This document shows, piece after piece, positions 1 to 64,000 of a stretch of DNA of 64,000 nt. The notes beneath the pieces were generated by a model that made no database searches, was not told the origin of the DNA, and was given only the letters and a program-made list of their open reading frames with translations. This DNA comes from Proluteimonas flavola (GTDB lineage: Bacteria > Pseudomonadota > Gammaproteobacteria > Xanthomonadales > Xanthomonadaceae). Position 1 is the stretch's first letter; the number at the start of each line of letters is the position of its first letter. A program made the translations under genes and the position numbers. The stretch covers positions 62,001-126,000 of the forward strand of contig NZ_JAIWPU010000012.1 in NCBI RefSeq assembly GCF_021191705.1, read 5' to 3'.

Positions 1-27
1 CGCACGCCGGGGATCGTCAACGGCTTC

Positions 28-1443
28 TCACGCCACAGGCGACGTCTTCGCGGCGTTGCGGAAGTCCAGCGTAAACACGGCCCCGCCGCCTTCGGCGTTC
101 TCCGCACGCAGCCCGGCGCCATGTGCCGTCGCCACCGCCCTGACGATCGCCAGGCCCAGTCCATGGCCGTTGCGGCTGGGCGGGAACCTGACGAACGGCT
201 CGAACAACACATCCAGCCTGGATTCCGGGATGCCGGGGCCGTGGTCGCGCACCGACAGCACGCCATCGGCATCCAGCGATACCGCGACCTGCCCGCCGGC
301 TTCGGAGAACGACAAGGCGTTGTCCACCAGATTGGCGATCGCGACCGCAACCAGGTCCGCGTCGCCGACGATCCCGCACCATGCGGCATCGCTGTCGAAG
401 ACCAGCTCCACCTGCCTGTCCTCGGCCAGCGGCCGGCGCTCTCCGACCACCGTCTTGCAGGCCGCGACCAGGTCGACCCCGGCATCGGGCTCCGCGCGCC
501 CTCCGATGCTCATCAGCCGCAGCAACTGGTTGACCAGGCTGGTCAATCGCCTCACATCGCCGATCAGCTTGGCCTTGACCGGGCTTTCGTCGAGCATTTC
601 CAGCCGGGTACGCAGCACGGTCAACGGCGTGCGCATCTCGTGCGCCGCGGCGGACAGGAAGAACCGCTGCTTGCGCTGCACCTCGTCGACCTTGGCGATC
701 ATGTGGTTGACCGCCTGCACCAGCGGCACGACCTCGTTGGGCAGGCCCTTCTCCGGCAGTTGTCGATCGAGTTTCTCCGGATCGAAGGACTTGGCCAGCG
801 TCGTGACCCGGCGGATCAGCACCATGTTGACCAGCAGGATCGAGGCGAAGATGAAGAACAGGCTGCCGACGATCAGCAACAGGTTGCCGCTGTAGGACCA
901 CAGCTTCCGGTAGCGCTGGACGGTGCCCGCCGTTTTCGCTTCGATGGGGTGCGACACCCCGGCGTATTCGTAGTACCTGAGCGCGCCGTTGCAGTAGGTA
1001 TAGCTGACGTGGCCGTGGCCGTCGTCGGCGAGCGGATGCGTCGTCTGGGTGCACAGGCGCGGATCGGCCATGTCCTCGTTCAATGCGGTCAGCCGGTCGA
1101 GCTTCAGTTCGGCGAAATGGCGGGCCCCGCCCCGGTTGCCGAACGCCCTGTCGCCTGCCCTGACGTAGTAGCGGAAATCCGGATTGCGTGCCGCGACTTC
1201 CCGGATGACCGGGTTGGACGCCAGTTCCGTCAGCTCGGTCGAGGACTCCCTGCTCAGGCGGATGGATTCGCTCAGGACCTGGTTGATCTCGTTCGCGGTG
1301 ACCTGGATCGGATCCGGGCTGATGAACGCGGACACGTCGCTGACCGAGCGGATCACGAACCAGTAGACGGCCCAGCCGATGAACAGGATGGTCAGGGCCA
1401 CCATCTGTCCGAACATGGATTTGTACAGGGACTTCAGTCTCAT
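28..1443 (-). CDS. Membrane sensor histidine kinase
   Basis: 471-aa inner-membrane histidine kinase. Two membrane segments (about residues 12-31 and 187-210) frame a periplasmic domain of roughly 155 residues that I do not recognise. A HAMP-like linker follows, then a HisKA box with the phospho-acceptor His at residue 268 (AAAHEMRTPL), and an ATPase domain with N box (LVDNAL), G1 box (DHGPGIP) and G2 box (GHGLGLAIV). All kinase motifs look intact. The ATG has a GAAGGA ribosome site about 6 nt upstream. The gene is the last of the minus-strand MoxR/VWA/TPR cluster, 107 nt after the TPR gene, and has no regulator gene next to it. The probable partner is the OmpR-family regulator at 18184-18855, at the other end of the cluster; that pairing is inference. 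Confidence 0.93.
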   Translation of the reverse strand: MRLKSLYKSMFGQMVALTILFIGWAVYWFVIRSVSDVSAFISPDPIQVTANEINQVLSESIRLSRESSTELTELASNPVIREVAARNPDFRYYVRAGDRAFGNRGGARHFAELKLDRLTALNEDMADPRLCTQTTHPLADDGHGHVSYTYCNGALRYYEYAGVSHPIEAKTAGTVQRYRKLWSYSGNLLLIVGSLFFIFASILLVNMVLIRRVTTLAKSFDPEKLDRQLPEKGLPNEVVPLVQAVNHMIAKVDEVQRKQRFFLSAAAHEMRTPLTVLRTRLEMLDESPVKAKLIGDVRRLTSLVNQLLRLMSIGGRAEPDAGVDLVAACKTVVGERRPLAEDRQVELVFDSDAAWCGIVGDADLVAVAIANLVDNALSFSEAGGQVAVSLDADGVLSVRDHGPGIPESRLDVLFEPFVRFPPSRNGHGLGLAIVRAVATAHGAGLRAENAEGGGAVFTLDFRNAAKTSPVA

Positions 1444-1550
1444 CGTCGTCCTTCACCCGGGCCGGGCGCCGCGCGGATCGTGCCAACTTACTCTGCCGCT
1501 CCGCCAGTCCCGGGGCGGCGATCGGGCCGGCGGGACCGGATGGGAGGCGT

Positions 1551-4500
1551 CTATGGATTTTCCGGAAACGGCGGCAGTTGCGCCGACCGCAGGGCCGGGT
1601 TCGAGGCGGCGATCCTTTCGGCGCCGATGCGCTCGACGATCGCCGCATGGACCCGACGGGCGGCATCCCGATCGCGCCAGCGCCCGAGGTCGCTGACGAT
1701 GTCGGCCAGCGACGGCGGCACGGCCATGTCGCGCACGTACCGCGCACCGCGCAGGTCTTCCTGCTCGGGATACAGCACCTGCATCGTCGCCGCCTGCAGC
1801 AGAGCGCCGGCGCTCGCATGGTCCTGCCCCGCCGCGAACAGGCGTGCCAGCAGGATGCGCTGGTTCGCCGCCAGCACCGGCATCTGCCGCAGGCGCGCCG
1901 CCAGCGCCTGCAACTGGCCCGGGTCGAGGACCCGCGGCAGGCGGTCGGCCAGGGTCGCCAGCAACTGCAGTTCGTGTCCACCGATATCGCCTTCGTGCAA
2001 CCGGCGCAGCAGGCCCTGCAGGCGCGCATCCGCCGTCCCCTGGGCGACCAGCCCCTGCGCCAGCAGATCGTAGAGGCGCTGCTGGCGCTGCCGCGCCTGC
2101 GGTTCCAGGCCACGCAGGTAGCGCTCGTACTCGTCGCTGATCTGCGGCAGCGCCGCCATCGACGCCAGCAGGTCCGGGCCGCCACCGCCCGGGGACTGTA
2201 TGCGCTGCGTCACCGCATCGTCCGCGCCGTCCGGCCCGCTCCGGGCAGGCCGCCCTTCCAGGTCGAAGCGGACATCGATCAGGATCTGCCGCGGCAGCGC
2301 ACCGGCACTGGACATGCCCGCGCCGGGGATGCCTTCGCGCCACAGCCCGCGCAGGATGCCCGGCGTCGAGTCCGGCGCATCGGCGAAGGCCTCGGCCAAC
2401 GGGCGCAGGCCGGCGTCCGCATCGCCCGATCGGCCCGGACCGTTTCCGCTGCGCCGTTTCACCTCGACGACGGCGGCATCGTCCGGGTTCGCGGCCTCGT
2501 AGGCCGCATACACCTGCGTGAACAACGGCCCGAAATCCGGCTCGAGCGTGCCCGGCTGCGAGGCCCTTGCCTTGTTGATCGACTGGGCCAGCCATTCGGC
2601 ATCGCCGACGTCCACGCCGCTGGCACGGGCCACGGCCTGCGCCTGCTGCGGCTGGCGCAGCAGGCGGTAGGCCAGTTGCAGTATCGTCGCCGCGTCGGCG
2701 TCGTCGGGATGCGCATCGACATGGCCGCGCAGCAGATCGGCGAAGGCCTGGTGCTCGCCCTGCCGCCAGTGCACGCCCAGCAGCCCGGCCAGATAGACGG
2801 TATTGCCGCCGTCCACCGACAGCAGCTTGCGATACAGACGGACCGCTTCGGCGGCGTCCCCCTGCCCGCGCGCGTCGTCCTGGTCGAACACGAAATCGCG
2901 GTAGAAGCGCGCGGCCGCCTCTGCGGACGGCGCGCCGGCGGCGAGGAAGGCATCCACCCGCCTGCGTCTTTCGTCCGCGAAGTAGCGCCCGACCAGATCG
3001 GCGGTGCCGCTGCGTCCCGGACCCGTGGACCGCCCGTCGTCGCGCAGCGCCAGCAGCGACTCGAACGCCTCGGACGCGTCGCCGGCGAACCAGGCCTCGA
3101 GAAACGCCGGCAGGTGCCTGGCGTCCGGATGGTGCGCCGCGGCGCGATGCGCGGCCTCCAGCAGCAGCGGACGATTCGCCTCGGCGGTCTCCGGCAGCAG
3201 CAGTTTCTGCACGACGGGCAGAAGACGTGCCCGCGCCCCGGCGGGCCGGTATCCGATGTCCCGCTCCAGCGCAGCGGACAGCCTGGCCTGCTGCGCGGGG
3301 TCCATCGGCTGGCGGAAGACATGCTCGACGAGCCTGGCCTGCAGCGCCGATTCGTTCCCGCCCGCCTGCATGCGCTCGACCAGCCCTGCGTACAGATCGA
3401 GCAGCCGGTCCAGCGGAAAGGACGCGATCACCGCGTCCGCCAGGTCCGCGGCCCGGCCATGCGGACCGGCCGCGCGCTGCGGGAGCGGGTCGTCGCCGTG
3501 GGCAACGAGCATGCGCAGCAGCGTTTCGTCGTCCAGCGGCGGCCGGCCGGTCATCGCCGCCAGCCTGCGGTAGCGATCGGGCGAGGTGCGGAACAGGTCG
3601 AACAGCATCGCATCGTGCGACGGCGATCGCTGCAGCGGGGCCAGGACCCGTTCGGCGAACATCTCCGGCGGCAGCCGGTCCAGTGTTTCCACCAGCAGGC
3701 GGTAGAGCTGTTCCGGGCGCGAGCGGACGGGGGGATCGCCCGCGGTCGCCTGCCAGGCCGCCTCGGCGGCCAGCGCCGTTTCCGTCAGCCGGGCAAGGGC
3801 CGCGCGGTCGCCATCGGCGATGGCCAGCGCGAGGGAGAGGTCGAAATTGCCGGTGTCTCCGGCCTGTACCCGCAGGCCCTGCGCGACCCAGTCCCCGTGT
3901 CCGGATCGGGCCGCCTGGCCGGTCTGCAGGCCGGCCAGGCGACGCTGGTAGTCGCGCGCTGCGCGCGCGTCCGGATCGCCGGCGAAGTGGCGGTCCAGCG
4001 CGCTTTCCAGAGGATCGAGCCAGGCAGGATCGCCCAGGTACTCGGCGATGCGCCGCTGCAGGCCGACGATCAGTTCAAGGCGCGGCCATGTGGCGAGCGC
4101 GCCGGGTCCGGCGGCGTCCACCTGCGCCAGCGCGTCGTCCGACAACCGTCGCAGGTCGGCCAGGATCCGCTGCTGCCCGTCGGCCTGCGCCGGCCAGGTC
4201 AGCAGCAGGCCTTCGACCAGGCTCGGATAGTGGCGCAGCGAATCCCAGTCCGCGTCGCCCGTCCGGCCAGCGTCGTTGCCGCGCAGGGGCTGGCGCAGGA
4301 TCGCGGTGCGCAGTGCCTTCCAGTACCCATGGTTCGCCAGCGCCTCCTGGCCGCGCTGCTCGCGCAGCACCGCGGTCTTCACCGCCAGCTCGAGGTCGTC
4401 CTGGTCGCGCAGCAGGGCACGGGCGTAGTTCGCCAGCGCCTTGTCGGCATGGCCGGCGCCGGCATAGGTCTCGGCCTTGATCCGGTCCACGTTCACCAGC

Positions 4501-7187
4501 CCGCCGATGTCGCCCATCATCGCGAACGCGCGCTCGGCGCCGGTCACGTCGCCTTCGGCCAGCAGCGACCCGGCCAGGTCGGCGTACAGCTCCGGCGGAT
4601 ACTCGCGCTTGAGCGCCAGCAGCCGCCGCCCGTAGGCGGCCTTCCTGCGGTTGTCGCCGAGCGCCGGCCCGCTCCCGTCGCCGGCGGGGCCGGCACCGGA
4701 CGACAACGCCACCAGCTGCCGCAGCATCTCGGGGCGCTGCGCGTCAGACAGCGCCAGCGATTCTTCGTAGGCGCGCAGTTGCAGGCCGAAGTCGGCCTGT
4801 TCCTGCGCCAGGTCGGCCAGCAGCGAATACAGGCGCAGGTCGTCGCCATCGCGGGCGATGCGCTCCAGCACCCGTCGCTGCGCCCACGGCAGGATGTCTG
4901 CGGCCAGTTGCGCCTGTCCGCTCTGGCGCACGCGGGCGTTCCCGTCGGCGGCGAACAGGTCGATCAGGCCGTCGATCGCGGCGATGAAGCCATCGGCCTC
5001 GACGGGGTGCTCGGCAGCGTGCTGCAGCAGCGCCGCCGCTTCCGCATGCCGCTGCTGCCGTTTCAGCAGCGCGACCAGCTGCAACAGGTGATCGGCATCG
5101 CCTGGCGCCTGCGCCAGCGCGTCGCGGTAGCGATCGATGGCCTGCTCGTCCAGCCCGGCCATCGCGTAGACACCGGCCGCGAACGGGGCCGATGGCGCCC
5201 CGCCGGGACCGGACACCGCGTTCAGTTCGCGCAGCAGGCCATCGACCTTGCGCAGGCGCGCGTCCGCCGTTTCGTCCTCGTCGCCGTTGCGCAGGGCGTT
5301 GAGGGTCAGCCGGCGCAGGTAGAGGTCGGCGTTGTCCGGGTCGACCTGCGACAGCCGGCGCAGGCTGCGGTCGACGTTGTCGTAGTCCTCCAGGCGCGCG
5401 TAGACCGTGCCCAGCTGCGCCAGCTTCTCCGCCTCGCCCAGGCCGCCGCGTTCGGCGTACGTCTCCACCGCTGCCTCGGCCGCCTGACGGTCCTTCGCCG
5501 CCAGGTGGAGGCCGACCAGCAGGTTGACCTCGCTCTGCGAGACCGGGCCGGACGCCAGCCGCGTTTCGATGTCGGCGGCGAGCTGCTCCAGCCTGCCCAG
5601 CCGGGTGGCGACCTTGACGATCTGCCGTTCCAGATAGCTCCTGCGCGCCGGCAGCTGCGTCTGCGCCCACAGCCTTCGCCAGCGCGACAGCGATTCGTCC
5701 AGCCTGCCGGTGGCGAAGGCCAGGTTCGCGATGTGCACCTGCCGGTCGTAGTCCAGCCCGCCCCTGCGCGCTTCCAGCCCGACGAGCACCGCCAGCGCCT
5801 GGTCCGGCTGGCGCAGGCGTTCGTAGCCCTCGGCGACATCCACCAGCAGCGCGCTGTCGGCAGGAACCAGCGCCTGCAAACGCGCCAGTACCTGCCGCGC
5901 CTCGGCGTCCTGGCCCTGCTTCAGGCGGGTCTCGAACAGGAAGAAACCGACCGGTACGGCGAAGGCCGGATCGTTCGCCGCCTCCCCCATCATCTCCAGC
6001 GCCGGCGCTTCCAGTCCCATCGCGATCATCTGCCGGGCGGCCGCGATCAGCGCATCGATGCGTCCCCTGTTGGCGGCGAACGCCTCCGCGTAGACCGCCA
6101 GCGCCTGCGCGTCCTCGCCGCGGCGCATGTACAGCGCGGCCAGCCCGTCGTACCACTCGGCGCGATGCGGCTGCCGCGCGATCAGCCGGCGATACTCCGC
6201 CTCCACCTCCGAGTCGCGTCCGGCGATGTCGAGGATGCCGAGCAGGCGCTGGCGCAGATCCGCATCCCCGGAACGCCGGACGATGGCGATGGCCTCGTCG
6301 TAGCGGCCCAGTTCCAGCAGCGCGTCGACCCGGGCCTGCGCCACTTCCGGGAGCTGCGGACGCGCGGCGAGGAACGCGGCTGCGCCGGCCAGATCGTCCG
6401 CATCGCGGTAGGACTCGGCGAGCAGCGCCAATGCGTAGCGCTGCCCGGCCGCGTCGCCGGCCGCGGCGAAGGCGCTCCAGGCGTGTTCCCGCGCCACGGC
6501 GTGCTCGCCCGCGGCGCGTGCCCAGTCCGCGACGCGGACATGCTGCCGGTATGCGTCCTCGCCCCGGCCGTCCACCCGCTGGATGCCGACCGCCTGCCCG
6601 CGCTGGCCGAGCAGCGCCACGACCGGCGCGAGCCGGTTGGCGGACGCCTGCGGCCATTGCCGCGCCAGTTCGGCCAGCGCTCCGGGCCGGTCCTGCGCCC
6701 CGGCGATCGCCAGGCGCAGTTGCAGGAAGGCCTGTTCGTCGGGCGCGTGGCTGGCGTCGCAGGCCTTCGCGTACCACGCCGCGGCGGCCCCGACATCGCC
6801 CTGCGCATCGAGCAACCGTGCCTTCAGCAGCCAGGCATCCGCGCTTGGCGACAGCGACAGCGCCCGGTCCACGTCGGCCAGTGCCTGCGCGGCCAGGCCC
6901 TGCCGCCATTGCATGTCGGCCTTGGCCAGCAGTGCCATCGCCCGTTGCCCGGCCGGTCCGGCGGACTGCGCCATCGCATCCAGCCGCCGGTACAGCGCAT
7001 CGACGCCGTCGCCATCCAGCACGGCCTGCCGGTACAGGCGGCCGGTTTCGGCGATGTCCAGGCGTTGCCCCCCGACCAAGCGCTGCAATGCCGCGTTTTC
7101 CGCCGACGCCGAGGCCGGGACCGGCGCGATGGCGCCAGCCAGGGCCAGGGCCAGCGCCAGGGCCAGCAAGCCAGGTCTGTGCATCAT
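1551..7187 (-). CDS. Giant exported TPR-repeat protein (1,878 aa)
   Basis: Very long protein with an N-terminal signal sequence (residues 1 to about 28, a Leu-Ala run followed by PASASA). The rest is alpha-helical, rich in Ala, Leu and Arg, with many tetratricopeptide-like units of about 34 residues (for example A-WY-KA, A-A-Y-EA-AANRG). Periplasmic location is inferred. In Bat (aerotolerance) clusters a TPR protein commonly accompanies the VWA proteins as a scaffold, but those are far shorter, so the size is unusual. The start is the first ATG of an ATGATG pair. It overlaps the stop of the upstream VWA gene as ATGA, which implies translational coupling. An antisense frame of about 2,000 codons covers it and is a composition artefact. 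Specific function unknown. Confidence 0.88.
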   Translation of the reverse strand: MMHRPGLLALALALALAGAIAPVPASASAENAALQRLVGGQRLDIAETGRLYRQAVLDGDGVDALYRRLDAMAQSAGPAGQRAMALLAKADMQWRQGLAAQALADVDRALSLSPSADAWLLKARLLDAQGDVGAAAAWYAKACDASHAPDEQAFLQLRLAIAGAQDRPGALAELARQWPQASANRLAPVVALLGQRGQAVGIQRVDGRGEDAYRQHVRVADWARAAGEHAVAREHAWSAFAAAGDAAGQRYALALLAESYRDADDLAGAAAFLAARPQLPEVAQARVDALLELGRYDEAIAIVRRSGDADLRQRLLGILDIAGRDSEVEAEYRRLIARQPHRAEWYDGLAALYMRRGEDAQALAVYAEAFAANRGRIDALIAAARQMIAMGLEAPALEMMGEAANDPAFAVPVGFFLFETRLKQGQDAEARQVLARLQALVPADSALLVDVAEGYERLRQPDQALAVLVGLEARRGGLDYDRQVHIANLAFATGRLDESLSRWRRLWAQTQLPARRSYLERQIVKVATRLGRLEQLAADIETRLASGPVSQSEVNLLVGLHLAAKDRQAAEAAVETYAERGGLGEAEKLAQLGTVYARLEDYDNVDRSLRRLSQVDPDNADLYLRRLTLNALRNGDEDETADARLRKVDGLLRELNAVSGPGGAPSAPFAAGVYAMAGLDEQAIDRYRDALAQAPGDADHLLQLVALLKRQQRHAEAAALLQHAAEHPVEADGFIAAIDGLIDLFAADGNARVRQSGQAQLAADILPWAQRRVLERIARDGDDLRLYSLLADLAQEQADFGLQLRAYEESLALSDAQRPEMLRQLVALSSGAGPAGDGSGPALGDNRRKAAYGRRLLALKREYPPELYADLAGSLLAEGDVTGAERAFAMMGDIGGLVNVDRIKAETYAGAGHADKALANYARALLRDQDDLELAVKTAVLREQRGQEALANHGYWKALRTAILRQPLRGNDAGRTGDADWDSLRHYPSLVEGLLLTWPAQADGQQRILADLRRLSDDALAQVDAAGPGALATWPRLELIVGLQRRIAEYLGDPAWLDPLESALDRHFAGDPDARAARDYQRRLAGLQTGQAARSGHGDWVAQGLRVQAGDTGNFDLSLALAIADGDRAALARLTETALAAEAAWQATAGDPPVRSRPEQLYRLLVETLDRLPPEMFAERVLAPLQRSPSHDAMLFDLFRTSPDRYRRLAAMTGRPPLDDETLLRMLVAHGDDPLPQRAAGPHGRAADLADAVIASFPLDRLLDLYAGLVERMQAGGNESALQARLVEHVFRQPMDPAQQARLSAALERDIGYRPAGARARLLPVVQKLLLPETAEANRPLLLEAAHRAAAHHPDARHLPAFLEAWFAGDASEAFESLLALRDDGRSTGPGRSGTADLVGRYFADERRRRVDAFLAAGAPSAEAAARFYRDFVFDQDDARGQGDAAEAVRLYRKLLSVDGGNTVYLAGLLGVHWRQGEHQAFADLLRGHVDAHPDDADAATILQLAYRLLRQPQQAQAVARASGVDVGDAEWLAQSINKARASQPGTLEPDFGPLFTQVYAAYEAANPDDAAVVEVKRRSGNGPGRSGDADAGLRPLAEAFADAPDSTPGILRGLWREGIPGAGMSSAGALPRQILIDVRFDLEGRPARSGPDGADDAVTQRIQSPGGGGPDLLASMAALPQISDEYERYLRGLEPQARQRQQRLYDLLAQGLVAQGTADARLQGLLRRLHEGDIGGHELQLLATLADRLPRVLDPGQLQALAARLRQMPVLAANQRILLARLFAAGQDHASAGALLQAATMQVLYPEQEDLRGARYVRDMAVPPSLADIVSDLGRWRDRDAARRVHAAIVERIGAERIAASNPALRSAQLPPFPENP

Positions 7188-9688
7188 CGAATCGCATCCT
7201 GTCGCGGGACACCGCGGCCGGACGGCCAGCGGCGGTACAAGAGTTCGGCCAGGTACAGCAGCAGCGCCAGCAGCGACAGCCAGGGCCACAGATCGGCCGC
7301 GGCGCGCGTGCGGTTGCGCGGCCCGGCGCTCGTGGCGGCGGGCATGTCCGCCGAATCGAACGCATGCGTGCCGCCGGTCGCCCGCGACAGCGCGGCCAGC
7401 GGCAACGTGTTGCGGGCGGGCATCCGGCCGGCCGGGGCCAGGTCCGAATGCGCGCGGTCGGCGGCACGGATCAGGCCCGCCCCCCCGTGCAGTTCCAGCA
7501 GCGCCGGCTGCGCGCGGTCCCAGTCCAGTTCCGCAACGAACAGGCCCGGCGCCTTTTCTTCCACCGGCACCTGCTCGACCACGACATCGCCCTGCGCGTC
7601 GACCAGCCGCAGCTCCGGCGCGGGCGCCGGACCGGCCTTCAGCCGCTGCGCCTCGATCCGCAGCCGGTCGAAGCGGCGCACCAGGCGCAGGTCGAATTCC
7701 GCCTGCCGGCTCGCGGTGCGGGCCAGCACGCGCGCCAGCCATTGCCCGTAGTCGGGCCAGCCGCGCCAGTCGCCGGTGCCCTGGCCCAGCGGCTCGGTCG
7801 CCAGTGCGGTGGTCCGGCCTGCGCCGTAGTGCCAGCTCGCCAGCAGCGGCTCGCCGTCGCCGGCGGTCATCAGGATGTCGGCATGCGCGCGCTTGCCGAG
7901 CCGGGCGTAGCCGCGCAGCGCCGGCAGCGCCGCCATGTCCATGTCCGGCCACCAGTGGCGGCCGGCCTGCGCATCCACCGGGAACCGGCCCTCGCGGTAG
8001 CCCGACGCCGGCTTGATCTGCGGCTGCTTGAGGTCCAGTTCGACCAGGCTGAACTCGTCGGCGACCGCGTAGAAGCGGCCGCGCCCCCAGTTCGCCAGTT
8101 CCGCCATCCGCGCCTCGCCTTCGCCGCTGCCGCCGACCAGCGCGGTGGAGACGTTGATCCGGTCCCGGGCGATGTGGCGCAGCAGCTGCTGGTAGCTGCC
8201 CTGCTCGACGCCCGCGTCGCTGATGACCAGGATGTGCTTGAACCGCGCATCCACGCTCTTGAGCCCGTAGTAGGCCTCCTGGATCGCCGGGAACAGCATG
8301 GTCGCGCCCTTCGCCTGCATGCGCCCGATGGCGCGCTCGACCTCGGCGACGCTGCGCACCGGCTGCATCGGCACCGCCCATTGCCGGGTGCCGTAGAACT
8401 CGACGATGCCCACGCTGTCGGCCGGGGTGAGCTTGCGCACGCTCAACCGCGCGATCTGCTTGGCCAGCTCCAGCGGCGCACCGGCCATCGAGCCGGAGGT
8501 GTCGATGATGATCGCCAGCGCCACGCTGGGTTCCTGCACCTGCTCGTCCTGCCTGGCCTCGACCGGCAGCGCCGCCGCCAGCGGCGCATCGGCCCAGCCG
8601 CCCATGCCGAACGCGGCCTCGCCGCCGGAATGCAGCAGGCCCACGCCATCGTCGGCGATGGCCGCGAGCAGCCGCCGCTGCGCCGCGTCGGCCAGGCGCG
8701 CGCGCGGCAGGTCGTCGATGAACACCGCCCGGTAGCGCGAGAAGTCGAACCCGCCGTCCAGGCGATCGGCCGGCTGCTGCTCCAGCGCGAAACCGTCGCC
8801 GAGCAAGCGCTGCAGATGCGGCAGCGCGCCGGCCTGGCGCTCGCCCAGGTACAGCACCGGCAACGGATCCTGGACCGCCGCCACGGTCTCGAACGCGGCA
8901 TCCCGTGCCGCGCCCTCGCCGGTCAGCTCCGCGCGCAGCGGCAGGAAGCCGGCGCGTTCGGCGGGGAACGCCAGTTCGACCCGCGCCGCGCCATCCACGC
9001 GCAGGACCGGTTCCGAGGCCAACAGGCGCTCCCCGCTGTACAGCGACAGCGAGAGCGCCTCGCCCTGTCCCTCGATCCCGACGACGACCCGGACCGCCTC
9101 GCCGACGTGCGCCGGGGCCACGCTCGCCTCGGCAATGAAGGCATCGCCAGGCGGCGCGTCCAGTTCGACGGTGTTCACGGCGATGCCGCGGCTGGCGAAG
9201 GCCGCGACCGCGCGGTCCCAGTGCCGGTCGCCGGACCGGCCGTCGCCGATCAGGGTGACCGATGCCTGCGTGCCCAGCGCGATCGCATGCAGCGCCTGGG
9301 TCAATGCGCTCGACAGCGAGGCCGCGCCGCGCGCATCGTCCAGCCGGAGGTACCGGTCCACCCGCGCATCGACCGGTTCACCGCCCAACTGGACCAGGTG
9401 GGTCCGGCTGCCGCGTTCCAGCTTTTGCAGGCGTTCGCGCAACAGCGCCTGCGCCCGTTGCCTCTGCGCATCCGACAGCCCGGCGCCCTGGTCGAGCACG
9501 AACACCTGCGTCCGCTGGCCGCTGTCGTGCAGCAGGCTCGGCTGCATCAGCGCGGCGATGAGCGCGACGAAGATCGCCGTGCGCAGCACCCTGTGCCCGA
9601 TGCCGCCATCGCGGCCGGCCGTGCGCCACAGCAGCGGCAGCAGCAGCAACAGCCACGCGGCATGGGGATACAGGACGCTCAGCGCCAT
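7184..9688 (-). CDS. VWA-domain membrane protein with glutamine-amidotransferase-like domain
   Basis: 834-aa protein. Two membrane segments lie at the N terminus (about 8-22 and 36-50) and one near the C terminus (about residue 800-820). Between them, a first VWA-like fold with degenerate motif (VLDQGAG) is followed by a class I glutamine-amidotransferase-like Rossmann segment (about 277-375, ending LLHSGGE). A second VWA domain carries an intact metal-binding MIDAS motif, D396-T-S-G-S400. This architecture is typical of large VWA proteins in MoxR/DUF58 clusters, which are thought to act in the cell envelope with the AAA+ MoxR chaperone. The start lies 11 nt after the preceding gene. The stop overlaps the TPR gene start. 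Biochemical role unknown. Confidence 0.9.
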   Translation of the reverse strand: MALSVLYPHAAWLLLLLPLLWRTAGRDGGIGHRVLRTAIFVALIAALMQPSLLHDSGQRTQVFVLDQGAGLSDAQRQRAQALLRERLQKLERGSRTHLVQLGGEPVDARVDRYLRLDDARGAASLSSALTQALHAIALGTQASVTLIGDGRSGDRHWDRAVAAFASRGIAVNTVELDAPPGDAFIAEASVAPAHVGEAVRVVVGIEGQGEALSLSLYSGERLLASEPVLRVDGAARVELAFPAERAGFLPLRAELTGEGAARDAAFETVAAVQDPLPVLYLGERQAGALPHLQRLLGDGFALEQQPADRLDGGFDFSRYRAVFIDDLPRARLADAAQRRLLAAIADDGVGLLHSGGEAAFGMGGWADAPLAAALPVEARQDEQVQEPSVALAIIIDTSGSMAGAPLELAKQIARLSVRKLTPADSVGIVEFYGTRQWAVPMQPVRSVAEVERAIGRMQAKGATMLFPAIQEAYYGLKSVDARFKHILVISDAGVEQGSYQQLLRHIARDRINVSTALVGGSGEGEARMAELANWGRGRFYAVADEFSLVELDLKQPQIKPASGYREGRFPVDAQAGRHWWPDMDMAALPALRGYARLGKRAHADILMTAGDGEPLLASWHYGAGRTTALATEPLGQGTGDWRGWPDYGQWLARVLARTASRQAEFDLRLVRRFDRLRIEAQRLKAGPAPAPELRLVDAQGDVVVEQVPVEEKAPGLFVAELDWDRAQPALLELHGGAGLIRAADRAHSDLAPAGRMPARNTLPLAALSRATGGTHAFDSADMPAATSAGPRNRTRAAADLWPWLSLLALLLYLAELLYRRWPSGRGVPRQDAIR

Positions 9689-9699
9689 CGGGTCGCTCC

Positions 9700-11433
9700 T
9701 CAAGGCATCCGCCCGCGCTGGAACAGGACCCACTCCAGCGCCAGCAGCAGTCCGGCGGCGAGCAGCAGCCATGTGACGAAACGGCCGGAGGCCCGCGCGC
9801 CGGGCGCGGCGGCCGTCTCCATGCCCGGGATGGCTTCGGCGGCGGCCAGCGTCGCCTGGCGGTCGACCAGCGACACCGCCAGCGGGCGCTCGCCCAGTCG
9901 CTGCGCGCCGGCCTCGCCCAGGTACACGCCGCTGCCGCCGAGCCGGCGCTCGAGCAGGACGGTGTCTTCCACCTGGCCATGCAGCGCGGACTGGTCCGGC
10001 AACGGCCGGCCGGCCTGCGCATACGGAATCCACGCCGGTTGCCCGGCCAGCCAGCGCAGGCTCTGCGAGACGAACAGCGGCATCGCGGCGGATCCGGCGA
10101 AACCGGCGTCCTCGGCGAACAGTTCGCCCCAGACAGACACCGACCTGCGCGCCGCCGGCTGCAGGTCGATCGCGATCTCCCGGCCCAGCCGGTCCGCCAG
10201 CGCGGTCGCATCCATCCGTGCCAGGCCGAGGCGGCCAGCGCCGGGTCGCGCCAGGTCGTCGGCCAGTGCCGCCCGCTCGGCATCGCCGCGATAGGCGAAC
10301 ACGAAGGCGGCCGCCTGCGACGCCGGCCCGGTGAGCACCAGCGCCGGCCTGTCCTGCACATCCGGCTCGCTATCGAGGCGGACCAGCACCTCGGCGTCGC
10401 CGGCCTCGCCCAGGCGCAACGCCGGATCGACTGCGAGCACATCGCGCACGACCGGGGGCACGCCCGCCGTCGCCGCCACCGCGATCCGGCGGCGCTGCGG
10501 CAGCCGCAGCGCGGCGCTGTCGTCTGCGGCGAACCCATCGCCCTCGCGCAGGTCCACGGCGAGTTCGCCGCCGTCCGCATCGAGGTCCTGCAGCAGGAAC
10601 CTGCCCGGTTTCAGCGCCACCGCAGCGGCGGGGTCGATCTCCTTCCCGTCCAGCGAAATGCGCAAGGCCTCCACACCCACCGGCCGGGTCCCGCTGGCCG
10701 CGGTCTCCAGCAGCACGTCCACCCTGTCCCACGCGCCGGAAGCGGCCGGCGCCGCGCCCAGGTTGACGATGCCGCGATTGTCCGCGACCGCGCCGGCTAG
10801 AGGGCCGTGGACGAGGGTGAAGTGCTCCGGCAGCTTCGCTCCGGCATCGCGGGCGACGCTCGCGGCGCCGTAGTAATGGACCGTCGCTTCGGCGCCGGCG
10901 CCCGCGCGCGCCGCCATCTCCGCCAGCCACGGCGCGAAGGCCGACGGATGCGCGCCGGCCTCGATTCCGTCCAGCCGTCCGGACAACAGCGCGGACCGTT
11001 CGTCGGCATCCAGCAGCTTGCTGTTCCAGGCATCGCCCAGATAGACCTCGCGGCGGCCGGCCGGTACGGTTGCGACGTCGGCGAGCAGGGCGCGCCGCGC
11101 CCGCGCGAACGCCTCGCCGTCCATCATCCGCGCCGAGGCGTCCAGATAGAACAGGTGCGCTCGTCCGTCCTGCGGCGCGGCCGCTTCAGGACCGGCGGCG
11201 GCCAGCCACAGCAGCAGCGCGATCAGCAGCGCCAGCAGGTAGGCCATCCAGTTGCGGAAGCGCTGGCGCAGCACGCGCGGCGGCATCTCCCCCGCGGCCT
11301 GGCGCCACAGCGCGGCAGCGGGCAGGCGCAGCACCCGCGGCCGCACCCGCAACTGCTGCAGGAGATACAGCGCCGCGGCGATCAGCAGGCCACCGAGGAC
11401 GACCACGGCGGCAGGGAAGGTGGCGAAGATCAC
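9700..11433 (-). CDS. BatA-like membrane protein with degenerate VWA domain
   Basis: 577-aa protein beginning with GTG, chosen because it overlaps the DUF58 stop as GTGA and leads directly into a hydrophobic segment (about 7-26). A second membrane helix spans 62-80 and a third lies near the C terminus. This N-terminal hairpin plus VWA layout is that of the aerotolerance regulator (BatA) N-terminal family. The VWA metal site is eroded: the DxSxS motif reads D98-A-S-A-R, so metal-dependent adhesion is doubtful here while the next gene keeps an intact site. The two may form a structural/active pair in the inner membrane (inference). Middle of the operon. Confidence 0.88.
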   Translation of the reverse strand: MIFATFPAAVVVLGGLLIAAALYLLQQLRVRPRVLRLPAAALWRQAAGEMPPRVLRQRFRNWMAYLLALLIALLLWLAAAGPEAAAPQDGRAHLFYLDASARMMDGEAFARARRALLADVATVPAGRREVYLGDAWNSKLLDADERSALLSGRLDGIEAGAHPSAFAPWLAEMAARAGAGAEATVHYYGAASVARDAGAKLPEHFTLVHGPLAGAVADNRGIVNLGAAPAASGAWDRVDVLLETAASGTRPVGVEALRISLDGKEIDPAAAVALKPGRFLLQDLDADGGELAVDLREGDGFAADDSAALRLPQRRRIAVAATAGVPPVVRDVLAVDPALRLGEAGDAEVLVRLDSEPDVQDRPALVLTGPASQAAAFVFAYRGDAERAALADDLARPGAGRLGLARMDATALADRLGREIAIDLQPAARRSVSVWGELFAEDAGFAGSAAMPLFVSQSLRWLAGQPAWIPYAQAGRPLPDQSALHGQVEDTVLLERRLGGSGVYLGEAGAQRLGERPLAVSLVDRQATLAAAEAIPGMETAAAPGARASGRFVTWLLLAAGLLLALEWVLFQRGRMP

Positions 11434-12359
11434 AGCACCAGTTCCCCGCCATCGAACAGCGCCGAGAGCTGTTCCAGCACATCGCCGTCGGCGTCCATCC
11501 GCAGCAGGCCGGACCCGCGCTCGCGGGCGAAGGCCCGCAGCGTTTCGTTGAACGCACGGTAGCCGCGCTTGTAGCGCTCGACCAGCTCCGGGGTCACGCG
11601 CACCTCGATGCGCGCCGGCGATTCGCCGTTCTCGATCGCCAGGTCGCCATGCAACGCCGGGTCCCGTTCCGGCTCGGCGTCGAGGATCCTGGTCATCTGG
11701 ACCAGCAGCACCTTGTGCGGCAGCCGGCGCATGCCGGCGACGACCGCCTCGATGCCGGCGTCGTCGAAGAAATCGGACACGATCACCACCAGTCCGCGAC
11801 GCAGCTTCAGGCTGGCCAGGCGCGCGACCGCCGACACCAGGTCCGTGTTGCCCAGCGGCGCGTACTCGGACAGGTGCCGGGCGACCCGGATCACGTTGTT
11901 GCGGCCGGAGATCGACCGCGCCTGCACGGTCATCTCGCCGGAGAACGGAAACAGCCCGACCGAATCGTGCTGGCCCAGCGCGATCGCCGCCAGCGCAAGC
12001 GTGGTCCTGAGCGCGGCGTCGATGCGCGGCGGGCTTTCCAGGAACATGCTGCGCGACACGTCCACCAGGAAATGGACCGGCATGTCCTGCCGCTCCTCGA
12101 ACACGCGCACGAACACGCGGCCCAGACGCCGGTAGATGTTCCAGTCGATCGCGCGCAGATCGTCGCCGGCCACGTAGGGCTTGAAGTCGGCGAAATCCGC
12201 GCCCTGTCCGCGTGCGGCCGTCGTCTGCTCGGCCAGCCGCCCGCCCTTCTGCGCCCGGGTCAGCCGCAGCGAGAACTGCTGCAGCCGCGCCAGGAAATCC
12301 GGATCGAACAGGCGTTCGAACGCGGGGTTCTCGACCATCGGCACGCCAGTCAGGTTCAT
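11430..12359 (-). CDS. DUF58 family protein
   Basis: 309-aa cytoplasmic protein of the DUF58 family, which almost always travels with MoxR ATPases. It has the family hallmark around residues 62-80 (Y-AGDD-R-IDW) followed by a VWA-like strand with D100-V-S-R-S, compatible with a MIDAS site. In Bat-type clusters DUF58 proteins are thought to be substrates or partners of MoxR. The chosen ATG overlaps the stop of the upstream 506-aa protein (ATGA). An internal Met at residue 8 (MVENPAF) is an alternative start. The stop overlaps the BatA-like GTG start. Reaction, if any, is unknown. Confidence 0.92.
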   Translation of the reverse strand: MNLTGVPMVENPAFERLFDPDFLARLQQFSLRLTRAQKGGRLAEQTTAARGQGADFADFKPYVAGDDLRAIDWNIYRRLGRVFVRVFEERQDMPVHFLVDVSRSMFLESPPRIDAALRTTLALAAIALGQHDSVGLFPFSGEMTVQARSISGRNNVIRVARHLSEYAPLGNTDLVSAVARLASLKLRRGLVVIVSDFFDDAGIEAVVAGMRRLPHKVLLVQMTRILDAEPERDPALHGDLAIENGESPARIEVRVTPELVERYKRGYRAFNETLRAFARERGSGLLRMDADGDVLEQLSALFDGGELVL

Positions 12360-13876
12360 TCGCCGTCGCCCCCGCCGCCGCGCTGCCTGGCGAAGAAATC
12401 CCGCAGCAACCGGTTGTCGGCGGCGGTGGCCGGAGGCTGCCCGATGGCGCCGGCATCGCCACGACGGTCGCCGCGCGCCTCGGCGCGGGTCGGTACCGCA
12501 TCCATCGGCGTCGGCGCAGCCGGACGTCCGATGCTGCTCACCCGTCCCGCGTTGCTCGTCCCGGCCAACCGGTCTTCCATCGGCACCGCCAGCAGCAGGC
12601 CGGAAATGCCGCGGCTCTTCTTCACGCCGTCGCTGCCCATGTTCTGGCCGTTTTGTCCCTCGCCGCTGTTGCCCTGGCCGTCCTGTCCCTGCCCCTGCCC
12701 CCGATCGCCCCGCTGGCTGCGGCTGGAAGGCTGCTCGCCGCGCCGGCTGTCCTGCGAAGCGCCGTTTCCCGGTGCCTCGCCCATCGGCGGCTGGCCGGCC
12801 GCGTCCTGCGGACTGCCGCTGCTGTCCCCGCTCCCGTCCAGCGGCGGCCGGTCCTCGCCGACGCCGTCATCGGACGCCACGCCGCCATCGGCCCTGGCGT
12901 CGCGGCCGGCCTGCGAGCCGGCACCGCCCGATTCGGCGGACGCGCCCGACCGACGCGACACCTCGCCGGACGTGCCGGCGCGCGCGTCGACATCTGCCAG
13001 CGCCGGCGCGAACGACGGCAACCATGGCTGCTGCGCGGAACCCGGCCGGCCCGGTGCGGCCTCCGGCCGTTGCCCGGGCTCGGAGGCCGCGCCGGCCGAC
13101 GCTTGCGCACCCGCCGCGCCGGCCGGCGTCGACACCGGTGCTGGCGAGATCGAGCCGGTTTCCGCCGCTTCGCCGCTGCCGGCGTCGCGCCGGACCGTCG
13201 CCGCATCCGCCAGTGTGGCCGTCTGCCCGTCCGCCAGGCGCCGGGCCTGTCCGGTGGTCGTCGATGCCTGCTCCGCCATCGCCGCGACCGCTGGGACCTC
13301 GACACCCCCAGCGCCGGTGTCCGCCGCCGCCGCGGGCCACCTCGCCTGCTGCAGCACGAACGCCAGTCCCATCACCAGCAGCGCCGCGAGCGCGAACGGC
13401 CAGCGGCCGTGGTCCAGCACCACCGGCGCCGGGTCGCGCCGGTCCGCCGACACCGCCAGCGCCCGCTCCAGCCAGGGGCGCGCCTCGTGCAGCGCAGCGG
13501 TCTCGAAACCGCTGCGCGCGCGCGCGCCGAGGAACTGGTCGGCGGTTTCCAGCCGGTCCTTCAGATCGAGCCGATGGTCGAGGAAGGCCAGCGCCGCGCG
13601 CCGGTCCGGTTTTTCCCCCGCGCGCAGCACCCGGTACGCCAGCAGCATGCACGCCGCCGGGAACATCAGCGCGGCGGCCAGTGCCGGCGCGACGTCCAGC
13701 TTCGCGAACCACCCGAAGGGCAGGCATGCCAGCGGCACGACCAGGGTCGCCGGCCACATCCAGGTCCAGGCCTTTTCCAGCGCGGCGCGCCGCGCCAGCC
13801 GCGACAAGTGTTGCCGCCCGCGTGCTTCCAGCCCTTGCAGCTGCCGTTCGATCTCCTGCTCGAAGCCCTGCGCCAT
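12356..13876 (-). CDS. Membrane protein with long low-complexity tail, first gene of VWA operon
   Basis: 506-aa protein of no family I can name with certainty. It starts MAQGFEQEIE with an amphipathic helix. Membrane segments lie at about 38-57, 63-83 and 160-177, with a charged cytoplasmic-looking stretch between the second and third. The C-terminal 300 residues are Ala/Gly/Ser/Asp/Gln-rich and low in complexity, with a Gly-Gln-Asp run, and look disordered. Position is the main clue: it is the first gene of an overlapping run with DUF58 and two VWA genes, so it is probably part of that envelope complex. A longer reading frame exists upstream, but this Met was preferred because the extra N terminus is unlike protein and would run into the divergent M16 promoter region. 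A half GTGCAAG repeat lies about 65 nt upstream. Confidence 0.78.
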   Translation of the reverse strand: MAQGFEQEIERQLQGLEARGRQHLSRLARRAALEKAWTWMWPATLVVPLACLPFGWFAKLDVAPALAAALMFPAACMLLAYRVLRAGEKPDRRAALAFLDHRLDLKDRLETADQFLGARARSGFETAALHEARPWLERALAVSADRRDPAPVVLDHGRWPFALAALLVMGLAFVLQQARWPAAAADTGAGGVEVPAVAAMAEQASTTTGQARRLADGQTATLADAATVRRDAGSGEAAETGSISPAPVSTPAGAAGAQASAGAASEPGQRPEAAPGRPGSAQQPWLPSFAPALADVDARAGTSGEVSRRSGASAESGGAGSQAGRDARADGGVASDDGVGEDRPPLDGSGDSSGSPQDAAGQPPMGEAPGNGASQDSRRGEQPSSRSQRGDRGQGQGQDGQGNSGEGQNGQNMGSDGVKKSRGISGLLLAVPMEDRLAGTSNAGRVSSIGRPAAPTPMDAVPTRAEARGDRRGDAGAIGQPPATAADNRLLRDFFARQRGGGGDGE

Positions 13877-13940
13877 CACCTTCGTCTTGCCTTCGACCCT
13901 TCCGCCAAATCGACGCTCCCCGCACTGTGCAACGCGAGTC

Positions 13941-13957
13941 TTGCACCAACCTGACCC
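13941..13957 (-). promoter_or_regulatory. Degenerate GTGCAAG repeat upstream of the VWA operon
   Basis: Read on the minus strand this is GGTTGGTGCAAG with a poorer half-site (GGGTCAG) 11 nt before the good one. It matches the site before moxR (GATTGGTGCAAG) and sits at a similar distance, about 65-81 nt, from the downstream start codon. An inverted copy (GTGCAA on the plus strand) lies at 13927-13932. The site is in the divergent gap shared with the M16 protease gene, so it could affect both. Confidence 0.45.
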
Positions 13958-14058
13958 ATGCCCGCGCCCGGCACGCTGCCATGGCGCCGATGCAAGCCTG
14001 CTGCAAGCTTGGCGTGTCCCAATGGCTCCGGACCGAACGCCACAACAGGAACGCCATC

Positions 14059-16812
14059 TTGATTCCAGTGAAGAAAGCCGCCATCGCCGCACTGCTGGCG
14101 GGCGCGATGCTCGCAGCACCCGCCGTGCTCGCGGCAGATACGAAAGGGGCCGGCACCGGCATCGAACAGCCGAAGATCGACTACGACCTGTTCACCCTGC
14201 CCAACGGTCTGACCACCCTGGTCCACACCAACCGCTCGGTGCCGACCGTCTTCGTCGGCGTATGGTATCGCGTCGGTTCCAGGGACGAACCGCAGGGCAG
14301 GACCGGCTTCGCCCACCTGTTCGAGCACCTGATGTTCCAGCCGACCGCGAACCGCCAGGGCGAGTACTTCCTGCCGCTGGACAAGGTCGGCGCGACCGGC
14401 ATGAACGGCACCACCAACATGGACCGGACCAGCTACTACCAGACCGTGCCCAGCAACGCGCTGGACCTGGCGCTGTGGCTGGAATCGGACCGCATGGCCC
14501 ACCTGCCGGGCGGCATCACCCAGGCGGTGCTCGACGAGCAGCGCGAGGTGGTCAAGAACGAGAAGCGGCAGGAGCAGCTGCAGCCCGGCGCCAAGGTGCA
14601 GGAACGCCACCAGCGCAACTACTACCCGGCCGGCCACCCGTATGCGCATACGGTGATCGGCTCGATGGAGGACCTCGACAACGCCACCCTGGACGACGTC
14701 AGGCACTGGTTCGAGGAACACTACGGCGCATCCAACGCCGTGCTGGTGCTCTCGGGCGATATCGACCTGGACACGGCGAAGGAGAAGGTCGCCCATTATT
14801 TCGGCGACGTGCCCGCCGGCAAGCCGATCGACCGGCTGGACCAGTGGATACCCGAATTCGCCAGGATCAAGCGCGACGTGATCCACGACAACGTCAGCGC
14901 GGCGAGCCTCTCCCGCACCTGGCCGCTGCCGAACGACGATCCGCGCCAGGCCACGCTGCTGCAGCTGGCCGCACGCACCCTGGCCGGGTCCAGGAACACG
15001 CTGCTGCACCGGTCGCTGGTGGACGAGCAGCGACTGGCACTGAACGTGACCGCCGGCGTGTCCAGCAACCAGCTCGACAGCAGCTTCGGGATCTCGATGG
15101 CCCTGCGCCCGGGCGTGACCCCCGAGCAGGCCGGGCTGGCGCTGGACGAGGCGCTGCGCAACTACTTCGCGCAGGGCCCGGACCAGGAGCGCCTGGACGC
15201 GATCATCCTCGGCAGCAACATCGCGCTGTTGCGCTCGCTGGAGAACAACGAATCGATCGGCATGCGCCTGGTCGGCGGCTATATCGACCACGGCGATCCG
15301 CTGTTCTTCAGCAGGCAGCTGCAATGGATCTCCGCAGCCGGCGCCGATGAACTGAAGGCACTGGCCAGGACGTGGCTCGACCGCCCCTACTACGAATCGC
15401 GGCTGCTGCCGCAACCGGCCACCGGCACCGGCACCGGTATGGTCGACCGCAGCCGCCTCCCCGAGGCGGACGGATTCGAGGGCAGGGTCGAGTTTCCGGA
15501 CATCGCCGAGGCCACGCTGGCCAACGGCATGAAGCTGGTCGTCGCCGAACGCCGCAACCTGCCCATCGTCGATGCCAGCCTGCAGTTCGACACCGGCAGC
15601 CTGGCCGAGCAGGGCTATGCCCCCGGCGTGGCCCAGCAGGCCTTCGGCCTGCTGCTGACCGGCACCGGCCAGTACGATGTCGCCGCGCTGGCGCGCCGGA
15701 TCGACCGGACCGGCGTCGCCATCAACAGTTCGGCCGGCAGCCGCCAGAGCGGCGTCAACTGGAGCGCGCTCGGCAACCGCCTCGACGAGGCCTTCGCCCT
15801 GGCCGCCGAAGTCGTGCGCAATCCGGCCTATCCGCAGGTGGAAATCGACAGGCTGCTGGACAACGTCGATGTGTCCTTCGATGGCTACGAGCGCACGCCG
15901 ATCAACTCGGCCGGCGCGCTCTACGCCCACGCCATCTGGGGTCCGGACCACCCCCTGGGCAGGATCGGCAGCCGGGAGGACGCCAGGAAGATCTCGCGCG
16001 AGGCCATCGTCCGCTTCCACCGCAACGAGGTCGGCCCGAACAACGCCACCCTCTATCTGATCGGCGATATCGACCTGGCCCAGGCCAAAGCGCTGGCCGA
16101 CAAACACTTCGGCGACTGGACGCCGGTCGCGCCCACGTCCTTCGACGACCTGCCGCCTGCCGGCGGAATCGAAGGCCGGATCATCCTGGTCGATGCGCCC
16201 GGCGCGGCGCAGAGCAGCATCGTGGCCGGCCACGTGGTCGCGCCCTTCGACAAGGACGCCGCCGCGACCGAGTCGCTGATGAACGCCGCGCTCGGCGCGG
16301 GCTTCCACAGCCGCCTGAACATGAACCTGCGCGAGGACAAGGGCTGGGCGTACGGGTTCAGCGGCGGCATCGGCAACGTCCCGGCAGGCCAGCGCGTGTT
16401 CACCGCCAGCGGCACCGTCCAGGCGGACATGACCGCACGGAGCATGGCCGAGATCCGCCGGGAGATCGTCGACTACGTCGCGACCCGGCCGATCGACGCG
16501 GCCGAACTGGAACGCGACCGCAGCGCCGCGATCCACGCCATCCCGTCCGGCTTCACCAGCAACGGCGCGTTCCTGTCCTCGATCGTGGGATCCGCGTCCT
16601 ACGGCCTGCCCTACGACCGCGCCGAGGGCGCGATGGAACGCCTGTCCCGGGTGACCCTCGAGCAGGTCCGGCAGCGCGCCCGCGACACCTTCAGGCCAGA
16701 GGCACTGACCTGGATCGTCGCCGGCGACCTGAAACTGATCGAACGGGACATCCGCGCACTGGACTTCGGCCCGGTCGAAGTCTGGGACGTCTACGGCAAC
16801 AGGCTGCGCTGA
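14059..16812 (+). CDS. Exported M16 family zinc metallopeptidase (twin-domain)
   Basis: 917-aa two-domain M16 peptidase. A TTG start is proposed, with AGGA 8 nt upstream, giving a clean signal peptide (IPVKKAAIAALL...APAVLA, about 25 residues). GTG at 14068 and ATG at 13981 are alternatives. The inverted zinc motif H86-L-F-E89-H90 lies in the first M16 domain, with the distal Glu in NEKRQ. The second half repeats the fold (FPDIAEATLANGMKLVVAE) but lacks HxxEH, as is normal for the inactive half of such proteins. Periplasmic proteolysis is the likely role. It is the only plus-strand gene inside the MoxR/VWA cluster, and divergent from its operon. A GTTCCGGG/CCCGGAAC hairpin at 16841-16862 follows the stop. 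Confidence 0.92.
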   Translation: MIPVKKAAIAALLAGAMLAAPAVLAADTKGAGTGIEQPKIDYDLFTLPNGLTTLVHTNRSVPTVFVGVWYRVGSRDEPQGRTGFAHLFEHLMFQPTANRQGEYFLPLDKVGATGMNGTTNMDRTSYYQTVPSNALDLALWLESDRMAHLPGGITQAVLDEQREVVKNEKRQEQLQPGAKVQERHQRNYYPAGHPYAHTVIGSMEDLDNATLDDVRHWFEEHYGASNAVLVLSGDIDLDTAKEKVAHYFGDVPAGKPIDRLDQWIPEFARIKRDVIHDNVSAASLSRTWPLPNDDPRQATLLQLAARTLAGSRNTLLHRSLVDEQRLALNVTAGVSSNQLDSSFGISMALRPGVTPEQAGLALDEALRNYFAQGPDQERLDAIILGSNIALLRSLENNESIGMRLVGGYIDHGDPLFFSRQLQWISAAGADELKALARTWLDRPYYESRLLPQPATGTGTGMVDRSRLPEADGFEGRVEFPDIAEATLANGMKLVVAERRNLPIVDASLQFDTGSLAEQGYAPGVAQQAFGLLLTGTGQYDVAALARRIDRTGVAINSSAGSRQSGVNWSALGNRLDEAFALAAEVVRNPAYPQVEIDRLLDNVDVSFDGYERTPINSAGALYAHAIWGPDHPLGRIGSREDARKISREAIVRFHRNEVGPNNATLYLIGDIDLAQAKALADKHFGDWTPVAPTSFDDLPPAGGIEGRIILVDAPGAAQSSIVAGHVVAPFDKDAAATESLMNAALGAGFHSRLNMNLREDKGWAYGFSGGIGNVPAGQRVFTASGTVQADMTARSMAEIRREIVDYVATRPIDAAELERDRSAAIHAIPSGFTSNGAFLSSIVGSASYGLPYDRAEGAMERLSRVTLEQVRQRARDTFRPEALTWIVAGDLKLIERDIRALDFGPVEVWDVYGNRLR

Positions 16813-16840
16813 GCACCTGTTCTGACCGCCGCCACCGGCC

Positions 16841-16862
16841 GTTCCGGGCGCTCCCCCGGAAC
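16841..16862 (+). terminator. Hairpin after the M16 peptidase gene
   Basis: GTTCCGGG and CCCGGAAC form an 8-bp perfect stem with a 6-nt loop, 28 nt after the stop codon. There is no clear T-run, so it may be a weak terminator or only an mRNA-stabilising stem. Confidence 0.35.
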
Positions 16863-17032
16863 GCCCGGCGCCCGGCCGACGCGATGGGATCGGCGGATCG
16901 CCCGCCCATGCCTGCGAAAAAAGCACGCATGCCTGCACCGCCCTGCCGGGGCCCGCTGCCTGCAGCCCGGACCGGGCCGCGGTCCCGCAAGCCGGGCGCG
17001 CCCGCCTGCCCCGGCGCCGCGCCACGCAAGAC

Positions 17033-17050
17033 AGCCGCGCAAGCGCGGCT
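17033..17050 (-). terminator. Hairpin downstream of moxR
   Basis: AGCCGCG CAAG CGCGGCT is a perfect 7-bp stem with a tetraloop, 29 nt past the moxR stop on the minus strand, followed by GTCTTGCG. Possible terminator separating moxR from the convergent M16 gene. The T-tract is weak. Confidence 0.35.
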
Positions 17051-17078
17051 CGGCTCTACGCCCCTGCGCGCGGGCGCC

Positions 17079-18098
<1,020 letters not shown>

Positions 18099-18150
18099 GT
18101 CGCTCCGATCATCGTTGAATGCGTTTCCATCGCAATCTCGCATGGCAGCC

Positions 18151-18167
18151 TTGCACCAATCTTGCAC
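18151..18167 (-). promoter_or_regulatory. Direct-repeat operator upstream of moxR
   Basis: On the minus strand the sequence is GTGCAAG-ATTG-GTGCAAG: two identical heptamers with an 11-bp period, 53-69 nt before the moxR start. Tandem half-sites with 10-11 bp spacing are the usual target of OmpR/PhoB-family regulators, and the regulator gene is immediately upstream. The same element occurs upstream of the TonB receptor (22146-22162). Confidence 0.6.
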
Positions 18168-18183
18168 CGCCGCCGCAGGGCGC

Positions 18184-18855
18184 TCATTCCTCGATCAGGC
18201 GATAGCCCACGCCACGGATGGACTGGATCCTGACCTGTCCGGTCTTCTCCGCGAGATTCTTGCGCAGCCGCGACACCTGCGATTCCAGGGAATTGGAACT
18301 GACGAACTTGTCGTAGCCGTAGACGCGCGCTTCCAGCGATTCGCGCGACACCGGCGCGCCGGGACGGCTCATCAGCGCCTCCAGCACCAGCGCCTCGGTC
18401 CGCCGCAGCGTCAACGGTTCGCCATCGACGAAGAAGACGCCGCTGTCGACGTCATGGACCAGCGCGCCCAGGCGCTTGACCTCGCGCGGCGCGTCGATGC
18501 GGTGGCGCAGCGCGTTCCTGATCCGCGCCAGCAGTTCGCGCGGCTCGAACGGCTTGATGACGTAATCGTGGGCGCCCGACTCCAGCCCCGCCAGCTTGTC
18601 GTCGATATCGGCCAGCGCGGTCAGCAGGACGAAGCGCTGCGGCCGGCTGCGTGCGGCGGCGAACGCGATCAGCGAGACGCCGTCCCCGTCCGGCAGCAGG
18701 CGGTCGAGCAGCACCAGGTCGAAATCGTTGCCGAGCACCGCGGCCCGCGCGATCGCCAGCGACGGGGCCAGGTCCACGACGAAGCCCTGCCGTTCCAGGA
18801 AAGCGACCAGCGTTTCGGCGATGTCGCCATCGTCTTCGACCAGCAGCAACCGCAT
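18184..18855 (-). CDS. OmpR/PhoB-family response regulator
   Basis: 223-aa regulator. The receiver domain has acidic residues E7-D8-D9, phospho-acceptor D51 (LVLLDRLLPDGDG) and Lys in VIKPFEP. A linker leads to a winged-helix trans-activation domain ending in the family signature (SQVSRLRKNL, IQSIRGVGYRLIEE). No histidine kinase gene is adjacent. The orphan kinase at 28-1443 ends the same cluster and is the best candidate partner (inference). The start has no strong ribosome site beyond GGAGTGCG just upstream. It is co-directional with moxR and probably controls it through the GTGCAAG repeats. Confidence 0.95.
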   Translation of the reverse strand: MRLLLVEDDGDIAETLVAFLERQGFVVDLAPSLAIARAAVLGNDFDLVLLDRLLPDGDGVSLIAFAAARSRPQRFVLLTALADIDDKLAGLESGAHDYVIKPFEPRELLARIRNALRHRIDAPREVKRLGALVHDVDSGVFFVDGEPLTLRRTEALVLEALMSRPGAPVSRESLEARVYGYDKFVSSNSLESQVSRLRKNLAEKTGQVRIQSIRGVGYRLIEE

Positions 18856-18899
18856 CGCACTCCTCCCGTCCGACGCCCCCGGACGTTCCCGACGATTAT

Positions 18900-18938
18900 G
18901 GCCGGGCGCCCGTCCCCGTGTGGGCAGGGCGCCCGGCC
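18900..18938 (-). terminator. Strong hairpin between TonB receptor and response regulator
   Basis: GGCCGGGCGCCC and GGGCGCCCGGCC are perfect 12-nt complements separated by 15 nt, right after the receptor stop codon. This is a likely terminator of the receptor transcript, although a T-run is lacking. Confidence 0.5.
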
Positions 18939-18944
18939 TCCGGC

Positions 18945-21953
<3,009 letters not shown>

Positions 21954-22145
21954 TTGTTGTTTCCCCCTGGGACTTGATGGCACGGCTTTCCAACGGAACC
22001 ACTCCCCGGTCCAGCCAGTTCCAACCCTCCCCGCAGCGCCTTCCTCATCGGGAAAGTGGCTGCTATCGGCTGAAAATCGGCGCCATTCGGTCCTGCACGG
22101 GGGCGTCAATCCCTTGACGTCCCGATCAGAATTAAGTGAAGAAGC

Positions 22146-22162
22146 TTGCACGAACCTTGCAC
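22146..22162 (-). promoter_or_regulatory. Direct-repeat operator upstream of TonB receptor
   Basis: On the minus strand GTGCAAG-GTTC-GTGCAAG, the same heptamer pair and 11-bp period as before moxR. It lies 193-209 nt before the proposed TTG start, further than at moxR, so the promoter may be distal. Confidence 0.55.
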
Positions 22163-22177
22163 ACCGCTGCGCCGGAT

Positions 22178-22423
22178 TCACCGGTGCGCAGCGCAGGCCG
22201 GGAGCACCGGCGCAACCTGGATCCCGGACGCCCTGGTGTCGATTCGACGGGCGCGATCGACAGCCGCGAGCGTGCGGACCGGCCCGCGCTTGAGCGCGCC
22301 GATGGCACTGGTGGTGATGCCCGACGAATGCCAGTCCCTGCCCATCCCCGCGCCGAACGACTGGAACCGGAACGGATGCGCCAGCCGCCGCAGCAGATCG
22401 GCGCTGCCGGTGCGTCGGGACAT
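22178..22423 (-). pseudogene. Truncated DUF763 family remnant
   Basis: An 81-codon frame begins MSRRTGSADL and jumps to LLRRLAHPF-FQSFG--MG-DWHSSGITTS-IGALKRG, which is the conserved DUF763 core as I recall it. Full-length DUF763 proteins are several hundred residues. Here about 40 residues after the N terminus and the entire C-terminal part are missing, and the tail after IGALKRG is unrelated. It is therefore read as an internally deleted, 3'-truncated relic. Family identification is from memory of the motif. Confidence 0.55.
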
Positions 22424-22501
22424 CGCGACCGCATGCGAACCACGCCTCTCAAACGCTGAGATCGTCTCCGTCCGATCGAGCCGACCCGGCGATCGAGCCC
22501 G

Positions 22502-24880
22502 TCAAGATCCCTCCCCCAGCAACCACGCCCCGAACACCGGACCGGCGGAATAGCCGGCGTCGGGCTCGATCCGGACCCGCCAGCCGTCCGACGGCGGCGC
22601 GCGCCGCGCATCGGGCAGCGGGTAATCGACATCGACGAAGGCATCGCCGCGACCGCCCTCGAGCACTTCGTGCGCGACCGGCATGCCGTCGATGGAAATC
22701 GCGAACCGGCGGCGGTGTTCCTCGCCCCAGTAGCGCAGTCGCAGTGCCGCGGCCGGGCGGTCGCCGCGCAGGGTGAACGCGAACGCGCCGCCGGTGCGCG
22801 CGTCGCGTCCCGGCACGCGCCGGTAGACCACGGCGTGCGAGGCGCCGTCGACGACCAGCGCATGCGCCCGTTCGCTGGCCTCGTCGCCGAGCGCGATGCG
22901 GTCGAGGCTGCGCCGGTCCAGCGCCTCGGCCGCGTCGCGCTGTGCGGCCCGCGCCGCGTCCAGGGCGCGGCGCGCGTCGGCATCGACATGGCGGAAGTAG
23001 ATCCCATGGCGGCGGTCGTGCAAGGCGTGGAACGGTGCGAATTCGAGGCCGTCCGGATGCGTGGGCAGGCTGAGCGACAGCCGCCCGCCGTCGCGCACCG
23101 GGCCGAAGGCCTGTTCGACGCCCACCGGCAGCCAGGGCTCGACACCGTCCCACGGCGCGTCGGCCGGACCAAGGTCGGCGGCCAGCACGCAGGGGCCGCG
23201 CCGCAGCGTCACCAGCGTCGGATCGTCGGCGCCGGGTTCGATCCGCACCGGCAGCGCGAACTCGATCGCGATGCGGTCGCCGGCGCGCCAGGCGTGGTCG
23301 AGCAGCGCATGGCCGTCGCGGCGCGGCGGGTCCACGGCGCCGCCGTTGAGCGCGATCCGCGCCGCGCCCGCCCAGGCCGGGATGCGCAGCCGCAGCGTCC
23401 CCAATGCGTCCGGCGCGGCCGCCACGATCTCCAGTTCGACACGTCCGGCCTCGGGCAGCGTCGAGGTCATCCGCAGCGACAGGCCACGCCCGGGGTCGTC
23501 GAGCGTCGAGGGGATGTACAGGTCGACGCGCAGGTCGCGGCCCTCGAAGCCGTAGATGGCGTCGGAGAACTGCGCATGGCTCTCCATTCCGGTGCCGACG
23601 CAGCACCAGAACGCGCCTTCGGGCTCGGAATACCTGCGCGCCTCGCCGGTCTGCATCGGCGTCATGTAGGTGTAGCGGCCGCCGTCGGGATGCTGCTGCG
23701 ACAGGATGTGGTTGTAGAGCGCGCGCTCGTGGAACTCGACGTAGCGCGCATCGCCCGACCAGCGGTGCAGGTAGCGCCCGAGCCGCAGCATGTTCAGCGT
23801 GTTGCAGTGCTCGCAGGTCTGCTCGGTGACGTAGCGCGACAGCGTGCCGGGCGCCTGGAAGTACTCGCGGTCGGAATTGCCGCCGATCGCGTAGCTGTGG
23901 TGGTCGACCACGCGCTGCCAGAAGAACAGCGCCGCGGCCGCATCGGCGCGGTCGCCGTCGATCTCGTACTGGCGCGCGGCGCCGAGCAGCTTCGGGATCT
24001 GGGTGTTGGCGTGCAGCCGGGCGAGCCGGTCCTGGCCCGCGACCAGCGGATCGAGCACGCGGTCGTGGCGGAAACGGCGCGCCAGCGCCCGCCAGCGCGC
24101 ATCGCCGGTGCGTGCCGACAGCTCGGCCAGGCTCTCGGGCATGCCGCCGAACTCGCAGTCGAGCACCTGCTGCATCTGCGCGTGGTCCAGCGGCGCCAGC
24201 TTGCGCTCGACGTAGCCGGCCAGCCCGGTCGCGACCTCGAGCGCGTCCGCGTTGCCGCAGTGGCGGTGCGCGTCGAGCAGGCCCGCGAACAGCTTGTGCC
24301 AGGTGTAGAACGGCGCCCAACTGCCGTTGAGGGCGAATGGCAGCGCGCGGATCTCGCCGCGCGACACCTCGTCGAACACCACCCGCCCGCCGTCGACGGT
24401 GCCGTCGTCGCGCTTGCGGGTGAAGCCGGCGACGTAGCCGTCGCCGCCGGCGCGCTGGCAGCGCGCGAGCTCGGCGACGAGCGCATCGGCGCGCGCCCGG
24501 CAACCGGCATCGCCGTTGCCGCCATGCATCTGCGCCAGTGCGCTGAGGTAATGCCCCAGCGTGTGCCCGGCGATGGTGTCGCTCTCCCAGCCGCCGTAGA
24601 CCTCGCCCTGCGGCGGCAGTCCGGCCTGCACGTGGAAATTGTGCAGCAGGCGGCCGGGGTCGAGCCGCATCAGATACCCGCGGTTGGCGGCCACCGCATC
24701 GGCGAACACCGACGGCAGCAGCCGCACGCTGCCCGGCGCCGGCGGCTCGATGCGCCCGGGCGCGAACGCCCGGACCCGTGAAGGGAATCCCGTCCAGCCG
24801 ACGGCCAGCGCCGCCGCGCTCCAGGCCAGGAACCGCCGCCGTCCGGCGTCGGCGCCCCCGCCTGCGTCCACCGCAGCCAT
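22502..24880 (-). CDS. GH127 beta-L-arabinofuranosidase-type glycoside hydrolase, Tat-exported
   Basis: 792-aa protein of the GH127/DUF1680 family, which removes beta-L-arabinofuranose from glycans such as hydroxyproline-linked arabino-oligosaccharides. The zinc-thiolate active site is visible: E357 and C359 in TCEHCNTLN, and the C426-C427 pair in FWCCVGTG, where the first Cys is the nucleophile in characterised members. The N terminus has a twin-arginine type signal (RRRFLAW, then an Ala-rich helix), so the folded enzyme is probably sent to the periplasm. The start ATG shares one base with the upstream receptor stop (TGATG), so the two are translationally coupled. A lipid or cofactor site was not seen. 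Other family members include related beta-glycosidases, so substrate is inferred. Confidence 0.9.
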   Translation of the reverse strand: MAAVDAGGGADAGRRRFLAWSAAALAVGWTGFPSRVRAFAPGRIEPPAPGSVRLLPSVFADAVAANRGYLMRLDPGRLLHNFHVQAGLPPQGEVYGGWESDTIAGHTLGHYLSALAQMHGGNGDAGCRARADALVAELARCQRAGGDGYVAGFTRKRDDGTVDGGRVVFDEVSRGEIRALPFALNGSWAPFYTWHKLFAGLLDAHRHCGNADALEVATGLAGYVERKLAPLDHAQMQQVLDCEFGGMPESLAELSARTGDARWRALARRFRHDRVLDPLVAGQDRLARLHANTQIPKLLGAARQYEIDGDRADAAAALFFWQRVVDHHSYAIGGNSDREYFQAPGTLSRYVTEQTCEHCNTLNMLRLGRYLHRWSGDARYVEFHERALYNHILSQQHPDGGRYTYMTPMQTGEARRYSEPEGAFWCCVGTGMESHAQFSDAIYGFEGRDLRVDLYIPSTLDDPGRGLSLRMTSTLPEAGRVELEIVAAAPDALGTLRLRIPAWAGAARIALNGGAVDPPRRDGHALLDHAWRAGDRIAIEFALPVRIEPGADDPTLVTLRRGPCVLAADLGPADAPWDGVEPWLPVGVEQAFGPVRDGGRLSLSLPTHPDGLEFAPFHALHDRRHGIYFRHVDADARRALDAARAAQRDAAEALDRRSLDRIALGDEASERAHALVVDGASHAVVYRRVPGRDARTGGAFAFTLRGDRPAAALRLRYWGEEHRRRFAISIDGMPVAHEVLEGGRGDAFVDVDYPLPDARRAPPSDGWRVRIEPDAGYSAGPVFGAWLLGEGS

Positions 24881-27855
24881 CAGAACTTCAGCCGCGCGCC
24901 GAAGAAGTAGCGGCGCCCGAGCACGTCGTAGACGCCGACGTCGGTGTTCGCGTCGCCGGCCAGCGCGGTGCCGAGGATCGGCGGCTGGCGGTCGAACACG
25001 TTGTCGATGCCGGCGAACAGTTGCAGGCGGTCGGTGAAGTCGTAGCTGACGTTGGTGTCGAAGTACCACTGCCGCGGCGACTCGGCGACCGCGGCGGTGA
25101 TGCCCGGGCGCAGGTCGAACTTGTCGATCATCCGGCCCTGCAGCCGCAGCGACAGCGGGCCGCTGCGGTAGCCGGCCGAGAAGTTCAGCTTCAGGTCCGG
25201 AATCAGGATGTTGCCGGTGCCGCCGCCGCAGCCGCCGCCCATGTACCCGGCGCAGTCGATCTCGCCCTGGTCGGCGACGACCTGCATCGAGCGCTCGAAC
25301 AACCAACTGGTCAGCAGCGCCAGCGAGACCTCGCCTTCGTCGCCGCCGATGCCCGGCGCGCCGAAGCGGTAGTCGACCTGGAAGTCCAGGCCGCGGGCCC
25401 TGAGCAGGCCGATGTTCTGCAGGGTCGAGCGCACGTCGTCGATCTGGCCGTTGGGCAGGCGCACGATCGCCTGGCAGCTGGCCGCGGCCGGATCGAGCCG
25501 GCTGAAGCAGTCGGCGAGCATCTGGTTGGCGGTGATGCTGGTGATCGCATCCTCCACCTCGACCTCGAAGTAGTCGACCGCGAAGTGCAGGCCCTCGATC
25601 GACGGGATCGAGAACACCGCGCCGATGGTGAAGGTTTCCGAGGTCTCCTCGATCAGGTTGGGATTGCCGCCGGTGGTGCGCTCGAAGCCGACCGAGCCCT
25701 GGGTGAAGGTCGGCAGGTCGGCCGCCGGCACGCCCTGCTGGATGCACAGTTGCTGCTGCGCCGCGGTCGGGTTGGCGGCCGCGGTGCAGGGGTCGACGCC
25801 GGCGGTGAAGCCGCGGGTCTGCGGCGCGTACAGCTCGTTGAGGCTCGGCGCGCGGATCGCGACGTTGAACGCGCTGCGCAGGCGCAGCCAGTCGGTGGGC
25901 GCCCATTCGGCGCCGAGCTTCCAGGTATTGACGCCGCCGATGGTCGAATAGTCCGAGTAGCGCGCTGCGCCTTCGATCGCCAGGTCGTGGGCGAAGCGCG
26001 CGCCGCTGAGCAGCGGCACGCGGAACTCGCCGAACAGTTCCTTGACGCTGTACTCGCCCGCCATCGGCGATTGCGACACCGCGCCGTAGTCGCCCGAGAC
26101 GTCCATCGCGCTCGGCTGGAAGCGGTATTCGTCCTTGCGGTACTCGGCGCCGAACGCCAGCGACACCGCACCGGCCGGCAGGTCGAACAGGGTGCCGCTG
26201 AGCGAGGCGCCGCCGACGGTGCGGTCGAAGGTCTCGTAGCTGGTGCGGATCGGGGTCAGGAACGCCGCGGCGTCGGCGCTGATCGAGCCGAGGCCGAAGA
26301 TGCTCGCCGGCACGCAGCCGCTGGCCTGGTTGACGCAGACCAGGTTGCCGGCCGCGTCCACGGTGGCGTCGAGCGCCTGCGACAGGCGCGCCTGGTTGAT
26401 CTGGTTGTTGTTGGTGATGTCGGTGCGGGTGCGCTGCTCCTGCAGGAACGCGTCCCACTGCCACCAGTGGCCGCCGCCGACCTCGAAACTGCCGCGCAGC
26501 CCGCCGATGAGGTTGTAGCTGGCGCGCTCGTAGGTATAGAAGCGCGGGCCGAGTTCGTCCGCGCGACGGCCCGAGCCGACGATCGCGGCAACGCCGTCGC
26601 CATCGGGGTCGAAGATGTGCGCGTTGTCGGACAGGAACTGCCGCACCGCCGGCAGCAGCACCGGGTTGGAGACATAGTTGGGCACCAGCAGCGTCGACGA
26701 CGGCGCGCCCGGCGTGACGGGCGTGAACGAGTCCGGCGCCTGCTGGTAGCTGTTGCGGCTGTTGGCGTAGTAGCCCTCGCCGTAGGCCTCGACCGCGTCG
26801 TTGATGGTGAAATGCGCCAGCCCGCTGATCTGCGTGCGCTCGAGCGGCCGCTGCAGGTAGTTCAGGTCGGCGTAGTTGTAGGCGTCCTGCGGGCTGCAGT
26901 AGGGCAGCGGCGTACCGCCCTCGCCGAAGCGGATGCCGGTGATCGCGCTGCAATCGCCCGCCGGCGTCAGGTCCACGCCGACCAGCGAGCCGAGCTGCGC
27001 GCCGCTCAGGCCGATGCGCGTGCCGGGAATCGACCCGGAGCCGCCGGGGACGAGTTCGCCCGCGACGGTATCCAGCGGCACGCGCGAGAAATCGCGATCG
27101 GCCTGCAGCACCGCGTCGCGCTCGGTGCGGCTGATCGACAGCACCGCGTTGCCGCGGTCGTCGGCGAAGTTGCCGCCGATGGTCAGGTCGAACTTGTCGT
27201 AGGCGCCGTCGCCCTCGGCCGTCGCGCCATGGGTATAGGTCGCTTCCAGGCCTTCGAAGTCCTTGCGCAGGATGAAGTTGACCGCGCCGGCGATAGCGTC
27301 GGACCCGTAGACCGCCGATGCGCCGCCGGTGATGATCTCGACGTTCTCCACCAGCGCGTCGGGAATGCTGGCCAGGTCGACGACGCCGTCCGAGTTGGCC
27401 GGCATGAAGCGGCGGCCGTTGACCAGGGTCAGCGTGCGCGTCGCGCCGAGGCCGCGCAGGTTCGCGGTCAATACGCCCGAGCCGCCGCCGTTGTTGACGC
27501 TGGAGGTGTTGCCGGCCGCGAGCTGCGGGAACTCGTTGAGCACGGTCTCGATCGTCGCGCTGCCGGACATCGCGATCTCCTCGCGGGCGATGATCGTCGT
27601 CGGGCTCGGCGCGCTCAGATCGCTGCGGATCAGGCGCGAGCCGGTGACGGTCACCGCGTCGAGGCTGGTGACCTGCGCGGCGGACCCGCCCTCTTCGCTC
27701 TCCTGGGCCATCGCGTGCTGGGTGCCCAGCGCGGTACCCGCCAGGGCGATCGCGAGGCTGGCGGCGAGTCGTGCGATACGGGGACGCATCGCGCGCTGCT
27801 GGCATGTGGTGCTGGCCCGATCGCGGCCGGTACGGATACACGGAATCGCTGTCAT
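24880..27855 (-). CDS. TonB-dependent receptor paired with GH127 enzyme
   Basis: 991-aa outer-membrane receptor. Signal peptide region RPRIARLAASLAIALAG...AMA, TonB box region LDAVTVTGSR, plug (SATIETVLNEFPQL, LVNGRRFMP, VYGSDAIAGAVNF) and a long barrel ending in LKF. The start at MTAIPC has GGGGG about 6 nt upstream. MRPRIARL (27789) and an earlier Met (27894) are alternatives. Immediate coupling to a GH127 hydrolase suggests uptake of the arabinose-containing oligosaccharide cut by that enzyme (inference). A 597-nt region upstream holds its promoter and an ATGCG-N6-CGCAT palindrome resembling one before the hydroxyproline operon. Confidence 0.92.
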   Translation of the reverse strand: MTAIPCIRTGRDRASTTCQQRAMRPRIARLAASLAIALAGTALGTQHAMAQESEEGGSAAQVTSLDAVTVTGSRLIRSDLSAPSPTTIIAREEIAMSGSATIETVLNEFPQLAAGNTSSVNNGGGSGVLTANLRGLGATRTLTLVNGRRFMPANSDGVVDLASIPDALVENVEIITGGASAVYGSDAIAGAVNFILRKDFEGLEATYTHGATAEGDGAYDKFDLTIGGNFADDRGNAVLSISRTERDAVLQADRDFSRVPLDTVAGELVPGGSGSIPGTRIGLSGAQLGSLVGVDLTPAGDCSAITGIRFGEGGTPLPYCSPQDAYNYADLNYLQRPLERTQISGLAHFTINDAVEAYGEGYYANSRNSYQQAPDSFTPVTPGAPSSTLLVPNYVSNPVLLPAVRQFLSDNAHIFDPDGDGVAAIVGSGRRADELGPRFYTYERASYNLIGGLRGSFEVGGGHWWQWDAFLQEQRTRTDITNNNQINQARLSQALDATVDAAGNLVCVNQASGCVPASIFGLGSISADAAAFLTPIRTSYETFDRTVGGASLSGTLFDLPAGAVSLAFGAEYRKDEYRFQPSAMDVSGDYGAVSQSPMAGEYSVKELFGEFRVPLLSGARFAHDLAIEGAARYSDYSTIGGVNTWKLGAEWAPTDWLRLRSAFNVAIRAPSLNELYAPQTRGFTAGVDPCTAAANPTAAQQQLCIQQGVPAADLPTFTQGSVGFERTTGGNPNLIEETSETFTIGAVFSIPSIEGLHFAVDYFEVEVEDAITSITANQMLADCFSRLDPAAASCQAIVRLPNGQIDDVRSTLQNIGLLRARGLDFQVDYRFGAPGIGGDEGEVSLALLTSWLFERSMQVVADQGEIDCAGYMGGGCGGGTGNILIPDLKLNFSAGYRSGPLSLRLQGRMIDKFDLRPGITAAVAESPRQWYFDTNVSYDFTDRLQLFAGIDNVFDRQPPILGTALAGDANTDVGVYDVLGRRYFFGARLKF

Positions 27856-28452
27856 GGAAAACCCCCGGAGCAGGAAAAAGGATGTCGCTTGCATACCGCT
27901 GCGTGCCGTTCGGATTCCCCCGCTCCCGAAGCCCGCGCGGAGCGCGGATCACGGGAGCCACTCGCCCCTTTGCCGGTGAAATCCGATGGATGACGCTTCG
28001 ATGACTTGCAGTCTCCGCGCCGCGGACCGGCCGGGTCTTGCATCGATTGCCCCGAGACGATGCGGAAATTCGCATGATCGGGACGGGCGCCCGCTTCGCC
28101 CGCCGGGAAACGAGATCCTCGTGCCCGCATCGCCGGTTCCGCGAAAGCCGGACGCCGCGTCCGGTGGCGGTTCGGAAATCCGCGGGATCCAGTTTCGCCC
28201 GGGATATGAAGAATCCTGCGCCGGACCATGGAAATTTGCGGGTAATGCGGAGTCCGCCGGAGTTTCCGAGTGCGTCCGCGCGAACGTCCCGGCATCGGAT
28301 CGCTTCGACGTGTTCTGGACTCTCCGCCGGACTCGCGCGATGATCGACTGCGTGCGATTGCAGCACCGGACCATCCCATTTTTGGCCGGAATTCCCGAAA
28401 TAGGATGCGCAAATCGGCACAAACGAGAATCACGTCCTTCCAGGAGCCGACC
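27856..28452. other. 597-nt divergent promoter region
   Basis: Separates the receptor/GH127 operon (minus) from the alpha/beta hydrolase gene (plus). Codon-like structure is absent. It holds a palindrome at 28059-28078 and two weaker look-alikes near 28230 (ATGGAAATTTGCG) and 28408 (GATGCGCAAAT). No RNA gene was recognised. Confidence 0.6.
28059..28078. promoter_or_regulatory. ATGCG-N6-CGCAT palindrome, possible operator
   Basis: GATGCGGAAATTCGCATGAT contains a perfect ATGCG/CGCAT inverted repeat with a 6-nt centre. It matches 17 of 20 positions with the sequence at 43936-43955 before the PAS-AraC regulator gene. It may be a shared regulator site; chance cannot be ruled out. Confidence 0.4.
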
Positions 28453-29553
28453 ATGCCTTCATTCCGCCTGCTCGCACGCCCGCTCGCCGGCGTGCTGCTG
28501 CCCGCCCTGTTCGCCGTCGCGCATGCCGCGCCGGACACGACACCCGCATACGAGGCGGTCGAAGCGGACGCCATGCTGGACGCGGTCGCCTTCGCCAGCG
28601 GCGAAACGCTGCCCGAGGCCCGCATCCATTACCGCACCATCGGCCAGCCGCGCCGGGACGCGCAGGGGCGCATCGACAACGCGGTCCTGCTGCTGCACGG
28701 CACCGGCGGCAGCGGCGCGCAGTTCCTGCAGCCGCGCTTCGCCGACGCGCTGTTCGGCCCCGGCCAGCCGCTCGACGCCGGGCGCTACTTCATCCTGCTG
28801 CCCGACAACATCGGGCACGGCGGCTCGTCCAAGCCCAGCGACGGCCTGCGTACGGCGTTTCCCCGCTACGGCTATGCCGACATGGTCGCGATCCAGCACC
28901 GCTGGCTGACCGAATCGCTGGGCATCGATTCGCTGCGCCTGATCCTCGGCACCTCGATGGGCTGCATGCACATCTTCGACTGGGGGCAGCGCCATCCCGG
29001 CTTCGCCCGCGCGCTGATGCCGCTGGCCTGCCAGCCGGTGGAGATCGGCGACCGCAACCGGGTCTGGCGCAAGGCCGCGATGGACGCGATCCGCAGCGAT
29101 CCCGCCTGGCAGGACGGCCACTACACCACGCAGCCGCTGCTCGGGCTGCGCACCGCCTCGTCGCTGTCGGTCCTGGTCGGCATCGCCCCGCTGAACCTGC
29201 ACGCGAGCCACCCGGGACGCGACGCCGCCGACGCGTGGTGGGAAGAACGCTTCGCCGCCGACATCGGCGCGCGCGACGCCAACGACTGGCTCTACCAGCT
29301 CGACGCCTCGCGCGACTACGACCCGTCGCCCGAACTGGAGAAGATCGTCGACCCGGTGGTCTGGGTGAACTTCGCCGACGACTTCATCAACCCACCGGAA
29401 TTCGGCATCGCCGAGCGCCTGCAGCCGCGCATGCGCACGACCCGTCACGTGCTGGTGCCGGCCTCGGCCCGGACCCGCGGCCACGGCACGCACACCTCGG
29501 CCGCGATCTGGAAGGACGCGCTGGTGGAGCTGCTGGAACGCAGCGAACGATGA
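28453..29553 (+). CDS. Exported alpha/beta hydrolase of the MetX (homoserine acetyltransferase) family
   Basis: 366-aa protein with a signal peptide (residues 1 to about 23, LLARPLAGVLLPALFAVAHA) and an alpha/beta hydrolase fold of the MetX type: oxyanion region LLLHGTGGSG, nucleophile elbow LGTSMGCMH, Asp in NFADDFINPP and His in RGHGTH. True MetX enzymes are cytoplasmic, so a secreted homologue is unlikely to make methionine; it is more plausibly a periplasmic acyltransferase or esterase. CAGGAG lies 6 nt before the ATG, fixing the start. A GCGAAGC/GCTTCGC hairpin follows at 29568-29585. It stands alone, divergent from the receptor/GH127 operon. Confidence 0.85.
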   Translation: MPSFRLLARPLAGVLLPALFAVAHAAPDTTPAYEAVEADAMLDAVAFASGETLPEARIHYRTIGQPRRDAQGRIDNAVLLLHGTGGSGAQFLQPRFADALFGPGQPLDAGRYFILLPDNIGHGGSSKPSDGLRTAFPRYGYADMVAIQHRWLTESLGIDSLRLILGTSMGCMHIFDWGQRHPGFARALMPLACQPVEIGDRNRVWRKAAMDAIRSDPAWQDGHYTTQPLLGLRTASSLSVLVGIAPLNLHASHPGRDAADAWWEERFAADIGARDANDWLYQLDASRDYDPSPELEKIVDPVVWVNFADDFINPPEFGIAERLQPRMRTTRHVLVPASARTRGHGTHTSAAIWKDALVELLERSER

Positions 29554-29567
29554 GCGCGCCGCCGCAG

Positions 29568-29585
29568 AGCGAAGCTTGCTTCGCT
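29568..29585 (+). terminator. Short hairpin after the MetX-like gene
   Basis: AGCGAAGC TT GCTTCGCT is a perfect inverted repeat 15 nt after the stop codon. The small loop and lack of a T-run make it a weak terminator candidate. Confidence 0.35.
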
Positions 29586-29628
29586 GACTGCAGACGATAT
29601 GGTTGCCGCGCGATGATCGGGCTGCATT

Positions 29629-29643
29629 TAACGCCACGCGTTA
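29629..29643. promoter_or_regulatory. higBA operator palindrome
   Basis: TAACGC-CAC-GCGTTA is a perfect inverted repeat 13 nt before the higB start. It overlaps a TATTAT -10-like element. HigA antitoxins repress their own operon by binding such palindromes, so this is the probable HigA site. Confidence 0.6.
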
Positions 29644-29656
29644 TTATCCTTCAGGC

Positions 29657-29935
29657 GTGATCCAGTCCTTCCGCTGCTCCGATACGCAGAAGCTGTTCAA
29701 CACGGGCAGAAGCGCCCGGTTCTCCGGGATTGCCCGGGTGGCGACGCGCAAGCTGGCGCAACTGCATGCCGCGGTGACGCTGGAGTTCCTGCGTTCTCCG
29801 CCGGGCAACCGGCTGGAAGCGCTGAAGGGCAATCGCGCCGGGCAGCACAGCATCCGCATCAACGACCAGTGGCGGCTGTGCTTCGTCTGGACGGACGCCG
29901 GCCCGGGCAATGTGGAAATCGCGGACGACCACTGA
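29657..29935 (+). CDS. higB: HigB-family type II toxin (RelE-like RNase)
   Basis: 92-aa toxin of the HigB/RelE superfamily, normally a ribosome-dependent mRNA endonuclease. It starts at GTG; an upstream ATG in the same frame gives an 18-residue extension unlike the family and would cover the operator. Family features: SFRC-DTQKLF-TG at the start, basic helix RVATRKLAQLHAA, and the core LKGNRAGQHSIRINDQWRLCFVW. Toxin before antitoxin is the usual higBA order. The stop lies just before the antitoxin ribosome site. Confidence 0.93.
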   Translation: MIQSFRCSDTQKLFNTGRSARFSGIARVATRKLAQLHAAVTLEFLRSPPGNRLEALKGNRAGQHSIRINDQWRLCFVWTDAGPGNVEIADDH

Positions 29936-29945
29936 GGTGACGAAA

Positions 29946-30245
29946 ATGGTCAACAACGGTATGCGCCCCATCCATCCTGGCGAGATCCTGCGCGAGGATT
30001 TCCTGGTCCCGCTGGGCATGAGCGCCAGCGCACTGGCGACCGCCCTGCGCGTGCCTGCGCCGCGCGTCAACGACATCGTCCGCGAACGCCGCGCCGTCAC
30101 CCCGGATACCGCGCTGCGCCTGGCCCGGTACTTCGGCGGCGATGCGCAGAGCTGGATGCACCTGCAGGTGGCCTACGACCTGCGCCTGGCCGAGATCGCC
30201 GCGGCCAAGCAGATCCGGAAGGAAATCCTGCCGCGCGCGGCCTGA
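29946..30245 (+). CDS. higA: HigA-family antitoxin
   Basis: 99-aa XRE-type helix-turn-helix protein with the HigA N terminus (MRPIHPGEILREDFL--LG-S), a helix-turn-helix (SALATALRVPAPRVNDIVRERR) and a C-terminal dimer/antitoxin helix. It binds and neutralises HigB and represses the operon. GAGGTG lies about 7 nt before the ATG and overlaps the toxin stop codon (TGAGG), so the two are tightly coupled with a 10-nt gap. Confidence 0.95.
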   Translation: MVNNGMRPIHPGEILREDFLVPLGMSASALATALRVPAPRVNDIVRERRAVTPDTALRLARYFGGDAQSWMHLQVAYDLRLAEIAAAKQIRKEILPRAA

Positions 30246-30299
30246 ATCAGCCGTTCCCCCGTCCGCGACCGTCACCGGTGGCGTGGACCGCTCCGTCCC

Positions 30300-30367
30300 C
30301 GTAGGAGCGCCCCATGGGCGCGATAGGCGACTCGCAAGGCCCATCGCGCCCAGGGGGCGCGCCTACG
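30300..30367. repeat. REP-like palindrome overlapping a gene end
   Basis: Arms CGTAGGAGCGCCCCATGGGC... and ...GGGGGCGCGCCTACG form a long imperfect hairpin with the core GGGCGCGAT/ATCGCGCC. The right arm includes the stop codon of the minus-strand NTF2-like gene. It resembles the GTGGGAGCGCGC elements at 48855-49045 and is read as a REP-type extragenic element, doubling as a bidirectional terminator between higA and the peptidase operon. Confidence 0.7.
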
Positions 30368-30863
30368 GCCGGCAGTCGGAGGCCAGCAGGCGGTCGCCGG
30401 GGTCCGGTGTCGCCACCGACGACACGTGATTGAGCGCGATCACCCAGCGTCCGTCGACCTTGCGCATCAGCCGCGTGTTGATGCCGTACTGCGGCTCGGA
30501 TTCGCGCGCCAGGTGGTAGCGGCTGACCAGTTGCGCCGCGTCGTCGGCCAGGCGCTCGATGCGCAGGTCGTAGAAGCACAGCGTGCCGCGCGTGCCCGGC
30601 GCGCTACCGTAGTCGGCGACGTAATGGTCGAGCGTGCCCTGCCAGTCGCGCTGGAAGCGGCCGCGCGACACGAAGGTCACGCCCGGATTCATGAAACCGG
30701 CCATGTAGCCGCGGAAATCGCCGCGGTTCCAGGCCGCCTGCATGTCGGCGACGACGCTGCGGATCGCATGGTCCTCGGCTGGCCAGCCCGACGCGTCGGC
30801 GGTCCCGGCCGCTGCCAGCGCGGCGGCCAGGATCGATCCGGCGATGCGGCAGCGATGCGTCAT
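30363..30863 (-). CDS. Exported NTF2-like (SnoaL/DUF4440-type) protein
   Basis: 166-aa protein with a signal peptide (residues 1 to about 24, AGSILAAALAAAGTADA) and an NTF2-like cone fold: AIRSVVADMQAAWNRGD at the start of the domain, FMNPGVTFVSRG, then the strand FYDLRIERLADDAAQLVSRYHL and the closing WVIALNHVSS. Such proteins bind small ligands or act as accessory subunits; catalytic residues cannot be assigned. Its ATG overlaps the DUF885 stop (ATGA). It is the last gene of the peptide/hydroxyproline operon. Confidence 0.82.
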   Translation of the reverse strand: MTHRCRIAGSILAAALAAAGTADASGWPAEDHAIRSVVADMQAAWNRGDFRGYMAGFMNPGVTFVSRGRFQRDWQGTLDHYVADYGSAPGTRGTLCFYDLRIERLADDAAQLVSRYHLARESEPQYGINTRLMRKVDGRWVIALNHVSSVATPDPGDRLLASDCRP

Positions 30864-32668
30864 CGTCCTGCCGCCTGCGCGGCCTTCTGTTCGGCGATGA
30901 ACGTGCGGATTTCCTCTTCCAGCACCGGCAGCGGCACCGAGCCCAGGTTCAGCAGGGTGTCGTGGAACGGGCGCTGGTCGAAGCCGGCGCCCAGTTCGCG
31001 CTCCGCTTCCGCGCGCAGGTCGAGGATGGTCTTGTAGCCGATGTAGTAGGCCAGGGCCTGGCCCGGCCAGGCGATGTAGCGGTCGACCTCGTTGACGATG
31101 TCCTGGTGCGCCAGCGCGGTGTGGCTGGCGAGATAGTCGATCGCCTGCTGGCGGCTCCAGCCGTACTCGTGCAGGCCGGTGTCGATGACCAGCCGCGCGG
31201 CGCGCCACATCTCGAAGGTCAGCCGGCCGAAGTCCTCGTACGGCGTCTCGTAGATGCCCATCCGCGTGCCGAGCCATTCGGTGTACAAGCCCCAGCCTTC
31301 GCCGTAGCCGGAGAAGTAGGCCTGCTGGCGGAAGTCCGGGCGTGCCGGTGCTTCGAGCGCGAGCGCGGCCTGCAGGCTGTGGCCCGGCGCGCACTCGTGC
31401 GCCACCAGCGCCGGGAGGTTGTACAGCGGCCGCGACGGCAGGTCGTAGGTATTGAACAGGCACGATTCCAGCCCGCCGCGGCCGGAGGTGTAGATGGGTG
31501 CGACATCGTCGGGCACCGGCAGGATCGTGAAGCGGTAGCGCGGCAGGACACCGAGCGTGTGCCTGAGTTCGCCGTCGATCTTCTTGGCGATCCACGCGGT
31601 GTGCGCCAGCAGCTCGTGCGGCGTCTTCGCGTAGAACTGCGGATCGGTACGCAGGAAGGTCAGGAATTCCTCGAACGTGCCCTCGAAGCCGGCGCGCACC
31701 ATCACCTCGCGCATCTCCGCGGCGATGCGCTCGACCTCGGCCAGGCCCAGGTCGTGGATCTCGCGCGCGCTCATGTCGCGGGTCACGTACTCGCGGATCT
31801 GGGTCCGGTAGAACGCGCGACCGTCCGGCAGGTCGCTGGCCGCGGTGGTCGTGCGCGCGCGCGGCAGGTACTGCTCGCGCATGAACGCCAGCAGCCCGGT
31901 GTAGGCCGGCACCGCCTGTTCCAGCACCACGCGCCGGCCTTCCTCGCGCAATTGCGTGCGCACCGGTTCGGGGATCGAGGCCGGAATGCGATCGAAGGTG
32001 GCCAGGAACGGATTGCCTTCATCGGTCAGCGTGTACGGGGCGATCGTGGCGTCGCGTCCTTCGACCGACGATCTCGGCACGCTCCACCCGCGCGCCAGGC
32101 CCCGCGTCATGTTGGCGATGTGCTCGTCGAAGTAGCGCGGCACGTCGGAGAGCCGGCCGATGAAGCGGCGCCAGTCGGCCTCGGTCTGATAGGGCTGGCG
32201 CGGATTCAGTCCACCCCAGAAGAAGGTGTCGCTGTTGAACGGCGCCTCGTAGGTGCGCCAGTGCGCGTTGTTGTGCAGGGCTTCGACCGAGGTGCGGAAC
32301 ACCGCGGCATTGACCCGCTCCTCGCGGCCGAGCTCGGCGACGGGAATCGCGTCCAGTGCCGCGAGGGTGCGCTTCCAGTAGTCCGCGCGCCGTTCCCAGG
32401 CCTGGGCCGTCACCGACGGAAACCGGTCGCCGGCCTGCCAGCGGCCGTCGATCTTCTCGCGGACGTATTCGCGCTGCCGCCAGTCCCATTCCCCGGTGTA
32501 GAGCGCGCGGAGTTTCGCCTCGGTGGCGTTCGCAGGCGCGGCCAGCGGCGCCGGCGTCTCCTCCGCCAGCGCAGGCGACACGGCGCCGAGTGCAAGCGAC
32601 AGCGACAGAGCGAGGACGGAGCAGGTCGGACGGAGCATCGAGCGGAAACGGCGGCGTGCGTCTGGCAT
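30860..32668 (-). CDS. DUF885 family exported hydrolase, copy 1
   Basis: 602-aa secreted protein. The signal peptide contains LALSLSLALGAVSPALA. The DUF885 core carries a zinc-peptidase-like H424-E-C-A-P-G-H430 motif and the conserved YGEGWGLYTEWLG block. DUF885 members are predicted metallopeptidases, and its place after an S9 peptidase supports peptide breakdown; the reaction is not proven. AGGAG lies 7 nt before the ATG. It is 28 nt downstream of the S9 peptidase gene. A closely similar copy lies at 45788-47584 on the same strand. Confidence 0.9.
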   Translation of the reverse strand: MPDARRRFRSMLRPTCSVLALSLSLALGAVSPALAEETPAPLAAPANATEAKLRALYTGEWDWRQREYVREKIDGRWQAGDRFPSVTAQAWERRADYWKRTLAALDAIPVAELGREERVNAAVFRTSVEALHNNAHWRTYEAPFNSDTFFWGGLNPRQPYQTEADWRRFIGRLSDVPRYFDEHIANMTRGLARGWSVPRSSVEGRDATIAPYTLTDEGNPFLATFDRIPASIPEPVRTQLREEGRRVVLEQAVPAYTGLLAFMREQYLPRARTTTAASDLPDGRAFYRTQIREYVTRDMSAREIHDLGLAEVERIAAEMREVMVRAGFEGTFEEFLTFLRTDPQFYAKTPHELLAHTAWIAKKIDGELRHTLGVLPRYRFTILPVPDDVAPIYTSGRGGLESCLFNTYDLPSRPLYNLPALVAHECAPGHSLQAALALEAPARPDFRQQAYFSGYGEGWGLYTEWLGTRMGIYETPYEDFGRLTFEMWRAARLVIDTGLHEYGWSRQQAIDYLASHTALAHQDIVNEVDRYIAWPGQALAYYIGYKTILDLRAEAERELGAGFDQRPFHDTLLNLGSVPLPVLEEEIRTFIAEQKAAQAAGR

Positions 32669-32696
32669 CAGGAATCTCCTGCGGTGCGGGTGCGGA

Positions 32697-35024
32697 TCAC
32701 TGGGCGGCGCCTGCCATCCCGTTCCAGCGCGGGGGTGCCGCGCCGAGCAGGTGGCGGACGAAGAAGTCGGACTGGCGGCGGTGCGCATAGGCGATCGGCC
32801 CGTCCGAGCGGCCGACCGAATGCCCGCCGCCGGGAATGGCGAGCAGCTCGAAATCCTTGCCGGCGCGGACCAGGGCATCGGCCACCTGCATCGTCGACGC
32901 CGGATCGACGTTGCTGTCCTGCTCGCCGAGGATCAGCAGCAGTTCGCCCTGCAACCGGTGGGCGTTGTCCACGCCCGAGGCGCGCGCGTAATGGTCGTCT
33001 TCGCCGTCACCCTCACTCTTGGGCAGGCCCATCCACTGCTCGTTCCAGCTGATCTTGTCCATGCGGTTGTCGTAGCAGCCGTTCCAGGCCACGCCGACCT
33101 TGTAGAAGTCCGGGTGGAACAGCAGCGCGCCGAGCGTGCTCTGGCCGCCGGCCGAGGCACCGTAGATGCCGACCCGCGAGATGTCGTAGGACGGGTCGCG
33201 CGCGGCCAGCGCGCGGTGCCAGGCGATGCGGTCGGGGAAGCCGGAATCGCCGAGGTTCTTCCAGGCCACGTCGTGGAAGGCCTTGCCGCGGTGCGCGGTG
33301 CCCATGCCGTCGATCTGCACGACGATGAAGCCCAGGTCCGCCAGCGCCTGCATGCCGATCTGCTTGTCGCCGCCGCTGTGGTAGCCGAACGGCCAGAAGG
33401 TCTTGGGCACGAAGGCGTCGTGCGGGCCGGCGTAGATGTTCTCGATCACCGGGTAGCGCTTGCCCGGATCGAAGTCGCGCGGACGCACGACCAGGCCCCA
33501 GATGTCGGTGACGCCGTCGCGGCCCTCGGCGACGAACGGCTCGGGCGCGCGCCAGCCGGCCGCCTGCAGCGCCGAGATGTCGCCGCGCTCGATCTCGGCG
33601 AGCAGCGTGCCGTCGGCGCGGCGAAGCTCCATGACCGGCGGCAGGTCCACGCGCGAGTAGACATCGACGTAGTGCGCGCCTTCGGGCGCGATCGCGATGT
33701 CGTGGTCGGCGTCGAAATCGGTCAGGCGCACGAGGTTGCCGCCATCGAAGTCCACCCGGAACAGATGCCGGAAATACGGATCGCGCCCGGCATCCATGCC
33801 GCTGGCGGTGAACCAGACCTGGCGCGCGGCATCGTCGACGCGCAGCACCTCGCGCACCACCCAATCGCCCTGCGTGATCCGGTGCTTCACCTGTCCGCTG
33901 CGCCCGTCGAACAGGTACAGGTGCCGCCAGCCGTCGCGCTCGGATAGCCAGACGATCTCCTCGCCCAGGCCACCGACGTCGTGGCGGAAGCCGCGCCAGG
34001 TGTCGACGAAGGTCGTGCCCGGCTCGGCCACCGCGATCCGCGCGGTCGCCGCCTCGCCCTCGCCGGGCACGTCCACCGCGACCAGGTCCACGCGCTGGTG
34101 GCCGCGGTGGACGACTTCGAACGCGAAGCTGCCGCTGCCCTGCCGCCACTGGATCGGCGACAGGCGGTACGGGTTGGCGAACAGCGCGGCGTCGATCTCG
34201 AAGCCGCGACCGCGTTCGACGTCGAACAGCAGCGGCCGTTCGATATCCACCGCATCGCCCGGCTTGGGATAGAGCTGGGTGTGCACGCGCGGCTGCAGCC
34301 GGTCGCGCGGCGCGGTCTCCATCCGCACCACTTCGCGGCGGTCGCCCGGCAGCACGCGGTAGACCGCCAGCCAGCGCGAGTCCGGCGACCAGGCCAGGGT
34401 TTCGGGATCGTCGAAGTCCGCCGCGTGACCGCCCTCGCCGCGCAGCATCACGCGACCGTCGGCGACCCGGCGCACGACTACGTTGTGGTCCTCGACCGAT
34501 GCCGCGAAGCGCCCGTCGGGCGACGGCCGCGGGGTATCGTCCGCCGGCACCGACAGGTCGCGGACCACGCCGAACGCGCGCGGGCGCCCGGGTGCCGGCG
34601 CCGCGCGTTCGCAGTCCGCCGGCGCTAGCGTGCAGCGCCAGCGGGTCTCTCCGACATGGAACGCGATGGCGCGGTCCTCGTCCTCGAACGCGAACGTCTC
34701 GAACGGCAGCCGCAGCGGATCGTGGCGCATACCGTCCGCCTGCCCGAGCGCCGCGGCGATCGCGGCCTGGTCGAAGGCCGGCCGCCCGCGCCCGCCGGCC
34801 GGGTCGTCGCGCACGAAGGCGAAGCCGCCGGCGACGGTCTTGCGGTAGTGGAAGCGCCCGTCGGGCGACCATTGCGCCGGCCAGGCCACGTCGCGGGTCA
34901 GGCCGATCCAGTCCTCGCGCAGCGACAGCGCGCGCGCGTAGTCGGCGGCATCGGGCGCGGCCGACGCGGGCATCGCCGCCAGCAGCGCCAGCCACAGCAG
35001 CAGCCTGCCGACCCGTCCCGTCAT
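32697..35024 (-). CDS. Exported S9 (dipeptidyl-peptidase IV-like) serine peptidase
   Basis: 775-aa peptidase with signal peptide (RLLLWLALLAAMPASA), an N-terminal beta-propeller region (repeats such as PAQWSPDGRF, LAWSPDSRWLAVY) and a C-terminal alpha/beta hydrolase domain. The triad is visible: S624 in GASAGG, D703 in GEQDSNVD and H735 in GGGHSVG. Prolyl S9 enzymes release dipeptides from Pro-containing peptides, fitting a locus that degrades hydroxyproline. The start was placed at MTGRVG because an earlier Met lacks a signal sequence. 31 nt after the permease gene. Confidence 0.93.
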   Translation of the reverse strand: MTGRVGRLLLWLALLAAMPASAAPDAADYARALSLREDWIGLTRDVAWPAQWSPDGRFHYRKTVAGGFAFVRDDPAGGRGRPAFDQAAIAAALGQADGMRHDPLRLPFETFAFEDEDRAIAFHVGETRWRCTLAPADCERAAPAPGRPRAFGVVRDLSVPADDTPRPSPDGRFAASVEDHNVVVRRVADGRVMLRGEGGHAADFDDPETLAWSPDSRWLAVYRVLPGDRREVVRMETAPRDRLQPRVHTQLYPKPGDAVDIERPLLFDVERGRGFEIDAALFANPYRLSPIQWRQGSGSFAFEVVHRGHQRVDLVAVDVPGEGEAATARIAVAEPGTTFVDTWRGFRHDVGGLGEEIVWLSERDGWRHLYLFDGRSGQVKHRITQGDWVVREVLRVDDAARQVWFTASGMDAGRDPYFRHLFRVDFDGGNLVRLTDFDADHDIAIAPEGAHYVDVYSRVDLPPVMELRRADGTLLAEIERGDISALQAAGWRAPEPFVAEGRDGVTDIWGLVVRPRDFDPGKRYPVIENIYAGPHDAFVPKTFWPFGYHSGGDKQIGMQALADLGFIVVQIDGMGTAHRGKAFHDVAWKNLGDSGFPDRIAWHRALAARDPSYDISRVGIYGASAGGQSTLGALLFHPDFYKVGVAWNGCYDNRMDKISWNEQWMGLPKSEGDGEDDHYARASGVDNAHRLQGELLLILGEQDSNVDPASTMQVADALVRAGKDFELLAIPGGGHSVGRSDGPIAYAHRRQSDFFVRHLLGAAPPRWNGMAGAAQ

Positions 35025-35055
35025 GCCTGCATGCCCGTCATCCGGCCCGTAGCGC

Positions 35056-36462
35056 TCACGCGTCCCGTCCCTCCAGCCGGCTGTGGCGGATGCCATAGGC
35101 GAAATACACCACGCAGCCCACCGCCATCCACAGCAGGAAGCGCTCGTAGGTCACGAACGGCAGCCCGTAGATCAGCCAGGCCGAGAAGCCGATGCCGAGC
35201 AGCGGCACGAACGGCACCCACGGGGTGCGGAACGGGCGATGCAGCTCCGGCTGGCGCACGCGCAGCACCAGGATCGCGCTGCAGATCACGATGAACGCGC
35301 TGAGCACGCCGATGTTGACCAGCATCGCCAGTTCGTCGAGCGGCAGCAGGCCGGCGGCGATCGCGGTGACGAGGCCGATCAGCACCGTGGTGCGGAACGG
35401 CGTGCCGAACTTCGGATGCACTGCCGAGAACCACTTCGGCAGCAGGCCGTCGCGCGACAGCGCGAACCAGATCCGCGCGCCGGCCAGCAGGTTGGCGAAG
35501 ATCACGCTGGTGATGCCGCAGATCGACGCCAGCGAGATCGCGATCATCACCTTCGGCTGCCCGATCGCGGTGAACGCGTGCGCGACCGGCGCGTCGTTGT
35601 CGAGCGTGGTGTAGGGCACGATGCCGGTCAGCACCAGGCAGATGCCCACGTACAGCGCCATCGCGATGCTCAGCGACAGCACCACCGCGCGCGGTACATC
35701 GCGCTGCGGGTCCACCGCCTCCTCGGCGGCGGTGGTCATCATCTCGTAGCCGAACACGGCGAAGAACACGATCGCCGCGCCGGTCACCACGCCCTCGAAG
35801 CCGAACGGCATGAACGGCGTCCAGTTGCCCGGGTCGATGTAGGCCACGCCGGCCGCGATGATCAGGATCGCGGCGCCGATCTTCAGCGCGACGATGACGT
35901 TGTTGAAGCGTGCGCCCCACTCCATCCGCACCGCGAGCAGCGCTGCGATCAACAAGGTGATCACGACCGCGGGCAGATTGACCATGTGCCCGTCCCCGGT
36001 CCCGGGCCCGCCGCGCGCCCATACCGGCAGCGGCCATCCCATCGCATCCAGCAGCGCCTGCACGTAGCCCGACCAGCCCACCGCCACCACCGCCGCGATC
36101 AGCGAGAACTCCAGCAGCAGGTCCCAGCCGATCAGCCAGCCGGCGAACTCGCCGAGCACCGCATAGCCATAGACGTAGGCGCTGCCGCTGACCGGGATCA
36201 GCCCGGCGAACTCGGCATAGCACAGCGCCGCGGCCGCGCTGGCCATGCCGGCGAGCATGAACGACAGCACCACCGCCGGCCCGGCGTGGTTGGCCGCAAC
36301 CGTGCCGGTCAGCACGAAGATGCCCACGCCGATGATGCCGCCCAGGCCGATCGCGGTCAGGTGCCACAGGCCCAGTACGCGGCGCAGGCCACTGCGCGAT
36401 CGCGCCTCGGCCTGCAGCATTTCCACGGATTTCCTGCGTATCAGTCGCTCAACGATGCTCAT
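35056..36462 (-). CDS. APC-family amino acid permease
   Basis: 468-aa inner-membrane transporter with about 12 membrane helices. The first-helix signature IGLGGIIGVGIFVLTG and the helix with FFAVFGYEMMTTAAEEAVDPQRDVPRAV are characteristic of cationic/neutral amino-acid APC permeases. Start at MSIVERL with a GAGAG element upstream. Located between the M24 peptidase and the S9 peptidase, it probably imports hydroxyproline, proline or small peptide products (substrate inferred from context only). Confidence 0.93.
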   Translation of the reverse strand: MSIVERLIRRKSVEMLQAEARSRSGLRRVLGLWHLTAIGLGGIIGVGIFVLTGTVAANHAGPAVVLSFMLAGMASAAAALCYAEFAGLIPVSGSAYVYGYAVLGEFAGWLIGWDLLLEFSLIAAVVAVGWSGYVQALLDAMGWPLPVWARGGPGTGDGHMVNLPAVVITLLIAALLAVRMEWGARFNNVIVALKIGAAILIIAAGVAYIDPGNWTPFMPFGFEGVVTGAAIVFFAVFGYEMMTTAAEEAVDPQRDVPRAVVLSLSIAMALYVGICLVLTGIVPYTTLDNDAPVAHAFTAIGQPKVMIAISLASICGITSVIFANLLAGARIWFALSRDGLLPKWFSAVHPKFGTPFRTTVLIGLVTAIAAGLLPLDELAMLVNIGVLSAFIVICSAILVLRVRQPELHRPFRTPWVPFVPLLGIGFSAWLIYGLPFVTYERFLLWMAVGCVVYFAYGIRHSRLEGRDA

Positions 36463-36577
36463 CGGGTGGCTCTCTGGCGGGCCGGTCGGCGACCGGCGAT
36501 GGCGGGAACACCGTGCGCCCCTCCTGGCCGCGCGGAATGCAGTGGGGATTTGGAACGTCAATGCGTCGGCGAGGTCC

Positions 36578-37780
36578 TCACGCGAACGGCCGGTCGATCG
36601 CCGGCGACGGCGGCGTGAACCAGCGCGCGCCGTCGTCGGTCACGTGGAAGTGATCCTCGAGGCGAACGCCGAAGCGACCCGGCACCACGATCATCGGTTC
36701 GTCGCTGGCGCACATGCCCGGCGCCAGCGGCGTGCGGTCGCCACGCACGAGATACGGCGCCTCGTGGATCGCCAGTCCGCAGCCGTGGCCGGTGCGGTGC
36801 GGCAGTCCGGGCAGGCGGTAGCCGGGACCGAGGCCGGCCGCTTCCAGCACGCGGCGCGCGGCCGCGTCGACATCCTCGCAGGCCACGCCCGGGCGCACCG
36901 CGGCGAACGCGGCCGCCTGCGCGGCCTGCTCCAGGTCCCAGATATGGCGCGCCGCATCGCCGGCGCGGCCGAAGCTCCAGGTCCGGGTGATGTCGGAGTG
37001 GTAGCCCTGCACCGTGCAGCCGGTGTCGATCAGCACCAGGTCGCCCTCGCGCAGCCGTTGCACGCCGGGAATGCCGTGCGGATACGCGGTCGCGTGGCCG
37101 AACTGGACCATGCAGAAGGTCGACCCGTCGTCGGCGCCGAGCGCGCGGTGGGCCTCGTCGATGAAGCGGACGAGCGTGTCGGTGCCGATGCCCTCTTCGG
37201 CGATGCCGGCGGCCAGCCGCTGCACCAGCAGGGTCATGTCGCAGGCCTGCTGGATCAGCGCCAGCTCGGCCGGCGATTTGGCGCTGCGGCAGGCGTCGAC
37301 GATCGGCGCGGCATCGACGATGGCGCGCGCGTCCAGGTGCGCGCGCAGCCCGGTGTGCACCGCGAACGCCGCGCCCGGGTCCAGCGCCAGCGTGCGTGCG
37401 CCGCGCTCGGCCATGGCCTGGGCGACCCGCGCATGCGGATCCTCGTGTTCCTCCCACAGCCGCTTGGCCGCGGGAATCCCCAGCACCGCATCGAGCGAGC
37501 CTTCCTCGAACGCGGGACACACCAGCAGCGGATCGCCCGCGCCGGTCAGCAGCAGCGCGACCAGCCGCTCGCTGGCGCGCCACGGTACCCCGGCGAAATA
37601 GCGCAGCGACGGTCCGGCGCCGACCAGCAGCGCGTCCACGTTCTGCGCGCGCATCAGCGCGCGGGCGCGTTCGATGCGCTGCTGGTACTCCGCCCCGGCG
37701 ATCGCCGGCGCGCACTGCGTCCACGGCCGCAATTGCGCCCGCGCCTCGGCCAGGCCCAGGTGGCCGATCTGCGTGCTCAT
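36578..37780 (-). CDS. M24 family aminopeptidase (Xaa-Pro type)
   Basis: 400-aa cytoplasmic metallopeptidase with creatinase-like N-terminal domain and pita-bread C-terminal domain. Metal ligands are all present in order: Asp in LIDTGC, Asp in HSDITRTW, His in HGCGLAIHEAPY, Glu in SDEPMIV and Glu in RLEDHFHV. Prolidase-like M24 enzymes cleave bonds next to proline or hydroxyproline, so it would release imino acids for the pathway upstream. The ATG overlaps the aldehyde dehydrogenase stop (ATGA). Confidence 0.92.
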   Translation of the reverse strand: MSTQIGHLGLAEARAQLRPWTQCAPAIAGAEYQQRIERARALMRAQNVDALLVGAGPSLRYFAGVPWRASERLVALLLTGAGDPLLVCPAFEEGSLDAVLGIPAAKRLWEEHEDPHARVAQAMAERGARTLALDPGAAFAVHTGLRAHLDARAIVDAAPIVDACRSAKSPAELALIQQACDMTLLVQRLAAGIAEEGIGTDTLVRFIDEAHRALGADDGSTFCMVQFGHATAYPHGIPGVQRLREGDLVLIDTGCTVQGYHSDITRTWSFGRAGDAARHIWDLEQAAQAAAFAAVRPGVACEDVDAAARRVLEAAGLGPGYRLPGLPHRTGHGCGLAIHEAPYLVRGDRTPLAPGMCASDEPMIVVPGRFGVRLEDHFHVTDDGARWFTPPSPAIDRPFA

Positions 37781-39372
37781 GTGCCCGCGCCCACGTCGTC
37801 GGTGCGCCACTGCCCGTCGACCAGGCGCCAGACGCCGCCCGGATTGCGGTCGCGCAGCACGTCCGGCAGCAGCGCGTCGGGCACGTTGTCGTAGCTGTGC
37901 AGCGCGGCGAAGCGGCGGATCGCACCGGGCATGCCGACCGAGGTGAAGCCCGGATGGCTCGTCGCCGGATACGGCCCGCCGTGGTTCTGCGCCGGACTGA
38001 CCGCCACACCGGTCGGCATCCGGTCCACGATCAGCCGGCCCACGCGCGGGCGCAGCAGCGGGATCAGCGCCGCGGCCTGGGCATCGTCGCGACCGTCGCC
38101 GGCGCGGTACAGCGTCGCGGTCAGGTTGCCTTCGAACGCGCGTGCGATCGCCTGCGTCTGCGCGGCGTCGTCGCTGCGCACGACCAGGCTGGCCGGGCCG
38201 AAGGCTTCGCCCTGCAGACGCTGCGGGTCGGCGAGAAAACGTTCGCCGTCGACCGACAACAGACTGGGCTGCACCCACCAGCCCGAGCGGTCCGGATCCG
38301 CCGCGCCCGCCACCCGTTCGGCGCCCGCCGCCAGCAGCGCATCGAGCGCATCGCCCAGGTGCCGCCTGCCGTCGTCGGAGAACAGCGCCTGCGCCGGCGC
38401 GGCATCGAACCGCGCCGCGGCCGCGGCGACGAAGGCATCGCCGGCCTCGCTGCGCGGCACCACCAGCACGCCCGGATTGGTACAGAACTGCCCGCTGCCC
38501 ATCGTGCACGAGGCGAAGAATTCCTGCGCCAGCGCCGCGCCGCGCTCGGCCAGCGCGCCGTCGAGCAGGAACACCGGATTGATGCTCGACATCTCGGCGT
38601 AGAACGGCACGCCGGCCGCGTCGGCCAGGGCCTTGAGCGCCAGCCCGCCGGCGCGGCTGCCGGTGAAGCCGACCCCGCCGATCGCGGCGTTGCCGACCAG
38701 CAGCGGCGTCGCGGACGGTTCGACGTGGTACAGCAACTGGATCGCCCCGGCCGGCAGGCCGGCCGCCAGCAGCGCGGCATGCGCGATCCGCCCCAGCGCC
38801 TGGCTGGTGCCCGGATGCAGCGGATGCACCTTGGCGATCACCGGGTTGCGCGCGGCGATCGCCGAGGCGAAATCGCTGCCGGCGATGGCGTTGAACGCGA
38901 ACGGGAAATTGTTCGGACCGAACACGACGACCGGCTTGCCGAGCGGGCCGAATGTCGCGCGCAACCCGGTGGCGGTATCGACCACCGGATGCGCCCAGCT
39001 CCAGTCGCGCACCGCGCGCGCGGCCTGGCGCAGCTGGCCGGTGGTGCGCGGCAGTTCGACATCGCGCAGCCGCGGCGATGCCGGCAGTCCGGTTTCGGCA
39101 TGCGCCAGCGCCACCAGCGCCTCGGCCCCTGCTTCGATGCCGTCGGCGTAGCCGTCGAGGAAGGCGGCGATGCGCGCGGGATCGGCGGCGGAGAACGCCT
39201 CCGCCACCGCGGTCGCCGCGGCCACCGCCGCCTCGACCTCGCCGTGGCCGCTGACCGGGAACGCGCCGCCGATCGCCTCGCCGCTGGACGGGTCGCGCGC
39301 GCGGAATTCCCCGGCCGGCGCGACCGCGTCGCGCCAGCCGCCGGCGACCAGGACCTGCTGCAGCCCGGCCAT
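37777..39372 (-). CDS. 2-oxoglutarate semialdehyde (2,5-dioxopentanoate) dehydrogenase
   Basis: 531-aa aldehyde dehydrogenase of the larger, NADP-type class that oxidises alpha-ketoglutaric semialdehyde to 2-oxoglutarate, the last step of hydroxyproline breakdown. It has the cofactor region FGPNNFPFAFN, glycine motif GFTGSRAGG, general-base Glu in YAEMSSINP and catalytic Cys in GSGQFCTNPG. The assignment to this substrate rests on length, motif style and the adjoining deaminase gene, whose product is its substrate; only 2 nt separate them. Confidence 0.93.
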   Translation of the reverse strand: MAGLQQVLVAGGWRDAVAPAGEFRARDPSSGEAIGGAFPVSGHGEVEAAVAAATAVAEAFSAADPARIAAFLDGYADGIEAGAEALVALAHAETGLPASPRLRDVELPRTTGQLRQAARAVRDWSWAHPVVDTATGLRATFGPLGKPVVVFGPNNFPFAFNAIAGSDFASAIAARNPVIAKVHPLHPGTSQALGRIAHAALLAAGLPAGAIQLLYHVEPSATPLLVGNAAIGGVGFTGSRAGGLALKALADAAGVPFYAEMSSINPVFLLDGALAERGAALAQEFFASCTMGSGQFCTNPGVLVVPRSEAGDAFVAAAAARFDAAPAQALFSDDGRRHLGDALDALLAAGAERVAGAADPDRSGWWVQPSLLSVDGERFLADPQRLQGEAFGPASLVVRSDDAAQTQAIARAFEGNLTATLYRAGDGRDDAQAAALIPLLRPRVGRLIVDRMPTGVAVSPAQNHGGPYPATSHPGFTSVGMPGAIRRFAALHSYDNVPDALLPDVLRDRNPGGVWRLVDGQWRTDDVGAGT

Positions 39373-39374
39373 CG

Positions 39375-40277
39375 TCACAGTCCCGGGTGGGTCTTGATCG
39401 CGTGCGCGATGACCTGCAGGGCCTCGTCGCGTTCGGCGCCTTCGACCACCAGGCGCGGCGCGCGTACACGCTCGTTGCCCCAGCCGACGGCCTGCTGGGT
39501 CAGCTTGATGAGCTGCACGAACTTCGGCACGGTGTCGAGCCGCAGCAGCGGCAGGAACCAGTCGTAGAGTTCCTTCACCGCCTCGTAGCCACCGGCGCGC
39601 GCGCGTTCGAACAGCGCCACCGACTCGTGCGGATAGGCGTTGACCTGGCCGGCGATCCAGCCGGTCGCGCCCATCGCGATGCCTTCGACGATCGCATCGT
39701 CGATGCCGGTCATCAGCACCAGGCGGTCGCCCGACAGCGCCTGGATCGAGGCGAAGCGGCGCAGGTCGCCCGAGGATTCCTTGACCGCCTCGATCTGCGG
39801 GAACTCGTTGGCGAGATCGACGATCTGCTCGGCGGTGAAATCGGTCTTGTAGGCGATCGGATTGTTGTACAGCAGCACCGGCAGTCCGGTCGCGGCCACG
39901 ACCGCGCGCACGTGCTCGCCCATCTCGCGGCGGTCGGTGGAGTACGCGTACGGCGGCAACACCATCAGCCCGCGCGCGCCCTCGGCCTCGCAGGCCTGCG
40001 CCAGTCGCACCGCCTCGTCGGTCGCCAGCGCGGCGATGCCGGGAATGACCGGCGCGCGGTCGCCCACGGCCTCGACCAGGGTACGCACGATCGCGACCTT
40101 CTCCTCGAACGACAGCGTCGCGCTCTCGCCGAGCGACCCGATCGGCACGATGCCGATGCAGCCCGCGTCGATCTGCCAGGCCGCATGCCTGGCGAGGAAA
40201 TCGTGATCGACCTGTCCGTCCTCGGTGAAGGGGGTGGTGATCGCGGGGATGACGCCCTGCCACATCGACTTGCTCAT
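39375..40277 (-). CDS. 1-pyrroline-4-hydroxy-2-carboxylate deaminase (DapA family)
   Basis: 300-aa class I aldolase-fold enzyme with Schiff-base Lys166 (IEAVKESSGD) and Tyr137 (LLYNNP). DapA-family members inside hydroxyproline operons deaminate and dehydrate Delta1-pyrroline-4-hydroxy-2-carboxylate to 2-oxoglutarate semialdehyde. The neighbouring dehydrogenase subunits and epimerase make that more likely than dihydrodipicolinate synthesis. AGGAG lies 7 nt before the ATG. It starts 1 nt after the stop of the preceding subunit gene. Confidence 0.92.
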   Translation of the reverse strand: MSKSMWQGVIPAITTPFTEDGQVDHDFLARHAAWQIDAGCIGIVPIGSLGESATLSFEEKVAIVRTLVEAVGDRAPVIPGIAALATDEAVRLAQACEAEGARGLMVLPPYAYSTDRREMGEHVRAVVAATGLPVLLYNNPIAYKTDFTAEQIVDLANEFPQIEAVKESSGDLRRFASIQALSGDRLVLMTGIDDAIVEGIAMGATGWIAGQVNAYPHESVALFERARAGGYEAVKELYDWFLPLLRLDTVPKFVQLIKLTQQAVGWGNERVRAPRLVVEGAERDEALQVIAHAIKTHPGL

Positions 40278-40278
40278 T

Positions 40279-41577
40279 TCATGACTCCTGGGGATGGATC
40301 CGCGGGGCGTCGTCGAAGCACGACAGCACGTCCAGCGAAACGGGGAAAATCGGGACACGGAAACCGGTGCGGGCGACGCCGCGGATCTCCGCCAGCGCGG
40401 TGCCGCAGATGCGCCCCTGGCAGGGGCCCATGCCGAACCGCGTCATCAATTTGGTCTCGCGCGCGCCGTCGCAGCCGGCCAGTGCGTCGAGACGGACGTC
40501 CTCGCAGCGGCAGATGAGGGTCGAACCGTCGGCCAGTGCGCGGATGTCGTCATGCAATGCGAAGGTCTTGCGCAGCGCCGCCGCGAAGCGCCGGGCACGG
40601 GCCCGTCGCGACAGCAGCGCACGCGCGGCCCGTGCCTGGCCGACCGCGGCATGGCCGGCGATCCCACCTTCGATGCGGGCGCAGTCCACGCCGCCGATGC
40701 CGCAGGCCTCGCCGGCCGCGTACACGTGGGCGATGCTGCTTCGCTGCACGTCGTCGACGATGACGCGCGGATGCGGCGTGCCGTCGTCGAGCGCGCACCC
40801 CAGCGACAGCGCGAGTTCGACGTTGGGCACCAGACCGAAACCACAGCCGAGCATGTCGCACTCGAGTTCGATGCTGCGGCCGCCGACCCGCAGCTCGACC
40901 GCGCGCAGCCGGTCGTCGCCGATCGCGCGCAACACGTGGCTGCCGGTGCGGTAGGGCACCGCGGCCAGCGACGCGCGCAGTTGCAGCGCCTGCGCCAGCT
41001 TGCCCGGCCAGCGCCACAGCCCGGCCGCGAATCCGGCGACCGCGGGTAGCGCGGCCTGTTCGTGGATGCCGAGCACGTCCGCGCCATGCCGGCGCAGCGT
41101 CGCCGCCGCCGCCAGCAGCAGCGGCCCGCTGCCGGCCAGCACGACGCGCTGCCCGCGCACCGGCCAGCCCTGCTTGGCCAGCGCCTGCGCACCGCCGGCA
41201 CCGGTCACGCCCGGCAGCGTCCAGCCCGGGAACGGCAGCAGCAGTTCGCGCGCGCCGGTCGCCAGCACCAGCGCCTCGTGATCGATGGTCGCGCCGTCAT
41301 TGCCGATGCGGACGAACAGCCGGCGACCCGCGCTGCCGACGACTTCCGACTGCGGCAGCAGCGTGACGCCGGCGGCCGCCAGCGCCGCCTGCAGCGTCGA
41401 TGACGGCGGCGGCGCGCCGTCGCGCACGTCGTGGCGCCAGATCTGGCCGCCGGGCTGCGGCTGCGCGTCGACCACGATCACGCTCGCGCCATGCGAGGCG
41501 GCCGCCTGCGCGGCCGACATCCCGGCGGGACCGGCGCCGACCACGACGACATCGCAGCGCAGCCGACGCTCAGACAT
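40279..41577 (-). CDS. D-hydroxyproline dehydrogenase, FAD/[2Fe-2S] large subunit
   Basis: 432-aa NAD(P)/FAD-type oxidoreductase (GAGPAGMSAAQAA at residues 14-26, PGGQIW) with a C-terminal Bfd/SoxA-like iron-sulfur region (CRCEDVRLDAL...GPCQGRIC). It matches the LhpE-type subunit of heteromeric D-hydroxyproline dehydrogenases and the larger subunits of opine and cyanide-forming dehydrogenases. It oxidises cis-4-hydroxy-D-proline together with the two following proteins encoded upstream. Its start overlaps the ferredoxin-like subunit stop by 8 nt, so they are co-translated. Confidence 0.9.
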   Translation of the reverse strand: MSERRLRCDVVVVGAGPAGMSAAQAAASHGASVIVVDAQPQPGGQIWRHDVRDGAPPPSSTLQAALAAAGVTLLPQSEVVGSAGRRLFVRIGNDGATIDHEALVLATGARELLLPFPGWTLPGVTGAGGAQALAKQGWPVRGQRVVLAGSGPLLLAAAATLRRHGADVLGIHEQAALPAVAGFAAGLWRWPGKLAQALQLRASLAAVPYRTGSHVLRAIGDDRLRAVELRVGGRSIELECDMLGCGFGLVPNVELALSLGCALDDGTPHPRVIVDDVQRSSIAHVYAAGEACGIGGVDCARIEGGIAGHAAVGQARAARALLSRRARARRFAAALRKTFALHDDIRALADGSTLICRCEDVRLDALAGCDGARETKLMTRFGMGPCQGRICGTALAEIRGVARTGFRVPIFPVSLDVLSCFDDAPRIHPQES

Positions 41578-41833
41578 GCGTGCGCACCTCCATGCCCTCG
41601 GCCGCCGGCACCAGGCAGGCGCGCTGCTGCGCGCGCCCGTCGACCGTCACCCGGCATTCGAAACAGATGCCCATGCCGCACAGCGGCGCGCGCGGCTCGC
41701 CGCCGCGCGAGGTGCGCGTGGTGCCGCCGGCCAGCGCGACCGCCCCGGCCACGCTGCTGCCGGCCAGCACCGCGATCTCGTGGCCGTCGACGCGCAGCCG
41801 CAGCATCGGACGCGCATCGGCATGGCCGCTCAT
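41570..41833 (-). CDS. D-hydroxyproline dehydrogenase, small [2Fe-2S] subunit
   Basis: 87-aa ferredoxin-like protein with four cysteines in the pattern CGMGICFEC...C (plant-type [2Fe-2S]). It corresponds to the small iron-sulfur subunit (LhpF/SoxA-N type) that shuttles electrons between the FAD proteins of the complex. It overlaps both neighbours: ATGA at its start and 8 nt at its end. Small size is normal for this subunit. Confidence 0.9.
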   Translation of the reverse strand: MSGHADARPMLRLRVDGHEIAVLAGSSVAGAVALAGGTTRTSRGGEPRAPLCGMGICFECRVTVDGRAQQRACLVPAAEGMEVRTHV

Positions 41834-42930
41834 GCGAGCACCCGCGCGGGATCGTAGGGCGTGGGATCGATGGCCGGCACCCGCCCATGGATGAGGTCCA
41901 GCAACAGCTGCGCCGTGCCCGGCGCCGTGGTGACGCCGAGACCCTCGTGCCCGGTCGCCACCCACACCCCGGGCCGGCCCGGCACCGCGCCGATGTAGGG
42001 CTGCCCGTCCGGCGTGCAGGGCCGGAACCCGGTCCAGACCCGGATCGCCTGCAGGCCGCGCAGCGCCGGCAGATAGTCGAACGCGCGCTCGAGCATCCGC
42101 CGCAGCACCGGCGGATGGACGTCGCGTGCGGTCTCGCCCAGTTCGCGCGACGAACCCACCAGCAGCTGTCCGCCCGGACGCGGCTGGACGTTGAACGCGA
42201 CGCTGGTGGACGCATCGCCGTGCGCGCTCGCCGCGTAGCCGAGTTCCAGCACCTGGTGCCGCAGCACGCCCGGGTGCCGATCGGTGATCGCCAGATGGCC
42301 GCGTCGCACGTGCATCGGCAGTTCCGGCACCAGCACCGGCGTCGCCTCGCCGGTGGCCAGCAGGACCGGGCCGTGCAGCGTGCTGCCATCGTCGAGGCGC
42401 ATGCCGTCGCGCAGCAACGCCATCGCGCGCCGGCCGCGCAGCAGCGTCGCGCCTGCGGCCACCGCGCGCCCGACCCGCCAGGCGGCGATCCGCGGCGGAT
42501 AGACCACCGCTTCGCGGGCGACCCGCATGCCGCCGGCCAGGCGATGCGCCAGGCCCGGTTCCAGCGCGCGCAGCTGCACGGCGTCGATCGCCTCGGCCTC
42601 GATGCCCACCGCGGCGAGCCGGGCGATCTTCTCCGCGACCATCGCGAGCTCGGTGTCGTCGGCCGCGACCCACAACGTGCCGCAGCGTTGGAATTCGGCC
42701 CCGGGCTGGTGCTCGACGGCGTCCCACAACAGCTGCGAATAGCGCGCGAGCGCCAGTTCCGCCGGATCGTCGTCCATCGCCACCAGGTGTCCCATCGATG
42801 CGGCGGTGGCGCCGCCGCCGATCACGTCGGCCTCGACGATCGCCACCCGCATTCCCGCCGCCGCGGCCAGGTCGGCGCAGTTCGCGCCGACGATGCCCGC
42901 ACCCACGACGATGAGGTCGTAACCGGTCAT
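41830..42930 (-). CDS. D-hydroxyproline dehydrogenase, DadA/DAAO-like FAD subunit
   Basis: 366-aa FAD-dependent oxidoreductase with Rossmann motif VVGAGIVGANCA, a glycine-rich GGGATAASMGH segment near the flavin, and the C-terminal block ATGHEGLGVTTAPGTAQLL typical of D-amino-acid/glycine oxidases. It is the likely catalytic subunit acting on cis-4-hydroxy-D-proline (LhpB type), giving 1-pyrroline-4-hydroxy-2-carboxylate. The start overlaps the epimerase stop (ATGA). An alternative name would be D-amino acid dehydrogenase. Confidence 0.9.
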   Translation of the reverse strand: MTGYDLIVVGAGIVGANCADLAAAAGMRVAIVEADVIGGGATAASMGHLVAMDDDPAELALARYSQLLWDAVEHQPGAEFQRCGTLWVAADDTELAMVAEKIARLAAVGIEAEAIDAVQLRALEPGLAHRLAGGMRVAREAVVYPPRIAAWRVGRAVAAGATLLRGRRAMALLRDGMRLDDGSTLHGPVLLATGEATPVLVPELPMHVRRGHLAITDRHPGVLRHQVLELGYAASAHGDASTSVAFNVQPRPGGQLLVGSSRELGETARDVHPPVLRRMLERAFDYLPALRGLQAIRVWTGFRPCTPDGQPYIGAVPGRPGVWVATGHEGLGVTTAPGTAQLLLDLIHGRVPAIDPTPYDPARVLA

Positions 42931-43880
42931 GGCCGCAGCGCGACCCCGCGGATGCCCCAGACGAAGGGATCGTCGGGCTCGAGCAGGATCTCGGCGCTGC
43001 CGGTCAGCCAGGCCTGGCCGGTGATCCGCGGCAGCACGCCGCGATCGCCTTTGCGGTAGGTGCCCTCGAACGCGCTGCCGAGGATGCCCTGCTGCACCCA
43101 GCGCTCGCCCTCGCCCAGCATGCCGTCGGCCGCCAGGCACGCCAGCTTCGCGCTGGTGCCGGTGCCGCAGGGCGAGCGGTCGTAGGCGCCGCCGGGACAC
43201 AGCACGAAGTTGCGCGCCTGCCCGGCGCCGTCCGGCGCCGCGCCGTTGATCTCGATATGGTCGATGACGCCGCCGTCGTCGCCGCCGATCCCGGCCGCGT
43301 CGATCGCGCGCTGGATCGCCTTCGTATACGCGGTCAGCGCCGGCTCGTGCGCGAGCGACAGCGGCACCGGCGACTGGCTGGTGATGAAGAACCAGTTGCC
43401 GCCCCAGGCGACGTCGCCGACGACGGTGCCGTAGTCCGGCACCTCGACCGCGACACCGGTTCGCGCGCGGTGGCTCTCGACGTTGTCGATCGACACCCGG
43501 CCGTCGGCATGCAGTTCGACGCCGACCACGCCGACGGGGGTTTCGATCAGGTGCTCACCCGGAACGATGCGCCCCAGGTGCGCCAGCGTGCGCGTCATCC
43601 CGATCATGCCGTGGCCGCACATGCCCAGGTAGCCGACGTTGTTGAAGAAGATCACCCCGGCCGCGCACGCGGGATCGACCGGCGCCTGCAGCAGCGCGCC
43701 GACCATCGTGTCCGAGCCGCGCGGCTCGCAGGCGATCGCGCTGCGCCATGGGTCGAAGTCTTCGCGGAAGCGTTCGCGGCGCTGCGCGAGGCTGCCGCCG
43801 CCGAGATCGGGAAAGCCGTCGAGCACCACGCGCGTGGGCTCGCCGGCGGTATGGGAATCGATGACGGTCAGACGATGCAT
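42927..43880 (-). CDS. 4-hydroxyproline 2-epimerase
   Basis: 317-aa cofactor-independent epimerase of the proline racemase family. Both catalytic cysteines are present: C88 in MCGHGMIG and C238 in DRSPCGTGTSA. Cys at the second position, rather than Thr, marks true racemase/epimerase members as opposed to 3-hydroxyproline dehydratases. It converts trans-4-hydroxy-L-proline to cis-4-hydroxy-D-proline, the entry step. First gene of a run of seven genes with overlaps or gaps of 1-2 nt. Divergent from the PAS-AraC regulator. Confidence 0.95.
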   Translation of the reverse strand: MHRLTVIDSHTAGEPTRVVLDGFPDLGGGSLAQRRERFREDFDPWRSAIACEPRGSDTMVGALLQAPVDPACAAGVIFFNNVGYLGMCGHGMIGMTRTLAHLGRIVPGEHLIETPVGVVGVELHADGRVSIDNVESHRARTGVAVEVPDYGTVVGDVAWGGNWFFITSQSPVPLSLAHEPALTAYTKAIQRAIDAAGIGGDDGGVIDHIEINGAAPDGAGQARNFVLCPGGAYDRSPCGTGTSAKLACLAADGMLGEGERWVQQGILGSAFEGTYRKGDRGVLPRITGQAWLTGSAEILLEPDDPFVWGIRGVALRP

Positions 43881-43935
43881 GGCCTCATCTTCGGCCTCCG
43901 GCGCCTGCGCGGGCTAGGACTGCCTCCCCGCACCC

Positions 43936-43963
43936 GATGCGGAAATATGCATAATGATTTCCG
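43936..43963. promoter_or_regulatory. Palindrome in the hydroxyproline operon/regulator divergent promoter
   Basis: CGGAAAT (43940-43946) and ATTTCCG (43957-43963) are perfect inverted repeats around a 10-nt centre, within a 73-nt divergent gap. The overlapping ATGCG-N6-TGCAT version resembles 28059-28078. It covers the proposed ATG of the regulator, so it may be an autoregulatory operator, or the true start of that gene may lie downstream. Confidence 0.5.
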
Positions 43964-44763
43964 GCCGGATTGCCGCATCGCCTTGTTTGCCAGCACGGAA
44001 TCGACGCATCGACGGGGCAAGGACAACGCAACGCAGCACAACGCCGGGAGCCGCCGCCATCGACCTACAGCTTGCGCCGGAAGAAATGCAGTGCCTGTTC
44101 GACGTCCTGCCCGACGTCGTGTTCTTCATCAAGGACCACGAAGGCAGGTACACGCACGTCAACCTGACCCTGGTGCGCCGGCTCGGTGCGAGGACCCGCG
44201 ACGACCTCGTCGGCAAGACGCCCCTGCAGCTGTTCCCGTCCCGGCTCGGCGGCAGCTACATCGCCCAGGACCAGCGCACGCTGGCCGGCGAGATCATCGA
44301 GAACCAGCTCGAGCTGCACCTCTACGCCAATCGCGCACCCGGCTGGTGCCTGACCTTCAAGCGCCCGGTGCGCGACGGCAGGCGCGTGACCGGCCTGGTC
44401 GGCATCTCGCGCGATCTCGGCGCGCCGGACCGGCGCCATTCCTCGTTCGGCCGCCTGCAGCGCGCGGTCGATTACATGCAGGCGCACTACAGCGCGCCGC
44501 TGCGCGTGCAGACGCTGGCCGACAACGCCGAGGTCTCGGTGGCGCAGCTCGAACGGCTGTTCAAGCGGGTCTTCCAGCTGACGCCGCAGCAGATGCTCAG
44601 CAAGCTGCGCATCGAGGAAGCCATGCACCTGCTGCTGCATACCGACACCAGCATCGCCGAGATCGGCCAGGCCTGCGGCTTTTCCGACCAGAGCGCCTTC
44701 GCACGCCAGTTCAAGTCCATCGTCGGCATGCCGCCGCGCGAATACCGTGCGCTGATGCGCTGA
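43954..44763 (+). CDS. PAS-AraC family transcription regulator
   Basis: 269-aa protein: PAS domain (LFDVLPDVVFFIKDHEGRYTHVN, about 48-150) followed by an AraC DNA-binding domain with two helix-turn-helix motifs (SVAQLERLFKRVFQLTP, TSIAEIGQACGFSDQSAFARQFK). It is divergent from the epimerase operon. Hydroxyproline loci of pseudomonads also use an AraC-type activator, so control of this operon is likely. The PAS may sense hydroxyproline or an intermediate (inference). The first about 40 residues are poorly protein-like, so a start further in is possible. It ends 7 nt from the convergent nitrilase gene. Confidence 0.9.
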   Translation: MISGRIAASPCLPARNRRIDGARTTQRSTTPGAAAIDLQLAPEEMQCLFDVLPDVVFFIKDHEGRYTHVNLTLVRRLGARTRDDLVGKTPLQLFPSRLGGSYIAQDQRTLAGEIIENQLELHLYANRAPGWCLTFKRPVRDGRRVTGLVGISRDLGAPDRRHSSFGRLQRAVDYMQAHYSAPLRVQTLADNAEVSVAQLERLFKRVFQLTPQQMLSKLRIEEAMHLLLHTDTSIAEIGQACGFSDQSAFARQFKSIVGMPPREYRALMR

Positions 44764-44770
44764 CGCCCGC

Positions 44771-45568
44771 TCAACGGATCTCGAAGCGGTCCTGGTCCAG
44801 CATCGCCGGGAAGTGTTCGCGATGCGAGGACAGCAAGTCCGCCTGCAACGTCGTCGTCGAGACGACTTCGGCATCGCGGCATTCGCTGACCGGCTGGCCG
44901 AGGAAATCCAGTACCGCGCTGTCGCCCGAGTACGGCAGCCCATTGCCGTCGGTGCCCACGCGATTGACGCCGACCACGTAGCACAGGTTCTCGATCGCCC
45001 GCGCGCGCAACAGGGTCTTCCACGCGTAGGCGCGCGCGGCAGGCCAGTTGGCGACGAACAGTTGCAGGTCGAAGTCCATCCCGCCCGGGCGCTCGACATC
45101 GAAGCGATTGCGGCAGAACACCGGAAAGCGCAGGTCGTAACAGACCTGCGGATTGATCCGCCAGCCCCTCCATTCGACGGTCAGACGCTCGCGACCCGCG
45201 GCATAGCGCTTGTGCTCGTTCGCATAGCGGAACAGGTGGCGCTTGTCGTAATGCCGCAGTGCGCCGTCGGGCGTCGCCCACAGCATGCGGTTGTAGACGC
45301 GGTCGCCGTCGCGCAACTGCACGCTGCCGGTCACCGCGGCATCGAGGGCGACGGCCTGTTCGCGGATCCAGGCGACAGTCGGGCCGTCCATGTCTTCGGC
45401 GAGGTCGATCGCATCGTTGCTGAAGCCGCTGGTGAAGGTCTCCGGCAGCACGACCAGATCGGTCAGCCCGTGCAGCGGAGCGATCAGATCGCCGTAGTAG
45501 CGACGGTTGGCCGCCGGGTCGTGCCACACGGTGGCGCCCTGGACGGTGGAAACGCGAAGGTTCTGCAT
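44771..45568 (-). CDS. Nitrilase-superfamily amidase (omega-amidase/YafV type)
   Basis: 265-aa carbon-nitrogen hydrolase with complete triad E43 (LPETFTSGFS), K109 (YDKRHLFR) and C143 (QVCYDLRFP). The WHDPAANR start is typical of the YafV/Nit2-like omega-amidases that hydrolyse 2-oxoglutaramate and similar omega-amides, often repairing transaminase side products. It is not overlapped by neighbours, and sits between the AraC gene and the second DUF885 copy. Link to hydroxyproline catabolism is only positional. Confidence 0.9.
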   Translation of the reverse strand: MQNLRVSTVQGATVWHDPAANRRYYGDLIAPLHGLTDLVVLPETFTSGFSNDAIDLAEDMDGPTVAWIREQAVALDAAVTGSVQLRDGDRVYNRMLWATPDGALRHYDKRHLFRYANEHKRYAAGRERLTVEWRGWRINPQVCYDLRFPVFCRNRFDVERPGGMDFDLQLFVANWPAARAYAWKTLLRARAIENLCYVVGVNRVGTDGNGLPYSGDSAVLDFLGQPVSECRDAEVVSTTTLQADLLSSHREHFPAMLDQDRFEIR

Positions 45569-45787
45569 GGGGAAATCCTGTGGTCCGCGTCTGCGCAGCC
45601 GGTGTCCCGATTCTCGGCGTTGCCGCGGGCGCGCTCAAGCGCACGTGTGGAATGCCGCGTCAACGCCGGCTCCCCCGCCCCGCATCGCGTGTCCAGCCAG
45701 TCGAGCAGCACAGGTACCTGCCGGTTCGCGACAGGCGCACGCCCGAGCGGATCCGCAAGCAACGGCGGCCGGAACTGAAGGAAGGCC

Positions 45788-47584
45788 TCATCCGGCCCTT
45801 GCCGCGCCCGCCTTCTGCTCCGCAATGAAGCGCCGCACCTCGTCTTCCAGCACCGGCAGCGGCACCGGGCCCAGATCGAGGATCGTATCGTGGAAGGCGC
45901 GCTGGTCGAACGCCGGGCCGAGCTCGCGCTCGGCCTCGGCGCGCAGGTCGAGGATGGTGCGATAGCCGATGTAGTACGACAGCGCCTGGCCCGGCCAGGA
46001 GATGTAGCGGTCGATTTCGGTGACCACGTCATGGCGTGCGAGCGCGGTGCGGCTGGCGAGGTAGTCGATCGCCTGATCCCGCGTCCAGCCGTACTCGTGC
46101 AGCCCGGTGTCGATGACCAGCCGCGCGGCGCGCCACGTCTCGAAGGTCAGCCGGCCGAAGTCCTCGTACGGCGTTTCGTAGATGCCCATGCGCGTGCCGA
46201 GCCATTCGGTGTACAGGCCCCAGCCTTCGCCGTAGCCGGAGAAGTAGGTCTGCTGGCGGAAGTCCGGGCGCGCCGGTGCCTCGAGCGCAAGCGCGGCCTG
46301 GAAGCTGTGGCCCGGCGCGCACTCGTGCAGCACCAGCGCCGGCAGGTTGTACAGCGGGCGCGACGGCAGGTCGTAGGTGTTGAAGAAGCAGGCCTCCAGC
46401 CCGCCGCGGCCCGAGGTGTAGACCGGTGCGATGTCGTCGGCGACCGGCAGGATCGTGAAGCGGTAGCGCGGCAGCGTGCCGACGACATACTGCAGCTGGC
46501 CGTCGATCTTCTTGGCGATCAGCGAGGCCTCGCCCAGCAGTTCGCGCGGCGTCCTGGCGTAGAACTGCGGATCGGTGCGCAGGTATTCGATGAAGGCCGG
46601 CAGGTCGCCTTCGAAGCCGGCGCGGCCCATGACCTCGCGCATCTCCGCGGTGATGCGCTCGACTTCGGCCAGGCCCAGGTCGTGGATTTCGCGCGCGCTC
46701 ATGTCGCGGGTGACGTACGCGCGGATCTGGGTCTGGTAGAACGCGCGGCCGTCGGGCAGATCGCTGGCGGCGATCGTCGTGCGCGTGCGCGGCAGGTACT
46801 CGCCGCGGATGAAGGACAGCAGCTTCGCGTACGCGGGAACCGCCTGTTCCAGCACGACGCGCCGGCCTTCCTCGCGCAGCTGCGTGCGCACGGGCTCGGG
46901 AATCGTATGGGGAATGCGATCGAAGGTGACCAGCAGCGGATTCGTCTCGCCGGTCAGCACATAGGGATCGAGCGTCCTGTCGCGGCCTGCCAGCGTCGCG
47001 CGCGGCACGCTCCAGCCGCGCGCCAGACCGGTCTGCATGTTCGCGATCTGCTCGTCGAAATAGCGCGGCACGTCGGACAGGCGGCCGATGAACCGGCGCC
47101 AGTCGGCTTCGGTCTGGAACGGCTGACGCGGATTGATGCCGCCCCAGAAAAAGCTGTCGCTGTTGAACGGCGCTTCAAAGGTGCGCCAGCGCGCGCTGGC
47201 TTCGCTCGCTTCGATCGAAGTGCGGAAGACCGCGGCGTTGATCCGCTCTTCGCGGCCCAACTGGTCGAGCGGGATGTTGTCGAGCGCATCGAGCGCCGCC
47301 TTCCAGTAGTCCGCACGCCGCGCCCAGGCCTCCGGCGTCACCGACGGCAGCCGGTCGTCGTTCTGCCAGCGTCCATCGACCTTCACCCGCACGAACTCGG
47401 CCTGCCGCCATTCCCATTCGCGCGTGTAGAGAGCGCGCAGCGCGGTCTCGGCGGCGTTGGCCGGCGGCGCGAGCACCGGCGCGGACGAATCCTGCGCGAG
47501 GACGGGCGATGCCATGCCGAGGGCGAGCGAGAAAGAGAGCACGAAGCGGGAAAGCGTCACGGGGCGACGCGCGGCGAAGAACAT
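45788..47584 (-). CDS. DUF885 family exported hydrolase, copy 2
   Basis: 598-aa paralogue of the protein at 30860-32668. Signal peptide FVLSFSLALGMASPVLA, motif H420-E-C-A-P-G-H426, block YGEGWGLYTEWLGTRMG. Most of the chain is near-identical to copy 1, with the DNA in the central 3' part almost unchanged. AGGAG lies 7 nt upstream of the ATG. The two copies bracket the hydroxyproline locus in direct orientation, suggesting duplication. Predicted metallopeptidase; catalysis unproven. Confidence 0.9.
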   Translation of the reverse strand: MFFAARRPVTLSRFVLSFSLALGMASPVLAQDSSAPVLAPPANAAETALRALYTREWEWRQAEFVRVKVDGRWQNDDRLPSVTPEAWARRADYWKAALDALDNIPLDQLGREERINAAVFRTSIEASEASARWRTFEAPFNSDSFFWGGINPRQPFQTEADWRRFIGRLSDVPRYFDEQIANMQTGLARGWSVPRATLAGRDRTLDPYVLTGETNPLLVTFDRIPHTIPEPVRTQLREEGRRVVLEQAVPAYAKLLSFIRGEYLPRTRTTIAASDLPDGRAFYQTQIRAYVTRDMSAREIHDLGLAEVERITAEMREVMGRAGFEGDLPAFIEYLRTDPQFYARTPRELLGEASLIAKKIDGQLQYVVGTLPRYRFTILPVADDIAPVYTSGRGGLEACFFNTYDLPSRPLYNLPALVLHECAPGHSFQAALALEAPARPDFRQQTYFSGYGEGWGLYTEWLGTRMGIYETPYEDFGRLTFETWRAARLVIDTGLHEYGWTRDQAIDYLASRTALARHDVVTEIDRYISWPGQALSYYIGYRTILDLRAEAERELGPAFDQRAFHDTILDLGPVPLPVLEDEVRRFIAEQKAGAARAG

Positions 47585-47822
47585 CGACGACTCCTGGAAA
47601 GCGCGGGTGTGCGGCACGCATATGCGCGGCTGACGCTGCAAGGATGCCGCGTATGGAAGATGGATGCATGGCTTCGGACGGCGCGCGCCAGTCCAGTCCA
47701 CACGACACTCACGACCCACCGGACACTCTCTCGCCGAACCGTCCGGACCCTCCGATGGCCAGCCCCACGCCAGCCACGCCCGCGCCTTCCGCAATCAACG
47801 CCACTGCGCGCGGCACCTTCTG

Positions 47823-48845
47823 ATGGCGGCTGCCACGCCTGCCGTCGCCGCGAACCCTGGGCCGCACATCCCCGGCCCGGGGTTCGCCGAAGGCAATCCA
47901 GGCGCCGTCCTGCGGGCCGCGTTCGACGCGCTGTCTGCGGGCCGCGCACCGGTGCTTGCGCTCGTCGTCGACACCGAAGGCTCCACCTACGCCTCGACCG
48001 GCGCGCTCGCGCTGTTCGGCGATGGGCCGCATGTCGGCTGGATCAGCGGCGGTTGTCTGGAGCCGGAGATCGAGCGGGTCGCGCTGGTTGCCGGCGATGC
48101 CGGCCGCATCGAATGGCTGGAGATCGACACCACGGACGACGGCGCCCTGTTCTCGGGCAGCGCGGTCGGCTGCCGGGGCCGGCAATTGCTGGCGCTGTTG
48201 CCGCTGGCCGCATTGCCGCAGGTGGCGGATGCGATCTGGGCCTGGCTTGCCGGCGGCCAGGCGCTGAAGATCACGCTCGATCGCGATGGCCGTATCGCCT
48301 GCCGTCTCGACGGTCGCGCCTGGTCCTGGATGTTGCCGGTCGGCGAGGCGCCGCAGTCCGGCGCCCGGGACTGGACACTGACCCTGCATCGCGCGCCCGA
48401 GGCGCTGATCCTCGGCGCAGGCCCCGAAACGCCGACGCTGATCCCCATGCTGCGGTCGCTGGGCTGGCGCGTGAGCGTTGCGGAACGGCGCGCACGTTGG
48501 CGCGATGCCGCGGGCGCGGAATCCGATCTGCTCGACCTGCCTCCCGACGACGCCGTCGCCGCATGTCCGCATGCCGATGTCGCGCTGGTCATGCACCACG
48601 GTTTCGAATCCGACCGCGATGCGCTGGCCGCGCTCGCCGGTTCGAGGATTCCCTTCATCGGCCTGCTGGGTCCCGAGCGCCGCCGCGACGATCTCTTCAA
48701 GCTGTTGCGCCGCGCCGAACGTGACGCGCTGTCCACCCGCCTGCATGCGCCGGTCGGCATTCCGCACTGCGGACGCGGACCCGAGGCGATCGCCTTGAGC
48801 ATCGCCACCCAGCTGCAGCAATGGCGGGGCGCGCAGGCCCCATGA
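47823..48845 (+). CDS. XdhC-type molybdenum-enzyme maturation factor
   Basis: 340-aa XdhC/CoxI family protein: N-terminal domain with [16 protein letters not shown] and [11 protein letters not shown]-terminal Rossmann domain starting [10 protein letters not shown] and ending with the [13 protein letters not shown] signature. Such factors sulfurate and insert the molybdenum cofactor into xanthine-dehydrogenase-like enzymes; here the client would be the PaoABC-like enzyme encoded next (PaoD role). The ATG is close to an in-frame stop of a meaningless upstream frame. The last 27 codons and following hairpin are duplicated in tandem (48757-49004). Confidence 0.9.
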
Positions 48846-49004
48846 CCGCGCTCCTGTGGGAGCGCGCTCGCGCGCGATGGGCATTTCGCACTGCGGACGC
48901 GGACCCGAGGCGATCGCCTCGAGCATCGCCACCCAGCTGCAGCAATGGCGCGGCGCGCAGGCCCCATGCCCGGTCTCCTGTGGGAGCGCGCTCGCGCGCG
49001 ATGG
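48757..49004. repeat. 124-bp tandem duplication of the xdhC 3' end plus hairpin
   Basis: Two near-identical units, 48757-48880 and 48881-49004, each hold the last xdhC codons, the stop region and a TGTGGGAGCGCGC hairpin. The second unit is non-coding and has drifted by a few bases (for example cttgag to cctcgag). Confidence 0.85.
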
Positions 49005-49142
49005 CTTCATCTGGAGAGCCCATCGCGCGCAAGCGCGCTCCCACATTGACCGCATCGCAACATGCTGCCGCGCATGCTGATCTGCAAGCGTCCGCGTACC
49101 CCCTCACCCAGCCAGCCCATCGAGCCAGCCAGAGGAATGCCC
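48846..49142 (+). other. 297-nt gap before the paoA-type gene
   Basis: Filled by the duplicated unit and the REP-like hairpins, then about 80 nt leading to AGAGG before the next ATG. No separate gene is supported. Confidence 0.6.
48979..49045. repeat. REP-like long inverted repeat
   Basis: TGTGGGAGCGCGC-TC-GCGCGCGATGG and its exact reverse complement face each other around 15 nt. A half copy (left arm only) is at 48855-48880 in the first duplicated unit. This GTGGGAGCGCGCTC motif is characteristic of Xanthomonadaceae/Pseudomonas REP elements. Confidence 0.8.
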
Positions 49143-49787
49143 ATGTCTCCCCTCACCCGCCGGGACCTGCTGAAGGCCGGCGCCGCGTCGGCCGGCGCAG
49201 TCGCCATGCCCGCCGTCGCGCAGGCCGCCAACGCCGCGACCACGCCCACGCCGTTGCGTCCACCGGTGCGCCAGCGCGTCTCGCTGGAGGTCAACGGCGA
49301 ACGCGTCGAGCGCGAGGTCGATACCCGCACCACGCTGCTCGATTTCCTGCGCGAGGAACTCCACCTCACCGGCACCAAGAAGGGCTGCGACCACGGCCAG
49401 TGCGGCGCCTGCACGGCGATCGTCGACGGCCGCCGCATCAATACCTGCCTGAGCCTGGCGGTGATGCACGCAGGCGGGAAGGTCACGACCATCGAAGGCC
49501 TCGGCACGCCCGACAGGCTGCACCCGATGCAGGCGGCGTTCGTGAAGCACGATGGCTTCCAGTGCGGCTACTGCACGCCCGGGCAGATCTGTTCCGCGGT
49601 CGCCGTGCTCGGCGAAATCCGCGATGGCATTCCCAGCCACGTGACCGCCGACCTCACCGCCCGCCCTGCGATCAACGGCAGCGAGATCCGCGAGCGCATG
49701 AGCGGCAACCTGTGCCGCTGCGGCGCCTACGCCAACATCCTCGATGCGATCGAAGACGTCGCCGGGACTTCGGGAGCACGCGCATGA
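49143..49787 (+). CDS. paoA: Periplasmic aldehyde oxidoreductase, [2Fe-2S] subunit (PaoA type)
   Basis: 214-aa iron-sulfur subunit with a twin-arginine signal ([19 protein letters not shown]), so the assembled enzyme is periplasmic. Two [2Fe-2S] clusters are evident: ferredoxin-type [13 protein letters not shown]...C and the second domain CGYCTPGQ...CRCGAY. Start at the second ATG of GAATGCCCATG, with GAGG 7 nt upstream. The following gene overlaps as ATGA. Same order as E. coli paoABC. Confidence 0.92.
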
Positions 49788-50743
49788 AGGCCTTCGGATT
49801 CGAACGCGCGGAATCGCCCGCGGCGGCGGCCACCGCCGCCGCGCGCACGCCCGGCACGAAGTTCATCGGCGGCGGCACCAACCTGCTCGACCTGATGAAG
49901 CTGGAGATCGAAACGCCGGCGCATCTGGTCGATGTCAACGGGCTCTCGCTCGACACGATCGAGAAGCGCGACGACGGTGGCCTGCGCATCAGCGCCGGCG
50001 TGCGCAATACCGATCTCGCGGCCAATGATCGCGTGCGCAGGGACTATCCGCTGCTGTCGCGCGCCCTGCTCGCCGGTGCGTCCGGCCAGCTGCGCAACCG
50101 CGCGACGACGGCCGGCAACCTGCTGCAGCGCACGCGTTGCCCCTACTTCTACGACACCGACCAGGCCTGCAACAAGCGCCTGCCGGGCAGCGGCTGCGGC
50201 GCGATCGAAGGCTACAGCCGCCAGCTTGCGGTGATCGGTGGCAGCAAGGACTGCATCGCCACGCATCCCAGCGACATGGCGGTGGCGATGCGCGCGCTCG
50301 ACGCGGTGGTCGAGACCGTCAAGGCCGATGGCCGAACGCGTCGCATCCCACTCGATGATTTATACCTCGCGCCCGGCAATACGCCGCAGCGCGAAACGGT
50401 GCTTGAAGCCGGCGAACTGATCACGGCAGTCGTGCTGCCACCGCCGGTCGGCGGTCGCCAGATCTATCGCAAGGTCCGAGATCGCGCCTCGTATGCGTTC
50501 GCGCTGGTCTCGGTCGCCGCGATCGTGCAGCGCGACGGCAGCGGACGCGTGGTCGTCGGCGGTGTCGCGCACAAGCCCTGGCACCGCGATGCGGCCGATG
50601 CCGAATTGCCGCGTGGCGCCAGGGCGGTCGCAGCGCGTCTGTTCGAAGGCGCCGCGCCGACCGACGACAACCGGTTCAAGCTGATGCTCGCCGAGCGCAG
50701 CATCGCTGCGGCCCTGGCCGAAGCCCAGGAGGCCATGTCATGA
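49784..50743 (+). CDS. paoB: Aldehyde oxidoreductase FAD subunit (PaoB type)
   Basis: 319-aa FAD-binding subunit of the molybdenum hydroxylase family ([14 protein letters not shown], then the C-terminal CO-dehydrogenase flavoprotein domain). The cysteine insert [15 protein letters not shown]...GCGAI is the extra iron-sulfur binding loop that distinguishes PaoB from XDH flavin subunits. ATGA overlaps at both ends with its neighbours. Confidence 0.92.
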
Positions 50744-52941
50744 AGTTCGACACGCCCGCAGGCCCGAACCCGATCGACGCGATGCGCGTCGTCGGCCAGC
50801 CGCTCGACCGCATCGACGGCCCGCACAAGGTCGCCGGCACCGCGCATTACGCCTACGAGTGGCACGACGTCACCGCACGCGCGGCCTACGGCCACGTCAT
50901 CGGCGCCGGCATCGCGAAGGGCCGCATCGCCTCGATCGACATCAGCGCCGCCGAACGTGCGCCCGGCGTGCTGGCGGTCGTCACCGCGCACAATGCCGGC
51001 AAGCTCGGCAAGGGCCGCATGAACACCGCGACCCTGCTCGGCGGACCGGAGATCCAGCACTACCACCAGGCGATCGCACTGGTCGTCGCCGAGACCTTCG
51101 AACAGGCGCGCGCCGCCGCGTCTCTGGTGCGCGTGGCCTATACGCGCAGCCGCGGGCGTTTCTCGCTCGAACGCGAGAAGGACAACGCGGTGAAGCCGCA
51201 GGGCGGCGACACGCCGGCCGATACCGCGGTCGGCGAGTTCGAAGCCGCATTCGCATCGGCCGAGGTCACGCTGGACGAGACCTACACCACGCCCGACCAG
51301 TCGCACGCGATGATGGAGCCGATGGCATCGCTCGCCGAATGGGATGGCGACAAGGTCACGATCTGGACCTCGAACCAGATGATCGCCTGGGGCAAGAGCG
51401 ACGTTGCCCGCACGCTCGGCATCGCGCCGGACAAGGTGCGGCTGGTGTCGCCGTACATCGGTGGCGGTTTCGGCGGAAAACTGTTCGTGCGTGCCGACGC
51501 GGTGCTCGCAGCGCTCGGCGCGAAGGCCGCCAGGCGGCCGGTCAAGGTCGCGCTGCATCGCCCGCTGATCGCCAACAACACCACGCACCGCCCGGCCACG
51601 CTGCAGCGCATCCGCATCGGTGCGAACCGCGACGGCCGCATCACCGCGATGGGGCATGAAAGCTGGTCGGGCGACCTGGAAGGCGGTGGACCCGAGGTCG
51701 CCGTGCAGCAGACCCGTCTGCTCTACGCCGGCGAACATCGCATGACGAAGATGCGCCTGGCGACGCTGGATCTTCCCGAAGGCAACGCGATGCGCGCGCC
51801 CGGAGAGACGCCCGGCATGATGGCGCTGGAAATCGCGATCGACGAGATCGCCGACAAGCTGGGCATGGATCCGGTCGAGTTCCGCATCCGCAACGACACC
51901 CAGGTCGATCCCGAAAAGCCCGAGCGTCCGTTCTCGCAGCGCCAGCTGGTCGAGTGCCTGCGCCAGGGCGCGGAGAGATTCGGCTGGGACGCACGCAAGG
52001 CGCACGGCAGCGTGCGCGACGGCCGTTGGCTGGTCGGCATGGGCGTGGCCGCGGGCTTCCGCGGCGCGCCGGTGATGAAGTCCGGCGCGCGCGTGCGCCT
52101 CGATGGCGATGGCCGCGTCACCGTCGAAACCGACATGACCGACATCGGCACCGGCAGCTACACGATCATCGCGCAGACCGCGGCCGAGACGCTGGGCCTG
52201 CCGATCGGATCGATCGACGTGAAACTCGGCGATTCCGACTTCCCCGCATCTGCCGGTTCCGGCGGCCAGTGGGGCGCGAACAGCGCGACCGCCGGCGTCT
52301 ACGCCGCCTGCATGAAGCTGCGCGAAGTCGTGGCGACGAAGCTCGAGCTCGATCCCGCAACGGCGGCATTCGCAGACGGCAAGGTCAGCGCCGGCGGCAA
52401 GTCGGTCGCGCTTGCGGATGCCGCGGGCGACGGACAGATCGTCGTCGAGGATGCGATCGAGTTCGGCGATCTCGACAAGCGGAAGCAGCTCAGCACCTTC
52501 GCCGCGCACTTCGCCGAAGTCGGCGTCGACATGTACACCGGCGAGACCCGCGTACGCCGCATGCTGTCGGTGGCCGCGGCTGGCCGCATCCTCAATCCGA
52601 AGCAGGCCCGCAGCCAGATGATCGGCGCGATGACGATGGGCGTCGGCGCCGCGCTGAGCGAGGAACTTGCGGTCGATACGACCATGGGCTTCTTCGTCAA
52701 CCACGATCTCGCCGGCTACGAGGTGCCCGTGCACGCCGACATCCCGGCGCAGGCGGTCGTGTTCCTCGATGAAGCCGACGCCGACAGTTCGCCGATGAAG
52801 GCCAAGGGCGTGGGTGAGCTGGGCCTGTGCGGCGTGCCGGCGGCGATCGCCAATGCGATCCACAACGCCACCGGCGTGCGCGTGCGCGCGTATCCGATCA
52901 CGCTGGAGAAGGTGATCGGCGGCCTGTCCGATGTCGCCTGA
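50740..52941 (+). CDS. paoC: Aldehyde oxidoreductase molybdenum subunit (PaoC type)
   Basis: 733-aa molybdopterin cytosine-dinucleotide subunit: N-terminal domain [20 protein letters not shown], cofactor loops GGGFGGKLF and [12 protein letters not shown], and the catalytic Glu in [12 protein letters not shown] near the C terminus. It oxidises aldehydes to acids in the periplasm; it has no signal of its own and is probably carried by PaoA. Starts with an ATGA overlap on paoB. A GC-rich terminator follows at 52951-52980. Confidence 0.93.
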
Positions 52942-52950
52942 CATACCTCG

Positions 52951-52980
52951 AACCCGCCCCCGCCCGCGGGGGCGGGCTTG
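52951..52980. terminator. Bidirectional terminator between paoC and lysR gene
   Basis: CCCGCCCCC and GGGGGCGGG pair around a 6-nt loop in the 54-nt gap between converging genes, followed by TTGAGC. Strong stem, short T content. Confidence 0.7.
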
Positions 52981-52995
52981 AGCAAAGCGCATTGG

Positions 52996-53916
52996 TCACT
53001 GCCGCTGCAGCACCGGCGCGTGTGTATCCATCAGTTCGACGATCCAGTCGATGAACACCCGCAGCTTCGCGCTGACGTGCCGGTTGGGCGGAAACGCGAT
53101 GTACATCGGCATGGGATCGAGCGTCCAGTCCTCGAACAGCGTCACCAGCTCGCCGCTCGCCACGTGCGGCCTGGCCATGTAGGCCGGCAGCCACAGCACG
53201 CCCATCCCCGCGAGACCGGCGGCGAGGTAGGCGTTGCCGTCGTCCAGCGCCACCACGTAGCGCCCCTGCGCCTGCACGTGCTCGTCGCCGCGGCGCATCG
53301 CGTACGGCAACGGCTTGCCGGTGCGCGCCCACAGGAAGCCGACGATGCGGTGATGCGAGTCCTCCAGCTCGCGCGGATGCACCGGCGTGCCCATGCGCTG
53401 CAGATACGCGGGCGCTGCATGCACGCCCAGCTGCAGATCGCCGACATGCCGCGCGACCAGCGACTGGTCGGTGATCGTGCCGCCGCGCACCACGCAGTCC
53501 ACGTTCTCGCCGATCAGGTCCACGCGCCGGTCGCTGACGCCCAGATCCAGTTGGATCTCCGGATAGCGCGCGTGGAAGTCCGGCAACGCCGGCACCAGGA
53601 TCATCCGCGCGAACGGACTGGGCACATCGACACGCAGGCGCCCGCGCGGTGCAGCGGACGCATTCGACAGGCTGGTCTCGGCATCGTCCATGTCGGCCAG
53701 CAGACGCACCACACGCTCGTAATACGCCGCGCCATCGGCGGTCACGTTGACCTGCCGCGTCGTACGATTGAGCAGTTTGACCCGCAGCCGCGCCTCCAGC
53801 TGCTGCACCAGCTGCGTCACCGTGGTCCGGCTCATGTGCAGTGTGTCCGCAGCTCTGGTGAAGCTGCCCGCCTCCACCACGCGCACGAACGCCTGCATCG
53901 CATCGAAACGGTCCAT
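52996..53916 (-). CDS. LysR family transcription regulator
   Basis: 306-aa LysR regulator: helix-turn-helix AFVRVVEAGSFTRAADTLHMSRTTVTQLVQQLEARL, linker helix and a periplasmic-binding-like effector domain (RLRVDVPSPFARMILVPALPDF). The start MDRFDAMQAF matches family N termini; a 41-residue upstream extension is rejected. It is convergent to paoC and divergent from the RidA gene (116 nt), so either may be a target. Effector unknown. Confidence 0.93.
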   Translation of the reverse strand: MDRFDAMQAFVRVVEAGSFTRAADTLHMSRTTVTQLVQQLEARLRVKLLNRTTRQVNVTADGAAYYERVVRLLADMDDAETSLSNASAAPRGRLRVDVPSPFARMILVPALPDFHARYPEIQLDLGVSDRRVDLIGENVDCVVRGGTITDQSLVARHVGDLQLGVHAAPAYLQRMGTPVHPRELEDSHHRIVGFLWARTGKPLPYAMRRGDEHVQAQGRYVVALDDGNAYLAAGLAGMGVLWLPAYMARPHVASGELVTLFEDWTLDPMPMYIAFPPNRHVSAKLRVFIDWIVELMDTHAPVLQRQ

Positions 53917-54032
53917 TGGCGGTCCAGCTGCGGAGGTTGTTTGGATTCTACGAACAGTGCTGGCGAGCGCTGCGTATTTATCGCGCAGGCCCGCATCCCC
54001 AGACTGGGTCATCGCAATCACAGGAGATCCCC

Positions 54033-54437
54033 ATGGCAACTCGCGACGCTGTATTCCCCGCCGGCCGCCATGCGCTGTACGAGACGCACCGCTATTCGCC
54101 GGCCATCCGTTCCGACGGCTTCCTGTTCGTCGCCGGCCAGGTCGGCAGCCGCGAAGACGGCTCCCCCGAACCGGAATTCGAGCAGCAGGTGCGACGCGCC
54201 TTCGAGAACCTCAACGCCGTACTCGCTGCAGCCGGCGCCACGTTCGACGACGTGGTCGACGTGACGTTCTTCATCGTCGACCCCGCGAACCGCTTCGAAC
54301 GCGCGTGGGCAATCGTGCCGGAGTACTGGGGCGAGGCGCCGTTCCCGACTGCGACGGTGGTAGGCGTGACCTGGCTGGCCGGGTTCGACTTCGAGATCAA
54401 GGTGGTGGCGAAGTTGCCGGAAGGTGTGGCTGGCTGA
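54033..54437 (+). CDS. RidA/YjgF family protein
   Basis: 134-aa RidA-type protein: FLFVAGQVGSREDG, the alpha helix EQQVRRAFENLNAVLAAAG, and the strand with DVTFFIVD. RidA proteins hydrolyse reactive 2-aminoacrylate/imine intermediates. The usual catalytic Arg near the C terminus (normally in an R-x-P-Y/E block) is not obvious, and the C-terminal FDFEIKVVAKL strand is typical of the Rid2-7 subgroups; so the reaction is uncertain. AGGAGA lies before the ATG. Divergent from the LysR gene. Confidence 0.88.
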   Translation: MATRDAVFPAGRHALYETHRYSPAIRSDGFLFVAGQVGSREDGSPEPEFEQQVRRAFENLNAVLAAAGATFDDVVDVTFFIVDPANRFERAWAIVPEYWGEAPFPTATVVGVTWLAGFDFEIKVVAKLPEGVAG

Positions 54438-54511
54438 GCGTGCGTGACACGCGCCATTGGCCAAGTGGCGCGCAGCGCGCCAAACGCGGTGCAGGCAGAC
54501 ACGACCCGCCC

Positions 54512-54631
54512 CGTCATCCCGGCGCAGGCCGGGACCCAGTGACTTGCGCGCAGGCATGCAAGGCGATTTAGAGTCGCGCGATCAACCTGCGCAGCTGAAG
54601 ACACTGGATCCCGGCCTGCGCCGGGATGACG
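54512..54631. repeat. Inverted repeat, 30-nt arms, extragenic
   Basis: CGTCATCCCGGCGCAGGCCG...CAGTG (54512-54541) faces CACTGGATCCCGGCCTGCGC...GACG (54602-54631) around a 60-nt centre. Arms are nearly perfect. The GTCATCCCGGC/GCCGGGATGAC motif is a common extragenic repeat in gammaproteobacteria. Distinct from the GTGGGAGCGCGC REP class. Confidence 0.8.
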
Positions 54632-54670
54632 AGCGAAAAGGACTCGCTGGCGGATTCCGGAGAACTGGAC

Positions 54671-54704
54671 AAGAACAAAGGGCCCGAAAGGGCCCTCTGT
54701 TCTT
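54671..54704. terminator. Bidirectional terminator
   Basis: AAGAACAAAGGGCCC-GAAA-GGGCCCTCTGTTCTT: a stable stem with a GAAA tetraloop and T-rich sides, between the RidA gene and the convergent sorbosone dehydrogenase gene. Confidence 0.85.
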
Positions 54705-54723
54705 CACGCCATCACCTGCGTCA

Positions 54724-56124
54724 TCAACCTGCAGGCGGCGGCGTTCCCGGTGCAGCCGCCGGCGCAGCCTCCGTCGGCGCCGGTGCAGCAGGCGCACCCG
54801 GCGCGCCCCCCGTCGGCGTGATCCGCCAGATGGTGTTGGCCAAGTCGTCCGCCACCAGCAACGCACCGCGCGGGTCGACGGTCACGCCCACCGGACGGCC
54901 ACGCGCCTTGCCGTCTTCGCCGAGGAAACCGGTCGCGAAATCGATCGCTTCGCCCGACGGCTTCCCATCGCGGAACGGCACGAACGAGACCTTGTAGCCC
55001 ACCGGCGGATTGCGGTTCCAGCTGCCGTGCTGGCCGACGAACACGCCGTTGGCGAACTGCGCGCCCATCGACGGCGTGGAGAACGCGACGCCCAGTGCGG
55101 CCACGTGCGAACCCAGCGCGAAATCCGGTGTGATCGCCGATGCGACCTTTTCCGGATTCAGCGGACGCACGCGCTCGTCGACGTTCTGGCCCCAGTAGCT
55201 GTAGGGCCAGCCGTAGAACCCGCCCGGACGCACGCTGGTCAGGTAATCGGGCACCAGTTCGTCGCCGATCTCGTCGCGTTCGTTGACCACGGCCCACAGC
55301 TGGTCCATGCCCGGCTGCATCGCCAGCGCGGTGGGATTGCGCAGGCCGGTCGCGAACACGCGATGGAAGCCTGTCGCGGCTTCCACCTGCCAGACCATCG
55401 CGCGGCTCTCTTCCACTGCCAGGCCGCGCTCGGTGATGTTGCTGTCCGAGCCGATACCGACGAACAGGTAACGACCGTCGGCACTGATCGTCAGCGCCTT
55501 GGTCCAATGGTGGTTGATCGCCGCCGGCAGCCTGGTGATCTCTTCCGGCGCACCGGCCGCGTTGACCGCGCCGGCCGTGTACGGGAAGCGCAGCAGCGCG
55601 TCCTGCGTGGCGACGTAGATCGAATCGTTGCCGAAGGCAAGACCGTAGGGCGCGTCGAGATTGTCGGCGAACACCGACCGGTTCTCGTAGGTGCCGTCGC
55701 CATCGGTGTCGCGCAGCAGGGTCAGACGGTTGCCGCTGTCGACCTGCGTATTGCCGCGGGCCTTGATCATGCCGGCGATGATGTCCTTCGGCGTGAGCTT
55801 CGGCGCGCGTCCGCCGCGGCCTTCGGCCACGAGGATGTCGCCGTTGGGCAGCACCAGCATCTGGCGCGGGATCAGCAGGTTGTCGGCGATCGGCGCGATC
55901 TCGTACCCCTCCGGCACCGTCGGCAACTGATCGCCCCACTCGGCCGGCAGCGAGATCTTCAGCGTCGGGAACAGACCGCGCTGCGGCTTCGGCAGGTCCG
56001 GCGACGGCCCCACATAGGTTTCATCCGGCGTACCGCCGCAGGCGACGAGTGCGAGCGCCAGCGCAGGCACCAGGGCGCGCGTCGGCAATGCGCACTTCGG
56101 ACGCTTCGCATGGAGACGGTTCAT
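54724..56124 (-). CDS. PQQ-dependent sorbosone/glucose dehydrogenase-type lipoprotein
   Basis: 466-aa soluble-GDH-like beta-propeller (GYEIAPIADNLLIPRQMLVLPNGD, GLAFGNDSIYVA, GTGLRNPTALAM-like blocks, VFVGQHGSWNR, DDLANTIWRI). A lipoprotein signal (LALVACGG, lipobox Cys about residue 29) anchors it in the periplasm. The last 35 residues are Pro/Ala-rich and not part of the fold. Such enzymes oxidise sugars or aldoses with PQQ; related members are L-sorbosone dehydrogenases. No PQQ synthesis genes are in the window. GGGAGG lies upstream of the ATG, and the stop of the DUF2231 gene overlaps it (ATGA). Confidence 0.9.
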   Translation of the reverse strand: MNRLHAKRPKCALPTRALVPALALALVACGGTPDETYVGPSPDLPKPQRGLFPTLKISLPAEWGDQLPTVPEGYEIAPIADNLLIPRQMLVLPNGDILVAEGRGGRAPKLTPKDIIAGMIKARGNTQVDSGNRLTLLRDTDGDGTYENRSVFADNLDAPYGLAFGNDSIYVATQDALLRFPYTAGAVNAAGAPEEITRLPAAINHHWTKALTISADGRYLFVGIGSDSNITERGLAVEESRAMVWQVEAATGFHRVFATGLRNPTALAMQPGMDQLWAVVNERDEIGDELVPDYLTSVRPGGFYGWPYSYWGQNVDERVRPLNPEKVASAITPDFALGSHVAALGVAFSTPSMGAQFANGVFVGQHGSWNRNPPVGYKVSFVPFRDGKPSGEAIDFATGFLGEDGKARGRPVGVTVDPRGALLVADDLANTIWRITPTGGAPGAPAAPAPTEAAPAAAPGTPPPAG

Positions 56125-56561
56125 GGCAGCACCTCCCGGCGACGCAAGGTGCCGCCAAGCGCGAACCACAGGCTCGCCCCGATCGACAGCACGCACAGCA
56201 CCGACCACACCAGCGCCTGCGGCATCTTCTGCCAGGCGTCCATGGCGTGGATCAGCGAATTGAGGAAGCCGAGCACGCAGGTCAGCGCCAGCAGACCGAC
56301 ATAGATGAAGCGGGTGCGCGTGCGCGCCGTCGGGGTGATCAGCGAGACCAGCGCCCAGACCAGCGCAATGACCGCGAACACCATCGCGCCGACCAGCAGC
56401 CAGGACGCGAAGTTGGTCCACTGGACCTCGTAGGACCGCGCGTACGCGATATCGGCGAGCAAGGCGCCCAGGAAAAGAGGGAATGCACTGCTGGCCAGCA
56501 ACAGGTGCAACGGGTTCAGCGGCCGGTACGGCTGCGTCACGAGTACGGGAGGTGTCTGCAT
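56121..56561 (-). CDS. DUF2231 membrane protein
   Basis: 146-aa integral membrane protein with four helices (about 18-40, 50-75, 85-104, 115-135) and the DUF2231-like start NPLHLLLASSAFPLFLGALLADI. Its conserved His and position next to PQQ-type dehydrogenases suggest a heme or electron-transfer membrane partner, but this is inference. Overlaps the dehydrogenase gene by 4 nt. Confidence 0.85.
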   Translation of the reverse strand: MQTPPVLVTQPYRPLNPLHLLLASSAFPLFLGALLADIAYARSYEVQWTNFASWLLVGAMVFAVIALVWALVSLITPTARTRTRFIYVGLLALTCVLGFLNSLIHAMDAWQKMPQALVWSVLCVLSIGASLWFALGGTLRRREVLP

Positions 56562-56791
56562 GGGGAAGTCTCATCGGCGGCGGGGCCGCGTCACGCCAGG
56601 CGATCCGCGGTGCGCCGGAGACATTCGTACATTCGGACGCAAGGCGTAGTGAATGCGTCTTGTTGCACGCATCGCAATCGCCTGAGGCGATGTCACACAT
56701 CGCGACATCACCAACCCGAACCCGCGCCGTGGCCGCCTGCTTCACCGCCGCCTGCGTATAGCTGGACGCTCTCCCGAACGGACGCGCCCAC

Positions 56792-57604
56792 ATGGCCGAC
56801 GCCGCTCCCGCCACCACACCGCCCGAAGACGTCGCGAGCACGATCTCCGACACCTGCGTCGAAAAGGCCACGCTGCCCGTCGGCAGGATGATCGGCCTCG
56901 GCATGCTGGCCGGCGCCTACATCGGCTTCGGCAGCCTCGTCGCCGTGCTGATCGGTGCAGGCGCCAGCGACCTGCCCTACGGCCTGACGCAGATCGCCGC
57001 CGGTGCCGGCTTTGCCCTCGGCCTGATCCTCGTGCTGCTCGCCGGCGCCGAACTGTTCACCGGCAACACGCTGATGACCCTGCCGCTCGCGCAACAGCGC
57101 ATCGGCCCCGGCCAACTGCTGCGCGCATGGAGCCTCGTGTGGATCGCCAACCTCGTCGGCGCCCTGCTGCTGGTGCTGCTCGCCATCGGTGCAGGCCTGC
57201 ACCTCGCAGGCGACGGCGCATTCGCCACGTCCGCCATCGAACTCGCCACCGGGAAGGCGTCCAAATCCGCCGGCAGCATCGTCGCCAGCGGCATCCTCGC
57301 CAACGTGCTGGTGTGCCTGGCCGTGTGGATGGCCGCCGGCACGCAATCCGCCGTCGACAAGGTCGCCGTCATCGTGCCGCCCGTCGCGGCCTTCGTCGCA
57401 CTGGGCCTGGAGCACTCGGTCGCGAACATGTCGCTGCTGCCGCTGGGCCTGCTGGCGCAGGCGGCGACGGGTGCGGAATTGCCGGCTGGACTGTCGTGGG
57501 GCGCGGCAGGCGCCAACCTGCTGTGGTCGACGCTGGGGAACATCCTGGGCGGTGGTGGGATCGGGCTCGCGTACTGGGCGATCTACCTGCGCAAGAAGGC
57601 GTAG
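56792..57604 (+). CDS. Formate/nitrite transporter (FNT) family protein
   Basis: 270-aa membrane protein with six helices and the FNT signatures: GAELFTGN in the third-helix loop, GLEHSVANM (pore His) and NILGGGGIGLAYW near the C terminus. FNT channels move formate, nitrite or related small anions. The ion cannot be chosen here: no nitrite reductase or formate lyase gene is near. Divergent from the DUF2231 gene across 230 nt. Confidence 0.92.
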   Translation: MADAAPATTPPEDVASTISDTCVEKATLPVGRMIGLGMLAGAYIGFGSLVAVLIGAGASDLPYGLTQIAAGAGFALGLILVLLAGAELFTGNTLMTLPLAQQRIGPGQLLRAWSLVWIANLVGALLLVLLAIGAGLHLAGDGAFATSAIELATGKASKSAGSIVASGILANVLVCLAVWMAAGTQSAVDKVAVIVPPVAAFVALGLEHSVANMSLLPLGLLAQAATGAELPAGLSWGAAGANLLWSTLGNILGGGGIGLAYWAIYLRKKA

Positions 57605-57906
57605 CGCCCACTCCGCAGCGCGAAGCGCTGGCGCCACCCAAGCAGCCTGTCGCATCGTCGCGCGCACGTGCGTTCGCCGAGATCGAAAGCCTCTCGCCCG
57701 CGATATCTGCTTTCGGCCAGAAGCGAACGCGGGCACGTGTGTTTCCGCTAGAATTCCGGCGTCGCAGGACACGCACGCAAGAATCAGGGCTCGCCCCCCG
57801 GGGTCGAAGACCGCCGACCTATAGACAGGGCCATCATGCCTCCTATTTCCAGACCTGACGTCCCTGGGCCTCAGGCGACATTGCCGTTCCATTCCGCGCC
57901 CCTTTC
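57605..57906 (+). other. 302-nt leader region of the amidase gene
   Basis: Contains a TAGAAT -10-like element at about 57749-57754, a region without coding character, and a 24-codon open frame at 57836-57910. No terminator for the upstream FNT gene is clear, apart from a GCGCGAAGCGC stem near 57619. Confidence 0.5.
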
Positions 57907-57910
57907 GTGA
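57836..57910 (+). CDS. 24-codon leader ORF overlapping the amidase start
   Basis: ATG-started frame MPPISRPDVPGPQATLPFHS followed by APLS and TGA; the stop overlaps the amidase GTG (GTGA). AGGG lies about 6 nt before its ATG. Could be a translational coupling leader or the remnant of a displaced gene. No homology recognised. Confidence 0.3.
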   Translation: MPPISRPDVPGPQATLPFHSAPLS

Positions 57911-59388
57911 CATCTGCGCAGAATAGTCTCGCGGCAGGAGATCTGGCGTTTTCGTCGGCGATCGACCTGGCGCAACTGATCCAGCGCAAACACGTCAGCT
58001 CGCTCGAACTCACCCGCTACTACATCGAGCGCATCCAGCATTTCGACAACGCGTTGAATGCTGTCGTGGTGCGGGATTTCGACCGCGCGCTGGAAGCGGC
58101 GAAGTCGGCTGACGCGGCGCTTGCGCGGGGGCACTGGCTGGGACCTCTGCACGGCGTCCCGACGACGGTCAAGGAAACCTTCGACGTCGCTGGATTGCGC
58201 ACGACGTGGGGCGTGCCGGAACAACGGAACAATGTCGCCCGGAACGACGCAACGATCGTCGAACGCCTGAAGGCAGCCGGCGCCCATGTCATGGGCAAGA
58301 CGAACGTTCCGCTGCGACTCGGGGACTGGCAGAGCTACAACGACATCTACGGGACCACACGCAATCCGTGGGATGCGACGCGCTCACCGGGTGGCTCCTC
58401 CGGCGGATCGGCCGCCGCGCTGGCTGCCGGCTTGACCGGCCTGGAGTTCGCCTCCGACATCGGCGGGTCGATCCGGAATCCCTCGCACTTCTGCGGTGTC
58501 TACGGGCACAAGCCCACGTACGGCATCGTTCCGACGCTGGGCCACACCCCTCTGGGCGTCGCATCCGCACCGGATCTGAATGTCGTCGGGCCCATGGCGC
58601 GAAGCGCGGAAGATCTGGCGCTGGCGCTGGACATCGTCGCGGGGCCTGACCGGTTCCGGTCACCGGGCTGGGCGCTGGCGCTGCCACCGCCGAGGGCAAG
58701 TACGTTACGTGGCTTGCGCGTTGCGATCTGGCCGCAGGAGGAAGACGTTCCCACCTCGATCGATATCTCGGATCGCGTGCAGGCCATCGGCGAAGTGCTC
58801 GCCCGCGCCGGCGCGGTCGTATCGGATCTGGCGCGCCCTGCACTTTCGCCAAGGGAATCGCACGCCACCTATCTGAGCCTGTTGGGATCCACAGGACTGG
58901 TCAACCTGCCCGACGCCTACTACGCCGCGACCCAGGCTGCGGCTGCAGCGCTCGACGCGAACGATGCATCGCCGCTGGCGATCCTGACGCGCGCCCGCGT
59001 CCTGGATCATCGAAGCTGGTGCGATCACGACGAAAGGCGTAGCCGGCACCGACTGCGGTGGCGCGACTTCTTCGACGGGTGGGACGTGGTGATCTGCCCG
59101 ATCTCCGCCACGACGGCGTTCCCGCATGATCATCGACCCAAGCTCGAGCGGTTGCTTGCGGTCGACGCGCTGGAGACCCTGCATTACGAGCAGTACTTCT
59201 GGGTCGGTCTGGCGAGCGTCGCGTACTTGCCGAGCACCGCTTTCCCCAGCGGGTCGTCACGTGACGGGCTTCCGATCGGGCTCCAGATCATCGGCCCGGA
59301 GTACGGCGATCGGACCACGATTGAAGTCGCCCGGCTGATCGCACAGGAGCTTGGCGGCTTTCAGGCGCCGCCGGGTTTCGGGGTATAG
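57907..59388 (+). CDS. Amidase signature family enzyme
   Basis: 493-aa amidase signature enzyme with the Ser-cisSer-Lys triad: K89 (TTVKETFD), the GGSSGGS loop at residues 162-168 and nucleophile S188 ([11 protein letters not shown]). It hydrolyses an amide, but the substrate is not predictable from the sequence. GTG start; ribosome site poor, consistent with coupling to the short upstream frame. No signal peptide. Converges on the YncE-like gene. Confidence 0.93.
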
Positions 59389-59556
59389 CGTCCACGGCCG
59401 GGCACATTGGACGCAGCCCTGGAAAAATTCAGAAGTCGGACCTGTGTACGGATCTTTCGCGATGGTGGGAAGGTGGGCTGCGCGAGTTCCGGGAAGGTAG
59501 ACGTCCGCTACCCCGTCGCTCGCCTCTACAGCCCTCCAAGCGCCGCGCAGTCCGCC

Positions 59557-60702
59557 CTACTCCAGCGGGATGCGCAAAATGCTCTCTACGCCACTTGCGG
59601 TATAGGTTTTGGTGAACGGCGTCTTGACCGTGACGTAGAGCGCCGTGCCGTCTGCCGAGAGCGCAAGGCTGTTCGGATTGGGGCCTGCGCGCACAGTGCG
59701 CTTGGTCTCATGCGTGTCCGCGTCGACGATGGTCACGGTGCCCTGGTCGCGGTGCGTGATATAGAGCTCGCGGCGGGCGGCATTGAACAGGATGCCCATC
59801 GAGTCGCCGGCATCGGCGATCTCGCCGACCTTGCGGCCGGTCTCCGGGTCGACGATCAGCGTGGTCTTGAGCTGCGAATGGTCGGTGACGTAGAGCAGGT
59901 TCTTCTCCGCGTCGAGCGCCATGTTCAACAGCAACGCCGGGGTGTCGCCGGCCGGCTTGAAGCGATGCGTGATGCGAAGGCGCTCGGGATCGATGCGCAG
60001 AATCTCGCCACTGCCGTTGGCTGCATAGAGATCGCCATTGCCCGGATGCAACATCAGGCCGGTGAGCCATTTGCCGGCGTTGCTGATCGTATGGCGCAGT
60101 TCGAGCGTACGTGCGTCGACGACCCAGATCACCGCCGGATCACCGACCGCGCCGACGTACAGCAGGTCGCGACCGCGGTCATAGATGACCTGCCGCGGCC
60201 CATAGCGGTGCCCCTGGCTGTCCTTCTCGTCGTCGAAGCGCAGGCGTGCGACGACGGTGTTCGACTCCAGGTCGATCGCGGTGAGTGCGTGGTCGAGGCT
60301 GTTGGTGGCGAACAGCCGCTTGCCGTCCGGCGAGAGCGTCAGGCCGAGGTTGCGCATGTCGGTGTGGATCGCGCCGATGGGCTGCAGCGTGGCCGGGTCG
60401 AGCCTGTAGACGACGCCGCCGGTCACGTTGGGAATCGACAGAGCCGAGGCCACATAGACCGCACCATCGTGCGGGTTGCTGACGACTTCGTAGATGCCGC
60501 GGGTGAGTTCGCGGTAGATCACGCCGTCGTCGATCACGGTGCCGGTGGCCGGCTCGACGGGGAGCGCAGGCGTGAAAGCCGGTGCAGCCGCGGTGGGCTC
60601 GGCTGCGCCGGCAATCGTCGCCAGACCCAGGGCACACACGGTGGCCAGGGCGCGGATGCGCGGGTGGCGTGGCGCAGGGGTACGAAGGATGTTCGAGCGC
60701 AT
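59557..60702 (-). CDS. YncE-like exported beta-propeller protein
   Basis: 381-aa protein with a signal peptide (RALATVCALGLATIAGAA) and repeated YVTN-type blades (DGAVYVAS, GKRLFATNSLDHALTAID, RDLLYVGAV, NLLYVTDH, RELYITHRD, GTALYVTVK). E. coli YncE is an iron-regulated periplasmic propeller encoded next to a TonB receptor, and the present gene is likewise 53 nt downstream of a siderophore receptor. Role in the envelope unknown. Probably one transcript with the receptor. Confidence 0.88.
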   Translation of the reverse strand: MRSNILRTPAPRHPRIRALATVCALGLATIAGAAEPTAAAPAFTPALPVEPATGTVIDDGVIYRELTRGIYEVVSNPHDGAVYVASALSIPNVTGGVVYRLDPATLQPIGAIHTDMRNLGLTLSPDGKRLFATNSLDHALTAIDLESNTVVARLRFDDEKDSQGHRYGPRQVIYDRGRDLLYVGAVGDPAVIWVVDARTLELRHTISNAGKWLTGLMLHPGNGDLYAANGSGEILRIDPERLRITHRFKPAGDTPALLLNMALDAEKNLLYVTDHSQLKTTLIVDPETGRKVGEIADAGDSMGILFNAARRELYITHRDQGTVTIVDADTHETKRTVRAGPNPNSLALSADGTALYVTVKTPFTKTYTASGVESILRIPLE

Positions 60703-60755
60703 GGGAAGTCCTCGGATGAGAAGGGCCGCGGCCGGCAGGCGCCGGCCGGACGGAC

Positions 60756-62939
60756 TCAGAAGGTGTAGGTGAAAGTCAGCTGGCCATTGCGCTTCTCGCC
60801 GTACGCGCCGTAGCCGTTGATCTGCGCGAGGTATTCCTTGTCGAGCAGGTTATTGGCGTTCAACTGCACCGCGAACTGCGGCGCCAGCTGGTAACGCACG
60901 AACGCGTTGACCAGTGCGTAGCTCGACTGCTCGAAGCGACCGTAGGCCGGTACCGGGTAATGGATTCCGTTCTGCCAGTTCACGCCGCCGCCGAAAGTCA
61001 GTTCTGTTGCGCTGCGCGGGGTGTAGCTGGTGAACGCCTTGAGCGTGGACTGCGGCAGGCGCGGATTGACGTCCGCACCGTCGGCGTCCTTGGCCACGTA
61101 GCGCGAGGCGCCGAAGGTCGCGTTCCAGCCCGGCGCCAGTTCGCCGTTGAGCTCGAACTCGAAGCCGCGGCTCACGGTGCCCCGCGCCGCGGTGTAGGCG
61201 AACTCGTCCGGTCGCGACGGGATCGGCTCGCCAGTGAGCTGCGCCACGTTGTCCTGCTCGATGCGGAACACCGCCAGCGAGGCGTTGAGGCGGTCGTCGA
61301 ACCAGGCGCCCTTGACGCCCACCTCGTAGCTCTTGCCGTCGACCGGATCGAGATAACTGCCGTCGCGGCCGCGCGCGACCTGCGGCTGGAAGATCTCGGT
61401 GTAGCTGGCGTAGGTCGACCAGGTGTCGTCGATGTCGAACACCAGACCCGCGTACGGGGTGACGGCGTCGTGCGAGCGGTCTTCGCCTTCGCTCTCGCTC
61501 TCCCACTCGGTGTAGCGCGCGCCGACGATGAGCTTCAGCGGGTCGGCCAGCGACAGGCGGGTGGCGACATATCCAGCCTTCTGGGTGATCGTGCCTTCGC
61601 TCGACAGTGCCAGCGGATTCCACGCGGGCTGCGCGATCTTGCCGGTCCAGCCGAGGTAGCTGTCGAAGGGATCCCAGGCGAGGTCCGGTCCGCCGATCTG
61701 GTAGTCGCCGTAGTTGGCGTACTCGCGCCTGTTGTAGCTCGCACCGGCCATCAACTGGTGCTCGCGGCCGAAGGCCTGGAACGGCCCTTCGACGTAGCCG
61801 TCGAGTGCGTCCACTTCGCGCTGGGTGTTGTAGAAGCCCGCGGACGGCGAGATCCCTGTGCCGGTGACTGGATCGAAGAACGACTCGCCGGTGCTCCAGT
61901 CGTTGTAGGCCGGGTAGAAGAGCTTGTCGTCGGCACTGGTCTTGTCGTGGGTTGCGCCGAGCTTGATCGACCAGCCGTTGGCGAAGGCGTGCTGCAGCGT
62001 CGCGAAGGCGCGCTTGCTGGTGGTGTCCCAGTAGGTCCAGTCGGGCGAGGGATTGAACGAGACGGGATAGCCGGTCGAGCTGCCATCGGAGAACACCATC
62101 GGGAACCCACCCCAGGTCGCCCCGTTCGCGCGCTTGTGCTGGTAGTCGTAGCCCACGCTGAGCTGGGTGTCGGGCGTCAGGTCGGCATCGATCACGACGT
62201 AGCCCAGCTGCTTGCGCTGGCTGTAGCGCTCCATCTGCGCATCGGTCTCGAGATAGCTGCCGATCGCGCGGGCGCGCACCGTGCCGCTGGCGTTGAGCGG
62301 CGTGGTCACGTCCACGGTCGTACGGGTGCGTCCCCACTCGCCGACGTTGAGCGACACGCTGCCGGTGAGTTCCGCGCTGTCGGCGTGCTTGCGGATCAGG
62401 TTGACCGAGGCCGACGGATTGCCCGCCCCGCTCAGCAGGCCGGTCGCGCCGCGCACGATTTCCACGCGGTCGTACAGCGCCAGGTCGAGCCCGGAGTCGC
62501 CATAGCTCCAGTTCTGCACCATTTGCGTGGGCAGGCCGTCGAACTGGTAGCTGTCGATGTAGAAGCCGCGCGCGTAGAACTCGGTGCGCTCGCTGTCGGA
62601 TTGCGTGCTGCTGACGCCGGTGGTGTTGGCCAGCACGTCGATGATGTCGTCGAGGTTCTGGTCCTGGATGCGCTCGTGGCTGATGATGCTGACCGATTGC
62701 GGAATCTCGCGCGGCGCGAGGTTGAAGCGGGTGCCGGCCGTGGTCCTGCGCACGCTGTAGCCTTCGGCACGCTCGCCTTTGACGACCAGCCGGTCGAGCG
62801 TCGTTACGTCCTCCCCGCTGCTCGCCGTGTCCTTCGCCAAAGCGGAGGCGGAGAGCATTGCGCATGAGGCGATCAGCAGCGCCTGCGAGAGACGGTGGCG
62901 GCGGAAACGGCGCATGCAGGCATCAAAGGGGCGATTCAT
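60756..62939 (-). CDS. TonB-dependent siderophore receptor (FpvA/FhuE type)
   Basis: 727-aa outer-membrane receptor. Signal peptide, TonB-box-like LDRLVVKG, plug domain with IPQSVSIISHERIQDQ and VEIVRGATGLLSGAGNPSASVN, barrel, and terminal Phe (LTFTYTF). This plug signature is typical of hydroxamate or mixed ferric-siderophore receptors. A Fur-box-like site lies at 63166-63180. Followed by the YncE-like gene. Confidence 0.93.
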   Translation of the reverse strand: MNRPFDACMRRFRRHRLSQALLIASCAMLSASALAKDTASSGEDVTTLDRLVVKGERAEGYSVRRTTAGTRFNLAPREIPQSVSIISHERIQDQNLDDIIDVLANTTGVSSTQSDSERTEFYARGFYIDSYQFDGLPTQMVQNWSYGDSGLDLALYDRVEIVRGATGLLSGAGNPSASVNLIRKHADSAELTGSVSLNVGEWGRTRTTVDVTTPLNASGTVRARAIGSYLETDAQMERYSQRKQLGYVVIDADLTPDTQLSVGYDYQHKRANGATWGGFPMVFSDGSSTGYPVSFNPSPDWTYWDTTSKRAFATLQHAFANGWSIKLGATHDKTSADDKLFYPAYNDWSTGESFFDPVTGTGISPSAGFYNTQREVDALDGYVEGPFQAFGREHQLMAGASYNRREYANYGDYQIGGPDLAWDPFDSYLGWTGKIAQPAWNPLALSSEGTITQKAGYVATRLSLADPLKLIVGARYTEWESESEGEDRSHDAVTPYAGLVFDIDDTWSTYASYTEIFQPQVARGRDGSYLDPVDGKSYEVGVKGAWFDDRLNASLAVFRIEQDNVAQLTGEPIPSRPDEFAYTAARGTVSRGFEFELNGELAPGWNATFGASRYVAKDADGADVNPRLPQSTLKAFTSYTPRSATELTFGGGVNWQNGIHYPVPAYGRFEQSSYALVNAFVRYQLAPQFAVQLNANNLLDKEYLAQINGYGAYGEKRNGQLTFTYTF

Positions 62940-63165
62940 TCAGAGCTCCGGAAAAAATACATCCCGCCTCGTGCGGCCGCGGAAGCAGCCCGGCACGGGC
63001 GGTAGAACGCAATGGTGTTCCTGGTGGACTGCTGGCTATCGGACAGCACGCGCGGCAGGTGCAGACCACTGCGCAGGTGCATCCGTGGCTGACGATTGAA
63101 CGACGCTTGAGCGCCGTCGGTCGGCAGCGAGACGCGCGCAGCCGGTGACCGACCGCCATCTTAAC

Positions 63166-63180
63166 TGATAACTATTCTCG
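63166..63180 (-). promoter_or_regulatory. Fur-box-like site
   Basis: On the minus strand CGAGAATAGTTATCA matches the 7-1-7 Fur consensus TGATAATNATTATCA at 11 of 14 fixed positions. It is about 230 nt before the receptor ATG, so the promoter would be distal. Confidence 0.55.
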
Positions 63181-63386
63181 ATTGCGGAATCAGCGGCAAG
63201 CGGAAGCGGCGGACTGCGGCATCGAGGACAACACAACGCGTGACCGGGGTACTGAACCGAGAAAGCGGGACGTCGGTACCCCTGTCCCGCTTCGCCACGA
63301 TTTCTGCGCACTTCGAATGCAGCGCCGGACAGCACCGCTCTGTCGGGATCGGCACCCGGTCAGACCATGTCTCCACGCGGCCATGT

Positions 63387-63416
63387 AAAGAAGCCCCGCC
63401 AAGGCGGGGCTTCTTT
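63387..63416. terminator. Intrinsic terminator downstream of purA
   Basis: AAAGAAGCCCCGCC-AA-GGCGGGGCTTCTTT: perfect 14-nt arms with T-rich flanks, 34 nt past the purA stop; functional in both directions. Confidence 0.9.
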
Positions 63417-63449
63417 CTCATCTCCGGTGACGATTCGCTTGATGACCCA

Positions 63450-64000
63450 TCAGGCGAACGGATCCTGCAATACCATCGTGTGCGCCCGGTCCGGGCCGGT
63501 GCTGACGATGCTGATCGGACACCCGGCCAGTTCTTCCAGCGCCCGCAGGTAGGCGCGTGCGGCGGCGGGCAGCCTGTCCCACTCGGTGATGCCGTGGGTG
63601 GTCTCTTCCCAGCCCGGGAACTCGAGATACACGGGCGTGCACTCGTCCCAGCCGGCGGCGTCGAGCGGGGCGTATTCGGTGCGCTTGCCGCGGTACTCGT
63701 ACGCGATGCAGATCTTCAGCGTCTTCATGCCGTCGAGCACGTCGAGCTTGGTGATGCACAGTCCGGAGATGCCGTTGATGGCGACGGCGCGCTTGAGCGC
63801 GACGATGTCCATCCAGCCGCAGCGACGCGGACGGCCGGTCGAGGCGCCGTACTCCTGGCCACGGTCGCGGATGCCCTGCCCGATCTCGTCGTCGAGTTCG
63901 GTCGGAAACGGGCCACCGCCCACGCGCGTCGCATACGCTTTGGCAATGCCGAGCACGTAGTCGATCGCGTCCGCGCCCACGCCCGCACCGGCCAGCGCAC
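63450..64000 (-). CDS. purA: Adenylosuccinate synthetase, C-terminal part (cut by window edge)
   Basis: The final 182 codons plus stop of purA. Recognisable segments: AYATRVGGGPFPTEL, GRPRRCGWMD, LTKLDVLDG-like (ITKLDVLDGMKTLKI), LEFPGWEETTHGI and the C-terminal substrate-binding SIVSTGPDR. PurA joins IMP and aspartate with GTP to form adenylosuccinate in AMP synthesis; cytoplasmic. The N-terminal GTP-binding part is outside the window. Stop followed by a strong terminator. Confidence 0.96.
   Translation of the reverse strand, partial: ALAGAGVGADAIDYVLGIAKAYATRVGGGPFPTELDDEIGQGIRDRGQEYGASTGRPRRCGWMDIVALKRAVAINGISGLCITKLDVLDGMKTLKICIAYEYRGKRTEYAPLDAAGWDECTPVYLEFPGWEETTHGITEWDRLPAAARAYLRALEELAGCPISIVSTGPDRAHTMVLQDPFA

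Follow-up and report, generated by a model that had tools for sequence, protein, structure and literature searches.

Why a bacterium should keep the genes for breaking down hydroxyproline beside genes for peptidases, and from what material it would draw this amino acid, are the questions raised by a cluster in the stretch of DNA analysed here (64,000 nucleotides of a Luteimonas genome; hereafter the window). We consider it probable, judging from gene families and a shared motif, that the cluster belongs to a regulon for feeding on plant hydroxyproline-rich glycoproteins of the extensin type, with hydroxyproline as a main prize, and that this regulon is probably run by an adjacent PAS-AraC protein. 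Extensin is an abundant and resistant protein of the plant wall.

A hydroxyproline route followed by peptidase genes

Gene calling and Pfam searches confirmed the gene order that a first-pass annotation had read from the minus strand of the window: a full route from trans-4-hydroxy-L-proline to 2-oxoglutarate, followed by an M24 peptidase, a permease, an S9 peptidase, a DUF885 protein and a predicted exported NTF2-like protein. The first gene codes for 4-hydroxyproline 2-epimerase (HypE; 42927..43880; PF05544 Pro_racemase, 337 bits), which matches the X. campestris 4HypE structure (PDB 4juu) with 509 bits and carries the cysteine motifs GMCGHG and CGTGTS; its 417.6 bits against the NCBIfam 4-hydroxyproline epimerase model lie below a cut-off of 450 that is a naming threshold and not a biological feature. 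Overlapping the HypE gene by 4 bases is that of an FAD oxidoreductase (DAO; 41830..42930; PF01266, 203 bits), which would form a cis-4-hydroxy-D-proline oxidase/dehydrogenase together with a 2Fe-2S subunit (41570..41806; PF13510, 78 bits) and an NAD(P)/FAD oxidoreductase subunit (40279..41577; PF07992, 107 bits). Then come a DHDPS-family deaminase (HypD; 39375..40277; PF00701, 204 bits), which scores 172.7 bits, under the dapA cut-off of 206, and an Aldedh-family 2-oxoglutarate semialdehyde dehydrogenase (HypH; 37777..39378; PF00171, 128 bits). Judged by family, the epimerase, oxidase, deaminase and dehydrogenase are all present and adjacent, and this gene set is the ordinary core for converting trans-4-hydroxyproline to 2-oxoglutarate.

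The core runs directly into the M24 gene (36578..37780), whose start overlaps the stop of the aldehyde dehydrogenase gene by 4 bases, and the seven genes from HypE through M24 are separated by overlaps or by gaps of at most 23 bases. A gap of 151 bases follows, within which a terminator scan listed none, and the genes from the permease to the NTF2-like (DUF4440) protein are again tightly packed. A sigma-70 scan found no promoter across positions 30000-48000.

A predicted operator shared with an arabinosidase operon

Further along the same strand lie a TonB-dependent receptor gene (TBDR1; 24880..27789; PF00593/PF07715) and, 8 bases from it, a gene for a GH146-type beta-L-arabinofuranosidase with a twin-Arg-like N-terminus (22502..24871; PF07944, 416 bits). 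Four relatives (G255, G028, G162 and G029) have, at this locus, receptors that are 79-89% identical to TBDR1. The arabinofuranosidase scores 396 bits against PDB 5opj, which we take to be the GH146 enzyme BT0349, versus 70 against the GH127 structure 4qjy. Its aligned motifs EHCNTLNMLRL and WCCVG match the Cys3-Glu zinc site of GH146 described in PMC10850190.

A 19-base motif precedes HypE in 71/72 regions. In the window the predicted operator stands at 43936..43954, on the minus strand and 55 bases before HypE, and two further copies on this strand lie upstream of TBDR1, at 28059..28077 and, more distantly, at 28404..28422, the latter also about 70 bases before a divergent hydrolase gene. A matrix and a pattern, TTNTGCNNATTTCCGCAT, were derived solely from the sites before HypE, that of the window among them. 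The matrix gave its top three scores in the window to these sites (33.0 for HypE, 28.7 and 27.7 for TBDR1; next 13.2), and the pattern, with at most one mismatch, matched the 4.2-Mb genome of the window (G000) at these three places; the reversed pattern gave 0 matches there at the same tolerance. Another pattern, relaxed at two letters, returned the same three sites in G000 with zero mismatches; this result is partly circular, the relaxation having been made to suit the sites already seen in the window.

Applied to 90 loci (1.74 Mb), the matrix produced 115 matches of at least 18, whereas 20 column-permuted matrices averaged 0.5 and never exceeded 2. Seventy-two of these lead to HypE and are training sites; among the other 43, 24 precede TonB receptors, GH146, a 736-residue gene described below, DUF885, M24 or a sugar transporter. 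Eighteen sites lie near the 3' end of the regulator gene, with no fitting target, and favour neither reading. We hand-picked 14 extended loci from the 45 GH146 genomes, the window's own included, and 12 of them hold a further site of at least 18 upstream of a gene for a receptor, a glycosidase or the 736-residue protein; such a site is missing in G174 and G001. The site before the Xanthomonas GH146 gene itself is weak (12.4 in G064). When two mismatches were allowed, the pattern matched 10 times in G064 and 12 times in G302, versus 3 times each for its reversal; with one mismatch it was found in 24/225 HypE-negative genomes, and the reversed pattern in 4/297 genomes.

The presumed binder of this site is a divergently encoded PAS-AraC protein (44086..44763, plus strand; PF12833, 91 bits; PF08448, 69 bits), whose start could be at 43954 and a relative of which was found in 71/71 fetched ortholog loci. 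The functional unit likely extends to 22502-27789 and takes in this regulator gene. Borders at 30363-43880, as first drawn, hold the listed genes but miss the TBDR1-GH146 operon, the regulator and a second DUF885 copy (885b; 45788..47584, minus strand), which is 79% identical to the first, has no predicted operator scoring at least 5 upstream and is of uncertain membership.

Conservation across the family

Linkage was examined in 297 genomes of the family. HypE matched 79 genomes, of which 72 were used as carrying orthologs; six with whole-protein identities of 36-39% and G239, with a match of 67 residues, were dropped. We counted as paralogs GH146 matches below 48% identity (about 466 bits or less), M24 matches of at most 63% and, among the matches listed, S9 matches of at most 51%, with S9 orthologs at 59% or more. 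M24 orthologs occur in 64 genomes and lie within 5.7 kb of HypE in 61/61 same-contig cases; S9 orthologs, among the matches listed, occur in 47 genomes, 46 of which have HypE, and lie within 13.1 kb of it in 45/45. With both peptidases near HypE in every same-contig case, the linkage is more than chance. The DAO/2Fe-2S/oxidoreductase trio of the window is missing from 10/71 ortholog loci.

Gene neighbours seen in several related genomes do not count as independent observations, and these genes might have stayed together by common descent and not by common function: these are related genera, in which one set of flanking genes, presumably coaD, rsmD, ftsY and mutY, recurs. We consider this very improbable. 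The site that the locus occupies in L. suaedae is empty in the window's genome, with rsmD and ftsY adjacent there and the block sitting elsewhere, as expected of one unit. In addition, the M24 gene of G260, which stands apart on the other side, bears its own operator (that of G212, also apart, shows no site of at least 18 among the matches listed), and one operator is common to the HypE and TBDR1-GH146 operons.

GH146 orthologs were found in 45 of the 72 HypE genomes versus 0/225 others (Fisher tests, ignoring relatedness); 40/47 GH146 places are on the HypE contig, 16-43 kb away, and seven, including that of G012, are on other contigs. Could the locus instead serve collagen or gelatin peptides, as in the HypR regulons of Shewanella, with an arabinosidase operon of separate purpose under the same regulator by chance? 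Such regulons, with secreted collagenases, proline dipeptidases and a TonB transporter, are known (PMC5343134), any Pro/Hyp peptide could suit M24, S9 and DUF885, and in genus g16 (Lysobacter) 17/17 genomes have HypE but neither GH146 nor, among the matches listed, S9 orthologs, so the hydroxyproline core also serves without a sugar arm. However, Pfam scans of 38 of the window's 42 called proteins revealed no collagenase family, HypE is present in all 45 GH146-ortholog genomes, and the operator stands before TBDR1-GH146 or GH146 in 7 of the 14 genomes hand-picked for their extended loci, which together make the collagen explanation improbable. The claim of a catabolon leading from peptide to central metabolite, made for collagen or extensin, is supported as regards the linked route, by its conserved linkage; its breadth can be narrowed to plant material, because the HypE and TBDR1-GH146 operons share a predicted operator and Araf-beta-Hyp is a linkage of the plant wall (PMC6085000, PMC10850190).

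The Xanthomonas counterpart

The window GH146 is 54-56% identical to orthologs in genus g18 (Xanthomonas) and 48% to a second copy in G175. From its position, and from a sole 1e-60 match in X. euvesicatoria ATCC 11633, we infer that it is the ortholog of XCV2724, a GH146 enzyme that acts mainly on Araf-beta-Hyp (PMC10850190) and that, with XCV2728 and XCV2729, strips Ara4-Hyp (PMC6085000). In Xanthomonas (G064; X. hortorum) GH146, GH43, GH121, S9 and DUF885 follow one another in one locus. X. euvesicatoria ATCC 11633 cannot show the whole superlocus, because its HypE and GH146 are on separate contigs. Beside the Xanthomonas GH121 gene lies the 736-residue gene; Pfam scans of four members of its family gave no match, nor did sequence and profile searches of the PDB.

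Nakamura et al. (2018; PMC6085000) reported no disease role for the three Xanthomonas enzymes (XeHypBA1, XeHypBA2 and XeHypAA; XCV2724, XCV2729 and XCV2728) and asked what their purpose is. One answer would be that the bacteria are after the arabinose and that hydroxyproline catabolism serves to dispose of the aglycone: the released disaccharide was suggested to benefit Xanthomonas (PMC7263609), and in the G043 locus an MFS_2 sugar transporter gene is followed by a second GH127-family gene, with an upstream site of 18.2. This is quite unlikely in our view, since X. euvesicatoria cannot use L-arabinose (PMC6085000) and 27 genomes have HypE without a GH146 ortholog, the reverse occurring in 0/297. 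The link between GH146 and hydroxyproline catabolism gives a testable answer to the riddle of the Xanthomonas enzymes, namely that the amino acid is the prize.

Peptidases, permease and predicted exported proteins

The M24 protein, an Xaa-Pro dipeptidase (prolidase; Peptidase_M24) whose N-terminus is not signal-like, matches the proline dipeptidase of PDB 5cik/4r60 (presumably XPD43, from Xanthomonas) with 706 bits over residues 2-400, its full length. To the APC amino-acid permease (35056..36426; AA_permease_2, PF13520, 183 bits), the downstream APC genes of relatives, where present, have only 25-29% identity. The S9 protein (32697..35024; PF00326/PF00930, DPPIV_N) is related to DPP IV and has a signal-like N-terminus. 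In an alignment of the window protein with 19 of its 47 orthologs, the Ser-Asp-His triad (Ser624, Asp703, His735) and Tyr531 are invariant (20/20). At the double-Glu site of the blade-4 helix, PmDAP IV reads DEEMDRHTGYWW versus DDPETLAW in the window; EE occurs there in 0/14 printed rows, and no two adjacent conserved Glu exist among the 20 sequences. This motif fixes the substrate N-terminus in DPP IV (PMC5807507). Dipeptidyl peptidase IV is ruled out as a functional label by its absence, dipeptide release is therefore without support, and the earlier name "dipeptidyl peptidase" applies at family level only.

The DUF885 protein (885a; 30860..32668; PF05960, 483 bits, over the gathering score) was called as 30860-32581; a start at 32668 or 32638 is likelier and gives a signal-like N-terminus. 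HExxPGH is present in 93/93 aligned rows and Glu428 and Glu435 are near-invariant, pointing to a probable metallopeptidase. The DUF4440/SnoaL-like protein (30363..30863; PF14534, 38 bits) also has a signal-like N-terminus, and its ortholog adjoins DUF885 in L. suaedae (G255).

None of the ten window matches scoring at least 5 stands before the permease-S9-DUF885-DUF4440 group, whose co-expression is therefore no more than likely. The missing operator, together with the numerous S9 and DUF885 paralogs and the missing DPP IV motif, would fit M24, S9 and DUF885 being general peptide scavengers on a hydroxyproline operon, an explanation compatible with the extensin regulon and, against the near-constant pairing and proximity of S9 orthologs with HypE, rather unlikely.

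A proposed regulon for eating plant wall glycoproteins

In the extensin regulon as we picture it, TBDR1 would carry Hyp-arabinosides or glycopeptides across the outer membrane, the exported GH146 would take the last L-arabinofuranose off Hyp, and the exported S9 and DUF885 peptidases would cleave Pro/Hyp-rich peptides, whose products the APC permease may bring in. The cytoplasmic M24 prolidase would then split Xaa-Pro or Xaa-Hyp, and HypE, the three-gene oxidase, the DHDPS-type deaminase and the aldehyde dehydrogenase would convert trans-4-hydroxy-L-proline to 2-oxoglutarate. Expression of the HypE and TBDR1-GH146 operons would be switched by the divergent PAS-AraC protein through the common 19-base site. 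That the hydroxyproline genes share a predicted switch with an importer and an arabinosidase suggests that plant cell-wall glycoproteins are eaten for hydroxyproline.

We give an even chance to a wider joint reading. Across the Xanthomonadaceae, the PAS-AraC protein would read plant-derived hydroxyproline or a related cue and control a previously undescribed extensin-eating regulon for stripping sugars, cutting peptides, uptake and the breakdown of hydroxyproline; among its members would be DUF885 as Pro/Hyp metallopeptidases and a family of 730-770 residues that lacks any relative in Pfam or PDB and may be a new enzyme for wall glycoproteins; and the Xanthomonas arabinosidases, thought useless, would make hydroxyproline accessible as a source of carbon and nitrogen. 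The analysis also puts forward candidates for an operator and its regulator, offers likely functions for DUF885 and for the 736-residue family, and suggests how plant-associated and soil bacteria may recycle extensin.

Parts of this system have counterparts elsewhere. The neighbourhoods of Zhao et al. (2014; PMC4113996), who also gave the 4JUU structure, place HypE with DAAO, DHDPS and ALDH as in the window; peptidases appear there once, in another cluster, and "AraC" and "extensin" are absent from the main text of that article. HypR (GntR) regulons of Shewanella and relatives likewise co-regulate the genes from hydroxyproline to 2-oxoglutarate with peptidases and a TonB transporter (PMC5343134), whereas the regulator adjacent to the window's locus is not of the GntR type but a PAS-AraC protein that has a distinct motif, and a plant-type arabinosidase, not collagenases, makes up the upstream arm. 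With XeHypBA1/BA2/AA of X. euvesicatoria the window has GH146 in common; in the Luteimonas stretches that were read, neither GH43 nor GH121 was recognised among the called genes, a minority of these genes having been Pfam-scanned. The Xanthomonas genes lie in one locus with the hydroxyproline cluster, a connection to hydroxyproline catabolism that the available portions of PMC6085000, PMC10850190 and PMC7263609 do not draw. The hypBA1-hypBA2-hypAA genes of Bifidobacterium longum likewise remove beta-L-arabinooligosaccharides from HRGP, the freed sugar being imported by an ABC system (PMC7263609).

The hydroxyproline operon and its downstream genes

Calling genes by codon usage and assigning families by Pfam reproduced, on the minus strand, every gene that the first-pass annotation had listed in this part of the genome (G000; 4.22 Mb, 103 contigs), and its gene list was therefore right. 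HypE (4-hydroxyproline 2-epimerase, 42927-43880) and DAO (41830-42930) are followed by a 2Fe-2S protein and a NAD/FAD oxidoreductase, presumed to form with DAO the cis-4-hydroxy-D-proline oxidase, then by DHDPS and ALDH, and then by an M24 prolidase, an APC permease, an S9 peptidase, DUF885 and DUF4440. From HypE through M24, neighbouring genes overlap or lie at most 23 bases apart, with the ALDH stop overlapped by the M24 start. The gap between M24 and the permease is 151 bases, in which a terminator scan listed no terminator-like site, and the permease, S9, DUF885 and DUF4440 genes are tightly spaced thereafter. A DUF885 start near 32668 or 32638 yields a signal-like N-terminus. A gene for a PAS-AraC regulator is divergent from HypE. 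The reading of this cluster as a route from peptide to central metabolite largely stood, but its borders did not, as the most informative part lies outside them.

Several other genes surround the cluster. Past the regulator, and adjoining a carbon-nitrogen hydrolase, is a second DUF885 gene (45788-47584), 79% identical to the first, which looks like a recent duplication. Further on (47952-52941) are an XdhC-like protein and the FAD and molybdopterin subunits of a xanthine dehydrogenase-type enzyme, and the protein encoded between these genes (49137-49787) looks like the 2Fe-2S subunit. At the other end (1551-18098) are MoxR-type ATPase, VWA, DUF58 and TPR proteins, which we take to be a Bat-like set, with an M16 peptidase gene (14068-16812) among them.

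Conservation of the core among relatives

The window HypE scored 509 bits against the X. campestris 4HypE structure (4juu), and M24 scored 706 bits against solved proline dipeptidases across its full length. HypE matches were found in 79 of 297 family genomes and counted as orthologs in 72 (57-100% identity). Of the 64 genomes that carry an M24 ortholog (at least 69% identity), 63 also have HypE, and in 61 the two share a contig at most 5.7 kb apart; S9 orthologs (at least 59%) occur in 47, 46 with HypE, and in 45 S9 lies on the HypE contig within 13.1 kb. One genome, G114, is the exception in each case: its assembly is 85% complete, M24 and S9 are adjacent on one contig (C45), and HypE was not found. 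DUF885 genes lie downstream in many relatives, in several as tandem pairs.

The oxidase step is variable, since the DAO/2Fe-2S/oxidoreductase trio is absent from 10 of 71 fetched ortholog loci (G012, G015, G062, G106, G190, G212, G229, G241, G260 and G279). The downstream APC gene, where present, is only 25-29% identical to the window permease, which would fit repeated recruitment of the transporter. The hydroxyproline core is ordinary within the family. In three loci (L106, L108 and L109), another member of the proline racemase family, with 38-39% identity, is found at a distance of about 2.3 kb from an M24 gene that shares 62% identity with the window's.

A TonB receptor-arabinosidase arm

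Beyond DUF4440, the window encodes a TonB-dependent receptor (TBDR1, 24880-27789) and, 8 bases after it, a predicted beta-L-arabinofuranosidase (22502-24871) that is GH146-like (396 bits to 5opj vs 70 to the GH127 structure 4qjy). TBDR1 and the DUF4440 gene are separated by plus-strand genes (28492-30245) for an alpha/beta hydrolase, which had no tblastn match in 77 fetched loci, and a HigB-like/HTH pair. In three Luteimonas genomes (G255, G028 and G162), TBDR1 relatives 82-89% identical lie downstream, followed by a gene of 533-537 residues (an amidohydrolase by Pfam in G255, present also in Stenotrophomonas G029) and the arabinosidase.

In L. suaedae (G255) this locus is flanked by ftsY (Pfam SRP54) and a gene that is presumably rsmD. 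Relatives of both are neighbours less than 0.6 kb apart on contig C99 of G000, and the G000 stretch from the regulator to GH146 is on C88; therefore the block occupies two different sites with conserved gene order. The differences between them are single-gene gains or losses (S9, the amidohydrolase, the hydrolase plus HigB-like insert).

GH146 orthologs (at least 48% identity) were found in 45 genomes, comprising 45 of the 72 with HypE vs 0 of 225 others, a statistic that ignores relatedness among genomes. Of 47 GH146 places, 40 share the HypE contig at 16-43 kb and 7 are on other contigs. The linkage recurs in X. hortorum jj2001, Xanthomonas sp. LMG 31884 and X. arboricola CFBP 7645. The X. 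hortorum order is GH146, TBDR, S9 paralog, GH43, GH121, TBDR, a 736-residue-type gene, an unlabelled gene, GH35-like, S9, a 528-residue gene in the permease position, and DUF885. Here the GH43 and GH35-like names are carried over from Pfam of the parallel G064 stretch, and GH121 was assigned on the arrangement and overlap of genes described in PMC6085000, because Pfam detected no more than accessory and weak glycosidase-like domains. In G170, GH146 adjoins an alpha-galactosidase gene. Extensin serines bear alpha-galactose.

A predicted operator at HypE and TBDR1

The motif TTRTGCNNATTTCCGCATC lies upstream of HypE in 71 of 72 regions, in 70 of them 73-77 bases ahead of the start and in the other at 94; the region without it appears to be that of G008, which has the most divergent regulator (44%). 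A matrix built from 28 distinct HypE sites, the window's own among them, scored 33.0 at HypE and 28.7 (28059) and 27.7 (28404) before TBDR1, the fourth-best value in the window being 13.2. The HypE-derived pattern TTNTGCNNATTTCCGCAT, at up to one mismatch in G000, matched only the HypE site and the two TBDR1 sites, and its reverse matched nowhere. A second pattern, TYRTGCNNATTTSCGCATC, relaxed only once the window's sites had been seen, matched three times without a mismatch, never at one mismatch and four times at two, and once when reversed.

Matches at up to two mismatches in five Luteimonas genomes (G255, G028, G162, G298 and G299) include HypE and a site fit for the TBDR1-GH146 operon, placed by distance only in G298 and G299, with 1-4 other matches each and 0-1 reversed. 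The two-mismatch scan was unspecific in Xanthomonas (10 matches in G064 and 12 in G302 vs 3 and 3 reversed). One-mismatch matches to the HypE-derived pattern were present in 67 of the 72 genomes with HypE and in 24 of the remaining 225, and those to its reverse in 4 of 297.

Across 90 loci (1.74 Mb), 115 matrix hits scored at least 18, vs an average of 0.5 over 20 permuted matrices. By construction 72 of these, as training sites, lead to HypE. Among the remaining 43, 24 precede one of the following: TonB receptors, GH146, the 736-residue gene, DUF885 (G255), a separately transcribed M24 (G260), or a sugar transporter with a GH127-family gene (G043). One points at the regulator gene, and the other 18 are operator-like, palindromic sites immediately downstream of the PAS-AraC gene (16 Xanthomonas loci, G001 and G030), among them TCCTGCCGAATTCGGCATT at L043:16361.

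A candidate regulon for plant glycoprotein

The best explanation is probably a regulon for plant hydroxyproline-rich glycoprotein (HRGP). PMC6085000 describes stripping of Ara4-Hyp by X. euvesicatoria XCV2724, XCV2728 and XCV2729, for which a disease role was not found; it notes that this bacterium cannot use L-arabinose, poses the purpose of the enzymes as a question, and mentions an adjoining gene for a prolyl oligopeptidase with possible activity on HRGPs. XCV2724 is a GH146 enzyme with Araf-beta-Hyp as main substrate (PMC10850190), and the disaccharide has been suggested as the benefit (PMC7263609). Elsewhere, HypR regulons that include both collagenases and proline dipeptidases (PMC5343134, section 11) and the core neighbourhood (PMC4113996) have been described. 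A link between arabinosidases and hydroxyproline catabolism was not found among the matches listed in open-licence literature (titles, abstract openings, passages).

Peptidases and a conserved gene family

The S9 catalytic triad and oxyanion Tyr are kept in 20 of 20 aligned sequences. The window protein has DDPETLAW at the position of PmDAP IV DEEMDRHTGYWW, and GASAGG vs GWSNGG; the double-Glu contact is essential to exopeptidase activity according to PMC5807507. We predict an oligo- or endopeptidase. In DUF885, HExxPGH is present in 93 of 93 aligned rows and Glu428 and Glu435 are near-invariant, which has the look of a zinc site. Neither its solved relatives (3o0y, 3iuk, 3u24) nor the titles of twelve listed papers on DUF885 name a function.

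A protein family of 730-770 residues (L195:12608-14818, and in L196, L199, L200 and L202) had no Pfam or PDB match; among five members compared, from four genera, identity to the first is 66-90%. An operator-like site scoring at least 18 precedes its gene in seven genomes.
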